Of a stretch of 64,000 nucleotides of DNA, positions 1-64,000 are shown in pieces. The stretch's first letter is position 1, and every line of letters starts with the position of its first letter. The position numbers and the translations under genes are program-made. This stretch comes from Micromussa lordhowensis (lineage: Eukaryota; Cnidaria; Anthozoa; Scleractinia; Lobophylliidae), in the NCBI GenBank assembly GCA_964020085.1, contig OZ026607.1, positions 10,326,132 to 10,390,131 of the forward strand. Reading direction: 5' to 3'. The notes below the pieces were generated by a model. The model was not told where the DNA came from and did not search any database. It saw only the letters and a list, made by a program, of their open reading frames with translations.

Positions 1-356
1 TGCTTTTACGTCTTTTTGAATTCGTAAATGCTAATGTTCAACAACAATAGAGCCAGTGCACCGTTCTAATTTCGAGATGGTTTCCCGCAAACACAAACAA
101 CATTGTTTGCAATGTTTTAATATCTTTTTTATCCAAAAGAAGCGCGCTCGATCTCATTACAATCTAGGTCTCGATTGAAACTTGAACTTAACTTATTTAG
201 AACGGCTTGGCTATGCGCACCGAGCAAAACAGGCTCAAACATGAACTATATGTTAGTGGTCAAAATGCGTTAAACGAACTTTAAACAGTTCAGTTAAATA
301 AATGAGAACTGTCCGACTAGAATAAATATGAAGCAAAAACATGGCTGTTTTCTTCC

Positions 357-900
357 TTATTTCTTGGACTTGTCTAAATAGGTATCCACTTTTGTGAGCA
401 AGTCGTTCACATTGTTCATGGTGTCCATGGCTTTCTTGCACATTTTGTGATGGGCAAGTTGTGCTTCTTTTGCGTGATCAATCTTTCGCTTCTTCTCCTC
501 TTGTCTGCCGTTCTCTTCTTCTGAAGTATCCAGTGATGAAGCGACCAATTCATTGTCAAGTTTCCTTTTAACAGCTTCTACTTTTCGTTTGCGTGGAATA
601 CTTTGTTTGCCTAGCTATCAAGGCAGGCGTTTCGTCTAGACCCGTCGACGTTGTTGGCTGGGTGGCAGGTTGAGCCGATCGCAAAGCATTCTTAATTATG
701 TTGCGTTTTCTCTCCGTCAAGCGATCTGTTGATTGCTCCAGGTACATCCTTACAACGTAGACAGGCAAGCCCGCCTCAATGACTCAGTAATACCTCCTTC
801 CAGTCCTTGCCGTGTCAGAGGTTATAACATTCCACAATGAAGCGTTTTTCATTTTCTCCGATTGAAACGCGTTTCCTTTGAGCACCTGCTTCATGGATCA
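357..900 (-). pseudogene. Possible Harbinger Myb/SANT-like accessory ORF remnant
   Basis: Reading the minus strand from about 900 down to 357, short open pieces in different frames give a Myb/SANT-like stretch (a Trp-Asn-Val run near 830, then a basic RLTERKRNIIKNAL helix near 700) and a Lys-rich helical tail ending DTYLDKSKK at 357. The pieces at 568-768 and 357-548 are in different frames, so the gene is broken. Harbinger/PIF transposons usually carry a Myb-like DNA-binding ORF beside the DDE transposase, and a transposase fragment lies on the opposite strand at 1256-1645. That pairing is the main reason for the call. It could instead be an unrelated coiled-coil gene fragment. Confidence 0.33.
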
Positions 901-1255
901 AGCGAAAGGAAGAAAGGCCTTTAGAAAATTGGTTCTGGGCGGGAATGGGAACACTTACTTAGTTTCTAGTCGTCCATTTATCGCAATATTAGTAAACAAT
1001 ACCAACTGAAACTTTTACCTTTATGCTGGTTGTTTTCAGAACGCACCGACTCTTCTTCTTCTGCGTCCCATGGGTGCCACAAATTTGACATTTGATGACT
1101 GCCAGCGCAGAAAGATGTTTATTATTTTATTTTTGAGCACGTGCAAAATATGTAAATTCTGTGATGTTATTTAACCAGCTTCAAATTGACAAACAATAGC
1201 GTAATTAAACTTATCAAATCCGCAATAAAGTTTATCTTGGAAGCATTGTTGTAAA

Positions 1256-1645
1256 TACTATGATCACTGTATGAATACTCAACTAGTGATGGACAATGAA
1301 GGACATACCCGCTTTGTTCAGGCTGGATTCCTAGGGAGCACGCACGATGTAGTTGCCTTTCGACTGATGGAATCTATTGGTCGAGGATGCAACTTGGATC
1401 TGCCACCTAATGCAAAGCTTCTGGCTAATAAGGCGTATCCAGATGGCGGGTCACTACTGACACCCGTAAGAGCTAACCAGATGCCTTTATTAAATCACAG
1501 GGACCGAAGGCGAGCGCGAAGGTTTAACACGCTACTCTCTAAGAGGAGGGTAAAAGTAGAACACGTTTTTAAAGGAAGTGAAAACATACAAAGCGATAGG
1601 CCAGATTTGGTGGCACCCACGCTGGCTCATGCCTGTTTGCGTTGA
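1256..1645 (+). pseudogene. PIF/Harbinger transposase (DDE_Tnp_4) C-terminal fragment
   Basis: An open frame of about 130 codons matches the C-terminal half of the Harbinger DDE nuclease. Visible family marks are a VMDNEG strand near the start, a GSTHD motif (about residue 25 counted from the ATG at 1271) carrying a catalytic Asp, an AYPDGGSLLTP segment, and RRRARRFNTLLSKRRVKVEHVF, which holds the conserved final Glu. The N-terminal half with the first catalytic region is missing and no frame upstream supplies it. The product would be inactive. The start is arbitrary, because the homology continues upstream of the ATG at 1271 to about 1256. Confidence 0.75.
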
Positions 1646-3255
1646 GTTAGTTGCTCTTTTACCTGAAAGAAGATTGAGACTCTTCAAAACAGTCTAGAAG
1701 ATACGGCGAAAAGTTACTTCAACAGCTTTCCACAAATGCACACACGTTCTATTTTAATACGTACTGAAGTTTATTTAGACGGACAGCAATTTTGAATGCT
1801 AAAACGAAATTAGGTCTTGTTTGAGCACGTTTTTGCGTGTGCACGTAGCCATCATTTATTGTTCTTGTGATGGAGTAACACACACATTGCAGTTGTTGTA
1901 GCTACGCTTTATGAACGTTTCTAAGCAGCATCTGGAATGTGAACACAAGTTGCATCTAGATCTGTTCAATGAAAAAGAGTTTAAAAAGATCGTGTTTATT
2001 TGTCTGTTGTAGGCGCACGTGAGCGAGTTTTATCATTTTGAACGCACGTATTCATTAGCATTTAGGGATTCCAATTAGCATATAAGAAACGAGGTTTGTG
2101 AAATCACTCTAATATGTTAGAACCTGTTTAGAGCGGACATCCTGTATTAACCACATAATACAGGTTTCACTGTAATAGAGACTGTGCCAACTGACTAGCA
2201 ATCATGTTCGAAAATAATTGAGAACAGTTAACTTGTAATTTGAGGACCTGTTAAGAGTGAGATTTTCCAATGTCCTTTTATTTCATGTGGCATCAAGCAA
2301 AAACTATGAAGTGACTAGCCAGTTTGTTTTAAACTAATAAATTGTTCTGGAAAGAAGTAAAGTTTTCGTTTGCACTGTTTCGTAATGATTCATTGTCTCC
2401 CTTACCCTATTTCACAAAGATTTCAACAAACCTTCTTTTGCACAGCCCCCAAAAGGAGAACTCAAGTATGAAACTGACAGCGGTTATCATGGGAAATTTG
2501 AAAGAAATCCCTAAAAGGTACCGGAAGCTTATACCAATCTCCCTTTGGTGGGCCTGGCTCAAATTCATTTTAACCCCAAGAGGTACCAATTCAACTAAAC
2601 TACCTTCTCATATTTTTTCCCGGCTTACAGGCCTAAAGGTACTGAGATAACTCGGTGCATTCGATTTCACCTTTCCAAACCATAGATTTTAACCCACAAA
2701 AGGTACCCTGCCCTTTTTGTTCAAATACATTTTCTTACCACTAATTACTACTAGTCTACTATAGAAATATTATGCAAACTACATTGTGCAGTGCAAACTG
2801 GCAACCTTACAGGAGTCAATAATAAGAAGCATACAAAGTGTATTATCGATATTGTTTTCTTTTTACTGCACTAACAGTAACATTTTACCTCGTCTGGTAC
2901 TATCTTAATGCTGGGTAATCAACAAAAGAAACCACTTCGTGTATGCAAATTCAACCGATTGGAATCAAACTAAGCATAAGTCCACAAGTACTCATTGCGG
3001 ACCTATTTTTTTAAGGGTTCATGGAATGTGATCTCGGTGTAAACATTAAACTTTTTCCTGTAGTGAGCAGCTCAACAGGTCAAACAGAAGATATCGATGC
3101 AGCCCTTGGATTAATACATTATTAGCTATTATTGTTTTTTGAGTCTTGGTCACTAGGTGCCAAACAATAGTTCTTTTCTAAAATGGACTGTTTTTTGAAT
3201 GGTGTACAATTTTCTTCTCCAAAGTAAAGTGGTGCTATATTGTTTCCATTCATAG
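1646..3255. other. No gene seen; probable intron or intergenic DNA
   Basis: The stretch is AT-rich with stops in all frames. The 102-codon open frame at 2342-2650 has no recognisable composition or motif and I do not regard it as a gene. The end of the stretch (TTCCATTCATAG before 3256) is a good splice acceptor, so at least its right part is likely the last intron of the gene that follows. Confidence 0.5.
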
Positions 3256-3889
3256 ACAAAGACGAGAGGAAAAGGAAAAAGCTAAACGGCGTGAACGGGA
3301 TGAAGAGTTAGAGCAAGAAAGGCTGGCCAATATGAAAGCTGAACGAGAGCGCCGTGCTAAAGAAGACTGGAAGAAACGGCAACAACAGGTGTTAGCGCAC
3401 AGAAAACTCGAGGAAGAATTACGCAAAGAGCAAGAGAAGATTGAGGCTGAACTCGAGGCAGCGCGACTCAGAGAGGAGGAAGGACGAATAAAAGCTATGG
3501 AAGAGTCGGAAAGGATAGCATTCCTGGAGAAAATGCGACAGGAAGAAGATGAGTTGAGACGAAGACTTGAAGAACAGAAACGAAAAGATGAGGATGAGAG
3601 GACAGTTCGAGAAGAAGAAAGAAGACGACGGGAAGAGGCTCTCGCATTACTACGGCAAAAGCAGTTACAAAGACATTTATTTATTGCAGGAATCTTAAAA
3701 GAAAGTCAGTATCTTGCTTTATGCCAGCGACTAACGAGAGCATTTACTTTTTCATATTTTGACCTTATTCCATGGAATCATTTGCAACACTTGAATCCAC
3801 CACCTTCGCCGGTCCGAGATCTTTTACGTTCAGTGAAGGAGAACATTCCTCCTACAATTATGGAGGAAAATGAAGTCGTAGAGGAGTAA
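3256..3889 (+). CDS. Last exon of a host gene: charged coiled-coil protein
   Basis: The frame is open from a splice acceptor at 3254-3255 (AG after a pyrimidine-rich tract) to TAA at 3887-3889. It encodes about 140 residues of almost uninterrupted Glu/Arg/Lys/Gln heptads, a long single alpha helix or coiled coil, followed by a non-helical C-terminal tail of about 65 residues rich in aromatic and Pro residues and ending EENEVVEE. The first base, 3256, completes a codon from the previous exon. The ATG at 3332 is internal, not the start. I do not recognise the family securely; proteins of this kind occur in ciliary and cytoskeletal assemblies. It is the only stretch in the window that behaves like a conserved single-copy host gene. 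Upstream exons lie before or outside what I can resolve. Confidence 0.6.
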
Positions 3890-4101
3890 GAAAAATTAAA
3901 ACGGCTTGAAAATTTAGGTATTCATTTCACACACTAGTTTTTTGGGGAAAAAGTCTAAAAATTACGAAATTCCGTGCAGTAACATTGTGTTTCATCTTTT
4001 TGTTGTCATGTTGAACCTACCATTTCTTTATACTTTCTCTTTTTGAGGAGCCGAAATCACCATAGCAACAATGATTCCGTTATATTTTTACAATCTGTGT
4101 A

Positions 4102-4107
4102 AATAAA
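4102..4107 (+). promoter_or_regulatory. AATAAA polyadenylation signal
   Basis: A canonical AATAAA lies about 215 bases after the stop codon at 3889 and is followed by GT/T-rich sequence. It is the best candidate for the 3' end of the coiled-coil gene. Confidence 0.5.
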
Positions 4108-4249
4108 AGAGTAATATGCATATTTCACTGTTTGATATGTGAAGAGCATTAACTTCGTCTGGACTAAGCAGGAAGTTTTGAACTAAGATTTCTGAAATTA
4201 GTTTCCTAATTTCCGACTTCCAGTTTAGTGGTCAGGCGGAGACCGGATT

Positions 4250-4720
4250 TCAAATTAAAAGATTTTGTTTTATAGACTCTCTTTTAACAAAACGCAAAGC
4301 TTGGGGAATGAGAATAATGGGAGGGAGAACAGGCGACCGTGATCGGCTGAAAGCTGCGCAAAAAAACTGACCCCAAAAGAACCAGGAGTTTGGGTATGGA
4401 GAAAATAAAGGAAGAGGGGAGCCATCCAAAGAGGATTGTTCATTCGATGGCAAAGCCATCAAATCCGCGGAGTGACCAAGTTGGCCTCCAAGTCTAGTCT
4501 GAATTTGAGACCAGGCAGAAGGGTATAATTTGGCATCCCCGCGATGGGGGGTTTGTAGGATTGGCAGCAGAGGGGATATAAGAAAGGTTGAGATGAATAT
4601 TAGTTCTGGCAACAACAAAAAACAGCTTCTTGAGAGCGTTGGGAGTGCCAGGACCTAATGAGAACTTGGCTATCAGTAAATACAAGATAATTTGGTTTTA
4701 TCAACTGGGTTGATAATGTA
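4250..4720 (-). pseudogene. DIRS-type retrotransposon remnant, RNase H end
   Basis: On the minus strand, fragments in shifting frames give a TDSQVLIRSW element near 4665, an IHLNLSYIPSAANP segment followed by a PSR (the typical close of DIRS-group RNase H), and then a downstream linker with a LYPSAWSQIQ..GGQ.GHSADLMALPSN run and a PLPLFSPYP run to about 4250. At least two frameshifts separate these pieces, one near 4545 and one near 4640. I infer the end of the RT/RNase H ORF of a DIRS-like tyrosine-recombinase retroelement. It differs from the element at 60963-64000. Confidence 0.6.
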
Positions 4721-5060
4721 AATGGCCACCGTAAAGAGATTCGGAAGCTGACGTTTCGAGAGTTAGCCCTTCGTCGGAGCGAATCAAGGAAGTGTGGGTT
4801 GTGTGTATACAGAAATATGGAGCTACGCTATTAGTTGGTGCCTGGCAGCGTGAAAAACAACAGAATGAATTAGTTGAATGAAAAGCGTTCGTTGATACCG
4901 TGAGGATTTAGAGTGCCGATTTGAAAACTAAATTTTTGTTCAAGACTTTTGCGGCTTTCTGTGCTTCCTTGATGTAGGGAGAGGCCGCAGACTGCCATAT
5001 GTTGCTTTGAATGATTCGGCAGATTGAAATCAATACTAAAACTATTCTGCATACAACCAA
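4700..5060 (-). pseudogene. Penelope-like element 3' end with GIY-YIG remnant
   Basis: The minus-strand frame at 4870-5052 (FNLPNHSKQHMAV, then QGSTESRKSLEQKFSFQIGT, then LNPHGINERF) has the layout of the last 50 residues of a Penelope-like GIY-YIG endonuclease: a His near FNLPNHS, a Glu in the helix, and a terminal LNPHGIN. Behind the stop, 4700-4790 holds a stretch that reads AAGGGCTAACTCTCGAAACG on the minus strand, of the kind found behind such ORFs. The 5' part is missing. Confidence 0.5.
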
Positions 5061-5081
5061 TGGTTCAGAACGAACCATTAC

Positions 5082-5281
5082 CGGTGTGCGACATTTGCAG
5101 ACTGCAGACTGCAGACTACATTTAGGGCTAAATAGCACTCTGGTTAGCCTGAATAGCACTCAGGTTAGCCTGAATAGCACTCAGGTTAGCCTGTTTACGG
5201 TTAGCTATTGGTAATGGAAATGGGAATAAAATATTTTAGTTAAAAAGTCTACAGTCTGCAGTCTGCAAGTGTCGCACACCG
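5082..5281. mobile_element. 200 bp MITE with CGG termini and 9-bp target duplication
   Basis: The ends are inverted copies of about 35 bp (33 of 35 match) starting CGGTGTGCGACA. They are flanked by the direct repeat AACCATTAC at 5073-5081 and 5282-5290. Each arm is a tandem of a 7-bp word (GCAGACT three times on the left, AGTCTGC-type on the right). The middle carries three copies of a 21-bp repeat. A 9-bp duplication is usual for MULE-type DNA transposons; that superfamily call is inference. No coding capacity. Confidence 0.8.
5131..5193 (+). repeat. 21-bp direct repeat, three copies
   Basis: The unit AATAGCACTCAGGTTAGCCTG is repeated at 5131, 5152 and 5173; the first copy has one change. 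It forms the core of the 200 bp MITE. Confidence 0.9.
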
Positions 5282-5282
5282 A

Positions 5283-5711
5283 ACCATTACTGTGTTCTCC
5301 ATTTTTGTGTTTCAATAACTGATCTTATACTAGCTTATATTGCTCGTCACTTTTCCTGAAGTAATACTACCCTTCTCATATTTGTCTGCCACAGTGGATG
5401 AAAGAACGAGGTGTATTCGTGGTTTTTATATACAGTCACTATGTTAATAATACGGTTACTATGTTAATCATGACCACTGTGGAACTGCGGGAGCAGCATG
5501 TGAAACATTACTGTGTTATTCATTTTTGTATTTCAATAATCTCATATTTGTCCGCCACACTGTGGGACTGCGTAGCACCATTTGAAAACATTCTTGTTGA
5601 AAGTAATGTATCGATTCTACGCCGTCGGGCTGCGAGGGCAGCATGTGAAACATTACTGTGTTATCCATTTTTGTATTTCAATAATCTCATATTTGTCCGC
5701 CACACTGTGAG
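5283..5711 (+). repeat. Imperfect direct repeats of about 74 bp
   Basis: Nearly identical stretches occur at 5493-5566 and 5638-5711 (GCAGCATGTGAAACATTACT through CCGCCACACTGTG). A more diverged copy spans 5283-5397 with an insertion in the middle. The open frame at 5398-5784 runs through these repeats and is not a gene. Confidence 0.75.
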
Positions 5712-5804
5712 ACGGGTGACCCGAAAACACTGTCTCTCAACGGAAACGTTTAGAGAAGTAAAAAACCATTGCAGATGCGGGTAATTAAATGTAGAGCTGA
5801 CTTG

Positions 5805-5975
5805 CGTTTAAAAAAAATATCATACAAAGGCCGCTTGCAAACACCTTCTCAAATCGGTGTTGTTTTCTTCGATAAACCTCGTAGGGAACCATCCCTAGGA
5901 GGTTTATGGAAGAAAGCAACACCAATATTTGAGAAGGTGTTTGCGGGCGGCGTTTGTTTGATATTTTTGGAAACG
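5805..5975. mobile_element. Foldback (hairpin) MITE
   Basis: The two halves are inverted copies across the centre at about 5890. The left arm holds AAACACCTTCTCAAAT and GATAAACCTC; the right arm holds their reverse complements. The arms extend outward to GCGTTT at 5805 and AAACGC at 5975. A near-perfect hairpin of about 170 bp with no coding capacity. The 110-codon open frame through it is a by-product of the palindrome. Confidence 0.8.
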
Positions 5976-6319
5976 CTGTTTTCGCTCAGAACAAATTTTA
6001 TCAACACATACACAAAGCGGGCCTACAATATCCACCAGGAGTTCGCTTTGCGAAAAAAAACGTTTAGTAGACCGATGAAATTCGCCACCTGTAGCGTATA
6101 AAATCGTGTTGCTCTATCAAGACCTGAGCAAAAGATAAATCACTTTCGTCAAAAACACTGTAAAAAAGCAAAACTAATAAAAAAAAAACATACATTACAA
6201 CTGCTCAAATATAAAACATGCAATAGACTGAATAACAGGCAAAAAATGAAATACTGATCACCCACAGAGCAAGTGCGGACTCATGAAAATGAACATTCCA
6301 GTTATCAAAAATATCAAGG

Positions 6320-8000
6320 ACGACTGATCGCCGGAATATCAAACACAACTGATCGAAAAGGTCACTTGTACAACTGATTGAATGAAACACACAACTGATG
6401 GAATATCAAACACAACTGAACGAAAAAGTGACATCTACAACTGATTGAATGAAACACAACTGATCGAATATCAAATACAACTGATCGAAAAGGACGGCAC
6501 ATGTACAACTGATTGAATGAAACACAACTGATTAAATCTCAAACACAAATGATCGAAAAAGTCACATGCACAACTGATTGAACGAAACATACAACTGATT
6601 GAATATCAAACACCACTGATCGAAAAAGTGACATCTACAATTGATTGAATGAAACACACAACTGATCGAATATCAAACACAACTGATCGAAAAGGTCACA
6701 TGCACACTGAACTGATTGAATAAAACACAATTGATCGAATATCAATCACAACTGATCGAATATCAAACACAACTGATCGAAAAAGTCACATGCACAACTG
6801 ATTGAATGAAACACAACTGATCGAATATCAATCACAACTGATCGAATATCAAACACAACTGATCGAAAAAGTCACATGCACAACTGATTGAATGAAACAC
6901 AACTGATTAAATCTCAAACACAAATGATCGAAAAAGTCACATGCACAACTGATTGAACGAAACATACAACTGATTGAATATCAAACACCACTGATCGAAA
7001 AAGTGACATCTGCAATTGATTGAATGAAACACACAACTGATCGAATATCAAACACAACTGATCGAAAAGGTCACATGCACAACTGATTGAATGAAACACA
7101 ATTGATCGAATATCAATCACAACTGATCGAATATCAAACACAACTGATCGAAAAAGTCACATGCACAACTGATTGAATGAAACACAACTGATCGAATATC
7201 AATCACAACTGATCGAATATCAAACACAACTGATCGAAAAAGTCACATGCACAACTGATTGAATGAAACACAACTGATCGAATATCAATCACAACTGATC
7301 GAATATCAAACACAAACTGATCGAAAAAGTCACGCTTACAACGTATCGAAAAAAAGACAACTGATCGAATATCAAGCACAACTGATAGGAAAAGTCACGC
7401 TTACAACTGATCGAAATATCAAGCACAACTGATCGAAAAAGTCACGCTTACAACGTATCGAAAAAAAGACAACTGATCGAATATCAAGCACAACTGATAG
7501 GAAAAGTCACGCTTACAACTGATCGAAATATCAAGCACAACTGATCGAAAAAGTCACGCTTACAACTGATCGAAATATCAAGCACAACTGATCGAAAGAG
7601 TCACGCTTACAACTGATCGAAAAAAAAGTCAACTGATCGAATATCAAGCACAACTGATAGAAAAAGTCACGCTTACAACTGATCGAAAAAAAGACAACTG
7701 ATCGAATATCAAAAACTGATAGGAAAAGTCACGCTTACAACTGATCGAAAAAAAGTCAACTGATCGAATATCAAGCACAACTGATCGAATATCAAGCACA
7801 ACTGATAGAAAAAGTCACGCTTACAACTGATCGAAAAAAAGACAACTGATCGAATATCAAGCATAACTGATAGAAAAAGTCACGCTTACAACTGATCGAA
7901 AAAAAGACAACTGATCGAATATCAAGCACAACTGATAGGAAAAGTCACGCTTACAACTGATCGAAAAAAAGACAACTGATCGAATATCAAGCACAACTGA
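6320..8000. repeat. CAACTGATCGAA satellite array
   Basis: The core word CAACTGATCGAA (or CAACTGATTGAA) recurs every 15 to 25 bases with linkers such as TATCAAACA, AAAGTCACATG and AAAGTCACGCTTA. To about 7310 the composite unit carries GTCACATG and TGATTGAATGAAACA. From 7320 it switches to the GTCACGCTTA and AAAAAAAGACAA type, so two subfamilies are joined head to tail. The array runs into the gap at 8001, so its length is unknown. No genes. Confidence 0.92.
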
Positions 8001-8200
8001 NNNNNNNNNNNNNNNNNNNNNNNNNNNNNNNNNNNNNNNNNNNNNNNNNNNNNNNNNNNNNNNNNNNNNNNNNNNNNNNNNNNNNNNNNNNNNNNNNNNN
8101 NNNNNNNNNNNNNNNNNNNNNNNNNNNNNNNNNNNNNNNNNNNNNNNNNNNNNNNNNNNNNNNNNNNNNNNNNNNNNNNNNNNNNNNNNNNNNNNNNNNN
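8001..8200. other. Assembly gap, 200 N
   Basis: Exactly 200 N at the edge of the CAACTGAT satellite. The size is likely a placeholder. Confidence 0.98.
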
Positions 8201-8880
8201 ATTTTATTTAGGTATATTTGTTATACCTTACAAAATTGTGTAAATTTTAACTCCATTTTCTCCAGGGGGGTTTAACTGGAAACATCTATTTTTCAAAACA
8301 ATTAAGCTACTTGTGAGTTTAAGTTTTCTGTGAGCAAATAGTCATCATTAGAAGTAGCTGAGGTAACTATTATGCAAAGAAAATGAGTGCATCTAGTCGC
8401 TGTGTTATTGGACAATACAAAAGTGAGCTGTGAGAGATCTACTCTAGGTTTCTGATAGTTTTCTTTCATACTTTCTGCTACATACACATTATTTATCTTT
8501 TATTTGTCAGCTCAAAATATTCATTTTCCTGTCCAAGGCATTTCTCATACCCTTGTGTTTTACCAGCAAATAAAGTACAATTAGAAACCAATCACATCAA
8601 TGGATTTGTAAAATACAATGACAAGTGGCTTTCATTTATCCATGTCTACATGTATATGGATTGTACATATAAGTTAGACCTTCAAGACAAATATCTTTGC
8701 ATATCAAAAACAGTTGATTAAGAGGAATTTTAATGCTTATTTTGGTACTAAGGATTAACATCAACCACAGAATTCATAGGTAGGTTTCTAGAAAAAAAGC
8801 ACTTGTGGTAGAAGAATCCCACTAACAGATAGTACATTCCTAATTCCACTGTTTATTTCAACAGATTTGGACAAAGAATC
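8201..8880. other. No gene seen
   Basis: AT-rich sequence with stops in every frame, between the gap and the pyrimidine-rich array. The 61-codon minus-strand open frame at 8302-8487 has no supporting feature. Confidence 0.5.
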
Positions 8881-9800
8881 TGTACTCTACTATATTCTGC
8901 ACTCTAAGCTACGCTACTCTACTCTACTATCTACTCTACTCTGTTCTGCTGTACTCTACTATACCCTACTCGATGCTACTCTAGTCTACTCTGCTCCCTA
9001 CTCTACTCTACTCCACTATACTCTACTCTAATCTACTCTACTATCTACTCTACCTTACTTGACTCCACTCCACTCCACGCTACTCTGCTCTATGCTATTC
9101 TAATCTTTGCTCTACTCTGCTCTCTACTCCACTCTACTATCTACTCTAAGCTTCTGTACTCTGCTTTCTACTCCACTCTACTCTACTCTGCCCTCTACTC
9201 AACTCTCTACTGCACTCTACCCTCCTCTGCTCTCTAATCTACTTTGCTCTACATTTCTCAACTCTATACTCCCCTACTCTCCATTCTCCACTCTCCACTT
9301 TCCACTCTCCACTTTCCACTTTCCACTTTCCACTCTCCACTTTCCACTCTCCACTTTCCACTTTCCACTTTCCACTCTCCACTTTCCACTCTCCACTTTC
9401 CACTCTCCACTTTCCACTCTTCACTTTCCAGTCTTCACTTTCCACTCTCTATTCTACTCTACTCTCCACTCTCTACTCTCTACTCTCTACTCCCTACTCT
9501 CTACTCTACTCTACTTGACTCCACTCTGATCCACGCTACTCTACTCTATGCTATTCTGCCCTCCTCTACTCTACGAGTAGAGTAGACTAGAGTAGGGTAG
9601 AGTAGAGAGTAAATTAGAGAGCAGAGCAGAGTAGAGTAGAGTACAGTAGATAGTAGAGTAGAGTACAGTAGAGAGCAGAGTACAGTAGAGTACAGTAGAT
9701 AGAACAGTAGAGTGGAGAAGAGAAGATGGTAGAGTACAGAAGAGTAGAGAAGGGTAGAGTAGAGTAGAGTAGAGGGCACAGTTGAGTGGAGATTTGTGGA

Positions 9801-12800
9801 GGGTTAGCGTTTAACCCTAAACGCTAACCCTTAACGCTATAACCCTAACCCTAACCGTAACCCTCCACTCGTCTCCCCTCTACTGTGCTCTCTACTCTAC
9901 TCTATTCTACTCTTTTCCACTCTTCTGTACTCTACTATCTTCTCTTCTCTACTGTACTGTACTATCCACTGTACTCTACTGTACTCTGCTCTCTACTCTA
10001 CTCTTCTCTACTGTCTACTCTACTCTACTCTACTCTGCCCTGCTCTCCACTCTACTCTCTACTCTATTCTACTCTGCTCTACTCTGCTCTCTACTCCACT
10101 CTGCTATCTATTCTAATCTTCTGTACTATGCTATATCCTCCACTCTACTCTACTCTGCCCTCTACTCAACTCTCTACTGCACTCTACTCTCCTCTGCTCA
10201 CTAATCTACTCTAATCTACTTTGCTCTACATTTCTCTACTCTATACTCCCCTACTCTCCATTTTCCACTCTCCACTTTCCACTCTCCACTTTCCACTCTC
10301 CACTCTCCACTTTCCACTCTCTATTGTACTCTACTGCACTCTCCACTCTCTCCACTCTACTCCACTCTACCCTCCTATCTACTCCACTCTACTCTGCTCT
10401 GCTCTCCACGCTACTATCTACTCTACTCTGCTCTACTCTGCTCTCTACCCCACTCTACTATCTACTCTTATCTTCTGTACTCTGCTTTCTACTCCACTCT
10501 ACTCTGCTCCCTACTCTCCTCTGTTCTACAATCTACTCTAATCTACTCTGCTCTACATTTCTCTTCTCTTTACTCCCCTACTCTCCACTTTCCACTCTCC
10601 ACTTTCCACTCTCCACTTTCCACTCTCCACTTTCCACTCTCCACTTTCCACTCTCCACTTTCCACTCTCCACTTTCCACCCTCCACTTTCCACTCTCTAT
10701 TCTATTCTACTCTACTCTCCACTCTCTACTCTCTAATCTCTACTCTCTACTCTCTACTCTACTCTACTTGACTCCACTCTAATCCACGCTACTCTACTCT
10801 ATGCTATTCTGCTCTCCTTTACTCTACGAGTAGAGTAGACTAGAGTAGGGTAGAGTAGAGAGTAAATTAGAGAGCAGAGCAGAGTAGAGTAGAGTAGAGT
10901 AGATAGTAGAGTAGAGTACAGTAGAGAGCAGAGTACAATAGAGTACAGTAGATAGAACAGTAGAGTGGAGAAGAGAAGATAGTAGAGTACAGAAGAGTAG
11001 AGAAGGGTAGAGTAGAGTAGAGTAGAGGGCACAGTTGAGTGGAGATTTGTGGAGGGTTAGCGTTTAACCCTAAACGCTAACCCTTAACGCTATAACCCTA
11101 ACCCTAACCGTAACCCTCCACTCGTCTCCCCTCTACTGTGCTCTCTACTTTACTCTATTCTACTCTTTTCCACTCTCCTGTACTGTACTATCTTCTCTTC
11201 TCTACTGTACTTTACTATCTACTGTACTCTACTGTACTCTGCTCTCTAGTCTGCTCTTCTCTACTATCTCCTCTACTCTACTCTACTCTGCCCTGCTCTC
11301 CACTCTACTCTCTACTCTACTCTACTCTGCTCTACTCTGCTCTCTACTCCACTCTACTATCTACTCTAATCTTCTGTACGCTGCTTTCTACTCCACTCTA
11401 CTCTGCTCCCTACTCTCCTCTGCTCTCCAATCTACTCTAATCTACTCTGCTCTACATTTCTCTTCTCTATACTCCCTTACTCTCTATTCTCCACTCTCCA
11501 CTTCCCACTCTCCACTTTCCACTCTTCACTTTTTACTCTCTATTCTACTCTACTGTACTCTCTACTCTCAACTCTACTCTACTCTATGCTATTCTGCTCT
11601 CCTCTACTCTACGAGTAGAGTGGACTAGAGTAGGGTAGAGTAGAGAGTAAATTAGAGAGCAGAGCAGAGTAGAGTAGAGTAGAGTAGATAGTAGAGTAGA
11701 GTACAGTAGAGAGCAGAGTACAGTAGATAGAACAGTAGAGTGGAGAAGAGAAGATAGTAGAGTACAGAAGAGTAGAGAAGGGTAGAGTAGAGTAGAGTAG
11801 AGGGCACAGTTGAGTGGAGATTTGTGGAGGGTAAGCGTTTAACCCTAAACGCTAACCCTTAACGCTATAACCCTAACCCTCCACTCGTCTCCCCTCTACT
11901 GTGCTCTCTACTTTTTTCTATTCTACTCTTTTCCACTCTCCTGTACTCTACTATCTTCTCTTCTCTACTGTACTGTACTATCTACTGTACTCTACTGTAC
12001 TCTGCTCTCTACTCTGCTCTTCTTTACTATCTACTCTACTCTACCCTACTCTGCCCTGCTCTCCACTCTACTCTCTACTCTACTCTACTCTGCTCTACTC
12101 TGCTCTCTACTCCACTCTACTATCTACTCTAATCTTCTGTACTCTACTTTCTACTCCACTCTACTCTGCTCCCTACTCTCCTCTGCTCTCCAATCTACTC
12201 TAATCTACTCTGCTCTACATTTCTCTTCTCTATACTCCCTTACTCTCTATTCTCCACTCTCCACTTTCCACTCTCCACTTTCCACTCTCTATTCTACTCT
12301 ACTCTACTCTCCACTCTCTACTCTCTACTCTCTACTCCCTACTCTCTACTCTACTCTACTCTACTTGACTCCACTCTAATCCACGCTACTCTACTCTATG
12401 CTATTCTGCCCTCCTCTACTCTACGAGTAGAGTAGACTAGAGTAGGGTAGAGTAGAGAGTAAATTAGAGAGCAGAGCAGAGTAGAGTAGAGTAGAGTAGA
12501 TAGTAGAGTAGAGTACAGTAGAGAGCAGAGTACAGTAGAGTACAGTAGATAGAACAGTAGAGTGGAGAAGAGAAGATAGTAGAGTACAGAAGAGTAGAGA
12601 AGGGTAGAGTAGAGTAGAGTAGAGGGCACAGTTGAGTGGAGATTTGTGGAGGGTTAGCGTTTAACCCTAATTGCTAACCCTTAACGCTATAACCCTAACC
12701 CTAACCGTAACCCTCCACTCGTCTCCCCTCTACTGTGCTCTCTACTCTACTTTATTCTACTCTTTTCCACTCTTCTGTACTCTACTATCTTCTCTTCTCT

Positions 12801-14742
12801 ACTGTACTGTACTATCCACTATACTCTACTGTACTCTGCTCTCTACTCTACTCTTCTCTACTATCTACTCTACTCTACTCTACTCTGCCCTGCCCTCCAC
12901 TCTACTCTCTACTCTACTCTACTCTGCTCTACTCTGCTCTCTACTCCACTCTACTATCTATTCTAATCTTTTGTACTATGCTATCTACTCCACTCTACTC
13001 TACTCTGCCCTCTACTTAACTCTCTACTGCTTTCTACTCTCCTCTGCTCTCTAATCTACTCTAATCTACTTTGCTCTACATTTCTCTACTCTATACTCCC
13101 CTACTCTCCATTCTCCACTCTCCACTTTCCACTCTCCACTTTCCACTCTCCACTCTCCACTTTCCACTCTCTATTGTACTCTACTGCACTCTCCACTCTC
13201 TCCTCTCTACTCCACTCTACCCTCCTATCTACTCTACTCTGCTCTGCTCTTTACGCTACTCTCTACTCTACTCTGCTCTACTCTGCTCTACTCTGCTCTC
13301 TACTCCACTCTATTATCTACTCTAATCTTCTGTACTCTGCTTTCTACCCCACTCTACTCTGCTCCCTACTCTCCTCTGCTCTCCAATCTACTCTAATCTA
13401 CTCTGCTCTACATTTCTCTTCTCTATACTCCCTTAATCTCTATTCTCCACTCTCCACTTTCCACTCTCCACTTCCCACTCTCCACTTTCCACTCTTCACT
13501 TTTTACTCTCTATTCTACTCTACTCTACTCTCCACTCTTTACTTTCTACTCTCTACTCTACTCTACTCTACTTGACTCCACTCTAATCCACGCTACTCTA
13601 CTCTATGCTATTCTGCTCTCCTCTACTCTACGAGTAGAGTAGACTAGAGTGGGGTAGAGTAGAGAGTAAATTAGAGAGCAGAGCAGAGTAGAGTAGAGTA
13701 GAGTAGATAGTAGAGTAGAGTACAGTAGAGAGCAGAGTACAGTAGAGTACAGTAGATAGAACAGTAGAGTGGAGAAGAGAAGATAGTAGAGTACAGAAGA
13801 GTAGAGAAGGGTAGAGTAGAGTAGAGTAAAGTGCACAGTGGAGTGGAGATTTGTGGAGGGTTAGCGTTTAACCCTAAACGCTAACACTTAACGCTATAAC
13901 CCTAACCCTCCACTCGTCTCCCCTCTACTGTGCTCTCTACTTTACTCTATTCTACTCTTTTCCACTCTCCTGTACTCTACTATCTTCTCTTCTCTACTGT
14001 ACTGTACTATCTACTGTACTCTACTGTACTCTGCTCTCTACTCTGCTCTTCTCTACTATCTACTCTACTCTACTCTACTCTGCCCTGCTCTCCACTCTAC
14101 TCTCTACTCTACTCTACTCTGCTCTACTCTGCTCTCTACTCCACTCTACTATCTACTCTAATCTTCTGTACTCTACTTTCTACTCCACTCTACTCTGCTT
14201 CCTACTCTCCTCTGCTCTCCAATCTACTCTAATCTACTCTGCTCTACATTTCTCTTCTCTATACTCCCTTACTCTCTATTCTCCACTCTCCACTTTCCAC
14301 TCTCCACTTTCCACTCTCTATTCTACTCTACTCTATTCTCCACTCTCTACTCTCTACTCTCTACTCCCTCCTCTGTACTCTACTCTAGTCTACTTGACTC
14401 CACTCTAATCCAGGCTACTCTACTCTATGCTATTCTGCCCTCCTCTACTCTACGAGTAGAGTAGACTAGAGTAGGGTAGAGTAGAGAGTAAATTAGAGAG
14501 CAGAGCAGAGTAGAGTAGAGTAGAGTAGATAGTAGAGTAGAGTACAGTAGAGAGCAGAGTACAGTAGAGTACAGTAGATAGAACAGTAGAGTGGAGAAGA
14601 GAAGATAGTAGAGTACAGAAGAGTACAGAAGGGTAGAGTAGAGTAGAGTAGAGGGCACAATTGAGTGGAGATTTGTGGAGGGTTAGCGTTTAACCCTAAA
14701 CGCTAACCCTTAACGCTATAACCCTAACCCTAACCGTAACCC
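9801..14742. repeat. Six telomere-like palindromic motifs inside the array
   Basis: A 30-base palindrome, GGGTTAGCGTTTA then ACCC then TAAACGCTAACCC, is followed by CCCTAA-type repeats (TATAACCCTAACCCTAACCG in the longer copies). Copies start at 9801, 11054, 11829, 12651, 13858 and 14680. Those at 11829 and 13858 have shorter CCCTAA tails, and 11829, 12651 and 13858 carry point changes. TTAGGG/CCCTAA is the usual metazoan telomere repeat, so these are short interstitial telomeric blocks embedded in a satellite unit. Confidence 0.88.
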
Positions 14743-15132
14743 TCCACTCGTCTCCCCTCTACTGTGCTCTCTACTCTACTCTATTCTACTCTTTTCCACT
14801 CTCCTGTACTCTACTCTCTTCTCTTCTCTACTGTACTGTACTATCTACTGTACTCTACTGTACTCTGCTCTCTACTCTACTCTTCTCTACTATCTACTCT
14901 ACTCTACTCTACTCTGGCCTGCTCTCCACTCTACTCTCTACTCTACTCTGCTCTGCTCTACTCTGCTCTCTACTCCACTCTACTATCTACTCTGATCTTC
15001 TGTACTCTGCTTTCTACTCCACTCTACTCTACTCTCCCTTCTACTCAACTCTCTACTGGATTCTACTTTCCTCTGCTCTCTAATCTACTCTAAGCTACTT
15101 TGCTCTACTTTACTCTACTCTCTACTCCCTAC

Positions 15133-15352
15133 TCCCTACTCTCCACTCTCCACTCTCCACTCTCCACTCTCCATTCTCCACTCTCCACTCTCCACTCTCC
15201 ACTCTCCACTCTCCACTCTCCACTCTCCACTCTCCACTCTCCACTCTCCACTCTCCACTCTCCACTCTCCACTCTCCACTCTTCACTCTCCACTCTCCAC
15301 TCTCCACTCTCCACTCTCCACTCTCCACTCTCCACTCTTCACTCTTCACTCT
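15133..15352 (+). repeat. Pure CTCCACT heptamer block
   Basis: About 30 head-to-tail copies of the 7-bp word CTCCACT with a few T substitutions close the array. It is the most homogeneous part and therefore probably the most recently expanded. Confidence 0.92.
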
Positions 15353-15418
15353 CTACTCTGTACTCTCTACTCTCTACAGCCACGACATGAAGAGCATGGC
15401 CACAGAATCCACTAGTGA

Positions 15419-15736
15419 GGTCTCTGCCAGCCTTGGTCGAGAGCAGATGTTGGATACTTGGAGAGAGCATTTGCAGCATTTGACAAATGTCCCAACAAAG
15501 ATACAATAGCAACCACCTTGTCCAAAAGTGATGTCCTGCAAGAGATTAGGAACAGAAACACTTTCACAACGACGTACGAGAAGGTGAAAACATCCTCAAG
15601 AAACACACCAAGTGATGTGTTTAGGGTTTGCCTATTTGAGGATGAAGACAATGCCACCACCGTTGTGTTTCCTAGAAAAAAAAAACGAAAAAAGTTGAAA
15701 TTAATCATACAGTTCAGTCAAGCTGAGCTTTTGTAA
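15419..15736 (+). CDS. Hypothetical protein fragment with basic tail
   Basis: An open frame of about 105 codons begins after an in-frame TGA at 15416 and has no ATG near its start, so it is an exon or a fragment. It reads as a helical domain (ADVGYLERAFAAF near the start, TTTYEKVKTSSRN near residue 60), an acidic FEDEDN patch and a strongly basic RKKKRKK run near the end that could be a nuclear localisation signal. Composition looks protein-like, unlike the array before it. I do not recognise the family. It could be the last exon of a host gene or a piece of a transposase-associated protein. Confidence 0.35.
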   Translation, partial: GLCQPWSRADVGYLERAFAAFDKCPNKDTIATTLSKSDVLQEIRNRNTFTTTYEKVKTSSRNTPSDVFRVCLFEDEDNATTVVFPRKKKRKKLKLIIQFSQAELL

Positions 15737-17306
15737 AATTTATTGTAAATATAATTGTATAATACTAAGACCTAAATTATTTCTTATTTATTGTACATAG
15801 AATTGAACATAGAATTGTAAATATTTTAATTGTACATACAATTGTAAATATTGTAAATACTTCCTGGTGACAATGAGTCGGGCTGGTGACCCGATGATAC
15901 CCTCTGGAGACTGAAAAGTTTGTCAGGGATCAAACACGAGCCAGGGTAGCCAACCCCTGGGGAGTGCCCCACAAACATGTTCAGTCTACAGGTAATACTC
16001 TTGTCATTTGATACGGCAAGGGGGGACTGGGAAACCATGAATTTTTTCCTGTCACAGTAGTCGTACCTTTTTGCGGTTGAGAGGCTTGCGTGCCTTTATG
16101 AACCTAAGACTTGTCCAGGTCTGAAGGGGAGAGGCCAGACTAAAGGGACTACGGAAGCAGCAAAAAAAGAAATAAAGTTCTCGACACTTTTATTTTACAG
16201 TTCATTGAGAATTGTTTGTTATCTCAGTTGCATTATTAGCCTGCAACACATTGTGCAGGTTGCAGGCTCTTCTACACCAGGTAAGCATTATGGGACTGTT
16301 TCATTCTGCTTGGTTTTAGCCTTCAACTGCAAGGTGCAGGTTGCAGGCTTTCAAAAGTTGGACCCTACTAACTTAAGCCAATAATGTCTCAAGAAAAGTT
16401 TGATCACATCTTTTCCAACATACTCTTGAAAACCTGCCACACAGAATTCTACTAACATGCCTTGAAGAAGGAAACTTTCATATCCTTTTGGGACACATTA
16501 CAAATGTTCAATGTTAGTTTATGTTACTTACGCATACGCTCAAAAAAAATTTGATATAAAGTCTCGTTTTTAGCTCAAATGAAACTCGCTCAAATGAAAA
16601 TTAGAAAAAAGTCCAAAAAACTGTACTGTTCAATAAGCAATATTTGTCTCATTTGCATTGTTAGCCCGCAACTTGCGATGGTTGCAGGCATCCAAAAATT
16701 GCAGAATTAAAGACACTTTGTGACGGCGCTGCCTTGCAAAGGATGTAGGATGCTGTCGTCTCGCCACACATAATTCTGCTAACGAATGAAACTTTAGTAT
16801 CCTTGTGGGACACATTACAAATGTTCAATGTTAAGTATGATACTTACGCATGCGCGTAAAAAAAATTGATATCAAGTCTCATTTTTCAAATGAAACTTGC
16901 AGCAATGATAAACATTACTCACGGCTACAAGATGATGGGTGAATGACAGTCAAAATCTTATGGGATAGCAGGACTGGGTTGCAAAGCGATTTTTGAGAGT
17001 GTCTGAAAGACTTTATTTCACTTAGTTTACCGCAAAAATAGATCTTTTAGCTATAAACTAACTAAAAGAAAGTCTTTTAGACACTTTCAAAATTAACCTA
17101 AACACCTCTCGAAACAAATCAAAGGCTCCTGTGAGCCAGCTCATGGATGAATTGGATGAATGTAGAAAAATTAGTTGAATAAAAAAAGAAGAGGAATTGA
17201 TCATTGTGGAGTTCTTCTTGGTACAGAAGTGAAAAACAGGAAAATAAACATCCTCTAATGCATTGGTTCTGATGCCCAGTGATTGCTTATTTGATACCCT
17301 TTAGGT
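15737..17306. other. No gene; short hairpin repeats
   Basis: No open frame of note. 15740-15865 is rich in repeated TTGTAAAT and TTGTACAT words. 15866-16190 is GC-richer unique sequence that I cannot assign. Confidence 0.4.
16239..16895. repeat. Duplicated segment with GCCTGCAAC hairpins
   Basis: Two diverged copies about 300-400 bp apart share GGGACACATTACAAATGTTC, ACTTACGCAT and CTCATTTTT/TCAAATGAAACT (near 16490-16580 and 16803-16893). Each is preceded by small hairpins of the type GCCTGCAAC..GTTGCAGGC (16241-16268, 16320-16349 and 16663-16689). This looks like a tandemly duplicated non-autonomous element. Confidence 0.6.
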
Positions 17307-17587
17307 AAAAGTCAGGTCTTCATACAGGATAAGTGGTCCACCAGGCAGGAGCTTATTCGGTTTCTTTAGCATGAAGCGACCAGGATTAATTCTATTCCTC
17401 CCTGGATGGAATGCTAGTCCGCAGCAGGGTTGTAAACCCCCAGCATTAAGTTTATACACCGGGGTAGGGAGAGGCACAGTGAGAGTAAAGTGCTTTGCCT
17501 AACAGTACACCACAATGTCCCTGGGCTCGAACCTGGACTGCTCAATCCGAAGACAAGCACACTAACCACGAGGCCACCATGCCTCCC
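17307..17587 (-). mobile_element. tRNA-derived SINE with 11-bp target duplication
   Basis: On the minus strand the element starts GGGAGGCATGGTGGCCTCGT. It carries an A box (TGGCCTCGTGGTTAG, 17562-17576) and a B box (GGTTCGAGCCC, 17523-17533) about 30 bases apart, as in a pol III promoter. A tRNA-unrelated body follows to 17307, rich in GTAAACCCCC and CATCCAGG words. The direct repeat ACCCTTTAGGT lies at 17296-17306 and 17588-17598 and defines both ends precisely. There is no long poly(A) tail. Confidence 0.85.
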
Positions 17588-17598
17588 ACCCTTTAGGT

Positions 17599-19140
17599 GG
17601 CTGAATTTGCTCTATATAAATTACAAATAACTATTAATTACATAATTGAGAATAGATTTCAAATGAGTGCAACAACAAAATGAGGATGAACACTGCTTTT
17701 ATAAGGAGCATTTTCCTTCTTATTAAGTCCACTGAAATACTTACTAGCATATTGTAGCACATAAAGCTAAGAGGAGACATCCTGGCCAGCAGTCTCCCAT
17801 ACAGACACATCATACAATTTTTGCTCAGTTATAAATAACAATCTTATAGGAGCAGGACACACATGCAGTAAACGTACAGCATGATAACCACCATTTTAAG
17901 AACTGAATGGAAATTCAACCAGGTATAATCTGGAACAGTTAGGACAGCTTATACTTCAATTAAATATTGCAAGATTTGTGCATGTATTTTATTTTAGAGA
18001 CAAATTCAGCTTTTGTGTTCCTTAATGATGGGTTCTTAAACTAGTTTCATTTCATTGTAGTCCTAACAAAAGGACTAATTGTGCTTCTCCACAATTTTTA
18101 GTTTCTGTACAATTTCTGTATTCCACTCTAAAGCTATAAGTTCATTTCTTGAGTCAAGTTGTGACACACATAGTGAGTTTAGATGGATTTAACTTGTTGA
18201 CATTCTTGACTTTAAGAAACATACATGGATAAAATTCCCATTGAGTGCTTCCAACTCTAATTAATTATACATGCAGCTTGGAGAGCCATTTTATATTGCT
18301 TGTAACCAATGTCTTTGCAAAGAATGAGTTTCAACAGTTCAAGTGTCAGCTGACACATGTCTTGAAAGCATCTTATTCTCTTTGTCAGCAGGAGAATTCC
18401 ACATCCATCTGTAAATCTCAGATTAACTCCATGAAGTTTTCAGGGTAACTTGTTAACACCAGTTTCTACTAAGTCTTTTGATATTATATTTGGCAGCTGA
18501 TAAACAGTAAGGTTGTTGTGAATATTAACATTTGCTTACTGTCACATGTATATTGTAGTTGTTACTGCAGTGTTCATCTGGAGTGAGTAAATGTAGATGC
18601 TCAATAGTACAACTTGCTTTCCCTGCAATACACAATAAAGATAATAGTGACACATTAAATGGTTATACACTGTATGTAGAAAAAAATATGAATATCTTTA
18701 ATTTGTTTCCCTTTCTACCCCCCCTCCTTGGTAATAAAAATAAGTTACTAAATAAGCAGTGTCCCAGTGTATTTCTTACTTTTCTGGAAAGAGTTTAAGA
18801 AAGGAAATGCCAGTTAAGAAACCTTGGGGCTAAAATAATCCTTTTAACCTCGGAAAAATGTATTGTTATGTACAGCATCTGTACATTGTGGTACAGTTAA
18901 ATGTAATTTTTAATTTCTATGAAGACTAGGAATTTAGAGACATGAATAGCATAGTAAATTCACACCATTCTTTGTTTCTGCCAATTTATTTTCTGATTGT
19001 TTTGCCATGTGATTTAAATAGTTCCTTGATACATTTAGATACATGTATTTATTTGTTATGTACATGTAAAGTTTCCATATTTGGCTAAATTGTGTATTAA
19101 GAATGATCTCGTATAGGGAAATATTCAAACAGCTTTCATG
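17599..19140. other. No gene seen
   Basis: AT-rich unique-looking sequence. Open frames at 18245-18448, 18559-18798 and 18934-19128 are short and lack motifs. I see no repeat structure. Confidence 0.45.
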
Positions 19141-20404
19141 GAAATATAAATAGGCTTATGATCACTGTAGGAAGACTCCTGGGTACCTGCTGACTGCACA
19201 CATTGTGGCACATTGGTATAAACGTGATCTATCTGTGTACTGTAGTCGGTAGTGAACTGGTTAATCAACTGAGTGCATCCTTTGTCTGTTGTAAAATATT
19301 TTTTAGAGCCTTTTGTTCTGAATTTCCCTGTATTAGATCAATATTGAAGTTGCCAAGCAGCACAGTTGGAATTGTAGGTTCTATTAATACTGAGTTGTGA
19401 AGATGAGTGAGAGCATGAATTAAATGTGACATTGTAACTTTAGTTTTCGAGCGATAGATACCAATGACGTGAATATTTGGAATTGGTTGGCTTAACACCA
19501 TAACAGTAATTTCCAATTTATTAAAGTTATATCTGTATGGAATTTTAGTTCAAATCATTCTTAATACACACAGCGGTTCCATAGCAAGTTCTTGTGTTAG
19601 AGTGATTAACGTCATTTCTGTAAAGAGTAAATTCACTCAGCTGATACAGTATGTATCAGCTCTATCTAACAAGCAAAGTTTTGATTCAACAAAAATGTTT
19701 AAATCAGCTTTTTGAATGTTGTAATCACTTTGCACATCATCTGCGTAAAGGTACAGAGATCTAACATTCTGAAACAAGATTGCTTTTGTTTGGTGTAAAT
19801 TGTCAGTCTGTAACACTGCTAAAGGCACAAGGCTTACTCATTTCACTTTTAACTTTTTCACTAACTTTTATTTTGTTTTTATTCGAATTAAGAATATGCA
19901 GTGCAGAGCTGTTTCGTACATGGCTCAAGCCAACATAATGCATGTGCTCTGTTGTGGATGCTGGAAAAGCAACAACCACCTCATTTAATGTGTCGCCTTG
20001 TCAACGGTGAATAGTCGGGTCTAAGTGGAAATTGGTGACAGAGAATTTGGACTTGACTTTTTTTATTGACTCAAAATTGTCTTGTTACTTCCAATACTGG
20101 TGTCCAATTTCTATTTTTATCATACATTCAACTCTCTAACTCTTTTCTGATTGGCCGAAAGCCTAAAGTGAATTTTCGAAATCAGCGCTCATGACGTCAT
20201 AACCGCAGATTATACAATAATCATGTCAAGGTCACGGGTAATCATGTCAAAGTCACGGGTTATCATGTCATGTATGACCGCAGTGCATGATTTCCAAGGG
20301 TAATCATTTCAACTTTGCATGATTCGTGTTGCTTGCCGTCAGTGAAGAAGCAGAAACATGACTTCCAAGTTTTTGCGTTCGTTCAATGTATAATAAAACA
20401 ATTA

Positions 20405-20540
20405 TTAGATTCAGTTTTTGTGAAATCCAGAATAATCAAGGTCTCGGTAAGGGTTATCAGCCTCAGCCTTCGACTTCGCCTGATAACCCTTACCTCGACC
20501 TTGATTATTCTGGATATCACAAAAACTTCATCCAATAATT
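20405..20540. mobile_element. Foldback MITE inside the Helentron
   Basis: Arms of about 58 bp (TTTTTGTGAAATCCAGAATA and GGTAAGGGTTATCAG on the left, their reverse complements on the right) surround a short centre at 20462-20485. It interrupts the helicase C-terminal coding sequence. Confidence 0.8.
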
Positions 20541-21272
20541 CTTTAGTAGTTGCCTTGTACAAATGTGCATTTTCTCTATGCTGGTTTCTGCCAATGTCAG
20601 GATGTGGAAATGAGACCCAAATAATCCTTGGTCTGGTGGAATTTTCAACTCTTTAGTCTATGTATTCTATGACACACCCTGCACCATTGGTGACTCCGTC
20701 AGTCACATCAAGATTAGTTGTCAAGTCATATTTTGCTGCAGTTGCTACTGACACTAGCTAATATAAACCATTGTCTTGGTTGGATCATCAGGGATTTTGT
20801 TTTTCATTTGTTTCTTGAGATCATCAGACATATTCCCAACTACAATGTCCACATACTTAATCTGAGCTTTATCAGCTTTGGAAAGGGTATACAGAGAACT
20901 GTTGTGAGCATCTACAGATGCGTTTGTAGTAAATAAATGTGCCATGTTCATAGGGTAATTATCTTGTCCAGGCCCCACTTTCAGAAGTCTTTGTTTCAAA
21001 ATGGCTATATCATCTTCAGAGTGCTTTCCCTCTCTCAAACGATTGAGTAACTGAGCAAATTCTTTGTCATCTTTTTGTCTCATTATTTCTGTCAATTCAA
21101 AGAGGGTGAAGTACTCAGTCCAAATGTTAGTTGCAAATCCATCGTACCCAGATTGGGAATTTTCAAAGATCCACTTATCAAAAGCTGCCTTGAGCTGGAA
21201 AAGATCTCCAAAAGTTACCAAGCTTATTCCACCAAATGGTTCATTAGTTCCCATAATTTGTTGTAATCTTAA

Positions 21273-22036
21273 AGTGCCTATGAAGTGAAAAATAATTTGT
21301 GCTTATTTGAAAAGCCTTTCAAAATACAGAAGGATGACATTTTTCTTTTTGAAATATCTGTTTTTGTTTTAGAGATATTGAGGTTTTCCTATTATGCAAA
21401 TTAGATCAGCGACGACGTCATATTGTTTGCAACTAAAAAGTGGAAAATACTGAATAAACGATATCTCTGGAAATATTGAAGCAGTGTTCTTGAAACTTGG
21501 CACCACAAATGTGCATCAAAAAAGAAACAAAATGACACCCTTAGTGCTGTTGCCATGACAATGGTTTTGCCGCTGGTGCTGTTTCAATAAAAACAGAAAT
21601 TCCCAGTTTTGTCTTAAAACAAGGACCATCTACCCTGCCCAATCTAATGATGGCAGTAAAGACAATATAAGAACTATGTCTGTTTTAAGTAGGACCCTTT
21701 GGCTCACTTAAGAGATTGCAAATGGGATATTTACTTTTTTGACTGAGAGAGACTGGAGCCAAAAGAGTTGCTATAGCAACAGCATTTAGTGTGTCATTTT
21801 GTTTCTTTTTTGATGCATTGTGGTGCCAAGTTTCAAGAACACTGCTTCAATATTTCCAGAGATATCATTTATTCAGTATTTTCCACTTTTCAGTTGCAAA
21901 CAATATGACATCATCACTAGAAAAAACTCAATATCTCTAAAACGAAAAAAGATATTTCAAAAAGAAAAACACCATTCTTCTGTATTTTGAAAGGCCTTCC
22001 AAATAAGCACAAATTATTTTTCACTTCATAGGCACT
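21273..22036. mobile_element. 764 bp long-TIR MITE with TTAA target duplication
   Basis: Terminal inverted repeats of about 250 bp begin AGTGCCTATGAAGTGAAAAA and are flanked by TTAA at 21269-21272 and 22037-22040. The arms share CTGAATAAACGATATCTCTG-like and GGTGCCAAGTTTCAAGAACA-like blocks in opposite orientation. TTAA duplications are used by piggyBac and Kolobok transposons; with TIRs this long I favour a Kolobok-type non-autonomous element. It sits inside the helicase gene, and coding sequence resumes on both sides. Confidence 0.85.
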
Positions 22037-22084
22037 TTAAGTTCAAATGTTGAACATGCCACTACCAACCATAGAAAGCTCATC

Positions 22085-22190
22085 AGGCAGGTACAAAAGT
22101 CGGACCGGATCAACTCGGATCCCTGATTGGAATATATTCTTATCAAAATCAGCGATCCGAGTTGATCCGGTCCGACTTTTGTATCTGCCT
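22085..22190. mobile_element. Foldback MITE upstream of the Walker B region
   Basis: Two 43-bp arms (AGGCAGGTACAAAAGTCGGA.. and its inverse ending TGTATCTGCCT) are separated by about 20 bases. The arms are nearly perfect, including CCGGATCAACTCGGAT. It inserted at the point where the helicase frame is lost. Confidence 0.8.
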
Positions 22191-22658
22191 ACACAGAGCT
22201 GTACCAGTGCTTCTTTCCGAACGAAATAATCCCTCTCGTATAAAAGGCATAGTAAAAAATACGGCGCAACTTAGCTTCCGATGATTGTACAGCGTTCATT
22301 CCCCGTTGCATTGTTTCCTCCTCCAGATGACATTTTAAAAGACTTTAAATGATTCGTCCGCGATCGTGACATCGTCGCTTTTTAGCATCGTGGCTTTAAA
22401 GGTTTTGGAGCGAGCATCGTAGCTTTCAGTGTTTCAATGTCCATTGCCGAGGCTAGTCATCCTTAAATGACCTTAAATTGATAATTTTCCATTTTACCAC
22501 TTTACGAAGGTCTAACTGAACTAAAAACCATCCTCCTGCCGCGTTACGCTATGCTGCCGCACAAAAATGGTAAAGTACGTCCTTCTAATCTTTCCATGTC
22601 CATTTGTCGCAGCTACTGTTGCTTAGCTTAACAATTTTCCATTTTTCGACTCCACGGA
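22191..22658. other. No gene seen
   Basis: Mixed-composition sequence between the Helentron and a LINE fragment. I see no open frame or repeat that I can name. Confidence 0.4.
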
Positions 22659-22994
22659 TTGAACCAAGAACCAAGATTTCTCCACTGTACTGAATCTAAC
22701 GCTTTTTGGTTAGAATTCAACAGCTGGTGGTGCCTAAAATATCAACAAGTTATCACTTTGACGGAATGTGTCGTCCTCTATGGATATCATAATAACATCA
22801 AAAACAAGCAGGCACTAAATGTCACTCTCCTCCTCGCCAAATATCACATTTTCGCTACAAGTTCATGCGACGGCAAGCTATCTTTTGAAAGGTTTCTTCT
22901 CCACCTCCAAAACCACCTAGAGATTTTAAAACAAAGTTATACAGCTGCAAACAAATCACATCATTTTTTTTCAATATACGGCAATCTGTTGTAA
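22659..22994 (+). pseudogene. LINE ORF2 C-terminal fragment
   Basis: The 111-codon frame contains FWLEFNSWW, ITLTECVVLYG and LLLAKYHIFATSSCDGKLSF followed by a helical FLLHLQNHLEILKQ. This pattern is typical of the region after the reverse transcriptase in L1/Tx1-like LINEs. Only this C-terminal piece is present, as expected of a 5'-truncated copy, and the AT-rich 22995-23385 may be its 3' UTR. Confidence 0.6.
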
Positions 22995-23389
22995 TCCTAT
23001 GTTTCGCTCCTTTTCCATTTTGCGTTAATCTTACTACAATAGACGCATTTGCCTCGGTTTATTTTGCGTTTGTTTGTTGTTATTGTTTGTTTTTTTTTAC
23101 CCCTATGTTAGGTTAGCGCTGTAAATACAAATAAATACACAAAGAAATAAGTTTCACACTCTTTTGTCAGCCCTTTGGATTGTAGTCATTGTAAAGCTGT
23201 GTGCACTGTAGAATGCATTGTGAAGTCGTTAGCATTGTAAAAGTAAGGTAGTTATCATAAAGTGGTATGTATCGTAAAAAGTAATGTAGGTTTTTTTTTC
23301 GGTTTTAGTAACTAAAAACTAGTAGTGAGATGTGTACTTAAGAGAAAATGTTAATATTTTTCGTTGTAAAAAAAACAAACACAAAAAAA

Positions 23390-25548
23390 GAATCCAAAGA
23401 GTCCATCGCCTCGGATGAAACAACATTCGCCGCTTCATTTAGCAAGGCACAGCCCGACAAGCTCATCAGAGATAAATTTTGGCCTGGGCCTGTTGGCAAA
23501 GAACTTGAACTGTAAGCATGATTTGTCCATCGTCGTTTGTTTGATTTCTAAATTAAGTTTGATAGATTCGGCCCCCGCTACATTTAGATTTAATATTAGG
23601 CGGCTATAAATGGAAAACACGAACAAGGTAACAAATGCAATCTTACTCCTTCGTCAGTCTTCTAATATTATTGTTTTTAAGTGGGCTTATGTGTGTATGT
23701 GTATATTTTTGATTTGTTTTTCCAGCTTATACTGTTAAACTTTATTTCAGCAATGCACTCGGGCGCCTGCTATCAAGTAAGTTATAGCACAAATATATGA
23801 CAAAAATGCATCTCATAATAGGATTGACTAATACTCGGGGACTGGGAGACAGGTTTAAGAGACGAGAAATTTTAAACTGGCTCAAATGCAAAAAAATGTC
23901 GGTATATTTTATCCAAGAAGCCCATTGTATGCGGGACAATACACATGATTGGAAACCTGAGTGGGGTTACCAAGCATTATTCAGCTGTTGTTCTAGTATT
24001 ATATGTTATATTATTCAACAACAATTTCAGCTTTCAATTCTTGAAAGCTTATACCGATCCCAAGGGACGATTCATAGTATGCGAAAACACATAAACCTAC
24101 ATGTAGGCAAATATTTTCGCTCCAAACGAAGATGATCCAAATTTCTTCGCCTCTACTTTTAATCAGCTGCTCGACATAAAATGCGAGGAGATAATTGTGG
24201 GTGGCGACTTTAACCTAGTACTTGATGTTGACAAGGATAAAAAAGGTGGTCTTGCCAGAACCCCCCAAAAAAATCACTGGAAGTGATAAACGATTTCTCT
24301 GAAAACTTGGATTTAATAGATACATGGAGAGTTTTAAACCCTGAGAGTTCCAGATTCATGTGGCGACAAAAGAAACCTGAAGTTCACTGTAAACTCGTTT
24401 TTTCCCTAGTGAATCAGACTACTTTTTGTAACACCGCCAGTGCGGACATATTACCACGATACAAAACGGATCATTCCATGATTACATTACAAATCTCGCT
24501 GCACTCCAACAATAGAGGGCAGTTTTTTTAAATTTTATTATTTATTTTGCAGACAAGTTAAATATAAATATTTTACAGACAAATTAAAGAAAACATACGC
24601 ATAAATTAAAAAATATAACAAAACGTTGACAATATAATTAATAAACTACTCTAAAACAATATAAAGCTAAAACTACCACGGATGTTACAAACTGTTTGTA
24701 TAATTGCTTAGTAAATGAATATACTGACACAGGGCGGGGTTTTTGGAAACTTAACACCTCTTTATTAAATGACATTGAGTATGTTAATCGGATAAAATTA
24801 ATTATAAATCAAACCAAGGCTGAATATGTGCAAGATGATACTGTTAACCCTAATTTACTATGGGAAATGGTTAAAATGAAAGTGAGAGAGGAGTCCTTGA
24901 AATATGGAACTTCTAAGAAAAAGAAACTAACGAAAAAAGAGGAGGAAATAGAACAAGCAATTGCATCTCTTGAAAAATGTCTTTCGGAATTTAAAGGTGA
25001 TGAAACTCACAGACAAAAAGTGTGGTCAGAACTTGAAACAAAGAAACGCGAACTGGAAATAAATAGAACATCGAACAAAAGGAGCAATTTTAAGATTTAA
25101 TCTCAATGGTACAATGAAGGTGAGAAAAACACCAATACTTTCTCAATCTCGAAGAGACATTGTAAACAAGGAACAATAACACAGCTCAAAGTTAATGACA
25201 ACGACCTCATTTGTACAGACAAAAGATCTTAAAGGAATGTGAATCATTTTACCAAAATCTTTATAGTTCTAAAGTAGCTACAGACAACCAAGACAGGGCG
25301 TTCTTCTTTCCACAACAAGAAGACAGAACGTTTTTGAATAGCGATGAACAATCTCTCTGCGAGGGAGGATTAAACATTAAGGAATGTTTAGAAGCGCTGA
25401 AAAGCATGGTGCCAAATAAATCCCCAGGAACCGATGGTCTCCCCTGTGAATTCTACAAAGTGTTTTGGAATGATGTGGCGGAAATTTTGATAAACTCTTT
25501 AAATTATTCCTACGAAATAGGAAAGCCCTCGATATCACAAAGGAGTGA
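23390..25548 (+). pseudogene. L1/Tx1-like LINE, truncated in the RT
   Basis: A short ORF1-like tail (KAQPDKLIRDKFWPGP, to about 23519) is followed by an ORF2 start at 23797. The endonuclease domain reads IIGLTNTRGLGD, VYFIQEAHC (near 23915), IIVGGDFNLVLD (near 24200, other frame) and a closing YKTDHSMITLQI near 24470. After an insertion at about 24530-24728 the linker resumes (RGFWKLNTSLL, WYNEGEKNT) and the RT fingers appear (NKSPGTDGLPCEFYK near 25415). The copy stops near 25548, before the catalytic YADD region. Several frameshifts and stops make it dead. Confidence 0.72.
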
Positions 25549-26289
25549 TATTATGATGAATTTTTTGCATGTATATTATCAGGTCTGAAGTCAGACCAAA
25601 ATTGCACTCCACTCACTTCAATTACCACTTTATTAGATCCATTTTTAAATCGCACAATTTAATAGCCTAAATATAGGAACAAGATTTTGGTCAGGACCAA
25701 TATTTATTGAACCAAGTTGCCAAATTTGCCAAACAATGGCTTTTTTGTCTTTTATTCTCCTGCAATGTGATTTGCGAGTTTAAAAAAGCCTTAAAATCTG
25801 ATTCTCATTGGCTGAGAAGATGTGATTTAGAGTAAAAGATAGTTCGATTTCCGAATAAATCGCACCGCTGAGAACCAATCACATTACAAGGATAACCAGT
25901 GATTTCAAAATGGATTTAATAAAACAATTAATGAATTCGGTTATTGCCAAATGTTGTAATTCGTCAGTTTTTGATGTGCGTAGAAAAGAACATAATGCTG
26001 TTTAGTTTATCATGCAATTGATAATACTTATTTCCCTGCGGATACGAAATAGACGTTCGACTTTTCTTCTTACTAATTCTCTTTATTTCAGCCGATACAT
26101 GACTCTTCTAGTCAATTGACCAATTTTGTAACTTGTTTCAACATAACATAAATATATACTAACAAACTTTCTAGTAATCAGTAATGCTTTCGTATATTTT
26201 GTTCTCTTCAATGAACCAGTGTATCAGTTGTTACTTGTTTCAACATAACATAACTACATTCTAACAATCTTACTGGTAATTCTTATTAA
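25549..26289. other. No gene; short direct repeat
   Basis: AT-rich sequence without coding signs. TACTTGTTTCAACATAACAT occurs twice in close variants, near 26129 and 26231. Confidence 0.45.
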
Positions 26290-27010
26290 CAATTAGATTA
26301 TGAGCTCGAGATTTCTATGAGGTGATAGAAATCGGGAGCGAATAATCTAATTCTGTTATTAGAATTCTAACTGAAATTGTTTTCAAATAACGATTCCAAT
26401 TATTTCTGGTCGTAGTATTAAACTTCACGCTTGAGCGAGTTAACTCGCATGGACTGAATAAATTGTCAATTTGACATTTGCAGCTGTGTGTTTATATCAA
26501 AACGTTCGGGCTTTCTTTTAATTCAAGAAACCATAAATCCTCTCACCTTAGTCTTCTCGAAAATTTTGTTTATCCATTTGTGTCTAAATGTTCTTTCAAA
26601 ACTTCAGGGAAACGAGAAAACGTTACACTTTTGTTGACCACAGCAAGCCACTGAACACTCATGGCTGATAGTGTGCAATGGCTCAGCAAATCAGATTACA
26701 GCATTTGCATTAGTATACTAGTAGAATTCTACTAATATTGAGTAGAATTCTGCTAGTATACCAATGTAAATGCTGTAATCTGATTGCCAATTTACGGTTT
26801 CTTGAATTAAAAAAAAGCCCGAACGTTTTGATAGAAACACAAAACTGCAAATGTCAAATTGACAATTTATTCAGTCCATGCGAGTTAACTCCTTAAAGCG
26901 TGAAGTTTAATACTACGACCAGAAATAATTGGAGTCGTTACTTGAAGGAAATTTCAGTTAGAATTCTACTAAAAGAATTAGATTATTTGCTCCCGATTTC
27001 TATGAGGCAA
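26290..27010. mobile_element. Long-TIR MITE with a palindromic core
   Basis: Outer inverted repeats of about 230 bp (26300-26535 against 26795-27010) share GATTTCTATGAGG, GTTAGAATTCTA, TACTACGACCAGAAATAATT and TTTGACATTTGCAG in inverse order. A second palindrome at 26690-26785 centres on TAGAATTCTACTAATATTGA. Related sequence is found at 56430-57400. No coding capacity. It abuts and may interrupt the polymerase fragment to its right. Confidence 0.8.
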
Positions 27011-27196
27011 TATGCTGTAAAATTCTTCTTTCGGTGGTAGGTTCTCCTTGAATTTATCGAAACTGTCCATGTAGTCATATGGGTATACTCCTTTTCCAGC
27101 CATCAGATCAAGCTCTTGACCTTCAGATACTTGAGAGGTATATTTTAATGATTCTCTTGGTATATTACTCATAAGTTTTTCCAAACTAGAGCTCAT
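27011..27196 (-). pseudogene. Stray Polinton/adintovirus-type DNA polymerase B fragment
   Basis: The minus-strand frame carries GKGVYPYDYMDSFDKFKE followed by LPPKEEFYSI. The same block, diverged, occurs in the polymerase of the provirus near 46125-46205 on the plus strand. It is therefore a fragment of a second, different polymerase B copy of the protein-primed type, of about 60 residues, between the exonuclease and palm regions. It is cut on one side by the MITE at 26290-27010 and on the other by the satellite at 27205. Confidence 0.7.
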
Positions 27197-27345
27197 AAAC
27201 TGTGCATTTTCCAGTCTTTACATCTTTAAGAAGTGGAAACTGTGTTTTCTAAGGAAATTCTACATTTCACCTGAAATTTCGCTAAACTGTGCATTTTCCA
27301 GTCTTTACATCCTTTAGAAGCGGAAACTGTTTTTGTGTGTAAAAT

Positions 27346-28885
27346 GGGGTTGACAGGCCTACACGACTCCTACGGTTCGTGGCATTTATACATTTGCCGT
27401 TTTCTTTTCGGTCTCTCGACCTTTTTGTCGCTTCGTATAATTTGTGTTATAAGGAGGAAGAAGAGCCGTTAAGATCGTGCTCTGGCAAATTTTAAGAGGT
27501 CATAGGTCTGCATGATTTCCGCTGTTATCTGCATGTCGCTTCGTTGAGTTTGACACCTCTATAATTTGCCATGTGCTAGTGTATTGTTTCGGCTCATTTC
27601 TATTGCAAGATATGTTTTTAAGTCTCCAAGTATTTGCTTTTGAGGGACATTGATGACATGACGGCGAAATGGCTCTCTCTTACGCCAAACCCTCCAAGAA
27701 TACCGGTGTTTTACACACTCACTAAGATTCACAAGCCGACCCCTGTCGGTAGACCTATTATATCAGGGTGCGATGGCCCTACAGAACGTATCTCAGCATT
27801 TGTTGACCACCTTCTTCAGCCTATAGCACAAATACAACCTTCGTATCTTAAAGATACAACAGACTTTATCAACTTTATAGAGAAGACAAAACTGCCTTCT
27901 AATACCATCCTAGTCTCAATGGATGTCACTAGTCTCTACACTAACATACCACAAGAGGAGGGTATCAACACTGTATGCGAAGCATACGAAGAATTCTATC
28001 AGGGGAATCCCCCAATACCCACCAGGTATTTAAGAGAAATGCTCAGCCTCATCCTAAAAGAAAACTCATTCCAATTTAATGGAAAAGATTATTTACAATC
28101 GCATGGAACTGCGATGGGGACCCGTATGGCTGTAGCCTTTGCCAACATTTTTATGGCAAAAGTAGAACGAGAAATAATGAGACAAAGTAATACAACACCC
28201 ATCTTTTGGAAGAGATTCATTGATGACATCATATCAATGTGGGACACAAGCAGAGACAAAATAGAAGAATTTCTATTGAAGGCAAACAGCTCTCATCCTA
28301 CAATTAAATTCACGGCTGAAATATCAGAAAACAACTTTCTTGGACACTATTGTGTACAAAGGTGACAGATTCCTCAAGGAATCTATACTTGATGTGCGAA
28401 AACATTTCAAACCTACAGAGACCTTTCAATACACGAATTTTCATTCAAGGCTTTATCAAAGGAGAAGCATTAAGGCTTCTAAGAACTAATTCCTCGCAGC
28501 TCACTTTCGAGGAAAACGTGAGTAATTTTGCAGCACGCCTTAAGAAAAGAGGTTACCCAGCAGCAACAGTAGAGAAACATCTCTCAGAAGTCAAATTTTC
28601 TGAAAGAAAAACGTCGCTGACAAATAGAAACAGAACCGCACAAAAGAAAATTCTACCCTTTGTCACGCAATACCACCCAGCGTTGCCCAACTTAAAAGAA
28701 ATACTCATGGGGAAATGGCACTTGATACAGAACCAAACACAGCTAAGAAATATCTTCAAAGAGCCACCCCTCCTATCATATCGCAAGGGAAAATCCCTGA
28801 AAGACATCCTTGTCAAGGCTAAACTATGAAGACTATAGAGTCTTTTCATTGCGAACCGCAGGAGTCGTGCAGGCCCGTCAACAAT
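27346..28885 (+). mobile_element. Penelope-like element between inverted ends
   Basis: Satellite sequence stops near 27345 and resumes near 28886. The inserted DNA starts GGTTGACAGGCCTACACGAC and ends with the diverged reverse complement of that start (GTCGTGCAGGCCCGTCAAC, 28862-28880), so it has inverted termini of about 28 bp. A leader of about 290 bp precedes the coding remnant at 27634-28829. Confidence 0.7.
27634..28829 (+). pseudogene. Penelope-like reverse transcriptase, no GIY-YIG domain
   Basis: The frame 27634-28365 shows the Penelope RT order: VFYTLTKIHKPTPVGRPI, SMDVTSLYTNIPQEEG (motif A), LQSHGTAMGTRMAV, and RFIDDI (catalytic Asp pair at 28222-28227). The frame is lost near 28330. 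A third frame continues to about 28440, and 28350-28829 carries the thumb region to KGKSLKDILVKAKL. The N-terminal part is missing. Directly after the KAKL motif, where most elements of this class continue into a GIY-YIG endonuclease, there is a stop and the inverted terminus. Either the endonuclease was lost from this copy or the lineage lacks it. Confidence 0.8.
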
Positions 28886-31800
28886 TTTATTAAACTGTTC
28901 ATTTTCGAGTCGCTACATCTTTTAGAAGCGGAAACTGTGTTTCGAAAGGAAAATCGACATTCCACGTAAAATTTTGCTAAACTGTGCATTTTCCAGTCTT
29001 TACATCTTTTAGAAGCAGAAACTGTGTTTTGTTAGGAAATTCTACATTTCACGTGACAATAGCCTTTTAAACTGTGTATTTTCCAGTGTTTTCATCTGAC
29101 AGGAGGCAAAAAAGTGTTATCTAAGCAGAGTCGACATTCCACGTAGAAATTGGCCTAACTGTGCATTTTCCAGTCTTTACATCTTTAACAAGCGGAAACT
29201 GTTTTCTAAGGAGAGTCGAAATTTTACCTGAAATTTGATTAAACTGTGCATTTTCCAGTCTTTACATCTTTTAGAAGCGGAAACTGTGTTTTCTAAGGAA
29301 ATTCAACATATCACGTCAAATTTGGCTAAAGTGTTCATTTTCCAGTCGTTACATATTTTAGAAGCGGAAAATGTGTTTTCTAAGTGAAATGTACTTTTCA
29401 CGTCAAATTTGGCTAAACTGTGCATTTTCAAGTCTTTACATCTTTTAGAAGCGGAAACTGGGTTTTCTAAGGAAATTCTACATTTCAGGTGAAATTTCGC
29501 TAAACTGTGCATTTTCCAGTCTTTACATCTTTTAGAAGCGGAAACTGTGTTTTCTAAGGAAATTCTACATTTCACGTGAAATTAGCCTAAACCCTGTGTT
29601 TTTCAGTGTTTTCATCTGACAGGAGGCAAAAATGTGTTATCTAAGGAGAGTCGACATTCGACGTGGAATTTGGCTAAACTGTGCATTTTCCAGTCTTTAC
29701 ATCTTTTAGAAGCGGAAACTGTGTTTTCTAAGGAAATTCTACATTTCACGTGAAATTAGCCTAAACTCTGTGTTTTTCAGTGTTTTCATTTGACAGGAGG
29801 CAAAAATGTGTTATCTAAGGAGAGTCGACATTCGACGTGGAATTTGGCTAAACTGTGCATTTTCCAGTCTTTACATCTTTTAGAAGCGGAAACTGTGTTT
29901 TCTAAGGAAATTCTACATTTCACGTGAAATAAGCCTAAACTGTGTATTTTCCAGTGTTTTCATCTGACAGGATGGAAAAATGTCTTATCTAAGCAAAGTC
30001 GACATTCCACATAGAGTTTGTGTTTTGTAATTTGTGTTTTAGAAGGAAATTCTACATTTCACGGGAAATAAGCCTAAACTGTGTATTTTCCAGTGTTTTC
30101 ATCTGAGAGGATGGAAAAAAGTGTTATCTTTGAAGAGTCGACATTCCACGTGGACTTTGGTTTAACTTTGCATTTTCCAGTCTTTACATCTTTTACAAGC
30201 GGAAACTCCTTTTTTTTTTCTTTACGGCTTTTAGAAGCGGAAACTGTGTTTTGTAAGGAAAATCTACATTTCACGTCAAATTTGGCTTAACTGTGCATTT
30301 TCCAGTCTTTACATTTTTTAGAAGCGGAAACTGTGTTTTGTAAGTAAAATGTACATTTTACGTCAAATTTGGCTAAACTGTGCATTTTCAAGTCTTTACA
30401 TCTTTTAGAAGCGGAAACTGTGTTTTCTAAGGAAATTCTACATTTCAGGTGAAATTTCGCTAAACTGTGCATTTTCCAGTTTTTACATCTTTTAGAAGCA
30501 GAAGCTGTGTTTTGTAAGAAAATTCTACATTTCGCGTGAAATTAGCCTAAACTATCTATTTTCCAGAGTTTTCATCTGACAGGATGGAAAAAAGTGTTAT
30601 CTAAGCAGAGTCGACATCCCACGTGGAATTTGGCTAAACTGTGCATTTTCCAGTCTTTACATCTTTTAGAAGCGGAAACTGTGTTTTCTAAGGAAAATCT
30701 ACATTTCGCGTGAAACTAGCCTAAACTGTCTATTTTCCAGTGTTTTCATCTGATAGGATGGAAAAAAGTGTTATCTAAGCAGAGTCGACATTCCACGTTG
30801 AATTTTGCTAAACTGTGCATTTTCCAGTCATTACATCTTTAAGAAGCGGAAACTGTGTTTTCTAAGGAGAGTCGACATTTTACGTCAAATTTGGCTTAAC
30901 TGTGCATTTTCCTGTCTTTACATCTTTTACAAGCGGAAACTCCTTTTTTTTTCTTTACGGCTTTTAGAAGCGGAAACTGTGTTTTGTAAGGAAAATCTAC
31001 ATTTCACGTCAAATTTAACTAAACTGTTCATTTTCCAGTCGTTACATATTTTAGAAGCGGAAAATGTGTTTTCTAAGTGAAATGTACTTTTCACGTCCAA
31101 TTTGGCTAAACTGTGCATTTTCAAGTCTTTACATCTTTTAAAAGCGGAAACTGTGTTTTCTAAGGAACTTCTACATTTCAGGTGAAATTTCGCTAAACTG
31201 TGCATTTTCCAGTTTTTACATCTTTTAGAAGCAGAAGCTGTGTTTTGTAAGAAAATTCTACATTTCGCGTGAAATTAGCCTAAACTGTCTATTTTCCAGT
31301 GTTTTCATCTGACAGGATGGAAAAAAGTGTTATCTAAGCAGAGTCGACATCCCACGTGGAATTTGGCTAAACTGTGCATTTTCCAGTCTTTACATCTTTT
31401 AGAAGCGGAAACTGTGTTTTCTAAGGAAAATCTACATTTCGCGTGAAACTAGCCTAAACTGTCTATTTTCCAGTGTTTTCATCTGATAGGATGGAAAAAA
31501 GTGTTATCTAAGCAGAGTCGACATTCCACGTGGAATTTGGCTAAACTGTGCATTTTCCAGTCTTTACATCTTTTAGAAGCAGAGACTGTGTTTTGTAAGA
31601 AAATATACATTTCACTGGAATTTTGCTAAACTGTGCATTTTCCAGTCTTTACATCTTTAAGAAGCGGAAACTGTGTTTTCTAAGGAAATTCTACATTTCA
31701 GGTGAAATTTCGCTAAACTGTGCATTTTCCAGTTTTTACATCTTTTAGAAGCAGAAACTGTGATTTGTAAGGAAATTCTACATTTCGCGTAAAATTAGCC

Positions 31801-34800
31801 TAAACTCTCTATTTTCCAGTGTTTTCATCTGACAGGATGGAAAAAAGTGTTATCTAAGCAGTGTCGACATTCCACGTGGAATTTGGCTAAACTGTGCATT
31901 TTTCAGTCTTTACATCTTTTAGAAGCAGAGACTGTGTTTTGTAAGAAAATATACATTTCACGGGAAATTCTGCTAAACTGTGCACTTTCCAGTCTTTACA
32001 TCTTCTAGAAGCAGAAGCTGTGTTTTGTAAGGAAATTCTACATTTCACGTGAAATTAGCCTAAACTGTCTATTTTCCAGTGTTTTCATATGACTGAAGGC
32101 AAAAATGTCTTATAGAAGCAGAATCGACATTCCACGTGGACTTTGGTCTAACTTTGCATTTTCCAGTCTTTACATCTTTTACAAGCGGAAACTCCTTTTT
32201 TTTTTCTTTACGGCTTTTAGAAGCGGAAACTGTGTTTTGTAGGGAAAATCTACGTTTCACGTCAAATTTGGTTAAACTGTGCATTTTCCTGTCTTTTCAT
32301 CTTTGGGAAGGGGAAACTGTGTTTCGAAAGGAAAATCAACATTCCACGTCAAATTTGGCTAAACTGTTTATTTTCCAGTCTTTACATCTTTTAGAAGCGG
32401 AAAGTGTGTTTTTTGTAAGGAAATTCTACATTTCACGTGAAAGTAGCCTAAACTGTGTATTTCCCAGTGTTTTCATCTGACGGGATGGAAAAATGTCTTA
32501 TCTAAGCAGAGTCGACATTCCACCTGGAATTTGGCTAAACTGTTCATTTTCCAGTCTTTACATCTTTTAGCAGCGGAAACTGTGTTGTCTAAGGAAATTC
32601 TACATTTCACGTCAAATTTGGCTAAACTGTTTATTTTCCAGTCTTTACATCTTTTAGAAGCGGAAAGTGTGTTTTTTGTAAGGAAATTCTACATTTCAGG
32701 TGAAATTAGCCTAAACTGTCTATTTTCCAGTCTTTTCATCTTACAAGAGGCAAAAATGTGTTATCTAAGCAGAGTCGACATTCCACGTAAAATTTGGCTA
32801 AACTGTGCATTTTCCAGTCTTTACATCTTTTAGAAGCGGAAACTGTGTTTTCTAAGGAAATTCTACATTTTACGTGAAATAAGCTTAAACTGTGTATTTT
32901 CCAGTGTTTTCATCTGACAGGATGGAAAAATGTCTTATCTAAGCAAAGTCGACATTCCACATGGAGTTTGTGTTTTGTAATTTGTGTTTTGGAAGGAAAT
33001 TCTACATTTCACGTGAAATTTCGCTAAACTGTGCATTTCCCAGTCTTCACATCTGTTAGAAGCGGAAACTGTGTTTTGTAAGGAAAATCTACATTTTACG
33101 TCAAATTTGGCTAAACTGTGCATTTTCCAGTCTTTACATCTTTTAGAAGCGGAAACTGTGTTTTCTAAGGAAATTCTACATTTCACGTGAAATAAGCCTA
33201 AACTTTGTATTTTCCAGTGCTTTCATCTGACAGGATGGAAAAAAATCTTATCTAAGCAGAGTCGACATTCCACGTGGCCTTTGGTCTTTTAGAAGCGGAA
33301 ACTGCGTTTTGTAAGGAAAATCTACATTTCACGTCAAATTTAGCTAAACTGTGCATTTTCCAGTCTTTACATCTTTGGGAAGCGGAAACTGTGTTTCGAA
33401 AGGAAAATCGACATTCCACGTAAAATTTTGCTAAACTGTGCATTTTCCAATTTTTACATCTTTTAGAAGCAGAAACTGTGTTTTGTTAGGAAATTCTACA
33501 TTTCACGTGACAATAGCCTTTAAACTGTGTATTTTCCAGTGTTTTCATCTGACAGGAGGCAAAAAAGTGTTATCTAAGCAGAGTCGACATTCCACGTAGA
33601 AATTGGCCTAACTGTGCATTTTCCAATCTTTACATCTTTAACAAGCGGAAACTGTGTTTTCTAACGAGAGTCGACATTTTACCTAAAATTTGGCTAAATT
33701 GTGCATTTTCCAGTCGTTACATCTTTTAGAAGGGCAAGGAAAAGGAAAGAAATTTGCTAAACTGTGCATTTTCCAGTCTTTACATCTTTTAGAAGCGGAA
33801 ACTGTGTTTTCTAAGGAAATTCTACATTTCACGTGAAATAAGCCTAAACTTTGTATTTTCCAGTGCTTTCATCTGACAGGATGGAAAAAAATCTTATCTA
33901 AGAAGAGTCGACATTCCACGTGGACTTTGGTCTTTTAGAAGCGGAAACTGCGTTTTGTAAGGAAAATCTACATTTCACGTCAAATTTAGCTAAACTGTGC
34001 ATTTTCCAGTCTTTACATCTTTGGGAAGCGGAAACTGTGTTTCGAAAGGAAAATCGACATTCCACGTAAAATTTTGCTAAACTGTGCATTTTCCAGTTTT
34101 TACATCTTTTAGAAGCAGAAACTGTGTTTTGTTAGGAAATTCTACATTTCACGTGACAATAGCCTTTAAACTGTGTATTTTCCAGTGTTTTCATCTGACA
34201 GGAGGCAAAAAAGTGTTATCTAAGCAGAGTCGACATTCCACGTAGAAATTGGCCTAACTGTGCCATTTCCAATCTTTACATCTTTAACAAGCGGAAACTG
34301 TGTTTTCTAACGAGAGTCGACATTTTACCTGAAATTTGGCTAAATTGTGCATTTTCCAGTCTTTACATCTTTTAGAAGGGCAAGGAAAAGGAAAGAAATT
34401 TGCTAAACTGTGCATTTTCCAGTCTTTACATCTTTTAGAAGCGGAAACTTTGTTTTCTAAGGAAATTCTACATTTCACGTCAAATTTGGCTAAACCGTGC
34501 ATTTTCCAGCCTTTACATCTTTTAGAAGCGGAAACTGTGTTTTGTAAGGAAATTCTACATTTCACGTCAAATTTGGCTAAACTTTTTATTTTCCGGTCTT
34601 TACATCTTTTAGAAGCGGAAACTGTGTTTTGTGAGGAAATTCTACATTTCATGTGAAAGTAGCCTAAACTGTGTATTTCCCAGTGTTTTCATATGACAGG
34701 AGGCAAAAATGTCTTATCTAAGCAGAATCGACATTCCACCTGGAATTAGGCTAAACTGTGCATTTTCCAGTCTTTACATCTTTTAGAAGCGGAAACTGTG

Positions 34801-35200
34801 TTTTGTAAGTAAAATGTACATTTTACGTGAAATTTGGCTAAACTGTGCATTTTCAAGTCTTTACATCTTTTAGAACCGGAAACTGTGTTTTCTAAGGAAA
34901 TTCTACATTTCTCGTGAAATAAGCCTAAACTGTGTATTTTCCAGTGTGTTCATCTGACAGGATGGAAAAATGTCTTCTCTAAGCAAAGTCGACATTCCAC
35001 ATGGAGTTTGTGTTTTGTAATTTGTGTTTTGGAAGGAAAATCTACATTTCACGTGAAATTAGCCTAAACTGTGTATTTTCCAGTGTTTTTATCTTACAGG
35101 AGGCAAAAATGTGTTATCTAAGCAGAGTCGACATTCCACGTAAAATTTGGCTAAACTGTGCATTTTCCAGTCTTTACATCTTTTAGAAGCGGAAACTGTG

Positions 35201-35400
35201 NNNNNNNNNNNNNNNNNNNNNNNNNNNNNNNNNNNNNNNNNNNNNNNNNNNNNNNNNNNNNNNNNNNNNNNNNNNNNNNNNNNNNNNNNNNNNNNNNNNN
35301 NNNNNNNNNNNNNNNNNNNNNNNNNNNNNNNNNNNNNNNNNNNNNNNNNNNNNNNNNNNNNNNNNNNNNNNNNNNNNNNNNNNNNNNNNNNNNNNNNNNN
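35201..35400. other. Assembly gap, 200 N
   Basis: Exactly 200 N between the satellite and the provirus. It hides the C-terminus of the ATPase gene and the left terminus of the element. The true gap may be much larger. Confidence 0.98.
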
Positions 35401-35968
35401 GCTCACTAGTCGCACTCTCGAATCGCTTCTTAGGTACATTGACTTCTTTACACATTCTTGCTGTCTCTGAATTACTTGGAGAGTCAAAAATACAAAAATG
35501 AGAGCAATTCAACCTGATGTCTTTAGGAGTAAGATAATAAGATTGACTTAAATAGATTACACTACAATTTTTATGACGACCACCAATAAAATATTCAATG
35601 AGAGGTTTTTGGTTTCGTTCACAAACATAATCATCAAAGATGACTATTTTTTGGTTATCATTATCTAGGCTTTCGAGAGGAACGACATCACCATTACTCT
35701 CTTCTATGACATCATAACCAACCTCTTCTGAAATGGGTCGAAATGTTTCTAATAGTTGTCTGTACTTAGGTTGCTCGAGATTTTTAGAAAACAAGTAAAT
35801 CTTATCATAGTAGAGTAGATTATAAAGCATATGCATGAGAACGTTAGTTTTACCACAACCGCTTGGTCCACAAATTAACATTCGAAAAGTGTCTGAAGGC
35901 ATATAAGGTAGCAGTCTTTTGAAATTGCTGTCATTATTACAAGCTGAATCATAATTAGGAATTTTCAT
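35401..35968 (-). CDS. Genome-packaging ATPase (A32/FtsK-HerA type), partial
   Basis: The minus-strand ORF starts at 35968 and runs 189 codons into the gap. The P-loop is GPSGCGKT at residues 34-41 and Walker B is KIVIFDDY with Asp112/Asp113. A YLSQSYY stretch near residue 155 fits the sensor strand seen in A32-like ATPases. The family pumps viral DNA into preformed capsids. The C-terminal third or so is missing because of the gap, so I cannot say whether the gene is intact. It faces away from the rest of the cluster and shares a short divergent promoter region with the next ORF. Confidence 0.85.
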
Positions 35969-36038
35969 CTATATAATATTTATATTTTAAATAAATGTCG
36001 CATATTATTTCATATAATATAAAAAATATAAATATTAT
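35969..36038. promoter_or_regulatory. Divergent AT-rich promoter with inverted symmetry
   Basis: The 70 bases between the ATPase start and the next start are over 85 percent A/T. TATAATATTTATATT at the left is mirrored as AATATAAATATTATAT at the right, each ending directly at an ATG. The symmetry suggests one promoter copy per direction. The function is inferred from position. Confidence 0.6.
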
Positions 36039-37082
36039 ATGAGTCTCTCAAATTGGAAACGATTAGCTCAGAAACGGACTGAGACTGGAAGGATGAAGAA
36101 TCAGCTTTATGATGAGATCACTGAAGAGAAGATAAAGAGTAAGACTTCTGACCAGCGGATAACAAAATCATTTAGACTAGATGAAATCATAGATGGGTTA
36201 AAGGCACAAAAGCCTAAGAATAGACCACAAATGAGAATACGTCCTGCCCCAGCACAAGGTAAACCAGATGAAATTGATTATGCACCTGAAGTAGATCCAT
36301 ATGAAGATATGGATGTGGAGGGATTATTAAGTCTCCAAGATTATGTAGCGCCACAGGCAGAAAAACAAATAGCTAAGATGCCTTCAGCCGGGCCACCAAA
36401 ATATGAAATGGATCCTAGTTTTTGGGACCCAGGAGAACCACCAGAATATTCTTTTGTGGAAGAAGGACCTTTAGCAATTGAAGCACCACCTGATGATGAA
36501 GATGAAGATTTAGATAGAGGAGATATTAATAGAATTTTAGACCAATCAAATCTTCCTAACTATGATGATGTTGAAAAGAGATTAGCCCAACCAGAAATGA
36601 CACCAGTTAAACGTAGTAAATATCTCGAGAGTAACATAAAACGAGCAAATTCTGAAATAAGCAGTATTACAAGTAAATTTAAGACAAATACAACTAACAG
36701 ACTAAAACAAGCCATAAAAAAAGGATTGCCAAAAGATGTAATAGAAAAGCTAGAGCGAGAAAAGGATATGGCTCATAAATTTGCAGATACAAGACTAAAA
36801 CCTATTCAAGAATATAGAGACTATCTAAAAGTACAGAAAAAGAAAAGTACAAAGGGAAGTGGCGTCAGGGGAGGTGTTAAAAGAGGAAGTGGTGTCTATT
36901 TCTATAATGATGCTCAAGAATTACTAAAGAAATTAACACTAATTATTGGTGAAATGGAAGCAGGCAATACAAGTGTCAAGATGAGAAATATGGGTCAAAC
37001 TATCTTAGACACTCTATTACGAACAAAATCAATCAATAAGTCACAATATCAAAAGTTAGTGAAAAAATATTTTGGGGTCTGA
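36039..37082 (+). CDS. Unrecognised provirus protein, core or scaffold-like
   Basis: The 347-residue ORF is intact. It has a charged N-terminal region, a Pro- and acid-rich middle (residues about 75-180, with DDEDEDLDRGD), a basic helical section (about 200-285) with a GSGVRGGVKRGSGV linker, and a compact helical end (EAGNTSVKMRNMGQTILDTL, then SINKSQYQKLVKKYFGV). I cannot name the family. Its place between the ATPase and capsid genes, and its low-complexity charged make-up, suggest a structural or core protein. The start is the ATG that follows the AT-rich promoter block directly. Confidence 0.7.
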   Translation: MSLSNWKRLAQKRTETGRMKNQLYDEITEEKIKSKTSDQRITKSFRLDEIIDGLKAQKPKNRPQMRIRPAPAQGKPDEIDYAPEVDPYEDMDVEGLLSLQDYVAPQAEKQIAKMPSAGPPKYEMDPSFWDPGEPPEYSFVEEGPLAIEAPPDDEDEDLDRGDINRILDQSNLPNYDDVEKRLAQPEMTPVKRSKYLESNIKRANSEISSITSKFKTNTTNRLKQAIKKGLPKDVIEKLEREKDMAHKFADTRLKPIQEYRDYLKVQKKKSTKGSGVRGGVKRGSGVYFYNDAQELLKKLTLIIGEMEAGNTSVKMRNMGQTILDTLLRTKSINKSQYQKLVKKYFGV

Positions 37083-37100
37083 AATATATTTCAGGGTTTA

Positions 37101-37124
37101 GTAAAAAATATTTACATTAGTAAA
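37101..37124. terminator. GTAAA/TTTAC hairpin behind the first plus-strand ORF
   Basis: GTAAAAAATATTTACATTAGTAAA holds two overlapping GTAAA/TTTAC inverted pairs, 18 bases after the stop of the preceding ORF. It is a weaker version of the hairpins at 39569, 41598 and 43678. Confidence 0.45.
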
Positions 37125-37128
37125 TTAT

Positions 37129-37896
37129 ATGGAGAGAGAAATCTCATTAAGCAGTTTTTCTGTTAAAGATGAACCTGGTAATCGACCTGGTGATTTTACT
37201 ACAAGGTTTTCTAGAACGCTGGACTATGAACACAGTGATGGGATTTGGTATATTGGTTTTAATAAAATTATTTCAATGGCTTTTACATGGACAAATATAA
37301 ATTCTGGTTATAACAATCAAAAGATAGCTTACAGTAAAGACGGTGGGAAAACATTTACAGATATTGATTTTCCAAAAGGAGTTTGGGATTACATTGATAT
37401 TGATAATTACATTAAGGAAAAGACTAAAATAGTTAATGGTGATGGTGATGAAGAATTTCCAATCACTTTAACTTTTGATGATTCAACTTTTAGAGTCTTA
37501 GTGACTTTAGACGCTAACTATCAGCTTGACCTGCGTAAATCTAATTTTGGTAAACTAATAGGATTCGATAAGGTGATCTTAAGAGATGAGAGAAACGTTA
37601 GCACCAAAATACCTAACATATCAGAAGATACAGATGTCCTAAATATTCATTGTGATTTAGTCTCTGATTCATTAGTAGATGGGAGAGAATCAGATATTGT
37701 TTTTAGTTTTGGTGTAGGAACGCTGAGACCTTCTTACAATTTTACACTTGAACCGCGTCGTATTATATTTAATCCTATCAATAAAACAAGAGTTTCAAGC
37801 GTTCGAATCTATGTAACTGATGGTTTAAGAAGACCAGTCTATTTAAATCATGCTAACACTGCATTTTCATTAATCTTAAAAAAAGTTCCATTCTAA
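37129..37896 (+). CDS. Minor capsid (penton-like) protein
   Basis: The 255-residue ORF is intact. The predicted strand-rich content, the N-terminal ISLSSFSVKDEPGNRPGDFT stretch, and its position directly before the basic peptide and major capsid genes fit the single-jelly-roll minor capsid protein of Polintons and adintoviruses, which forms the pentameric vertices. No catalytic motif is expected or seen. It starts at the ATG after AGTAAATTAT and is followed by a 25-base intergenic stretch. Confidence rests on gene order and general look. Confidence 0.65.
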   Translation: MEREISLSSFSVKDEPGNRPGDFTTRFSRTLDYEHSDGIWYIGFNKIISMAFTWTNINSGYNNQKIAYSKDGGKTFTDIDFPKGVWDYIDIDNYIKEKTKIVNGDGDEEFPITLTFDDSTFRVLVTLDANYQLDLRKSNFGKLIGFDKVILRDERNVSTKIPNISEDTDVLNIHCDLVSDSLVDGRESDIVFSFGVGTLRPSYNFTLEPRRIIFNPINKTRVSSVRIYVTDGLRRPVYLNHANTAFSLILKKVPF

Positions 37897-37921
37897 TTAA
37901 TTTTATTAATACTAAGGTTAT

Positions 37922-38295
37922 ATGAAGTCAAGAGAGTTCAAAAAGATTTATCACCCAAGAACGGGACGATATGTCTACAAACACCGTGGCAATGGAATTA
38001 TCGTAGATAATCTTATGAAACCACTAAAACGAGTAGCTAGTGCTTTAACTGGACAGGTTTTAAAACCATTTGCTAAAAAAGCAATACAAGCTGGTGTATC
38101 TCATGCGGGAGAACGAGTTGGTAAAAGGCTGCTGATAAAGTTATAGAGCGATCTGGTGAGCTTATCCGAAAAAGGCTGTCCTCAGGAAAAGCGACAAAGT
38201 CAACAAAGTCAACAAAGTCAAAGCCAGGCAGAGCAAAGCCAAAAACTCAGGATGAAGTTAATGCACTGATTAATAATCTAATAGCACGCTCTTAA
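37922..38295 (+). pseudogene. Small basic core-like protein, frameshifted
   Basis: The ORF from 37922 opens with a Lys/Arg-rich start (KKIYHPRTGRYVYKHRGNG), an amphipathic middle and VGKRL, then stops at 38146 after 74 codons. A second frame, entered near 38125, continues with a Lys/Ser-rich repeat (three KST-type steps) to a stop at 38295. A one-base shift near 38123-38128 joins them, so the gene looks broken. A short basic protein next to the capsid genes could condense DNA or be membrane-active. The function is inference. Confidence 0.5.
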
Positions 38296-38303
38296 ATTAA
38301 AAA

Positions 38304-39569
38304 ATGTCTGATAAAAAATATATAATGGCATTTAGATCACCAGAGAACGTTCAGAGAAACGAACTAGTGCAATTTCGTCTTCAAGATGCTATAAGAGCTC
38401 CTGCCAATACTCAAGAGCAAGAAAAGAAAGGATACAAATTTCATGTTACTGATCGTGGTATTATGCTTGATTGGTTTAACGCCTTTTTTGAAGTGCGATT
38501 CAGATTAGACCTTAAAGCAAATGGTGGAGACAATGCAGACGCCAGAACAACAATTATTAATGGATCGCATTCATTAATTAAGCATATGGTTATTAAGAGT
38601 GCTGGAAAAATCGTCTACGACACTGATAATCTTCATCTTGTAACTTTTGCAAAAAATCTTTTAGAATATTCAGATGATTTTGGGCGTAGTACAGCCAAAA
38701 ATAGCTTATGGTATTTAGATACAGATGCCACTTCAGATGATACAAACACTGGTTTGGAAAGTAGGCGTTTATTAACAGCTAACAGAGCTCATGTTAATAC
38801 AAGTATTCCATTAAACAGGTATTCTTTTTTCGAAGAATTAGAAGGACGATTGTTACCACCAATGGATCTCCAATTTGAAATAGAACTTACACCGGACGCT
38901 GAAGTATTATATGGGGCAGTTGATACATTGAGATTAGTAATTGATCGTTTTTATCTATGGGTACCCCGACTAGAACCAAAAGATGCTCTTATGACTAAAT
39001 TCATCAGTGAATACCAAAAACCCAGTAAATGGAAATACCTCAAAGAAATGTACCAAACTTCAGATACTACCAGAAACAGTGGTGATTTCAGAATCTCAGC
39101 TAGTATTGATAAAGTAAAGCATGTTTTCCTCTACTTCCAGAGACTTAAGACCAATGATATGACAGCAAATCCTTATATTTTTGATACTTTTAAACTGAAC
39201 GCAGCCAATAATAATAGTCATCTTGCTACTTGTCGTCTTGAATATGGTAATGGTGTCTTCTATCCAGAACTTGAATATGATACAGAAAGTAAAACAAGAA
39301 TCTATTATGATTTAATGAATTATTCATGGAAAAAGAATGATTATAATACAGGTACTCAGCTCAATGTCAGTAATTTTTCGAGTCTTTACCCAATGTTATA
39401 TTTTGACCTGACTTATCAATCAGAACAGGTTAGCCGAGATCCAAAGCAACTTAACATAAGATTTCGCCTCTCACAAGCAGCAGCTGCTGATTTTAGAGTG
39501 CATGCAATTGTTCTCTATGAAGAAGATGTTGTTGTTGATAAAGTGGGAGATCAATTAGTAATAGTTTAG
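38304..39569 (+). CDS. Major capsid protein, double-jelly-roll type
   Basis: The intact 421-residue ORF has the Polinton/adintovirus hexon look: a VTDRGIMLDWFNAFFEVRF segment near residue 50, a HSLIKHMVIKSAGKIVYDT strand region, a LRLVIDRFYLWVPRL strand near 215, and a closing RLSQAAAADFRVHAIVLYEE. The family builds pseudo-hexagonal trimeric capsomers. The length is somewhat below many Polinton capsid proteins but there is no break. The stop at 39567-39569 overlaps the first base of a perfect hairpin. Confidence 0.8.
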   Translation: MSDKKYIMAFRSPENVQRNELVQFRLQDAIRAPANTQEQEKKGYKFHVTDRGIMLDWFNAFFEVRFRLDLKANGGDNADARTTIINGSHSLIKHMVIKSAGKIVYDTDNLHLVTFAKNLLEYSDDFGRSTAKNSLWYLDTDATSDDTNTGLESRRLLTANRAHVNTSIPLNRYSFFEELEGRLLPPMDLQFEIELTPDAEVLYGAVDTLRLVIDRFYLWVPRLEPKDALMTKFISEYQKPSKWKYLKEMYQTSDTTRNSGDFRISASIDKVKHVFLYFQRLKTNDMTANPYIFDTFKLNAANNNSHLATCRLEYGNGVFYPELEYDTESKTRIYYDLMNYSWKKNDYNTGTQLNVSNFSSLYPMLYFDLTYQSEQVSRDPKQLNIRFRLSQAAAADFRVHAIVLYEEDVVVDKVGDQLVIV

Positions 39570-39602
39570 TAAAGTTCCTTTACATTAGTTTACATTAGTA
39601 AA
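39569..39602. terminator. Perfect hairpin and TTTACATTAGTAAA repeats behind the capsid gene
   Basis: GTAAAG-TTC-CTTTAC (39569-39583) is a perfect inverted repeat starting on the last base of the stop codon. It is followed by overlapping TTTACATTAG copies to GTAAA at 39602. The same hairpin words recur at 41598-41631 and 43678-43692. A 3' end or termination signal is inferred from position. Confidence 0.6.
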
Positions 39603-39655
39603 TTAATAAATTAATAAATTAAGTGTCTTAGAAAAAATATTTTAATATAATATAT

Positions 39656-40378
39656 ATGAGTGTTAAAGCAAGTCAGAACGAAAGTCAGAACAAACAAGAA
39701 ATAGTCGATTTTCTCCATATTGACACTTCAAAGATAACTTTTAAAAAACCAAAGCCAAATAATCACAATGGAACACAGATTGGAATATTATACAATGGAA
39801 GGACATTATTTGTTAAATATAAAGGATATACTCCGTTCGGTTTAAATGAAAATTATGATAAAAATGGAGAATATCAAAGTACTAGCATGCAAATTAATTG
39901 TGATGGGGAATATCTAGAAAAAGCCAAAGAATTAGACCAATTCTTCATTAATTACATTCATTCTCTCGATAAAGAAAAGGTTAAAAAAAAACCAAGAGAA
40001 GCTGTAGCGGGATATGATGAACACGGTCAAGGTGGTTCTTGGAAAAGAATCTGTAAAAAACCGTATAAAATTGTTGATGAAGAAAGAGTATATCAAAATT
40101 ACCCATCAAGGATGGAGTTTAATCTATTTTTTAGAAATGATCGAATAGCTACAAAATTTTTTACATGGGATGGGGAAAATTTAGGATATGATTCAGTAAA
40201 AATTGGTTCAAAAAGCAAAGTGAAATTTATTGCTTCCTGGTTTTCAATTACAACTGGAACTTTTGGAGCTACTATAAAACCAAAATTAATGCAAGTATCA
40301 TATCGAGAACAAGAAGATCTTTTCGATAACTTCATCTTAGATGATGATGAAGAAGATATATCTATTGGATCTGATTAA
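39656..40378 (+). CDS. Possible ssDNA-binding protein (OB-fold-like)
   Basis: The 240-residue ORF is intact and begins right after TTAATATAATATAT. A charged, Asn/Gln-rich N-terminal part leads to a strand-rich C-terminal half (SRMEFNLFFRNDRIA, then SKSKVKFIASWFSI) and a strongly acidic tail (DDDEEDI). A strand-rich core with an acidic C-terminal tail resembles single-stranded DNA-binding proteins of large DNA viruses. I see no diagnostic motif, so this is a weak call; an unknown structural protein is the alternative. Confidence 0.4.
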   Translation: MSVKASQNESQNKQEIVDFLHIDTSKITFKKPKPNNHNGTQIGILYNGRTLFVKYKGYTPFGLNENYDKNGEYQSTSMQINCDGEYLEKAKELDQFFINYIHSLDKEKVKKKPREAVAGYDEHGQGGSWKRICKKPYKIVDEERVYQNYPSRMEFNLFFRNDRIATKFFTWDGENLGYDSVKIGSKSKVKFIASWFSITTGTFGATIKPKLMQVSYREQEDLFDNFILDDDEEDISIGSD

Positions 40379-40449
40379 TAACAACTATTCCAAAGTCATA
40401 GAATAAATATTATTTATGAATTTTTTAAAAAGTCCATAAATAATATATA

Positions 40450-41160
40450 ATGACTGAATTACATCAAATTTCTGTCACACTTTCTCAAGGTCAAAAAAGA
40501 AAACTATCTAAGGCTTACAGAAACAGAGAAGAAATAAGTTTACGCTTAAATAAAAATGCGTTGAGTGGTTCTGATGTACTTATGGTTCCAATGAATACTG
40601 TTAAGAGACTCGCTAAGGCCAAAACAATGGATCGAGGAATGGTAATTACTATATCAAAGTATAATATCAGGCGTCAATCTGGGTCTGGTATCTTTAGCTC
40701 AATATTGCCAGTATTAAAGAATGTAGCACCAACTATCGGTAAAACACTAGGATTGTCTGCCCTAGCAGGGTTAGCTTCTGAAGGTGCAAGCCAAATAGTT
40801 AAGAAAATTAGTGGCGGACAAATGTATCAAGTACCAAATAAAAATCTATTTATGTTAGCTCAAATGGGTGATCTACTGACTAAAGGACAAATAGGAGATT
40901 TAGCCCGAGCTCATAAATTAGGAGAAGACTTACTTTTCAAAATGACACAACGACAAGTAGGTAATGGTATTGGAACGTTACTAGCTAGTATTGGTATTCC
41001 AATGATTATTGATGCATTAAAAGGAGGAAGTATAAAAGGTGGAAATCCTAGAATGGGCGGTCCAAGATCAAATGGTGGAGCAGCAGTAATGCCTATGGCT
41101 CCACCACCTTTTATTGGCACATGGGGCAGGGGAAAAAAAAAAAAAGGTAAAAAAGCCTAA
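40450..41160 (+). CDS. pVI-like membrane-active minor capsid protein
   Basis: The 236-residue ORF starts with a compact basic domain, followed near residue 75 by GSGIFSSILPVLKNVAPTIG and a second hydrophobic, Gly/Ala-rich amphipathic stretch, and ends in a Gly/Pro/Met-rich tail with a GRGKKKKGKKA terminus. Amphipathic GIF-type segments after a basic lead are characteristic of adenovirus pVI/pX-like and adintovirus minor proteins that disrupt membranes after protease cleavage. The role is inferred. The next open frame overlaps the end of this one but its true start is at 41180, so the genes are probably adjacent. Confidence 0.5.
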   Translation: MTELHQISVTLSQGQKRKLSKAYRNREEISLRLNKNALSGSDVLMVPMNTVKRLAKAKTMDRGMVITISKYNIRRQSGSGIFSSILPVLKNVAPTIGKTLGLSALAGLASEGASQIVKKISGGQMYQVPNKNLFMLAQMGDLLTKGQIGDLARAHKLGEDLLFKMTQRQVGNGIGTLLASIGIPMIIDALKGGSIKGGNPRMGGPRSNGGAAVMPMAPPPFIGTWGRGKKKKGKKA

Positions 41161-41179
41161 ATTCCATAAAGATATCCCA

Positions 41180-41617
41180 ATGAGTAATTTTGATCTTTTA
41201 GATTGGTGTAAATACTTGAAGATACCTATCAAGAATGTTTTAAGTAGAGATCAGACTGTACCACATCAGCATAAGTTAGCGCTTTTTATTTATAATTTAG
41301 AACCTCATTATATGAGTGGTAGTCATTGGGTTACAACCTATGTTCGTGATGGTACAATAAATTACTTTGACTCTTTTGGTATGCCACCTTTTCAAGAGTT
41401 GGTAAACCATGCAAAAGAGAAAAACTTAAATTTATTACACCAAAACCGACAAATACAGAATCTCTATACTACAACCTGTGGCTATTTTTGCTTGTATTTC
41501 TTGAATGAAATGCATAAAGGAGTAGATTATTTCGATTTATTGCAAGTTTTTAGCTTTGACACAAAAGAGAATGAAAAATTCATAGAGGACTATTTTAGTA
41601 AAGGAACTTTACATTAG
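41180..41617 (+). CDS. Adenain-type cysteine protease
   Basis: From the ATG at 41180 (the frame is open upstream to 41114, within the previous gene) the ORF gives 145 residues. The catalytic set is visible: His49 in GSHWVT, Asp64 in YFDSFG and Cys100 in TTCGYF, with a Gln near 93. This is the order of the C5/ULP1 clan protease that matures capsid proteins in adenoviruses and Polintons. The open frame runs through the first hairpin to TAG at 41615-41617, so the last few residues are hairpin-encoded. Confidence 0.85.
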   Translation: MSNFDLLDWCKYLKIPIKNVLSRDQTVPHQHKLALFIYNLEPHYMSGSHWVTTYVRDGTINYFDSFGMPPFQELVNHAKEKNLNLLHQNRQIQNLYTTTCGYFCLYFLNEMHKGVDYFDLLQVFSFDTKENEKFIEDYFSKGTLH

Positions 41618-41655
41618 TAAAGGAACTTTACATTAGTAAATTACATTAGTAAATT
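41598..41655. terminator. Tandem perfect hairpins between convergent genes
   Basis: GTAAAGGAACTTTAC occurs twice (41598-41612 and 41617-41631), followed by two TTTACATTAGTAAA-type inverted repeats to 41655. The block lies exactly between the end of the protease gene and the end of the minus-strand ORF at 41658. Being palindromic, it could serve both strands. Confidence 0.65.
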
Positions 41656-41657
41656 GC

Positions 41658-41855
41658 TTAGGTAGTTCTCATTTGTTGGATTTGTTTGATTTGTCGGATT
41701 TTTTTTAAATCTCGTTTCAAACTATTTCTCATATTTCTCACTCTTTTAGTTTCTCCAGAACAACATAAAAAGGCAATTTTTCTATAAAGAAGTTTGTAAT
41801 GTTTATACATCGCTTCTATTCTACGTATTTCATTGTCAATTTCAATTTCTTCCAT
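41658..41855 (-). CDS. Small basic helical protein, unrecognised
   Basis: The 65-codon minus-strand ORF starts at an ATG preceded by an AT-rich block shared with the divergent gene at 41897, and ends next to the hairpin block. The product is almost all helix, rich in Arg, Lys and Ile, with a CCSGETKRVRNM section in the middle. No family is recognised. The promoter-like and terminator-like flanks are the main reasons to think it is real. Confidence 0.5.
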   Translation of the reverse strand: MEEIEIDNEIRRIEAMYKHYKLLYRKIAFLCCSGETKRVRNMRNSLKRDLKKIRQIKQIQQMRTT

Positions 41856-41896
41856 TATATAATAATATATTTAAATAATAATATATTAATATATAG
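41856..41896. promoter_or_regulatory. Second divergent AT-rich promoter
   Basis: These 41 bases consist almost only of A and T (TATAATAATATATTTAAATA and TAATATATTAATATATAG) and separate the starts of two divergent ORFs. It repeats the arrangement seen at 35969-36038. Confidence 0.55.
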
Positions 41897-42133
41897 ATGA
41901 AAAGCTATTGTGTCAAACAACGTAAACAGACAGAGTGCGTTCCTGGTTCAGAAAGGGTTGTACAGACAAGAAATGGTCGTACAATGATGCGATGTAAATG
42001 CGCAGAATGCGGGATAACAAAAACTAAATTTGTTAAGTCCGGTATGACTGGGAGAGGTAGAAAAGGAAAAGGGCTATTACTGGGTAAAAACAGTCCATTT
42101 AAGGGAATTCCCCTCATAGGAGCTATATTATAG
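41897..42133 (+). CDS. DUF5679-like small zinc-ribbon protein
   Basis: The 78-residue ORF reads SYCVKQRKQTECVP at the start and MRCKCAECGITKTKF in the middle, with Cys at 5, 14, 33, 35 and 38. The layout is that of DUF5679 zinc ribbons of large DNA viruses, but the second Cys of the first knuckle is replaced by Gln. A Gly/Lys linker and a hydrophobic end (FKGIPLIGAIL) follow. The same domain with identical Cys spacing opens the next ORF, 44 bases downstream. Confidence 0.65.
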   Translation: MKSYCVKQRKQTECVPGSERVVQTRNGRTMMRCKCAECGITKTKFVKSGMTGRGRKGKGLLLGKNSPFKGIPLIGAIL

Positions 42134-42177
42134 TTAACAATAGATTAACATATATTTATTATAATATTAATTAATAT

Positions 42178-43413
42178 ATGTTATCTTATTGCGTTCGACA
42201 AAGAAAAAGGACAGAATGTGTACCTAATTCTGAAACTTTTGTAATTACAAAAAATGGTAGAAATGCAATGCGATGTATTTGTGCTGAATGTGGAATTACA
42301 AAATTTCGTTTTATATCTAAAGCGGAAATGCAGGGAAGCGGTTTTGATGAACTTATTGTCAAAGGGTTGGCTGCTGGTGCAAAAGGATTGTACAACCTAG
42401 GTAAAAAAGGAGCTAGTAGAGCAATAAAATCTGACTATGTAAAAGACAAAGTTAAAGGCATTGGTAAAAGGTATTTGAATAGAGCAATTGACTCTCTGGC
42501 TGATGATATTTCTAAAAAAATCAGTGGAAGGGGAAGAACAGGTTCTGGTCTCGATATTCATAAAGCAATAGGTAAGTTACCTAAACCGAAAGCTGGTTGG
42601 ACTCTTCCAGGACACAAATATACTGGTCCTTACAATGATTTAGAAAACCAAGTAAAATGGGATCGTGATACTGGCCAAATCTATGAAATCTATGATCAGC
42701 CAACAGGTAAGACAGATGCTATAGCCATGCAACACGATGTTGATTACTCAGTATGTGCTGATAAGGGAGGTAATGTAAAATCATGTAAAAATGTGGCTGA
42801 CAAGAAAATGGTCCAAGCTTTAGATGCAATTCCCTGGAATGAGAGACAGTGGGGCCATTGGTTAGCTAGAAACACTATTAATACAAAGCAAAAACTTGGT
42901 TTAGGAGTAAAAAAAAAAAACGCTAAAAATTTAGACACATGGGAAGGGCTAGCTAATGAGTTACACAAACCTATAAAACGAAATTTTACCAAGCGAAGAG
43001 TCATTGCACATAATGTAGATGATATCTGGTGTTCAGACTTAGTTGATATGCAAAAGCTTAGCAAATGGAACCGAGGTTATAAATATCTACTAATGGTCTT
43101 AGACCTTTTCAGTAAATATGGCTGGATAGTACCTCTAAAGACAAAAACTGGCTTAGAAGTCGCTAAAGCGTTTGAAAGCTTATTTTTCTCTAATAAGCCT
43201 AAAATGTTATGGGTAGATAAAGGAAAAGAATATTATAACAAAAATGTGTTGGATCTCTTAGCTAAGGATAAGATAAAGGTCTATTCCACTGAAAATGAAG
43301 AGAAATCATCAGTTTGTGAGAGATGGAATAGAACTATCAAAGATAAAATGTATAAGAGATTCACTATGCAAAACAATACAGTCTACGTTGACATACTTCC
43401 GAAAATTATTTAA
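42178..43413 (+). pseudogene. DUF5679 + phospholipase A2 + integrase fusion, truncated
   Basis: The 411-codon frame holds three modules. Residues 1-42 are the zinc ribbon (Cys 5, 14, 33, 35, 38). Residues about 140-215 are a parvovirus VP1-type phospholipase A2: Ca loop YTGPYND at 149-154 and the His186-Asp187 dyad in MQHDVDYS. Residues about 255-411 are a retroviral-type integrase core: Asp287 in WCSDLVDM, Asp347 in WVDKGKEYYN and Glu381 in SSVCERWNRT. Phospholipase and integrase are usually separate genes. Here they join across a run of 12 A (42909-42920), where one extra A would bring a stop in frame. The integrase ends at 43413, short of the C-terminal region, so this copy is probably defective. 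Confidence 0.75.
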
Positions 43414-43468
43414 TAAAAAAAGTTTATAATAATTAAAAAAAATTAGAATATTATAAATATTTATATAA

Positions 43469-43678
43469 ATGGAAAAAACAGAAGAACAATTGAAACGAGA
43501 AAAATGGAACAAAATTACCAATGAAAGACTGAAAAATACTGAATGGTACTGTGATGTATGTGGAAATGGAAAAAATTACACTTATAGAGGAAAATATATG
43601 CATCTAAAGACAAAGAAACATGAGCGTAACATTCTAAAATACACTAATCCAGTTACTGGCACACTAATTGATTTATAG
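43469..43678 (+). CDS. Small CCHH zinc-finger protein
   Basis: The 69-residue ORF has a charged helix (residues 1-25) and one finger: Cys28, Cys31, His45, His51 in EWYCDVCG..YMHLKTKKHERN. A very similar finger opens the polymerase ORF 90 bases downstream. The ATG follows AATATTTATATAA directly. The stop codon at 43676-43678 overlaps the hairpin. Role unknown; nucleic-acid binding is likely. Confidence 0.6.
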   Translation: MEKTEEQLKREKWNKITNERLKNTEWYCDVCGNGKNYTYRGKYMHLKTKKHERNILKYTNPVTGTLIDL

Positions 43679-43692
43679 TAAAGGAACTTTAC
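43678..43692. terminator. Perfect GTAAAG/CTTTAC hairpin
   Basis: GTAAAGGAACTTTAC begins on the last base of the stop codon of the small zinc-finger gene, the same geometry as at the end of the capsid gene (39569). Confidence 0.6.
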
Positions 43693-43768
43693 AATAGTAA
43701 AGGAATAAATATTATAAAAAGTTAAAATTTAAAATTTAAAAAAAATTATACATATATTATTATTATAG

Positions 43769-46700
43769 ATGGATTTTAAAGTTAAAATTAAACCCAAAAT
43801 TAAATACAAAAAGATATCTGCCAACACAATACCAACACCATCTGATTGGTATTGTAATATATGCAAGAAAAAATATGCAAAAGGGGGAAAATATCAGCAT
43901 TTAAAGACAGATTTTCATAAGCTTAATGTAGCAAAAAAAGGTCCGCAAGGTCAGCCACTGCCAGCCCCACCTGCCAACCCACAACCACGAAGATCTATGA
44001 ATCCAGGAGATTATGTTGAAAATCGACTAATCCGATTAATTGCAGAAAGGAGACTAAGGGACTCATTTCTTGGAGGTACTTTAATAGATGATCCGATAAG
44101 TCCCTCAGTCAATTTACCAGAACCATTAAGACCTACTGAATATAGACCAGCTGCCCCAGTACCAAAACCACGTACAAAAAATCTAAAAAAACCAGTGCCT
44201 TTCCCGAGGCTAAGAATAATAAGACCTATAAAACCTGTACCTACAAGACTTCAAAAAAAGGTTAAAAATGTGATTGATCAAATCGCTCCATATTATCAGC
44301 CTGAAACTATAAGAGAATTCAGAAGAAATTTGAAATTTATCCCTAAAGACATCACTATTACTGAGCGATCCAATGCATTAAGAGGTAATGTTAAATCTTA
44401 TGATGTACAAATTGTCAATAGAAATGACCCATCAATACAGTTAAGTAGGACTAAAAATGCAATATTTGATCTTTTAATGCGATCATTATCAGATAGAAGG
44501 GGTTTTAAATACAATACTACACTAAGGGTACGATTATCAAAGCGTAAAGAGGGTACGATAATTTACCGAGAACCTTATTTTAACGCTGGCCCTTTTACGG
44601 TGACCAATAGACTAGATATAGAAGCGAGTATCGATAATGCTATTGAAAGAATTTTAGAGTTAATAGCTGTTTGGCTCTCTGAAGGTTCTGGTTGGGTATT
44701 TGAATCGGTAGAATTACATATCATTAATATTGTCTCTTACTTTCCATTAAGAGGAACATCATATATTCAGCTTCCAATGGAATTACGTCACCCTATGAAG
44801 GGTTTAATAAATCCTAAAAATGAGGATAATCAATGTTTCCTATGGTGTCACATAAGGCATCTAAATCCTCAGGAAAAAGACCCACAGAGAATTAAATTTT
44901 CTGATAGAGAATATGTCAAACGGTTGGATTACACTGGTGTCACTTTTCCTGTCACTATCTCTGATATGAAGCGGATTGAAGATCAAAATAAGATTAATAT
45001 AAGTGTATTTGGTTGGGTAACGGCAGGCAAGGCAGGTAAAGGCAAGGCAGGTAAAGGTGAGGCATATCCTATCAGAATATCAGAAACTAATTTTACAGAC
45101 CATATGGAATTACTATGGATTTCAGAAGGTAAAAAGAGTCACTATGTGCTTATCAAGAATTTCAATAGATTCATGAGTTCGTTCACTAAATATCATGGTA
45201 GGAAATATTTTTGTTTGCGTTGTCTCCATTGTTGCTCTTCTGAGAGAACATACAAAATTCATAGAGAGGATTGCCTGCTCCTTAATGGAACCCAAGCAAT
45301 CAAAATGCCTCCAGGGGGATCAAAAATTAATTTCCAAAATCATAAGAAAATGTTACCTGTGCCTTTTGTCATTTACGCTGATTTTGAAGCCATTACGGAG
45401 CGAATAAATAGTTGTCAACCATCTGATGATAAATCTTACACAAGTACTTATCAGAGTCATAAGGCCTGTGGTTACGGCTATAAATTAGTCTGTAGATATG
45501 ATGAGAATTATTCAAAGCCAGAAAAGATTTACCGTGGAGAAGATGCTATAGAAAAGTTTATCAGGGAGATGCTATCTGAAGTCTCCCATTGTCAAATAAT
45601 GGTGAGAGAAGAGTTCAAGAAACCATTAGTTATGACAGACCAAAATGAGAAAGATTATCAAAATGCTACTAAATGTCATATTTGTTCCAGAAAATTCAAG
45701 TTTGTAGATGGAGTCATTAATGGAGGCCGTGATGGGGCTAAATTGAAAGTCAGAGATCATTGCCATATAACAGGTCAATATCGTGGTGCTGCTCATAGTG
45801 ATTGTAATCTAAAATGGGCTATCAGTGCAGATAATTTAAACATTCCTGTGATCTTTCATAATCTTAAAGGTTATGATTGTCATTTTATCATGCAAAAGAT
45901 TGGTCATTTAGTAAGGCAAGATGTTAATATTGATGTATCCGTCATAGCAATTAATTTTGAGAAATACATTGGTTTTAATATTGGCAAACATTTGACTTTC
46001 ATTGACAGTTTTTCATTTATGAGTCAGAGTTTAGACCGTTTGAGTAATAATTTAAATGATGATGCATTCTTCCATACAAGAGGTGCTTTTCCAAATGATG
46101 AAGAATTCAGATTAATCAAGAGAAAAGGTGTTTACCCCTATGATTACATGGATTCATTCGAGCGATTCAGTAAGAAGTCTTTACCAAGGCGAGAAGATTT
46201 TTATAGTATTTTGAATGATGTGAATATTTCAGAGAGTGACTACTCACACGCAAAGAGGGTCTGAAACGCCTTCCAAATAAGAGACTTAGGTGATTATCAT
46301 GATTTATATTTGCGTACAGATGTACTACTCTTGGCTGATGTATTTGAAAATTTCAGGAGGACATGTCTCTCTTATTATGGTTTAGATCCATGCCATTATT
46401 TTTCAGCACCTGGGTTATCGTGGGATGCATTACTGAAAATGACTAGGGTCAATCTGGACTTGTTTTCAAACCTTGATATGCAATTATTCATTGAAAAAGG
46501 AATGAGAGGAGGTATTAGTACAATTACACATAGATATGCAAAGGCAAACAACAAGTATATGAAGGGTTACAATCCAGAGGAAGCGAGTAGTTATTTAATG
46601 TATTTGGATGCAAATAATCTTTATGGATGGGCTATGTCACAGTCACTACCAGTCGGAGATTTTAAATGGATAGACCCAGCTGAATATGAGGACCCTGAAG

Positions 46701-47875
46701 ATTTTATCTTAGAAAATTACACAGTTGACACAATAAAAGGTGTTATTTTAGAGGTTGATTTAGAATATCCACATGATTTGCATGATTTGCATAATGACTA
46801 TCCATTAGCACCTGAAAAGATTTTAGTCACTGATGATATGTTATCAAATTATTGTAAAAATTTAAAAGAAAGGGGTAATATTAGCAGTGGTAGAGTAAAG
46901 AAGCTAGTACCTAACCTCCTTCCTAAAGAAAAGTATGTCTTACATTACAGAAATTTAAAATTGTATTTATCACTTGGCTTGAAGTTGAAAAAGATCCATA
47001 GAGTCTTGGAATTCACACAGCGACCTTGGATGAAAAAATACATTGATTTTAATACTGAAAAGAGAAAAATGGCTAAAAATAGTTTTGAAAAAGACTTCTT
47101 TAAATTAATGAATAATTCAGTGTTTGGTAAAACCATGGAAAACCTAAGAAAAAGATCTAATATCAAATTAGAAACTGATCCTGATCATTTATTGAAGCTT
47201 ACAAGGCAACCAATGTACGTTTCTAGTAAAATATTTGATGAAAATTTAGTAGGAGTACAAATGAAAAAGGAGAGACTAACCTTAGATAAACCATCTTATG
47301 TTGGTTTTAGTATCTTAGAGTTAAGTAAAACACTAATGTATGATTTCCATTATAACTATATCAGAAAAAAATACCCAGATGTGAAGTTACTTTTTACTGA
47401 TACCGACTCTTTAGTTTACCATATAAAAACAGAAGATGTTTACGAAGATTTATTTGCTGATAGACATCTATTTGACAATAGTGACTATCCTGAATCTTCT
47501 AAGTTCCATTTTGCTGAAAATAAAAAAGTAATTGGTAAATTCAAAGATGAAGCGTCAGGTGACCCGATCACAGAATTTGTTGGTCTAAAAAGTAAAATGT
47601 ATTCTTACAAGACAGAAAACAAAGAAAACAAGACTGCTAAGGGTGTGAAAAAGAATGTCATCAAGAGTGAATTATCTCTCTCTGATTATCATGATACCTT
47701 ATTCAATTGTACTACCATGAGGCATAAGATGAGAACTATAAGGTCAGAGTATCATCAAATATCAAGTTACCAAATTAATAAAGTATCATTATCACCTTTT
47801 GATGATAAAAGATATATTTTAGATGATGGCATCTCCAGTTATGCGTATGGGCAACATAAAATAAAAAAATATTAG
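43769..47875 (+). pseudogene. Protein-primed DNA polymerase B with zinc finger and HNH insert
   Basis: The first 831 codons hold, in order, a CCHH finger (Cys29, Cys32, His44, His50), a Pro-rich linker, an N-terminal domain, a second zinc finger (near 45205-45270), exonuclease motif I (DFE at 538-540), an endonuclease VII-like HNH insert (CHIC at 636-639, DHCH at 663-666) and exonuclease motif II (FHNLKGYD at 696-703). A TGA at 46262-46264 interrupts the same frame, which then continues to 47875 with motif A (YLDANNLYGW, Asp at 46607), motif B (NNSVFGK near 47110) and motif C (DTD at 47399-47407). This is the polymerase of Polintons and adintoviruses, which replicate linear DNA from a terminal protein. 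The single stop makes it nonfunctional unless it is read through. Confidence 0.9.
46262..46264 (+). other. In-frame TGA in the polymerase gene
   Basis: The stop lies between the exonuclease and palm regions. The reading frame on both sides is the same and uninterrupted, so one substitution at this codon explains the break. Confidence 0.85.
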
Positions 47876-47884
47876 ATTATATAT

Positions 47885-48031
47885 ATGCCAATTCCAAATT
47901 ATAAAAAATTCTTGTCGGACGACCCTCTTGCTGATACTGATAGTAGCGATAGTGATTATGACCCTAATTCAGATGAGGAATCGACGAGCAGCGAAGAAGA
48001 AATAAATATATCTCTCTCCACTGTACTTTAA
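47885..48031 (+). CDS. 48-residue acidic peptide
   Basis: A short ORF starts at an ATG right after ATTAGATTATAT and ends at TAA 48029-48031. About a third of its residues are Asp or Glu and another quarter Ser, mostly in DTDSSDSDYDPNSDEESTSS. It is in the same orientation between the polymerase and VLTF3-like genes. Its own promoter-like block and clean spacing argue for a real gene. The family is unknown. Confidence 0.45.
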   Translation: MPIPNYKKFLSDDPLADTDSSDSDYDPNSDEESTSSEEEINISLSTVL

Positions 48032-48058
48032 AGAATAAGCTAACTATATATTATAATT

Positions 48059-49099
48059 ATGAATAAAGAAACTATTGGCAATCTACATCGTAAAAAACTT
48101 TCAGAAATTGTTCTGAAAGAAAAAAAAATACCAGATATAAAAAGAAAAATTGTAAATTTATCCAACAAAAAAGATTATTCTAGAATTGATCAAATTGAAC
48201 AAATAAGGTTAGAAAATGAAATAAATGATATCAAAAATCTTCGTACTAGTTATTTATTAAAGAATGCTATTTTACTTTTTTTACATACAGAAAATCAAGC
48301 AAAAAATATAAACAAAAATTTTGTTTATGGTGTTGATATCTTAAAGAATAAGAATTATGATAAGATTGATCATAATTCTTATTATAAAAGGTATAAATAT
48401 AATATCTTTCCTGATGAACTCCAATACAGTGAAAATAATATAAATGAAGATAACTATTGTTATACATGTGAAAAATTTAAAGTATTTATCATCGATGAAG
48501 CAATAAGTACTTGTCTAAGTTGCGGAATAAGCATTAATGTCTCAACAAATCCAGAAAAACCATCTATAAAACCTGCAGAAAATGATTACAAAAGATATAC
48601 TCATTTTTGTGACTGTTTGGCCAATATCCAAGGCAAAGAAAGTTTTAAAGTGTCAGAAGAGGTTATTAATACCATTATCAGATAAATCGTTCATGAAAAA
48701 ATGGAAAATTCTTTGGAAAAGTTAACAGAAGCAGATATTAAAAGATATCTTAAAAAACATCGTAAATTACATTATTATAATCATACCACACAAATTTTGT
48801 ATCGAATAACAAAAATACCTCCATTACAAATGACTCCTATAATGGAAGAAAAAATGAAGATGAGGTTTTTACAAATTCAAGAGCCATTTGAAATTTTTAA
48901 AGGTAAAAATAGAAGCAATTTCTTTTCCTATTCATATATCATCTATAAATTTTGTCAAATACTTGGATATAATGAATTTTTACCAAAGCTAAAATTGTAT
49001 AAAGATCGTTTAAAACTCTATGAACATGATAAAATTTGGAATAAAATCTGTGAACATCTAGGTGGTGAGAGCGCTGGTTGGAAATTTATCAAGTCTTAA
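48059..49099 (+). pseudogene. Poxvirus late transcription factor 3 (VLTF3)-like gene
   Basis: Codons 1-208 give a basic helical N-terminal region and a zinc ribbon (CYTC at 134-137, CLSC at 152-155), then YKRYTHFCDCLANIQGKESF, a signature of the family. The frame stops at TAA 48683-48685 and continues in the same frame from 48701 to 49099 with a LTEADIKRYLKKHRKLHYY helix, a R.NFFSYSYIIYKFC segment and the closing GWKFIKS. VLTF3-like proteins drive late gene transcription in large DNA viruses. One stop splits the gene; two separate ORFs are possible but the family is normally one chain. Confidence 0.78.
48683..48685 (+). other. In-frame TAA splitting the VLTF3-like gene
   Basis: Both sides of the stop are in the same frame and both match different halves of the family. 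An ATG at 48701 could in principle restart translation. Confidence 0.7.
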
Positions 49100-49310
49100 A
49101 AATTACGCATCGTGAGAACAGTCTAAATTTTACTATATCCTACACTATCCAACACATTTTAGGCATTTTTTAGCGTAAAATAGTATGTTTAATTTTTACG
49201 ATATCTACGCTACTTACGCTACCTACGCATAACTACGCTGTTTTAGTGTGAGATATCATATAATTTTGACTCAGAGATTTTACGCTAACTACGCTAACTA
49301 CGCTGGTCCG
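49100..49310. repeat. Right flank of the provirus with TACGCTAAC-type short repeats
   Basis: After the last provirus ORF there is AT-rich sequence and then clustered 9-bp words TACGCTACT, TACGCTACC, TACGCATAAC, TACGCTAAC (49207-49236 and 49282-49303). A region like this could be the inner part of a terminal repeat, but with the left end lost I cannot test that. Confidence 0.45.
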
Positions 49311-49319
49311 CCAAAATTC

Positions 49320-49893
49320 CTAATTACTTAACTACTAAATAGATGTTTGCTTTCTGATTTTTAAGGTATGAGAATATACTCCTCCTCTTGATTTGATCTC
49401 TGATTCCACGAACATTCAATGATAAGACGTCAAATTTGGACAGACAACTCGTACTCATATTACTCAATAGAAAAGAAAAGAATTACCGAATTAAATTACG
49501 AACGAAAAGATACACAAAAACTCACTAAAGTATAAACAAACACACACAGCAACACAAGAGAGAACAACTTAACCTTTTGGCAGGTAGGGAAAAGAGATAA
49601 GTCGCAAGTTCCAAACAGACAGAGTCCGTCCACTCTCCCAAAATACTTCTTAGCAGGCTACAGATTCTCGAGGTCCTCTAATTCCATGATTTTAATGGGT
49701 CGCCCGTCCGGCGAAGTCTTCACGTAAATTGTTCCGTCCATTGACCATGCACTTAATAGTTCACCATTTCTACGTTTCTCGTTAGCTTTAGACATGATGC
49801 GGCGACGGTAGGAAGTTAAATTTTCGTTGATGAAGATCCGTGTCGATTGTACTCTCGTTGCGTAGGAGGAGTCGGGGAAGACGTCGGCCATTT
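49320..49893 (-). pseudogene. L1-like LINE fragment: ORF1 end and ORF2 start
   Basis: The minus-strand ORF 49891-49658 (78 residues) reads VQSTRIFINENLTSYRRRIM and then a WSMDGTIYVKTSPDGRPIKI strand pair, the usual C-terminal domain of LINE ORF1. After about 200 bases a second frame starts at about 49459 with FDVLSLNVRGIRDQIKRRS, the opening of an APE-type endonuclease, and is lost near 49320 next to the provirus. The endonuclease is thus truncated at the boundary. Confidence 0.65.
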
Positions 49894-50119
49894 TAACTTA
49901 TTTAAGTTTTGTTCTTGCTCTATAGAGATTCGTCTTGACGTTGTGACTAATAAATTTTGCAATTATTGCTTTGTTGCCTTGAGTATGTGTCTGGTATTCT
50001 TGGTTAAGTCATTTGCCCAAATTGTGTATGCAATATAGTTTTTGGGGGAAAGCAAGTGTGTTGAATCTCGACTTGTTTTCTGTGGTTTGGCCTTTTCTTT
50101 GAATTGACAGTGTTCTTTA

Positions 50120-52262
50120 ACGTCTTCCTTGCCTTGCTCTACCGTATTGTTCGCAATGTGTGAGACGTGTTTCTCGAGCCTTTAACTCAATTGCTCTGCG
50201 GTTTTTAATGGCCGAAACTCTTGAAGAAACACCGAACAAACGGAAAAGAGTGTCTTCGTCAGATGAATCTTCGATATCGAACACTTCTCCAGAAAGCAAA
50301 AAATCGAGAAGCGGTGAGCACGCTGCTTGTTTCCAAGACGTTATATTATATACCTTGAATATGACCGAAGACTTTGGCGACATACTTCGAAACATTTTAA
50401 AGAAGCTAGACAAATTGGACAGTAGTGAAAAATCAATGAACGATTTTCAAGTGACGCTACTGACCTCGTCACGTCTTGTAAAATCTTTCATGCACCTGAA
50501 ACCGATCACTCCGCGATTTCGTTGAACATCCAAGCCAAAATTAAGCAACAAAACAGGACCCCTGGTTTCTGGAAGTTTAATAATTCACTACTCAAGAGAT
50601 GAAGCCTATGTCAATGAACTACGTAAGAACATAAACTCTTATAGAGCCAAATATGAAAGCATTGATGATAAAGGCTTGAAATGGGACCTTCAGTAAAATG
50701 GAAATAAGAGGTTTTCACAGTTAAGTACGCCAAATCGAAAGCCAAGAGATGCAAAAACGATGAAGTGACACTTCAAAACAAAGTAAATGAGCTTCAACTA
50801 AAACTGGAAAGTAACCCAAATAACAGCCAGTACCTAAACGATCTGTAGGCGGCAAAATTACGCCTGCAAAAAATTATACACTTTAAGACAAAAGGTGCAA
50901 TCCTCAGAAGCAAAGTAAGATGGTACGATGAAGGTGAACGTACCACTAGATATTTTTTCAACCTTGAAAACCGATGTCAATCCAAATAGAATATTGAAAA
51001 ACTGAAAACAAACGATAACACTTTTATTTACGATCAATTTGTAATTCTAGATAGACAAAAACAGTTCTCCGAATCAATTTACCAATCCAGTGAATACGAC
51101 AATAACAACTCTCAAGAGCCCGTTTTCCTCAAAGCCGAAAATATAACCCCATTATCTCTCGACGACCAAAAACTATGTGATGGTCCCATCACAGAAGCTG
51201 AATGTCTAAACGCAATCAATAGATTTAAAAAAGATCAAACACCAGGAACCGACGGTTTTTCTGCGGAATTCTATAAATTTTTATGGCCCGAACTGCGAGC
51301 CGAAATGATCAAGGTTTCATTTCGCCTTTCAAACCGGATCACTCTCGATCAGTCAACGCCGAGGAGTTATTTCTCTCATTCCCAAAAAAGACAAAAACAA
51401 ATCACTATTAGACCATTTGCGTCTGATTTCTTTATTCAATGTAGACTATAAAATACTCACCAAAATCATTGCATAAAGAATTGAAAAAGAGTCTTGCCCA
51501 GAATTATCAGTCCTAACCAAAGAGGTTATGTAAAAGGTCGCTTTATAGGTGAGAACATAAGACTGATTCAAGATGTCATGTTTCTCACAAAAAAACGCGA
51601 GCATACCCAGAATCGCGATATTTTAGATTACCGCAAAGCCTTTGACAGAATTGAATGGAATTACTTATTATCCGCACTCAGACGTTTTAATTCTGGACCC
51701 GATATTCAAAGAAGGATAGACGTTATTTATCACAATGTATCTAGCTGTGTCCTGAATAATGGTCACGCTTCACCTTTTTTCCAACTCCATCGAGGCGTTA
51801 GGCAAGGATGCCCTCTGTCCGGTCTTCTTTTCGTGATCGGTATTGAACTCCTCGCAAGGGCTTTGCAAAACGATAACTCTATCAAAGGCGTTAACATTAA
51901 TAAAAAAGAAATAAAACTCTCGCAATTCGCAGACGACACAACAGTGCTTGTAAACGACCAAGACTCTGTGTCTAATCTGTTAAAACTGTTACGTAAATTT
52001 AAACATGCATCCGGTTTGGAAATCAATACAACCAAAACAGAAGCAATGTGGTTGGGTGCCATGTTTTGCTCGCAAACAGCAATGTCCCGGATGTACTTGA
52101 AATTTCATCGAGCGGGAAAGTATCGTTTCAACAGTACAACATACTTTTTTCTAAGTCTTTAGCCACATCAATGTTCAGGCCAAATAACGCAACCAGCAGC
52201 TACAAATGTCTAGTCCGTTGCACGTCTAAGCCCCGAATTGATTTGGCTAAAGCTCTTTGCTG
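50120..52262 (+). pseudogene. L1-like LINE with internal deletion
   Basis: An ORF1 N-terminal piece (from 50208, with a TPNKRKRVSSSDES basic/Ser lead and a coiled coil, to about 50440) is followed, after loss of the rest of ORF1 and the endonuclease, by ORF2 linker and RT. Visible parts are WYDEGERTTRYFFNLE near 50920, QTPGTDGFSAEFYKFLWPEL near 51240, QRGYVKGRFIGENIRLI near 51510, GVRQGCPLSGLLF near 51800 and FADDT with its Asp pair at 51932-51937. At least four frameshifts or stops are present. It ends in non-coding sequence near 52262. Confidence 0.75.
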
Positions 52263-52877
52263 AAGCAAGCACAACATTATCGCCAAGCCCATGCACAGTG
52301 CAAACACGGGTTTACACATCTCAGGGCCGTTTCATGTACGATAATGGACGACGCCTGCTAGCAAATCGTTAGACTTGCACCTTCATTGGACTTAATGATG
52401 TCCTCGGGCAGACTTCCTTTAGACAGCAGTTACAGAACGCTAATCGGTCGGCTCCTGCTCAGAGTCACCGCTTTACCGGGGTCAGCTTTGATTTAACCAA
52501 AGTATATATTACCTTGTTATATATTACGAAACTTGTTTGGAATACTGATTCTGCTCGTAAAATTGCCGGCGTATTCTAACGGTAGGAAACACTCAGAAAG
52601 AGCTATGGCGTTTTCTGCTCAAAATCTTGTTCAGGCAAGCAAATTCTGCTCCGGAATCCTGCTCGAGATAAGTGACCGATCCCAGCTCAGCTACATCTTG
52701 CATCGATAAATTGTAAACACTCATTGACCTTCGCAGTGAGTCGACCAACTGTAAGCAAATCTTGCTTTGCACAGTACCGCTTGGTAGCCGTGATAGCGAT
52801 CTCTTCTGGTTTAATAAATTTGCAATTAAAAGCAACAGTTACGAACGATACTCAGAACTTTCAGTTAGTCTTGAAGT
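52263..52877. other. No gene seen
   Basis: Mixed sequence without long open frames or clear repeats. It may include decayed LINE 3' sequence. Confidence 0.4.
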
Positions 52878-52905
52878 CGGCAGGTACAAAACACAGGTCA
52901 CAGGT

Positions 52906-52936
<31 letters not shown>

Positions 52937-53005
52937 CCTATACTGAAACAACCCAGAACAATGACCTGTGACCTGTGAACTGTGACCTGTGTTTTGTACC
53001 TGCCG
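52878..53005. mobile_element. 128 bp MITE with heptad-repeat arms and 9-bp duplication
   Basis: The element starts CGGCAGGTACAAAACACAGG and ends with the inverse. The arms consist of the 7-bp word CAGGTCA (five tandem copies on the left, four inverted on the right). The flanks TCTTGAAGT (52869-52877) and TTTTGAAGT (53006-53014) match in 8 of 9 bases, a likely target duplication. The design is the same as in the element at 5082-5281. Confidence 0.75.
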
Positions 53006-53299
53006 TTTTGAAGTGTATGTCTGTTTCAAAATTGCGACCGTTACCTTCTTGGTTTCTCGCTGTTTCAAATCGTTTCCGAAAAATACTCGATTTCGGCTCA
53101 AAAATGCGCAATTCTATTCGGCACAATTCTGGATGACCACAGTAATGAATAATGCTTGAGTTTCTAGCGGCACAATTTATCCAAACCTCAGGTCTATCTA
53201 TAACAAGTAGAATACAATCCCACTCTCTGATTAAGCGAGCCAGCAATTTTCATATGAGCACGTACTATACGCATCTTAATTTTTTGTCAACAACCCAAG

Positions 53300-53480
53300 G
53301 GATTTCCAGGTGGTCCAACAGGATGAGCTGCGCGCGGCTGATCCAACGGTCGCACCTGGCGGTCGTAAGTTCAAGTCTCGATATGTCATAAAAGGGGTTA
53401 TTCTCGAACGGCTTGGGTGTCGAATAACTTCTCCCCCGATCGAGATTCGAGCTCGGGCCGGGAAAAAAATCCCAAGCGGC
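53300..53480. mobile_element. SINE-like candidate with B-box-like words
   Basis: On the plus strand GTAAGTTCAAGTCTCGATA, and on the minus strand the reverse complement of GATCGAGATTCGAGCTCG, resemble tRNA B boxes. I could not find a matching A box or a target duplication. Weak call. Confidence 0.25.
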
Positions 53481-53581
53481 GCCACAGAATTTTTTGCTTG
53501 AATTAATTGATTTATTTACTTAACTACATTTTTTCCAGGCTCTTTGGTGTTTTTTTTTCCCCTCTTTTTTTCCCCTTCTAA

Positions 53582-54150
53582 GGGCCTGTTTACATGGAGG
53601 TGGGGGACCCCAGGTAGGTGAGGTAACCCGCCTAGGTGGGGTAACCCGCCTCTCCATATAATCTCTCATTTTTATTTGATCATGTTTACATGATAGGTGA
53701 GGTAACCCGCCTAGGCGGGTTCCCCGGTCTGCCAGGTAGGGTAACCCGCCTAGCCGGGGTCGCATTTTGCCATGTAAACGATTCAAGGTGGGGTAACCCG
53801 CCTAGCCGGGGTCGAGTTCATGTTACATTTGCAAGCGCGCCAAAGCGCGTAAAAATTTGAACCAGAACAATATGGCCGTTAACTGCCTCTGGCGGAGGCT
53901 TTGTATCATCAAAAGTGACTGTAAAACGCCACAGCATTGAAATGCTGCAGCGAGAGCAGAAAATAAAGATAAAATATCACTGACCGCCAAAATGCGTCGT
54001 TCGTCCGCCATTTTCAATGTTTACGTCAAGTAAAGTCACCCCGGGACCCCGGGGTTGTAAGTTTGCATGTAAACGCTGGCCATTTTTCGACCACGGCTAG
54101 GCGGGTTACCTCACCTACCTGGGGTCCCCCACCTCCATGTAAACAGGCCC
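53582..54150. mobile_element. 569 bp Harbinger-type MITE with TAA duplication
   Basis: Inverted ends start GGGCCTGTTTACATGGAGGT and match for more than 50 bp. TAA lies on both sides (53579-53581 and 54151-54153). TWA target duplications and GGGCCTGTTT-like ends fit PIF/Harbinger. Inside, the word AACCCGCCTAG with GGTGGGG is repeated several times (53625-53815), partly in both orientations. No transposase. Confidence 0.82.
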
Positions 54151-54153
54151 TAA

Positions 54154-55844
54154 CTTGAATGTTTTTGTTTTAATTAATTGATTGATATTTATTGATTTTT
54201 TCCAATGTGTTTTAATTTTTTTTGTTGTTTCGGATCAGCTTTTTCCTTATTGCTGTCGATCTGAGAGACTTTGTTTCTCCTTTATCGATGTCTGATTTCT
54301 TTGCTTTTTAAACCCTCTTGCTCGGAACCATTAGACTTCTAAGACCGAGGAAGTTTGCGTAAGGTGGTTTGTTAGTCGGGAGCAATCCATGCCTTGGTTT
54401 CCCTGTGGGCAATATCGCACACAAACAGAATGCCAACCTTTGGTTTACCCAGAATATATATTACCTTGTTTTCATGAAACGTAATCGATCAGGAGCAGTA
54501 AATATGTAGAAGGCTTCTTTGAAACACGCTTGAGCCGATGAATGCTTTTAGTGAGCAACAGATCAGTCAGCTCTCGCGGTTTTGAGTGCAAGTTGTTTTT
54601 TTATATTATTAAGAATCACATTTCACGTTGTTGTTGTTGTTATTTATTTAATTACTGTGAATCTATCAAAACGTTCTGTAATATGCAATTGTGGAATTAC
54701 CATAAGTAAGTTTGGCAGATCTAGTCAGAATAAGTGAGATGGGACGGCGATTGAGAGTCGACTTGGGCTGAAATATGGCGCTGATTTAAGGATTTCCAGT
54801 TCCTAGTTTGTCGCCTTCTGGTGGGTGAGGGTGGCGATGAGGAGAGGGTTGGAGACAACAATCCTTGAAACACTTCTGCGTCATTCTTAATTTATTGCTG
54901 TTGTTATTCTCATAGATTATTACAATTGTCGTTTCCCGCCCACTAGTAAACCCTAGTCAAGTCTCTCGTTTTAGAGAGTTGGACGTTTGAACCCAGTGAA
55001 AAGCTACAATACTGAAATATCAGTGTAATATTTCAGGTTCCTGTATGACATGGCTAGTTTCCGCATTGGATCTATTTACCTGTATCCGCCAAAAAAAGCC
55101 ACAGAATTTGACTTATCACCATGTTATCACTGATAATCTTTGATAGAATTCTGTCCTAGAGCTAGCTTTCCACAAGACTTATCGTGGCTCAAATTAAAGG
55201 AAATCACTCTCCCGTACGACTTTTGAAGCCAAAAAGACTACATCATCCACAGTCTTTTCATCGAATCATGAATTGTACAATTTAATAAGAGCTTCTAACA
55301 AAGAATTTGAGTCTTGGGAACACAAACCTTCGCATATCAAAGCCGAGGCGGAGAAGGCCTGCATCGCATGCCTTAAGAGTCCCTGTCCATAAATATGGAA
55401 AATAACTCGGCAAAGGTCGAAAATTCGAAAAATTTCGACATGTTCTTACCTTATTTGCTGTAAAAGGCAGTTTCAAAAGCGCATTTGACGTGTTTCTCTC
55501 ACTATTCGTCGCATTTTAAGCGGTTAAGTTTGCTTCTGTTTACACAACGTCCGATGTACATTGTCAACTGTCACGTATTCAATGGTCGAATAACAGGAAT
55601 CTGTAATCATCTTTCGGCGCATATGATCACCACTGCATCTACCTAAGTCAACAACGGCTAAGTCATTCGTGGATAGTTGCTCGCTTTGTACGTACCACAC
55701 CAAAATATTACATTTGATTGCTGGCCATTGCTCCCAAGCGTGTCGGCCCTTACAGTACAATCTTACCGCGTTCGTCATTTGCTCGTCACGCAATGCTGTC
55801 ACCGCATCTCGTTTTAGCGGGTAGAGGTATATAACAAAAAAATA
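54154..55844. other. No gene seen
   Basis: Long AT-rich stretch without a convincing open frame. The minus-strand frame at 55524-55943 begins inside a GAT microsatellite and has no recognisable domain. Confidence 0.4.
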
Positions 55845-55930
55845 AAATAATAATGATAATAATATTAATAATAATGCTGCTGCTGCTTCTGCTGCTACTA
55901 CTAGTACTAATGATGATGATGATGATGATA
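55845..55930. repeat. Trinucleotide microsatellite (AAT/GCT/GAT)
   Basis: Runs of AATAATAAT, GCTGCTGCT and GATGATGAT follow each other, with imperfect transitions. Confidence 0.9.
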
Positions 55931-56260
55931 GTGAAGAAAACAAATATAAATATTATATAACTGAAAATTCGTATTCATATTTTGTAAAGAGCACTCTTAG
56001 GATAAGTGAAACAATTTATTCAGTGTTTATCCGTTTATATATCAGACCATATTTGCAAATACTATGCCCGCAGACAGCTCAAAGACAGACCCAGCTCTGA
56101 CAACCCCATCCTACCCCCCCCCCCCCCTCCCTCCCCCAAACCTGGCCAGCAGATTGTACCTGGGTGCCAAATCAACGCAGAACCAACAGCAATACAGTCA
56201 ATATCAAGATTATTTGGCACTGCAAACTCGACGTCTAGCTAAGCGAAGGTGTCAGTAAAA

Positions 56261-57240
56261 GACACCCTCCCCCCCCCAGCAAACCACCAGCAGATGATAA
56301 AGTGCCTGTACTCACCACAGTTTTAAACAATTGCTATAACAAAATTGCAGATCAAAGAACCAAAAACTAACCGAAATAACAAATACGAAATCACAACGTG
56401 ACCAATTAGTGAGAAAAAGACTAAATTTAATTAGTAGAATTCTACTAGTATACTAATGCAAATGCTGCAATCTGATTGGCTGAGCTACTCGTATACTATC
56501 AGCCATTAGAGTGCAGTGGCTGTCGCTCGTCCACGAAAGGCGACGTTTTTATCGTTTTTCCGAAGTTTTGAAAGAAAGTTTAGATGTAAATGGATAATTA
56601 AATTCCAGAGAAGACTAAAAAAAGGTCAGTAACGATAATTATTGAAAAAGCGGCTGCGCTCGCGTAGACAACTGCAAATTTACCAAGGACAATTCAATAC
56701 GTGCGACTTTGTTAAAGCGTAAAGTTCAATAATGCGTGGAAAAATAATTGGACACCCTCCCCCCCCCAGCAAACCACCAGCAGATGATAAAGTGCCTGTA
56801 CTCACCACAGTTTTAAACAATTGCTATAACAAAATTGCAGATCAAAGAACCAAAAACTAACCGAAATAACAAATACGAAATCACAACGTGACTAATTAGT
56901 GAGAAAAAGACTAAATTTAATTAGTAGAATTCTACTAGTATACTAATGCAAATGCTGCAATCTGATTGGCTGAGCTACTCGTATACTATCAGCCATTAGA
57001 GTGCAGTGGCTGTCGCTCGTCCACGAAAGGCGACGTTTTTATCGTTTTTCCGAAGTTTTGAAAGAAAGTTTAGATGTAAATGGATGATTAAATTCCAGAG
57101 AAGACTAAAAAAAGGTCAGTAACGATAATTATTGAAAAAGCGGCTGCGCGCGCGTAGACAACTGCAAATTTACCAAGGACAATTCAATACGTGCGACTTT
57201 GTTAAAGCGTAAAGTTCAATAATGCGTGGAAAAATAATTG
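56261..57240 (+). repeat. Recent 490-bp tandem duplication
   Basis: 56261-56750 and 56751-57240 are the same 490 bases with only a few differences (for example ACCAATTAGT against ACTAATTAGT, GGATAATTA against GGATGATTA, GCGCTCGCG against GCGCGCGCG). Each copy starts GACACCCTCC and includes the palindrome AATTAGTAGAATTCTACTAG, so part of an element related to 26290-27010 has been duplicated. Confidence 0.92.
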
Positions 57241-57400
57241 GAAACCGTTATTTGCGTTAATTTCAGTTAGAATTCTACTAAAACAATTAAATTATTCGCT
57301 CTCGTTTTCTATGAGGTGATAGTTGATTCGGCCTTCGGCCTCATCAACTATCACCTCATAGAAATCTCGAGCTCATAATCTACTTGTTAATTAGTAGTTA
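57241..57400. mobile_element. End of a long-TIR MITE with perfect 18-bp hairpin
   Basis: TATGAGGTGATAGTTGAT and its exact inverse (57310-57360) flank a GGCCTTCGGCC centre. TCTCGAGCTCATAATCTAC matches the terminus of the element at 26290 in inverse orientation. Together with 56430-57240 this is a second member of that MITE family. Confidence 0.7.
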
Positions 57401-58439
57401 CCAGGAGTAGACAAACCCTGGCCATGCCACAATATTTGGAGCCTTTTGTTTGCTTAATTGCGGGGTATTGGTATGTTTATTAGTTCTGTTTTGTGACAGA
57501 AAATGGAGGGCTGTTGTTCTTTTGAAGTTATTGTTGGTAGAGTTTGTGGTTGTAACCCTAAAGATCGGAAGCGGAATCCTGAAATTGTTCCGTTACTTTC
57601 GTGCAATTGAGCATTAGTAGTCCCACCATGCGCTAATTCTTCCCGGTCTGGTCCAATATCTCCTTTGTCTTTCGTCAGTGGCTGCCCTTACTCAGCTCTT
57701 TGTTGTTATAACGGAATCGCACAAAACGCTTCAGGCAAACATTTGCGACATTTGTTTCCGTGCGGAGATCAGGCGACTTAAAATCGCGGACGGGTTTCGG
57801 GGGGGGTGGGTGTAAGGATTTGTCGTGTGAAAAAAACGTGTGGGAGCGCGGGGGGAGTACGAGCACGAGCAAGACAGAGGTAGCGGTACGATCATGTTGC
57901 AGAAAACAATTTGAGAAAAAAACTTTGCCAAAGGCGCTAAAATTCTCCGACTGTCGCGAAAGAATTCGGAGACAAATTCAGCCAAGTTATAAAAAATCTT
58001 AGGTCTTCGTTAAGTGTTTGCATTGTTTGTTTTTCTGGAAGTTGGGAAATTTAGAGACTCGGGTGAATTTTCGGATTGAATTCGTAATGTTTGAGAAAAG
58101 TAACCAAAAAAAAATCGGCACAGCGCGAAAAGACCTAGTTTAGGGCCACAGTGTTACGCAATGCAGGTAGATGATGACAACTGGAGACGGCTCAGGTGAC
58201 AAAGGTAAACTAGTCATTCTTTCTTTTCCTTTATTTACGCTCTTCCTGCTCAACAAGATTGTGTGCTCCAAGTGGTCGCGTGTCAGGATAGAAATTGCCC
58301 TACCCCTACCCCCTAAAATAGAACGACCGCATTGCGTGACGAAAAAATAACGAACCGCGATTCACTGTGCAACAATCGTTCAAATGCAGTTTTTACTGCT
58401 GGAAAATGTTAGGACTGGAAAATGCAGGTGTCAAATGTG
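57401..58439. other. No gene seen
   Basis: Unassigned sequence. The open frames at 57675-58002 overlap each other on both strands and show G-rich low complexity (GGGGGGGTGGG), so I do not call a gene. Confidence 0.4.
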
Positions 58440-60480
58440 TATTTTTAACTCTTAACATCTTGCAGCAGCGAAACCTCTATAATTGAGCCAAAATTGACAT
58501 TTGACCTCTAATTGGATTGAATTGTACAGGCTTAGATCTGCGCAGTTTAGGCAAATTTGACGTGAAATGTTGATTATGTCCCAAAAACACAGTTTCGATT
58601 CTCTGCAAGACTGGAAAAAGCATATTTCAATCAAATTAGACATCAAATGGCGATTTTGGCTCAAAAACACAGCTTTGGCTATTGTAAGCTGTAAAAGCTT
58701 GAAACTGACCATTTTAGCCAGATTTCACTTGAAATGTCGATTATGGCGGGAAAAAAGTTTTCGCTGCTCTAAGATGATAATAGTAAAAAATATGCATTTA
58801 AACCAAATTGGACCTAAAATGTCGTTTTATACTCAAAAACACAGTTTTTACTGCTGGAAATTGTGAGGACTGGAAAATGCATATGTCAAATGTGTATTTT
58901 TAACTCTTAACAACTTGCAGCAGCAAAACCCCTATAATTGAGCCAAAATTGACATGTGACGTCTAATTGGATTGAAAAGTGCTTTTTCCAGTCTTTACAT
59001 CTTGCAGCGAAACTCTGCTGTACAGACTTGGATCTGTGCATTTTAGGCAAATTTAACGTGAAATGTCGATTATGTCCCAAAAACACAGTTTCGGTTCTGG
59101 AAGCAGCGAAACTGTGCTGTACAGGCTTGGATCTACGCATTTTAGGCAAATTTGACGTCAAATGTTGATTATGTCCCAAAGACACAGTTTCGGTTCTGCA
59201 AGATGTAAAGACTGGAAAGAGCACTTTTCAATCAAATTAGACATCAAATGGCGATTTTGGCTCAAAAACACAGCTTTGCCACGAAATGGCGATTTCGGCT
59301 CAAAAACACAGCTTTGGCTATTGTAAGCTTTGAAAACTTGAAACTGACCAATTTGACGTGAAATGTCGATTATGGCTAAGAACACAGTTTTCGCTTCTGT
59401 AAGATGTTAAGACTACCAAATATATATTGCAGCCAAATTGGAATTAAAATGTTGTTTTATACATTTGACGTCTAATTTGATTGAAAAGTGCTTTTCCAGT
59501 CTTTACATGTTGCAGCGAAACTGTGCTGTACAGGTTTGGATCTGGGCATTTTAGGCAAATTTGACGTCAAACGATTATTATGTCCCAGAAACTGACCATT
59601 TTAGGCAGATTTCACTTGAAATATCGATTATGGCGGAAAAAAAGTTTTTGCTGCTCTAAAATTTTAAGAGTAAATTAAACCAAATTGGACCTAAAATGTC
59701 GTTTTATAGTCAAAAACACAGTTTTTACTGCTGGAAATTGTGAGGACTGGAAAATGCAGATGTCAAATGTGTATTTTAAACTCTTAACATCTTGCAGCAG
59801 TTAAACCTCTATAATGGAGCCAAAATTGACATTTGACGTTTAATTGGATTGAAAAGTGCTTTGTCCAGTCTTAACATCTTGCAGCGAAACTGTACTGTAC
59901 AGACTTGGATCGCAAATTTGCCGTGAAACGTCGATTATGTCTCAAAAACACAGTTTCGGTTCTGCAAGATGTAAAGACTGGAAAGAGCACTTTTCAATCA
60001 AATTAGACATCAAATGGCGATTTTGGCTCAAAAACACAGCTTTGGCTATTGCAAGCTGTGAAAACTTGAAACTGACCATTTTAGCCAGATTTCACTTGAA
60101 ATGTCGATTTTGGCGGGAAAAAAAGTTTTCGCTGCTCTAAGATGTTAAGAGTAAAAAGTATACATTTAAGCCAAATTGGACCTAAAATCTCGTTTTATAC
60201 TAAAAAACACAGTTTTCACTGCTGGAAATTGTGAGGACTGGAAAATGCAGATATCAAATGTGTATTTTTAACTCTTAACATCTTGCAGCAGCAAAACCTC
60301 TATAATTGAGCCAAAATCGACATTTGACGTCTAATTGGATTGAAAAGTGCTTTTTGCAGTCTTTACATCTTGCAGCGAAACTGTGCTGTACACACTTGGA
60401 TCGGTGCATTTTAGCCAAATTTAACGTGAAATGTCGATTATGTCCCAAAACAACAGTTTCGGTTCTGCAAGATTGGTATT
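58440..60480. repeat. Second satellite, inverted relative of the 27-35 kb array
   Basis: Units of about 80-90 bp carry CAAGATGTAAAGACTGGAAA, GGCTCAAAAACACAGCTTTG, TTTCACTTGAAATGTCGATT and CAGTCTTTACATCTTGCAGC, some in both orientations. Larger blocks starting ACTCTTAACATCTTGCAGCA recur near 58448, 58905, 59783 and 60271. Reversed, the units align with type A units of the 27205-35200 satellite. Confidence 0.88.
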
Positions 60481-60962
60481 TTACTTGTAAAATAGAGTTA
60501 ACAACTTAAAGCGTTGTATAGATGTCACACATATGTATCATTCCTTAGCCACACTGTACTACACTCATACTTGTCGAGGTTTAACAATTGTCAACACTCG
60601 TTATTAAGTCACGAAAGACATTTACATAAGCAGACATTACTCACTGATGTGTGTGAGCTAAACATTAGTTGGTCCTTGGAACTTCAATAACAACTTCATT
60701 TTAGAAGAATAATTGGGATCTGTTCATTTCTTCGCCTTATATGCTTGTTCTTGGTCTGCGTGTCAAGATGTGGGCAGCCTAAACAAGACTCTGTTATTAT
60801 GTGTAATGGACACGTGATAAACGATATCAAGTTATCAATTATTATTACTGCTCCATGTTCTCATACCGAACAACGCCTTTGTGTTGTCTCGAGTTTCACT
60901 AGTGCAATCTAGTTTGCGTTTTGTCTTATTTTTCGAGCCTCGAAATTCTCGTTATTTCCATC
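60481..60962. other. No gene; probable 5' region of the retroelement
   Basis: Sequence between the satellite and the first ORF of the DIRS/Ngaro-like element. It probably contains the 5' terminal repeat, but I cannot mark its edge without the 3' end. Confidence 0.35.
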
Positions 60963-62290
60963 ATGCGTCGCCACTCCAATCGCCGCAATCGTCCGAAAAG
61001 CTTCGCCCCAAAGGCCATGTCATTCCAGGACTTGCAAGCCTTGCCCAAGAAGTCTTTACTGTTGTTGGCCTCGGCTCGCAATCTCGTAACAACCGGCACC
61101 AAGGCTCAGGTGGCCCAACGGATTTTCGAAGAACGACAACAACAGTCTGCCTCGTCAACCCGCCGCAACAGTCGATCAGGCAAACATCCCCTTCCAGCCG
61201 CAGAATATCGCCGTAGAAGCAGCTAACACGAGTCAAACATTCACGAGCGGCCAACTCGACCAGCTTCGTGTTCTTATAGCTGAAGCTGTATCCCACGAGT
61301 CCCATCGATCCGACGTATGCCACGAGTCCCATCGACCTGCTGGGGAAAATACTGCTGAACTCCTCTCTCCAGTCAGCGTCTCAAGCCAAATGCTCTTCAA
61401 CAAGATGGCGTCCTATATCTTCCTGCAATCCATTAGGTCCCAGGCCCCTTGAAGCGAGCACTGTCACGCCTGGCTTACTTCCGTCGAGTTTTCTTCCGGT
61501 AGCACGTCCGCAAAGTAACCCATCGGATCCACAATTTACCGATCTTCTCCTCTAACATGTATCCTGTCCATACTTCTTCATCATCTGATAATTTTACCCT
61601 GGCCATCAACCCCGAAGACACTTCTACGCTCTCATTTGTCCCCTTCCAACAAAAGAAGAGTCGTATCAATGGCCTTTCGTCATGGCTCGAGGCTTGGAAC
61701 CTCTACGTTCGTACCCTCCTCTCTGGCTTCCTTCATCTAGCCCCTAATCTCTTAGCATATCAGGGTCAGATTTGCAAGTTTAGCCGCAAATTCAAGTCCT
61801 CTGCCTGTCCTCTGCCACAGCCTTCCGTCACATGGCTGCCTCCAACTTCTCCACATCCTGGTCTAAGATCAATGAGCAGCTTTACAATGACATTCTGAAG
61901 GAAGAAACTCTACCTTTTTGCATCACATGCCACTCCTATGGCCATCGCACTGTTGCCTGTCTTTCGCGCCCGAAATCAACCCAGCCCTTTCGCCCCTCAA
62001 CAGGAGGGCCCTTCGGAAACGCCTCCTCCACTCCGACCACGCCTGACCCCGTTAAATCCAGCGCAAGCACCGTCAACTCGCCTCTGCAAGCCTTTCAGCC
62101 AGCCAAATGCAAGATGGTCAATCTGCCGCGACTTCAACCGTCGCCTCTGCCGGAGACCTAATTGCCAGTTCCAACACATCTGCAACAAGCCCAAATGCGG
62201 TGGAAATCACCCTGGCTTCCAGTGTCATAAATCAGTCTGATTCGTCTCACACCCCACCTTTGCTCAGTCCCCCTACTACCCCCCATTGTC
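60963..62290 (+). pseudogene. DIRS/Ngaro Gag-like ORF with SAP, CCHC and CCCH motifs
   Basis: The ORF starts at ATG 60963 with a basic lead, then a SAP-like DNA-binding helix pair (FQDLQALPKKSLLLLASARN, then GTKAQVAQRIFEE). After frame changes near 61225, 61500 and 61800 the capsid-like region appears (SWLEAWNLYV near 61680, FSTSWSKINEQLYND near 61845). A CCHC-type knuckle follows (FCITCHSYGHRTVAC near 61920) and then a CCCH-type stretch (CRDFNRRLC..CQFQHIC near 62130). The Gag-like protein packages the RNA. Several frameshifts indicate a dead copy. Confidence 0.65.
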
Positions 62291-62299
62291 ATCCCTAAC

Positions 62300-63852
62300 C
62301 TCTGTACAGAACTAAAAAATCATCCTAACCAGAAGTTCACTTCAGATCTCCTCAATGACCTTCAGTGGGGATGCCGCCTGGGTTACAATGGTCCTCGTGC
62401 CCCCAGAGTCACTCCTAATCTTAAGTCGGCTACACTCCATCCTCAAGAAGTCTCTGACGCACTAGCTAAAGAAGTATCTCGTGGCCACACTGCCGGTCCG
62501 TTTCAAGAGCCTCCGATTCAATATCTCCAATGCTCCCCACTAGGAGTTGTACCAAAGAAAGATGGAACATGGCGCATCATCATGGATCTCTCCTCCCCTC
62601 ATGGCTCCTCTGTGAATGACTACATATCTAAGGACACCTACACATTACAGTATGCCACCTTTGATCAAGCCCTTGCTCTTGGTGCCCGGCACGGCCAAAA
62701 CGCTCTGATGGCTAAACTTGACATCAAACACGCCTTTCGCCTCTGCCCAGTTCACCCAGGTGACTTGGACCTTCTTGACATTCATTGAGAAGGCCAATAC
62801 TACATCGACCTTCGTTTACCCTTTGGCTTGCGCTCGTCTCCATACCTTTTTAACCGTCTCGCCGATGCCTTTGAATGGATTCTCAAAAACAATTACATGA
62901 TTACAGATCTCATGCACTATCTAGATGATTACTCACTGTGGGGCCATCAAACTCCAAGTCCTGTGCTGACAACGTCAACACTATAATCCAAATGGCCTCA
63001 CACCTGGGGATTCCTCTGGCCCCTGAGAAGCTGGAAGGACCAACCACATCCCTGGTCTTCCTTGGGATCTCGATTGACACCACTAGTATGCAAACTGCCC
63101 TACCAGACGATAAACTTAAGGAGCTTCTTGCTGACCTTAAGTCTTGGTCGTCTCGTAAAAAAGGCCAAAAGCGTGAGTTGCTGTCCCTCATTGGCAAACT
63201 TAACTTTGCTTGTCGCGTCATCCCTGCAGGGCGCATATTCCTGCGTCGCCTTATTGACCTAAGCACAACTGCTAGGCTCCCTCGCCACCACATTTCTATG
63301 AATCTTGAGGCTCGCCGCGATGTTGCCTGGTGGCAACGATTCCTTCCCACTTGGAATGGCCGAGCGATTATTCCTGATCCTTACTGGTCAAGATCTCCAG
63401 ATTTGGCCCTCTTTACAGATGCATCAGGGACCCTTGGTTATGGAATTTACTACTCTGGTCATTGGATTGCTGACACCTGGCCACCCCCTCTTCAAGGTCG
63501 TTCTATCCAATGGAAGGAGCTCTACCCTATTGCTCTCGCCTGCCTCTTGTGGGGTCATTCGTGGTCGGGAAAGAAAATCCTCTTTCACTGCGACAATCAG
63601 GCAGTCGTCGATATCTGGGCTTCTGGCACTTCCCGAGACCCCGACATCATGCACCTTGTCCGCTCCATATTTTTCAGTGGTGCTACTAACCATTTCACTA
63701 TCCTTGTCTCTCATATTGCTGGTACCGATAACTCAATTGCTGACTCTTTATTCCGTTTGCAGATGGTGCGGTTCCACCAGCTCGCCCCAGCAGCAGACCT
63801 AACACCAACACCTATCCCTTCATCAGCCAGGACCCTCTGGAGCGTCGTCTAG
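62300..63852 (+). pseudogene. DIRS/Ngaro reverse transcriptase and RNase H
   Basis: RT motifs run in order: GVVPKKDGTWRIIMDLSSPH near 62550, MAKLDIKHAFRLCPVHP near 62710, DLRLPFGLRSSPYLFNRLAD near 62810 and MHYLDDY with its Asp pair at 62924-62929. A TGA at about 62786 and a frameshift near 62935 break the chain. The frame 62938-63852 continues with the connection and RNase H: LFTDASGTLGYG near 63410, WKELYPIALA near 63515, FHCDNQAVVDIW near 63590 and AGTDNSIADSLFR near 63720. The HIAGTDN close is typical of DIRS-group RNase H. Confidence 0.85.
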
Positions 63853-64000
63853 CGTTCCTCCAGTCTCAGGCCATTGCTGACTCCACTCGTCGCACTTCCT
63901 CGGCTGGCACGTGCGGAGGTACGTCACTTTCTGCAACTTTCGGCAATGGCAGAGTTTCCCAGCTACAGAATCTCCCCTCCGTTATTTTGCTGCCTTCTTG
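63853..64000 (+). pseudogene. Start of a tyrosine recombinase, cut by the window end
   Basis: In frames after the RNase H, RLAFLQSQAIADSTRRT leads to a RYVTFCNFRQWQSF-like stretch in a shifted frame, the N-terminal core-binding domain of a tyrosine recombinase. DIRS and Ngaro elements integrate with such an enzyme instead of a DDE integrase. The catalytic domain lies beyond 64000. Confidence 0.55.

Follow-up and report, generated by a model that had tools for sequence, protein, structure and literature searches.

A VLTF3 homologue resides in a Polinton/adintovirus-like element family of the coral Micromussa lordhowensis

Giant viruses use VLTF3 to turn on late genes. What, then, is a VLTF3-like gene doing in a stretch of 64,000 nucleotides of the Micromussa lordhowensis genome (the window; C13:10326132–10390131 in our genome search), and does it belong to the small virus-like element around it or lie beside that element by chance? 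A sequence-only reading had proposed that it is a late transcription factor gene of a Polinton/adintovirus-like provirus, adjoining the gene for DNA polymerase B (polB) and serving a staged transcription programme with its own promoter-like blocks.

A VLTF3 homologue in two pieces

Judged by its sequence, window 48059–49099 encodes a VLTF3 homologue on the + strand, in two pieces that share one reading frame and are split by a single in-frame TAA, a stop absent from the earlier note. The N-terminal piece (48059–48685, 208 aa), which ends in this TAA, comprises a coiled coil and a zinc ribbon, and the C-terminal piece (48701–49099, 132 aa) comprises the helical Pox_VLTF3 domain. The window copy is dead and could make only these two pieces.

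Compared with the Pfam family Pox_VLTF3 (PF04947), the C-terminal piece matched strongly (E 7.4e-30, 104.3 bits, cut-off 25, profile positions 49–167 of 168), while the N-terminal piece matched slightly below the cut-off, by 0.7 bits (E 3e-5, 24.3 bits, positions 5–37); the profile similarity anticipated for both halves was thus clear for one and marginal for the other. The zinc ribbon (CYTC-14-CLSC, that is CxxC-14-CxxC, at residues 134–155 of the N-terminal piece) and the YKRYTHF..NIQGKE and GWKFI signatures were all there, as the sequence-only reading had said. All four cysteines, as well as YKR and GW.FI, were invariant in a 21-row family alignment, and each of the 21 members matched PF04947. 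The N-terminal piece has 34 database homologues, the six closest being 92–96% identical and 235–346 aa long, and a profile built from 11 of the 34 recovered 156 database proteins at E ≤ 0.01 (120 listed). Chance likeness to VLTF3 is ruled out by these E-values and by the 156 homologues. Against A2L_zn_ribbon the zinc ribbon gave weak matches in 10 of the 21 family members (best E 0.019), and against the zinc ribbon of TFIIB in 4 (best E 0.002).

Fold comparison used a model of a relative, P0030, rather than of the window copy (pLDDT 77.5, pTM 0.47). Searching a viral fold library with this model gave 35 matches at E ≤ 0.001, 22 of them named VLTF3 or late transcription factor 3, 5 without a name and 8 otherwise named, including African swine fever virus (ASFV) B385R; an entomopoxvirus A2L homologue came next (E 9.5e-3). 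Whole-model TM was low, with an rmsd of 3.4–3.6 over 181–182 columns in two rows. P0030 is therefore predicted to share its fold with virus VLTF3s, several of the best matches coming from what we take to be Imitervirales-type viruses. Among 50 fold matches listed, 16 covered the C-terminal domain, comprising 15 RNA polymerase II or III initiation or initially transcribing complexes and one CAK–CDK2 complex, a weak hint of a TFIIB-like fold for the family; a factor of the TFIIB kind would pair a zinc ribbon with a cyclin-type core. Together, the profile matches on both pieces and the predicted fold of the relative bear out the assignment to VLTF3.

The surrounding element and its copies

The element runs from a scaffold gap at 35201–35400 to a right end at 49336, in agreement with the 14 kb given earlier, and its left end is lost in the 200-base gap. 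We placed the right end (..AATTACTTAACTACT, 49320–49336, + strand) where the similarity of other copies stops after like sequence. It lies 237 bases past VLTF3, which is the last gene. Subterminal 9-base tandem repeats like ACGCTAACT occur at 49190–49305 and 3′ of VLTF3 in five further copies (L021, L022, L025, L026 and L027), varying between copies, and in L026 an extra small open reading frame (ORF) apparently sits, by eye, between VLTF3 and the right end.

Upstream of VLTF3, on the same strand, lies polB in two pieces, N-terminal (43769–46264) and C-terminal (46310–47875), which share a frame with one in-frame stop between them. The second piece carries DANNLYG, NSVFG and DTDS, recognized by eye and presumably the polB motifs of those names. 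Neither piece had a polymerase match in Pfam, and the second had no PDB sequence match. Further upstream (42178–43413, +), one ORF combines DUF5679 (PF18930, E 1.4e-5, below its cut-off), a phospholipase A2-like domain (PF08398, E 1.3e-10) and an rve integrase core (PF00665, E 1e-9, 39 bits, cut-off 32.6); a deletion may have created it by fusion. In the sister copy L068, matches to this ORF come in pieces. A small DUF5679 ORF (41897–42133, +; PF18930, E 4e-6) is 65% like the start of the larger one over 55 aa.

The remaining genes include a candidate adenovirus-type endoprotease (41183–41617, +; PF00770, E 0.0086, 16.2 bits, below the cut-off of 21.3) and two unknown genes retained in copies (40450–41160 and 39656–40378, both +). 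The candidate major capsid protein, of the double jelly roll type (38304–39569, +; PF21738, E 3.3e-4, 20.4 bits, below the cut-off of 27), has 1,399 homologues; it had no PDB sequence match, and its AF2 model (pLDDT 42.8) was too poor for use. Nine of the 120 listed clusters of these homologues hold more than 100 members each. From its position, we take the gene at 37129–37896 (+), seen in copies and lacking a relevant family match, as a candidate for the minor capsid protein. Beyond it lie an unknown gene with no family match of note (36039–37082, +) and, on the strand opposite to the other element genes, a packaging ATPase truncated by the scaffold gap (35405–35968, −; Pox_A32, PF04665, E 4.1e-14). 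Among the hallmarks of Polintons/Mavericks, the rve integrase (PF00665) and the A32/FtsK packaging ATPase (PF04665) were thus found; a protein-primed DNA polymerase B, a double jelly-roll capsid protein and an adenovirus-type protease, each with a candidate in the element, as well as terminal inverted repeats and a 6-base target duplication are also hallmarks of this group. A Pfam scan of 15 element ORFs turned up nothing resembling an RNA polymerase, and Rfam at gathering thresholds gave no match in the window.

Outside the element, a fragment of another polB (27008–27214, −) is 45% identical to the element polB over 71 aa and adjoins ORFs at 27634–28829 that look, by eye, reverse-transcriptase-like. 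A diverged 87-base repeat array (28800–35150; 57 overlapping 300-base matches of one family) abuts the scaffold gap.

A search of the host genome (580.8 Mb, 1,383 contigs) gave 392 candidates for the VLTF3 family. At least 150 copies were scored, being the best-scoring candidates, with the window's own broken copy outside them; all 150 were above the cut-off, and 4 had a stop in the matched stretch, which is about half of the gene. The family was found in none of 14 control genomes. From the 150 we fetched 48, the top 8 and 40 picked down the list. A polB tail lay upstream of VLTF3 on the same strand in 47 of the 48, and 18 of 20 copies examined had a capsid match and its neighbours 7.5–11.5 kb upstream on the strand of VLTF3 (one match covering only 48 aa); of the two exceptions, one was all N and one had no match. 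Because of this repeated linkage, VLTF3 is a resident gene of the Polinton/adintovirus-like element, as had been claimed, and its homologues are not solely a host gene family unrelated to viruses.

Putative role, constraint and origin

We consider it probable that this is the last gene, at the right-hand end, of an integrated DNA virus of the Polinton/adintovirus type that carries its own VLTF3, with a putative part in late transcription. The protein would most likely act as an initiation factor, encoded by the virus and equipped with a zinc ribbon, that directs host RNA polymerase II to the AT-rich promoters of late genes. The host polymerase is the likely partner because the 15 element ORFs scanned include no RNA polymerase-like one. 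In a live relative, VLTF3 protein would be made once DNA replication begins. It would bind RNA polymerase through its zinc ribbon, and promoter DNA or a TBP-like partner through the helical domain at its C terminus, whereupon host RNA polymerase II would initiate in the AT-rich sequence directly 5′ of the start codons of the capsid, ATPase and protease genes.

In the 50 bases preceding each of 12 gene starts, AT content was 74–96%, against 68% for the element, so the promoter-like blocks survive as AT-rich stretches. As a common motif they found no support: the commonest upstream 7-, 8-, 9- and 10-mers were equalled in 60, 60, 6 and 39 of 60 shuffles, respectively, and even the best word, a 9-mer, did not stand clearly above shuffles. 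A staged transcription programme read from such blocks is therefore unsupported. Near gene ends there is a palindromic 17-mer, AGTAAAGGAACTTTACA, with perfect matches at 41597, 41616 and 43677 and an imperfect one at 39568. Allowing up to 3 mismatches, this block gave 5 matches (two being one site on both strands) against 0.54 expected, and it could be a promoter or terminator element.

Did the element family acquire VLTF3 from a giant virus? VLTF3 may instead be ancestral to both Polinton-like and giant viruses, an origin we regard as possible though doubtful. A quick tree with 91 rows and an arbitrary root at P0118, built without named reference rows, placed a window-like group of 6 rows inside a 20-row clade (SH-aLRT 97), on a long stem of 0.87. 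The other 14 clade rows come from JGI, Logan, ENA and NCBI, and the longest contigs of 12 of them span only 1.6–11.5 kb, which speaks for the ancestral origin; the other two, however, are on contigs of 52 and 146 kb and could be giant viruses. The presumed Imitervirales-type viruses among the best fold matches also count against shared ancestry. VLTF3 occurs in the adintovirus-like elements of Amoebidium too, according to the accessible text of PMC11244446, but a 2024 paper states, in the part available, that homologues of VLTF2 and VLTF3 are not detectable outside Nucleocytoviricota (PMC11253617). Further scans added no relatives: IMG/VR yielded no relative locus from the C-terminal VLTF3 piece, the family alignments or the capsid, and 19 loci by DNA pattern, none encoding a relative; GTDB genomes gave none, and PDB by sequence nothing relevant. 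A pairing of VLTF3 and capsid clusters by equal-sized contigs (771906; P0019, P0125) was one coincidence and was not relied on.

In 32 of the 48 fetched copies the gene reads open from Met over at least 300 aa, and the 16 without such a frame were left out of the pair comparison. These 32 represent 25 distinct DNA sequences; identical copies, in groups of 4, 3 and 3, occupy separate sites, most of them on different contigs. Among the 300 pairs, dS had a median of 0.091 and a maximum of 0.193, and the counted median dN/dS was 0.22 below a dS of 0.02 and 0.31–0.35 in the higher classes. Non-synonymous changes per synonymous change numbered 1.63 over all pairs, against 2.4–4.2 if neutral; with transition bias the neutral expectation is 2.4–2.75, and 12 disjoint nearest pairs showed 2.15. 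The VLTF3 element family has spread recently, and the substitution pattern indicates moderate constraint across its history but little after the most recent insertions, the pattern to be expected if copies derive from a replicating source.

VLTF3 might nevertheless be a passenger, degenerate or repurposed and not used for transcription, for example a DNA-binding protein directed at host chromatin or at giant viruses. The nearly neutral nearest pairs, the lack of a promoter motif and the long stem branch (0.87) to the window-like group fit such a fate, whereas the ribbon pattern CxxC..CxxC is retained in all 25 distinct open copies and core residues are invariant across a family 50–80% identical to P0030; we think this rather unlikely. 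That a giant virus (Nucleocytoviricota) insertion, or a lone captured gene, lies by chance beside a Polinton deserves almost no credence: available passages describe VLTF3 as a giant-virus marker in screening tools (PMC12638062) and an Exaiptasia VLTF3 that groups with asfarviruses and is isolated among animal genes (PMC5294986), but repeated linkage to polB and capsid refutes it for this family, and the element in the window stops 237 bases after VLTF3.

Nor does the locus resemble a GEVE, a long region with several giant-virus core genes, VLTF3 here belonging to a unit of some 14 kb that is repeated with polB and a capsid block. An abundant Polinton-like family carries VLTF3, so VLTF3 alone is no proof of giant-virus insertion, and the Exaiptasia gene reported among animal genes (PMC5294986, as far as its accessible text goes) deserves a recheck. 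We offer a wider scenario tentatively, as one that is possible though doubtful: a small animal Polinton-like lineage would use a virus-coded, TFIIB-like VLTF3 with host RNA polymerase II as its late switch, VLTF3 would predate giant viruses or have moved repeatedly between groups, and the VLTF3 genes recorded until now as ‘giant-virus’ in animal genomes would be these elements.

Comparison with known systems

The gene resembles VLTF3 of poxviruses and other Nucleocytoviricota (PF04947; vaccinia A2L, ASFV B385R) in its zinc ribbon and Pox_VLTF3 domain, but it is carried by a small element with no RNA polymerase gene found among 15 ORFs. The element offers a small system for asking how VLTF3 can act when the virus brings no RNA polymerase of its own.

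With animal Polintons, Mavericks and adintoviruses it shares an rve integrase and an A32-type ATPase, and it has candidates for their capsid, protease and polB. In the main texts, as available, of four papers on this group, ‘VLTF’ occurs 0 times (PMC11071308, PMC11071296, PMC10328495 and PMC10120064), and ‘transcription’ occurs 0 times in the accessible text of PMC8097293. In the portion available of PMC10120064, no animal capsids except the cnidarian ones fall outside the main cluster, and PMC11702301 has VLTF3, in its accessible text, only as a giant-virus search profile. Among the literature matches listed there was no description of VLTF3 in an animal Polinton or a 14 kb animal-type element.

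Mriyaviruses are likewise small (35–45 kb) viruses with VLTF3, but they also have VLTF2 and a RuvC resolvase, as given in the available text of PMC11253617. The chimeric Meld23486 joins an adintovirus-like polB and integrase to poxvirus-like genes; its poxvirus-like part is a capsid, and VLTF goes unmentioned in the accessible text (PMC11071296).

The closest parallel is in Amoebidium, a unicellular relative of animals. There, integrated elements combine VLTF3 with capsid proteins and an adintovirus-like polB, as in the coral, in the sections available of PMC11244446. The doubt voiced earlier about prior reports is partly resolved: VLTF3 in adintovirus-like elements is known, and a report from an animal Polinton was not found among the literature matches listed. 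The Amoebidium elements are about 30 kb long, carry a Dam methyltransferase and number 44 in the reference genome (PMC11244446, same sections), whereas the coral element is about 14 kb long, ends with VLTF3 at its right end and has at least 150 scored copies in 581 Mb. As far as the literature searched shows, the VLTF3-bearing kind is thus known from a relative of animals, and its compact, high-copy form is new.
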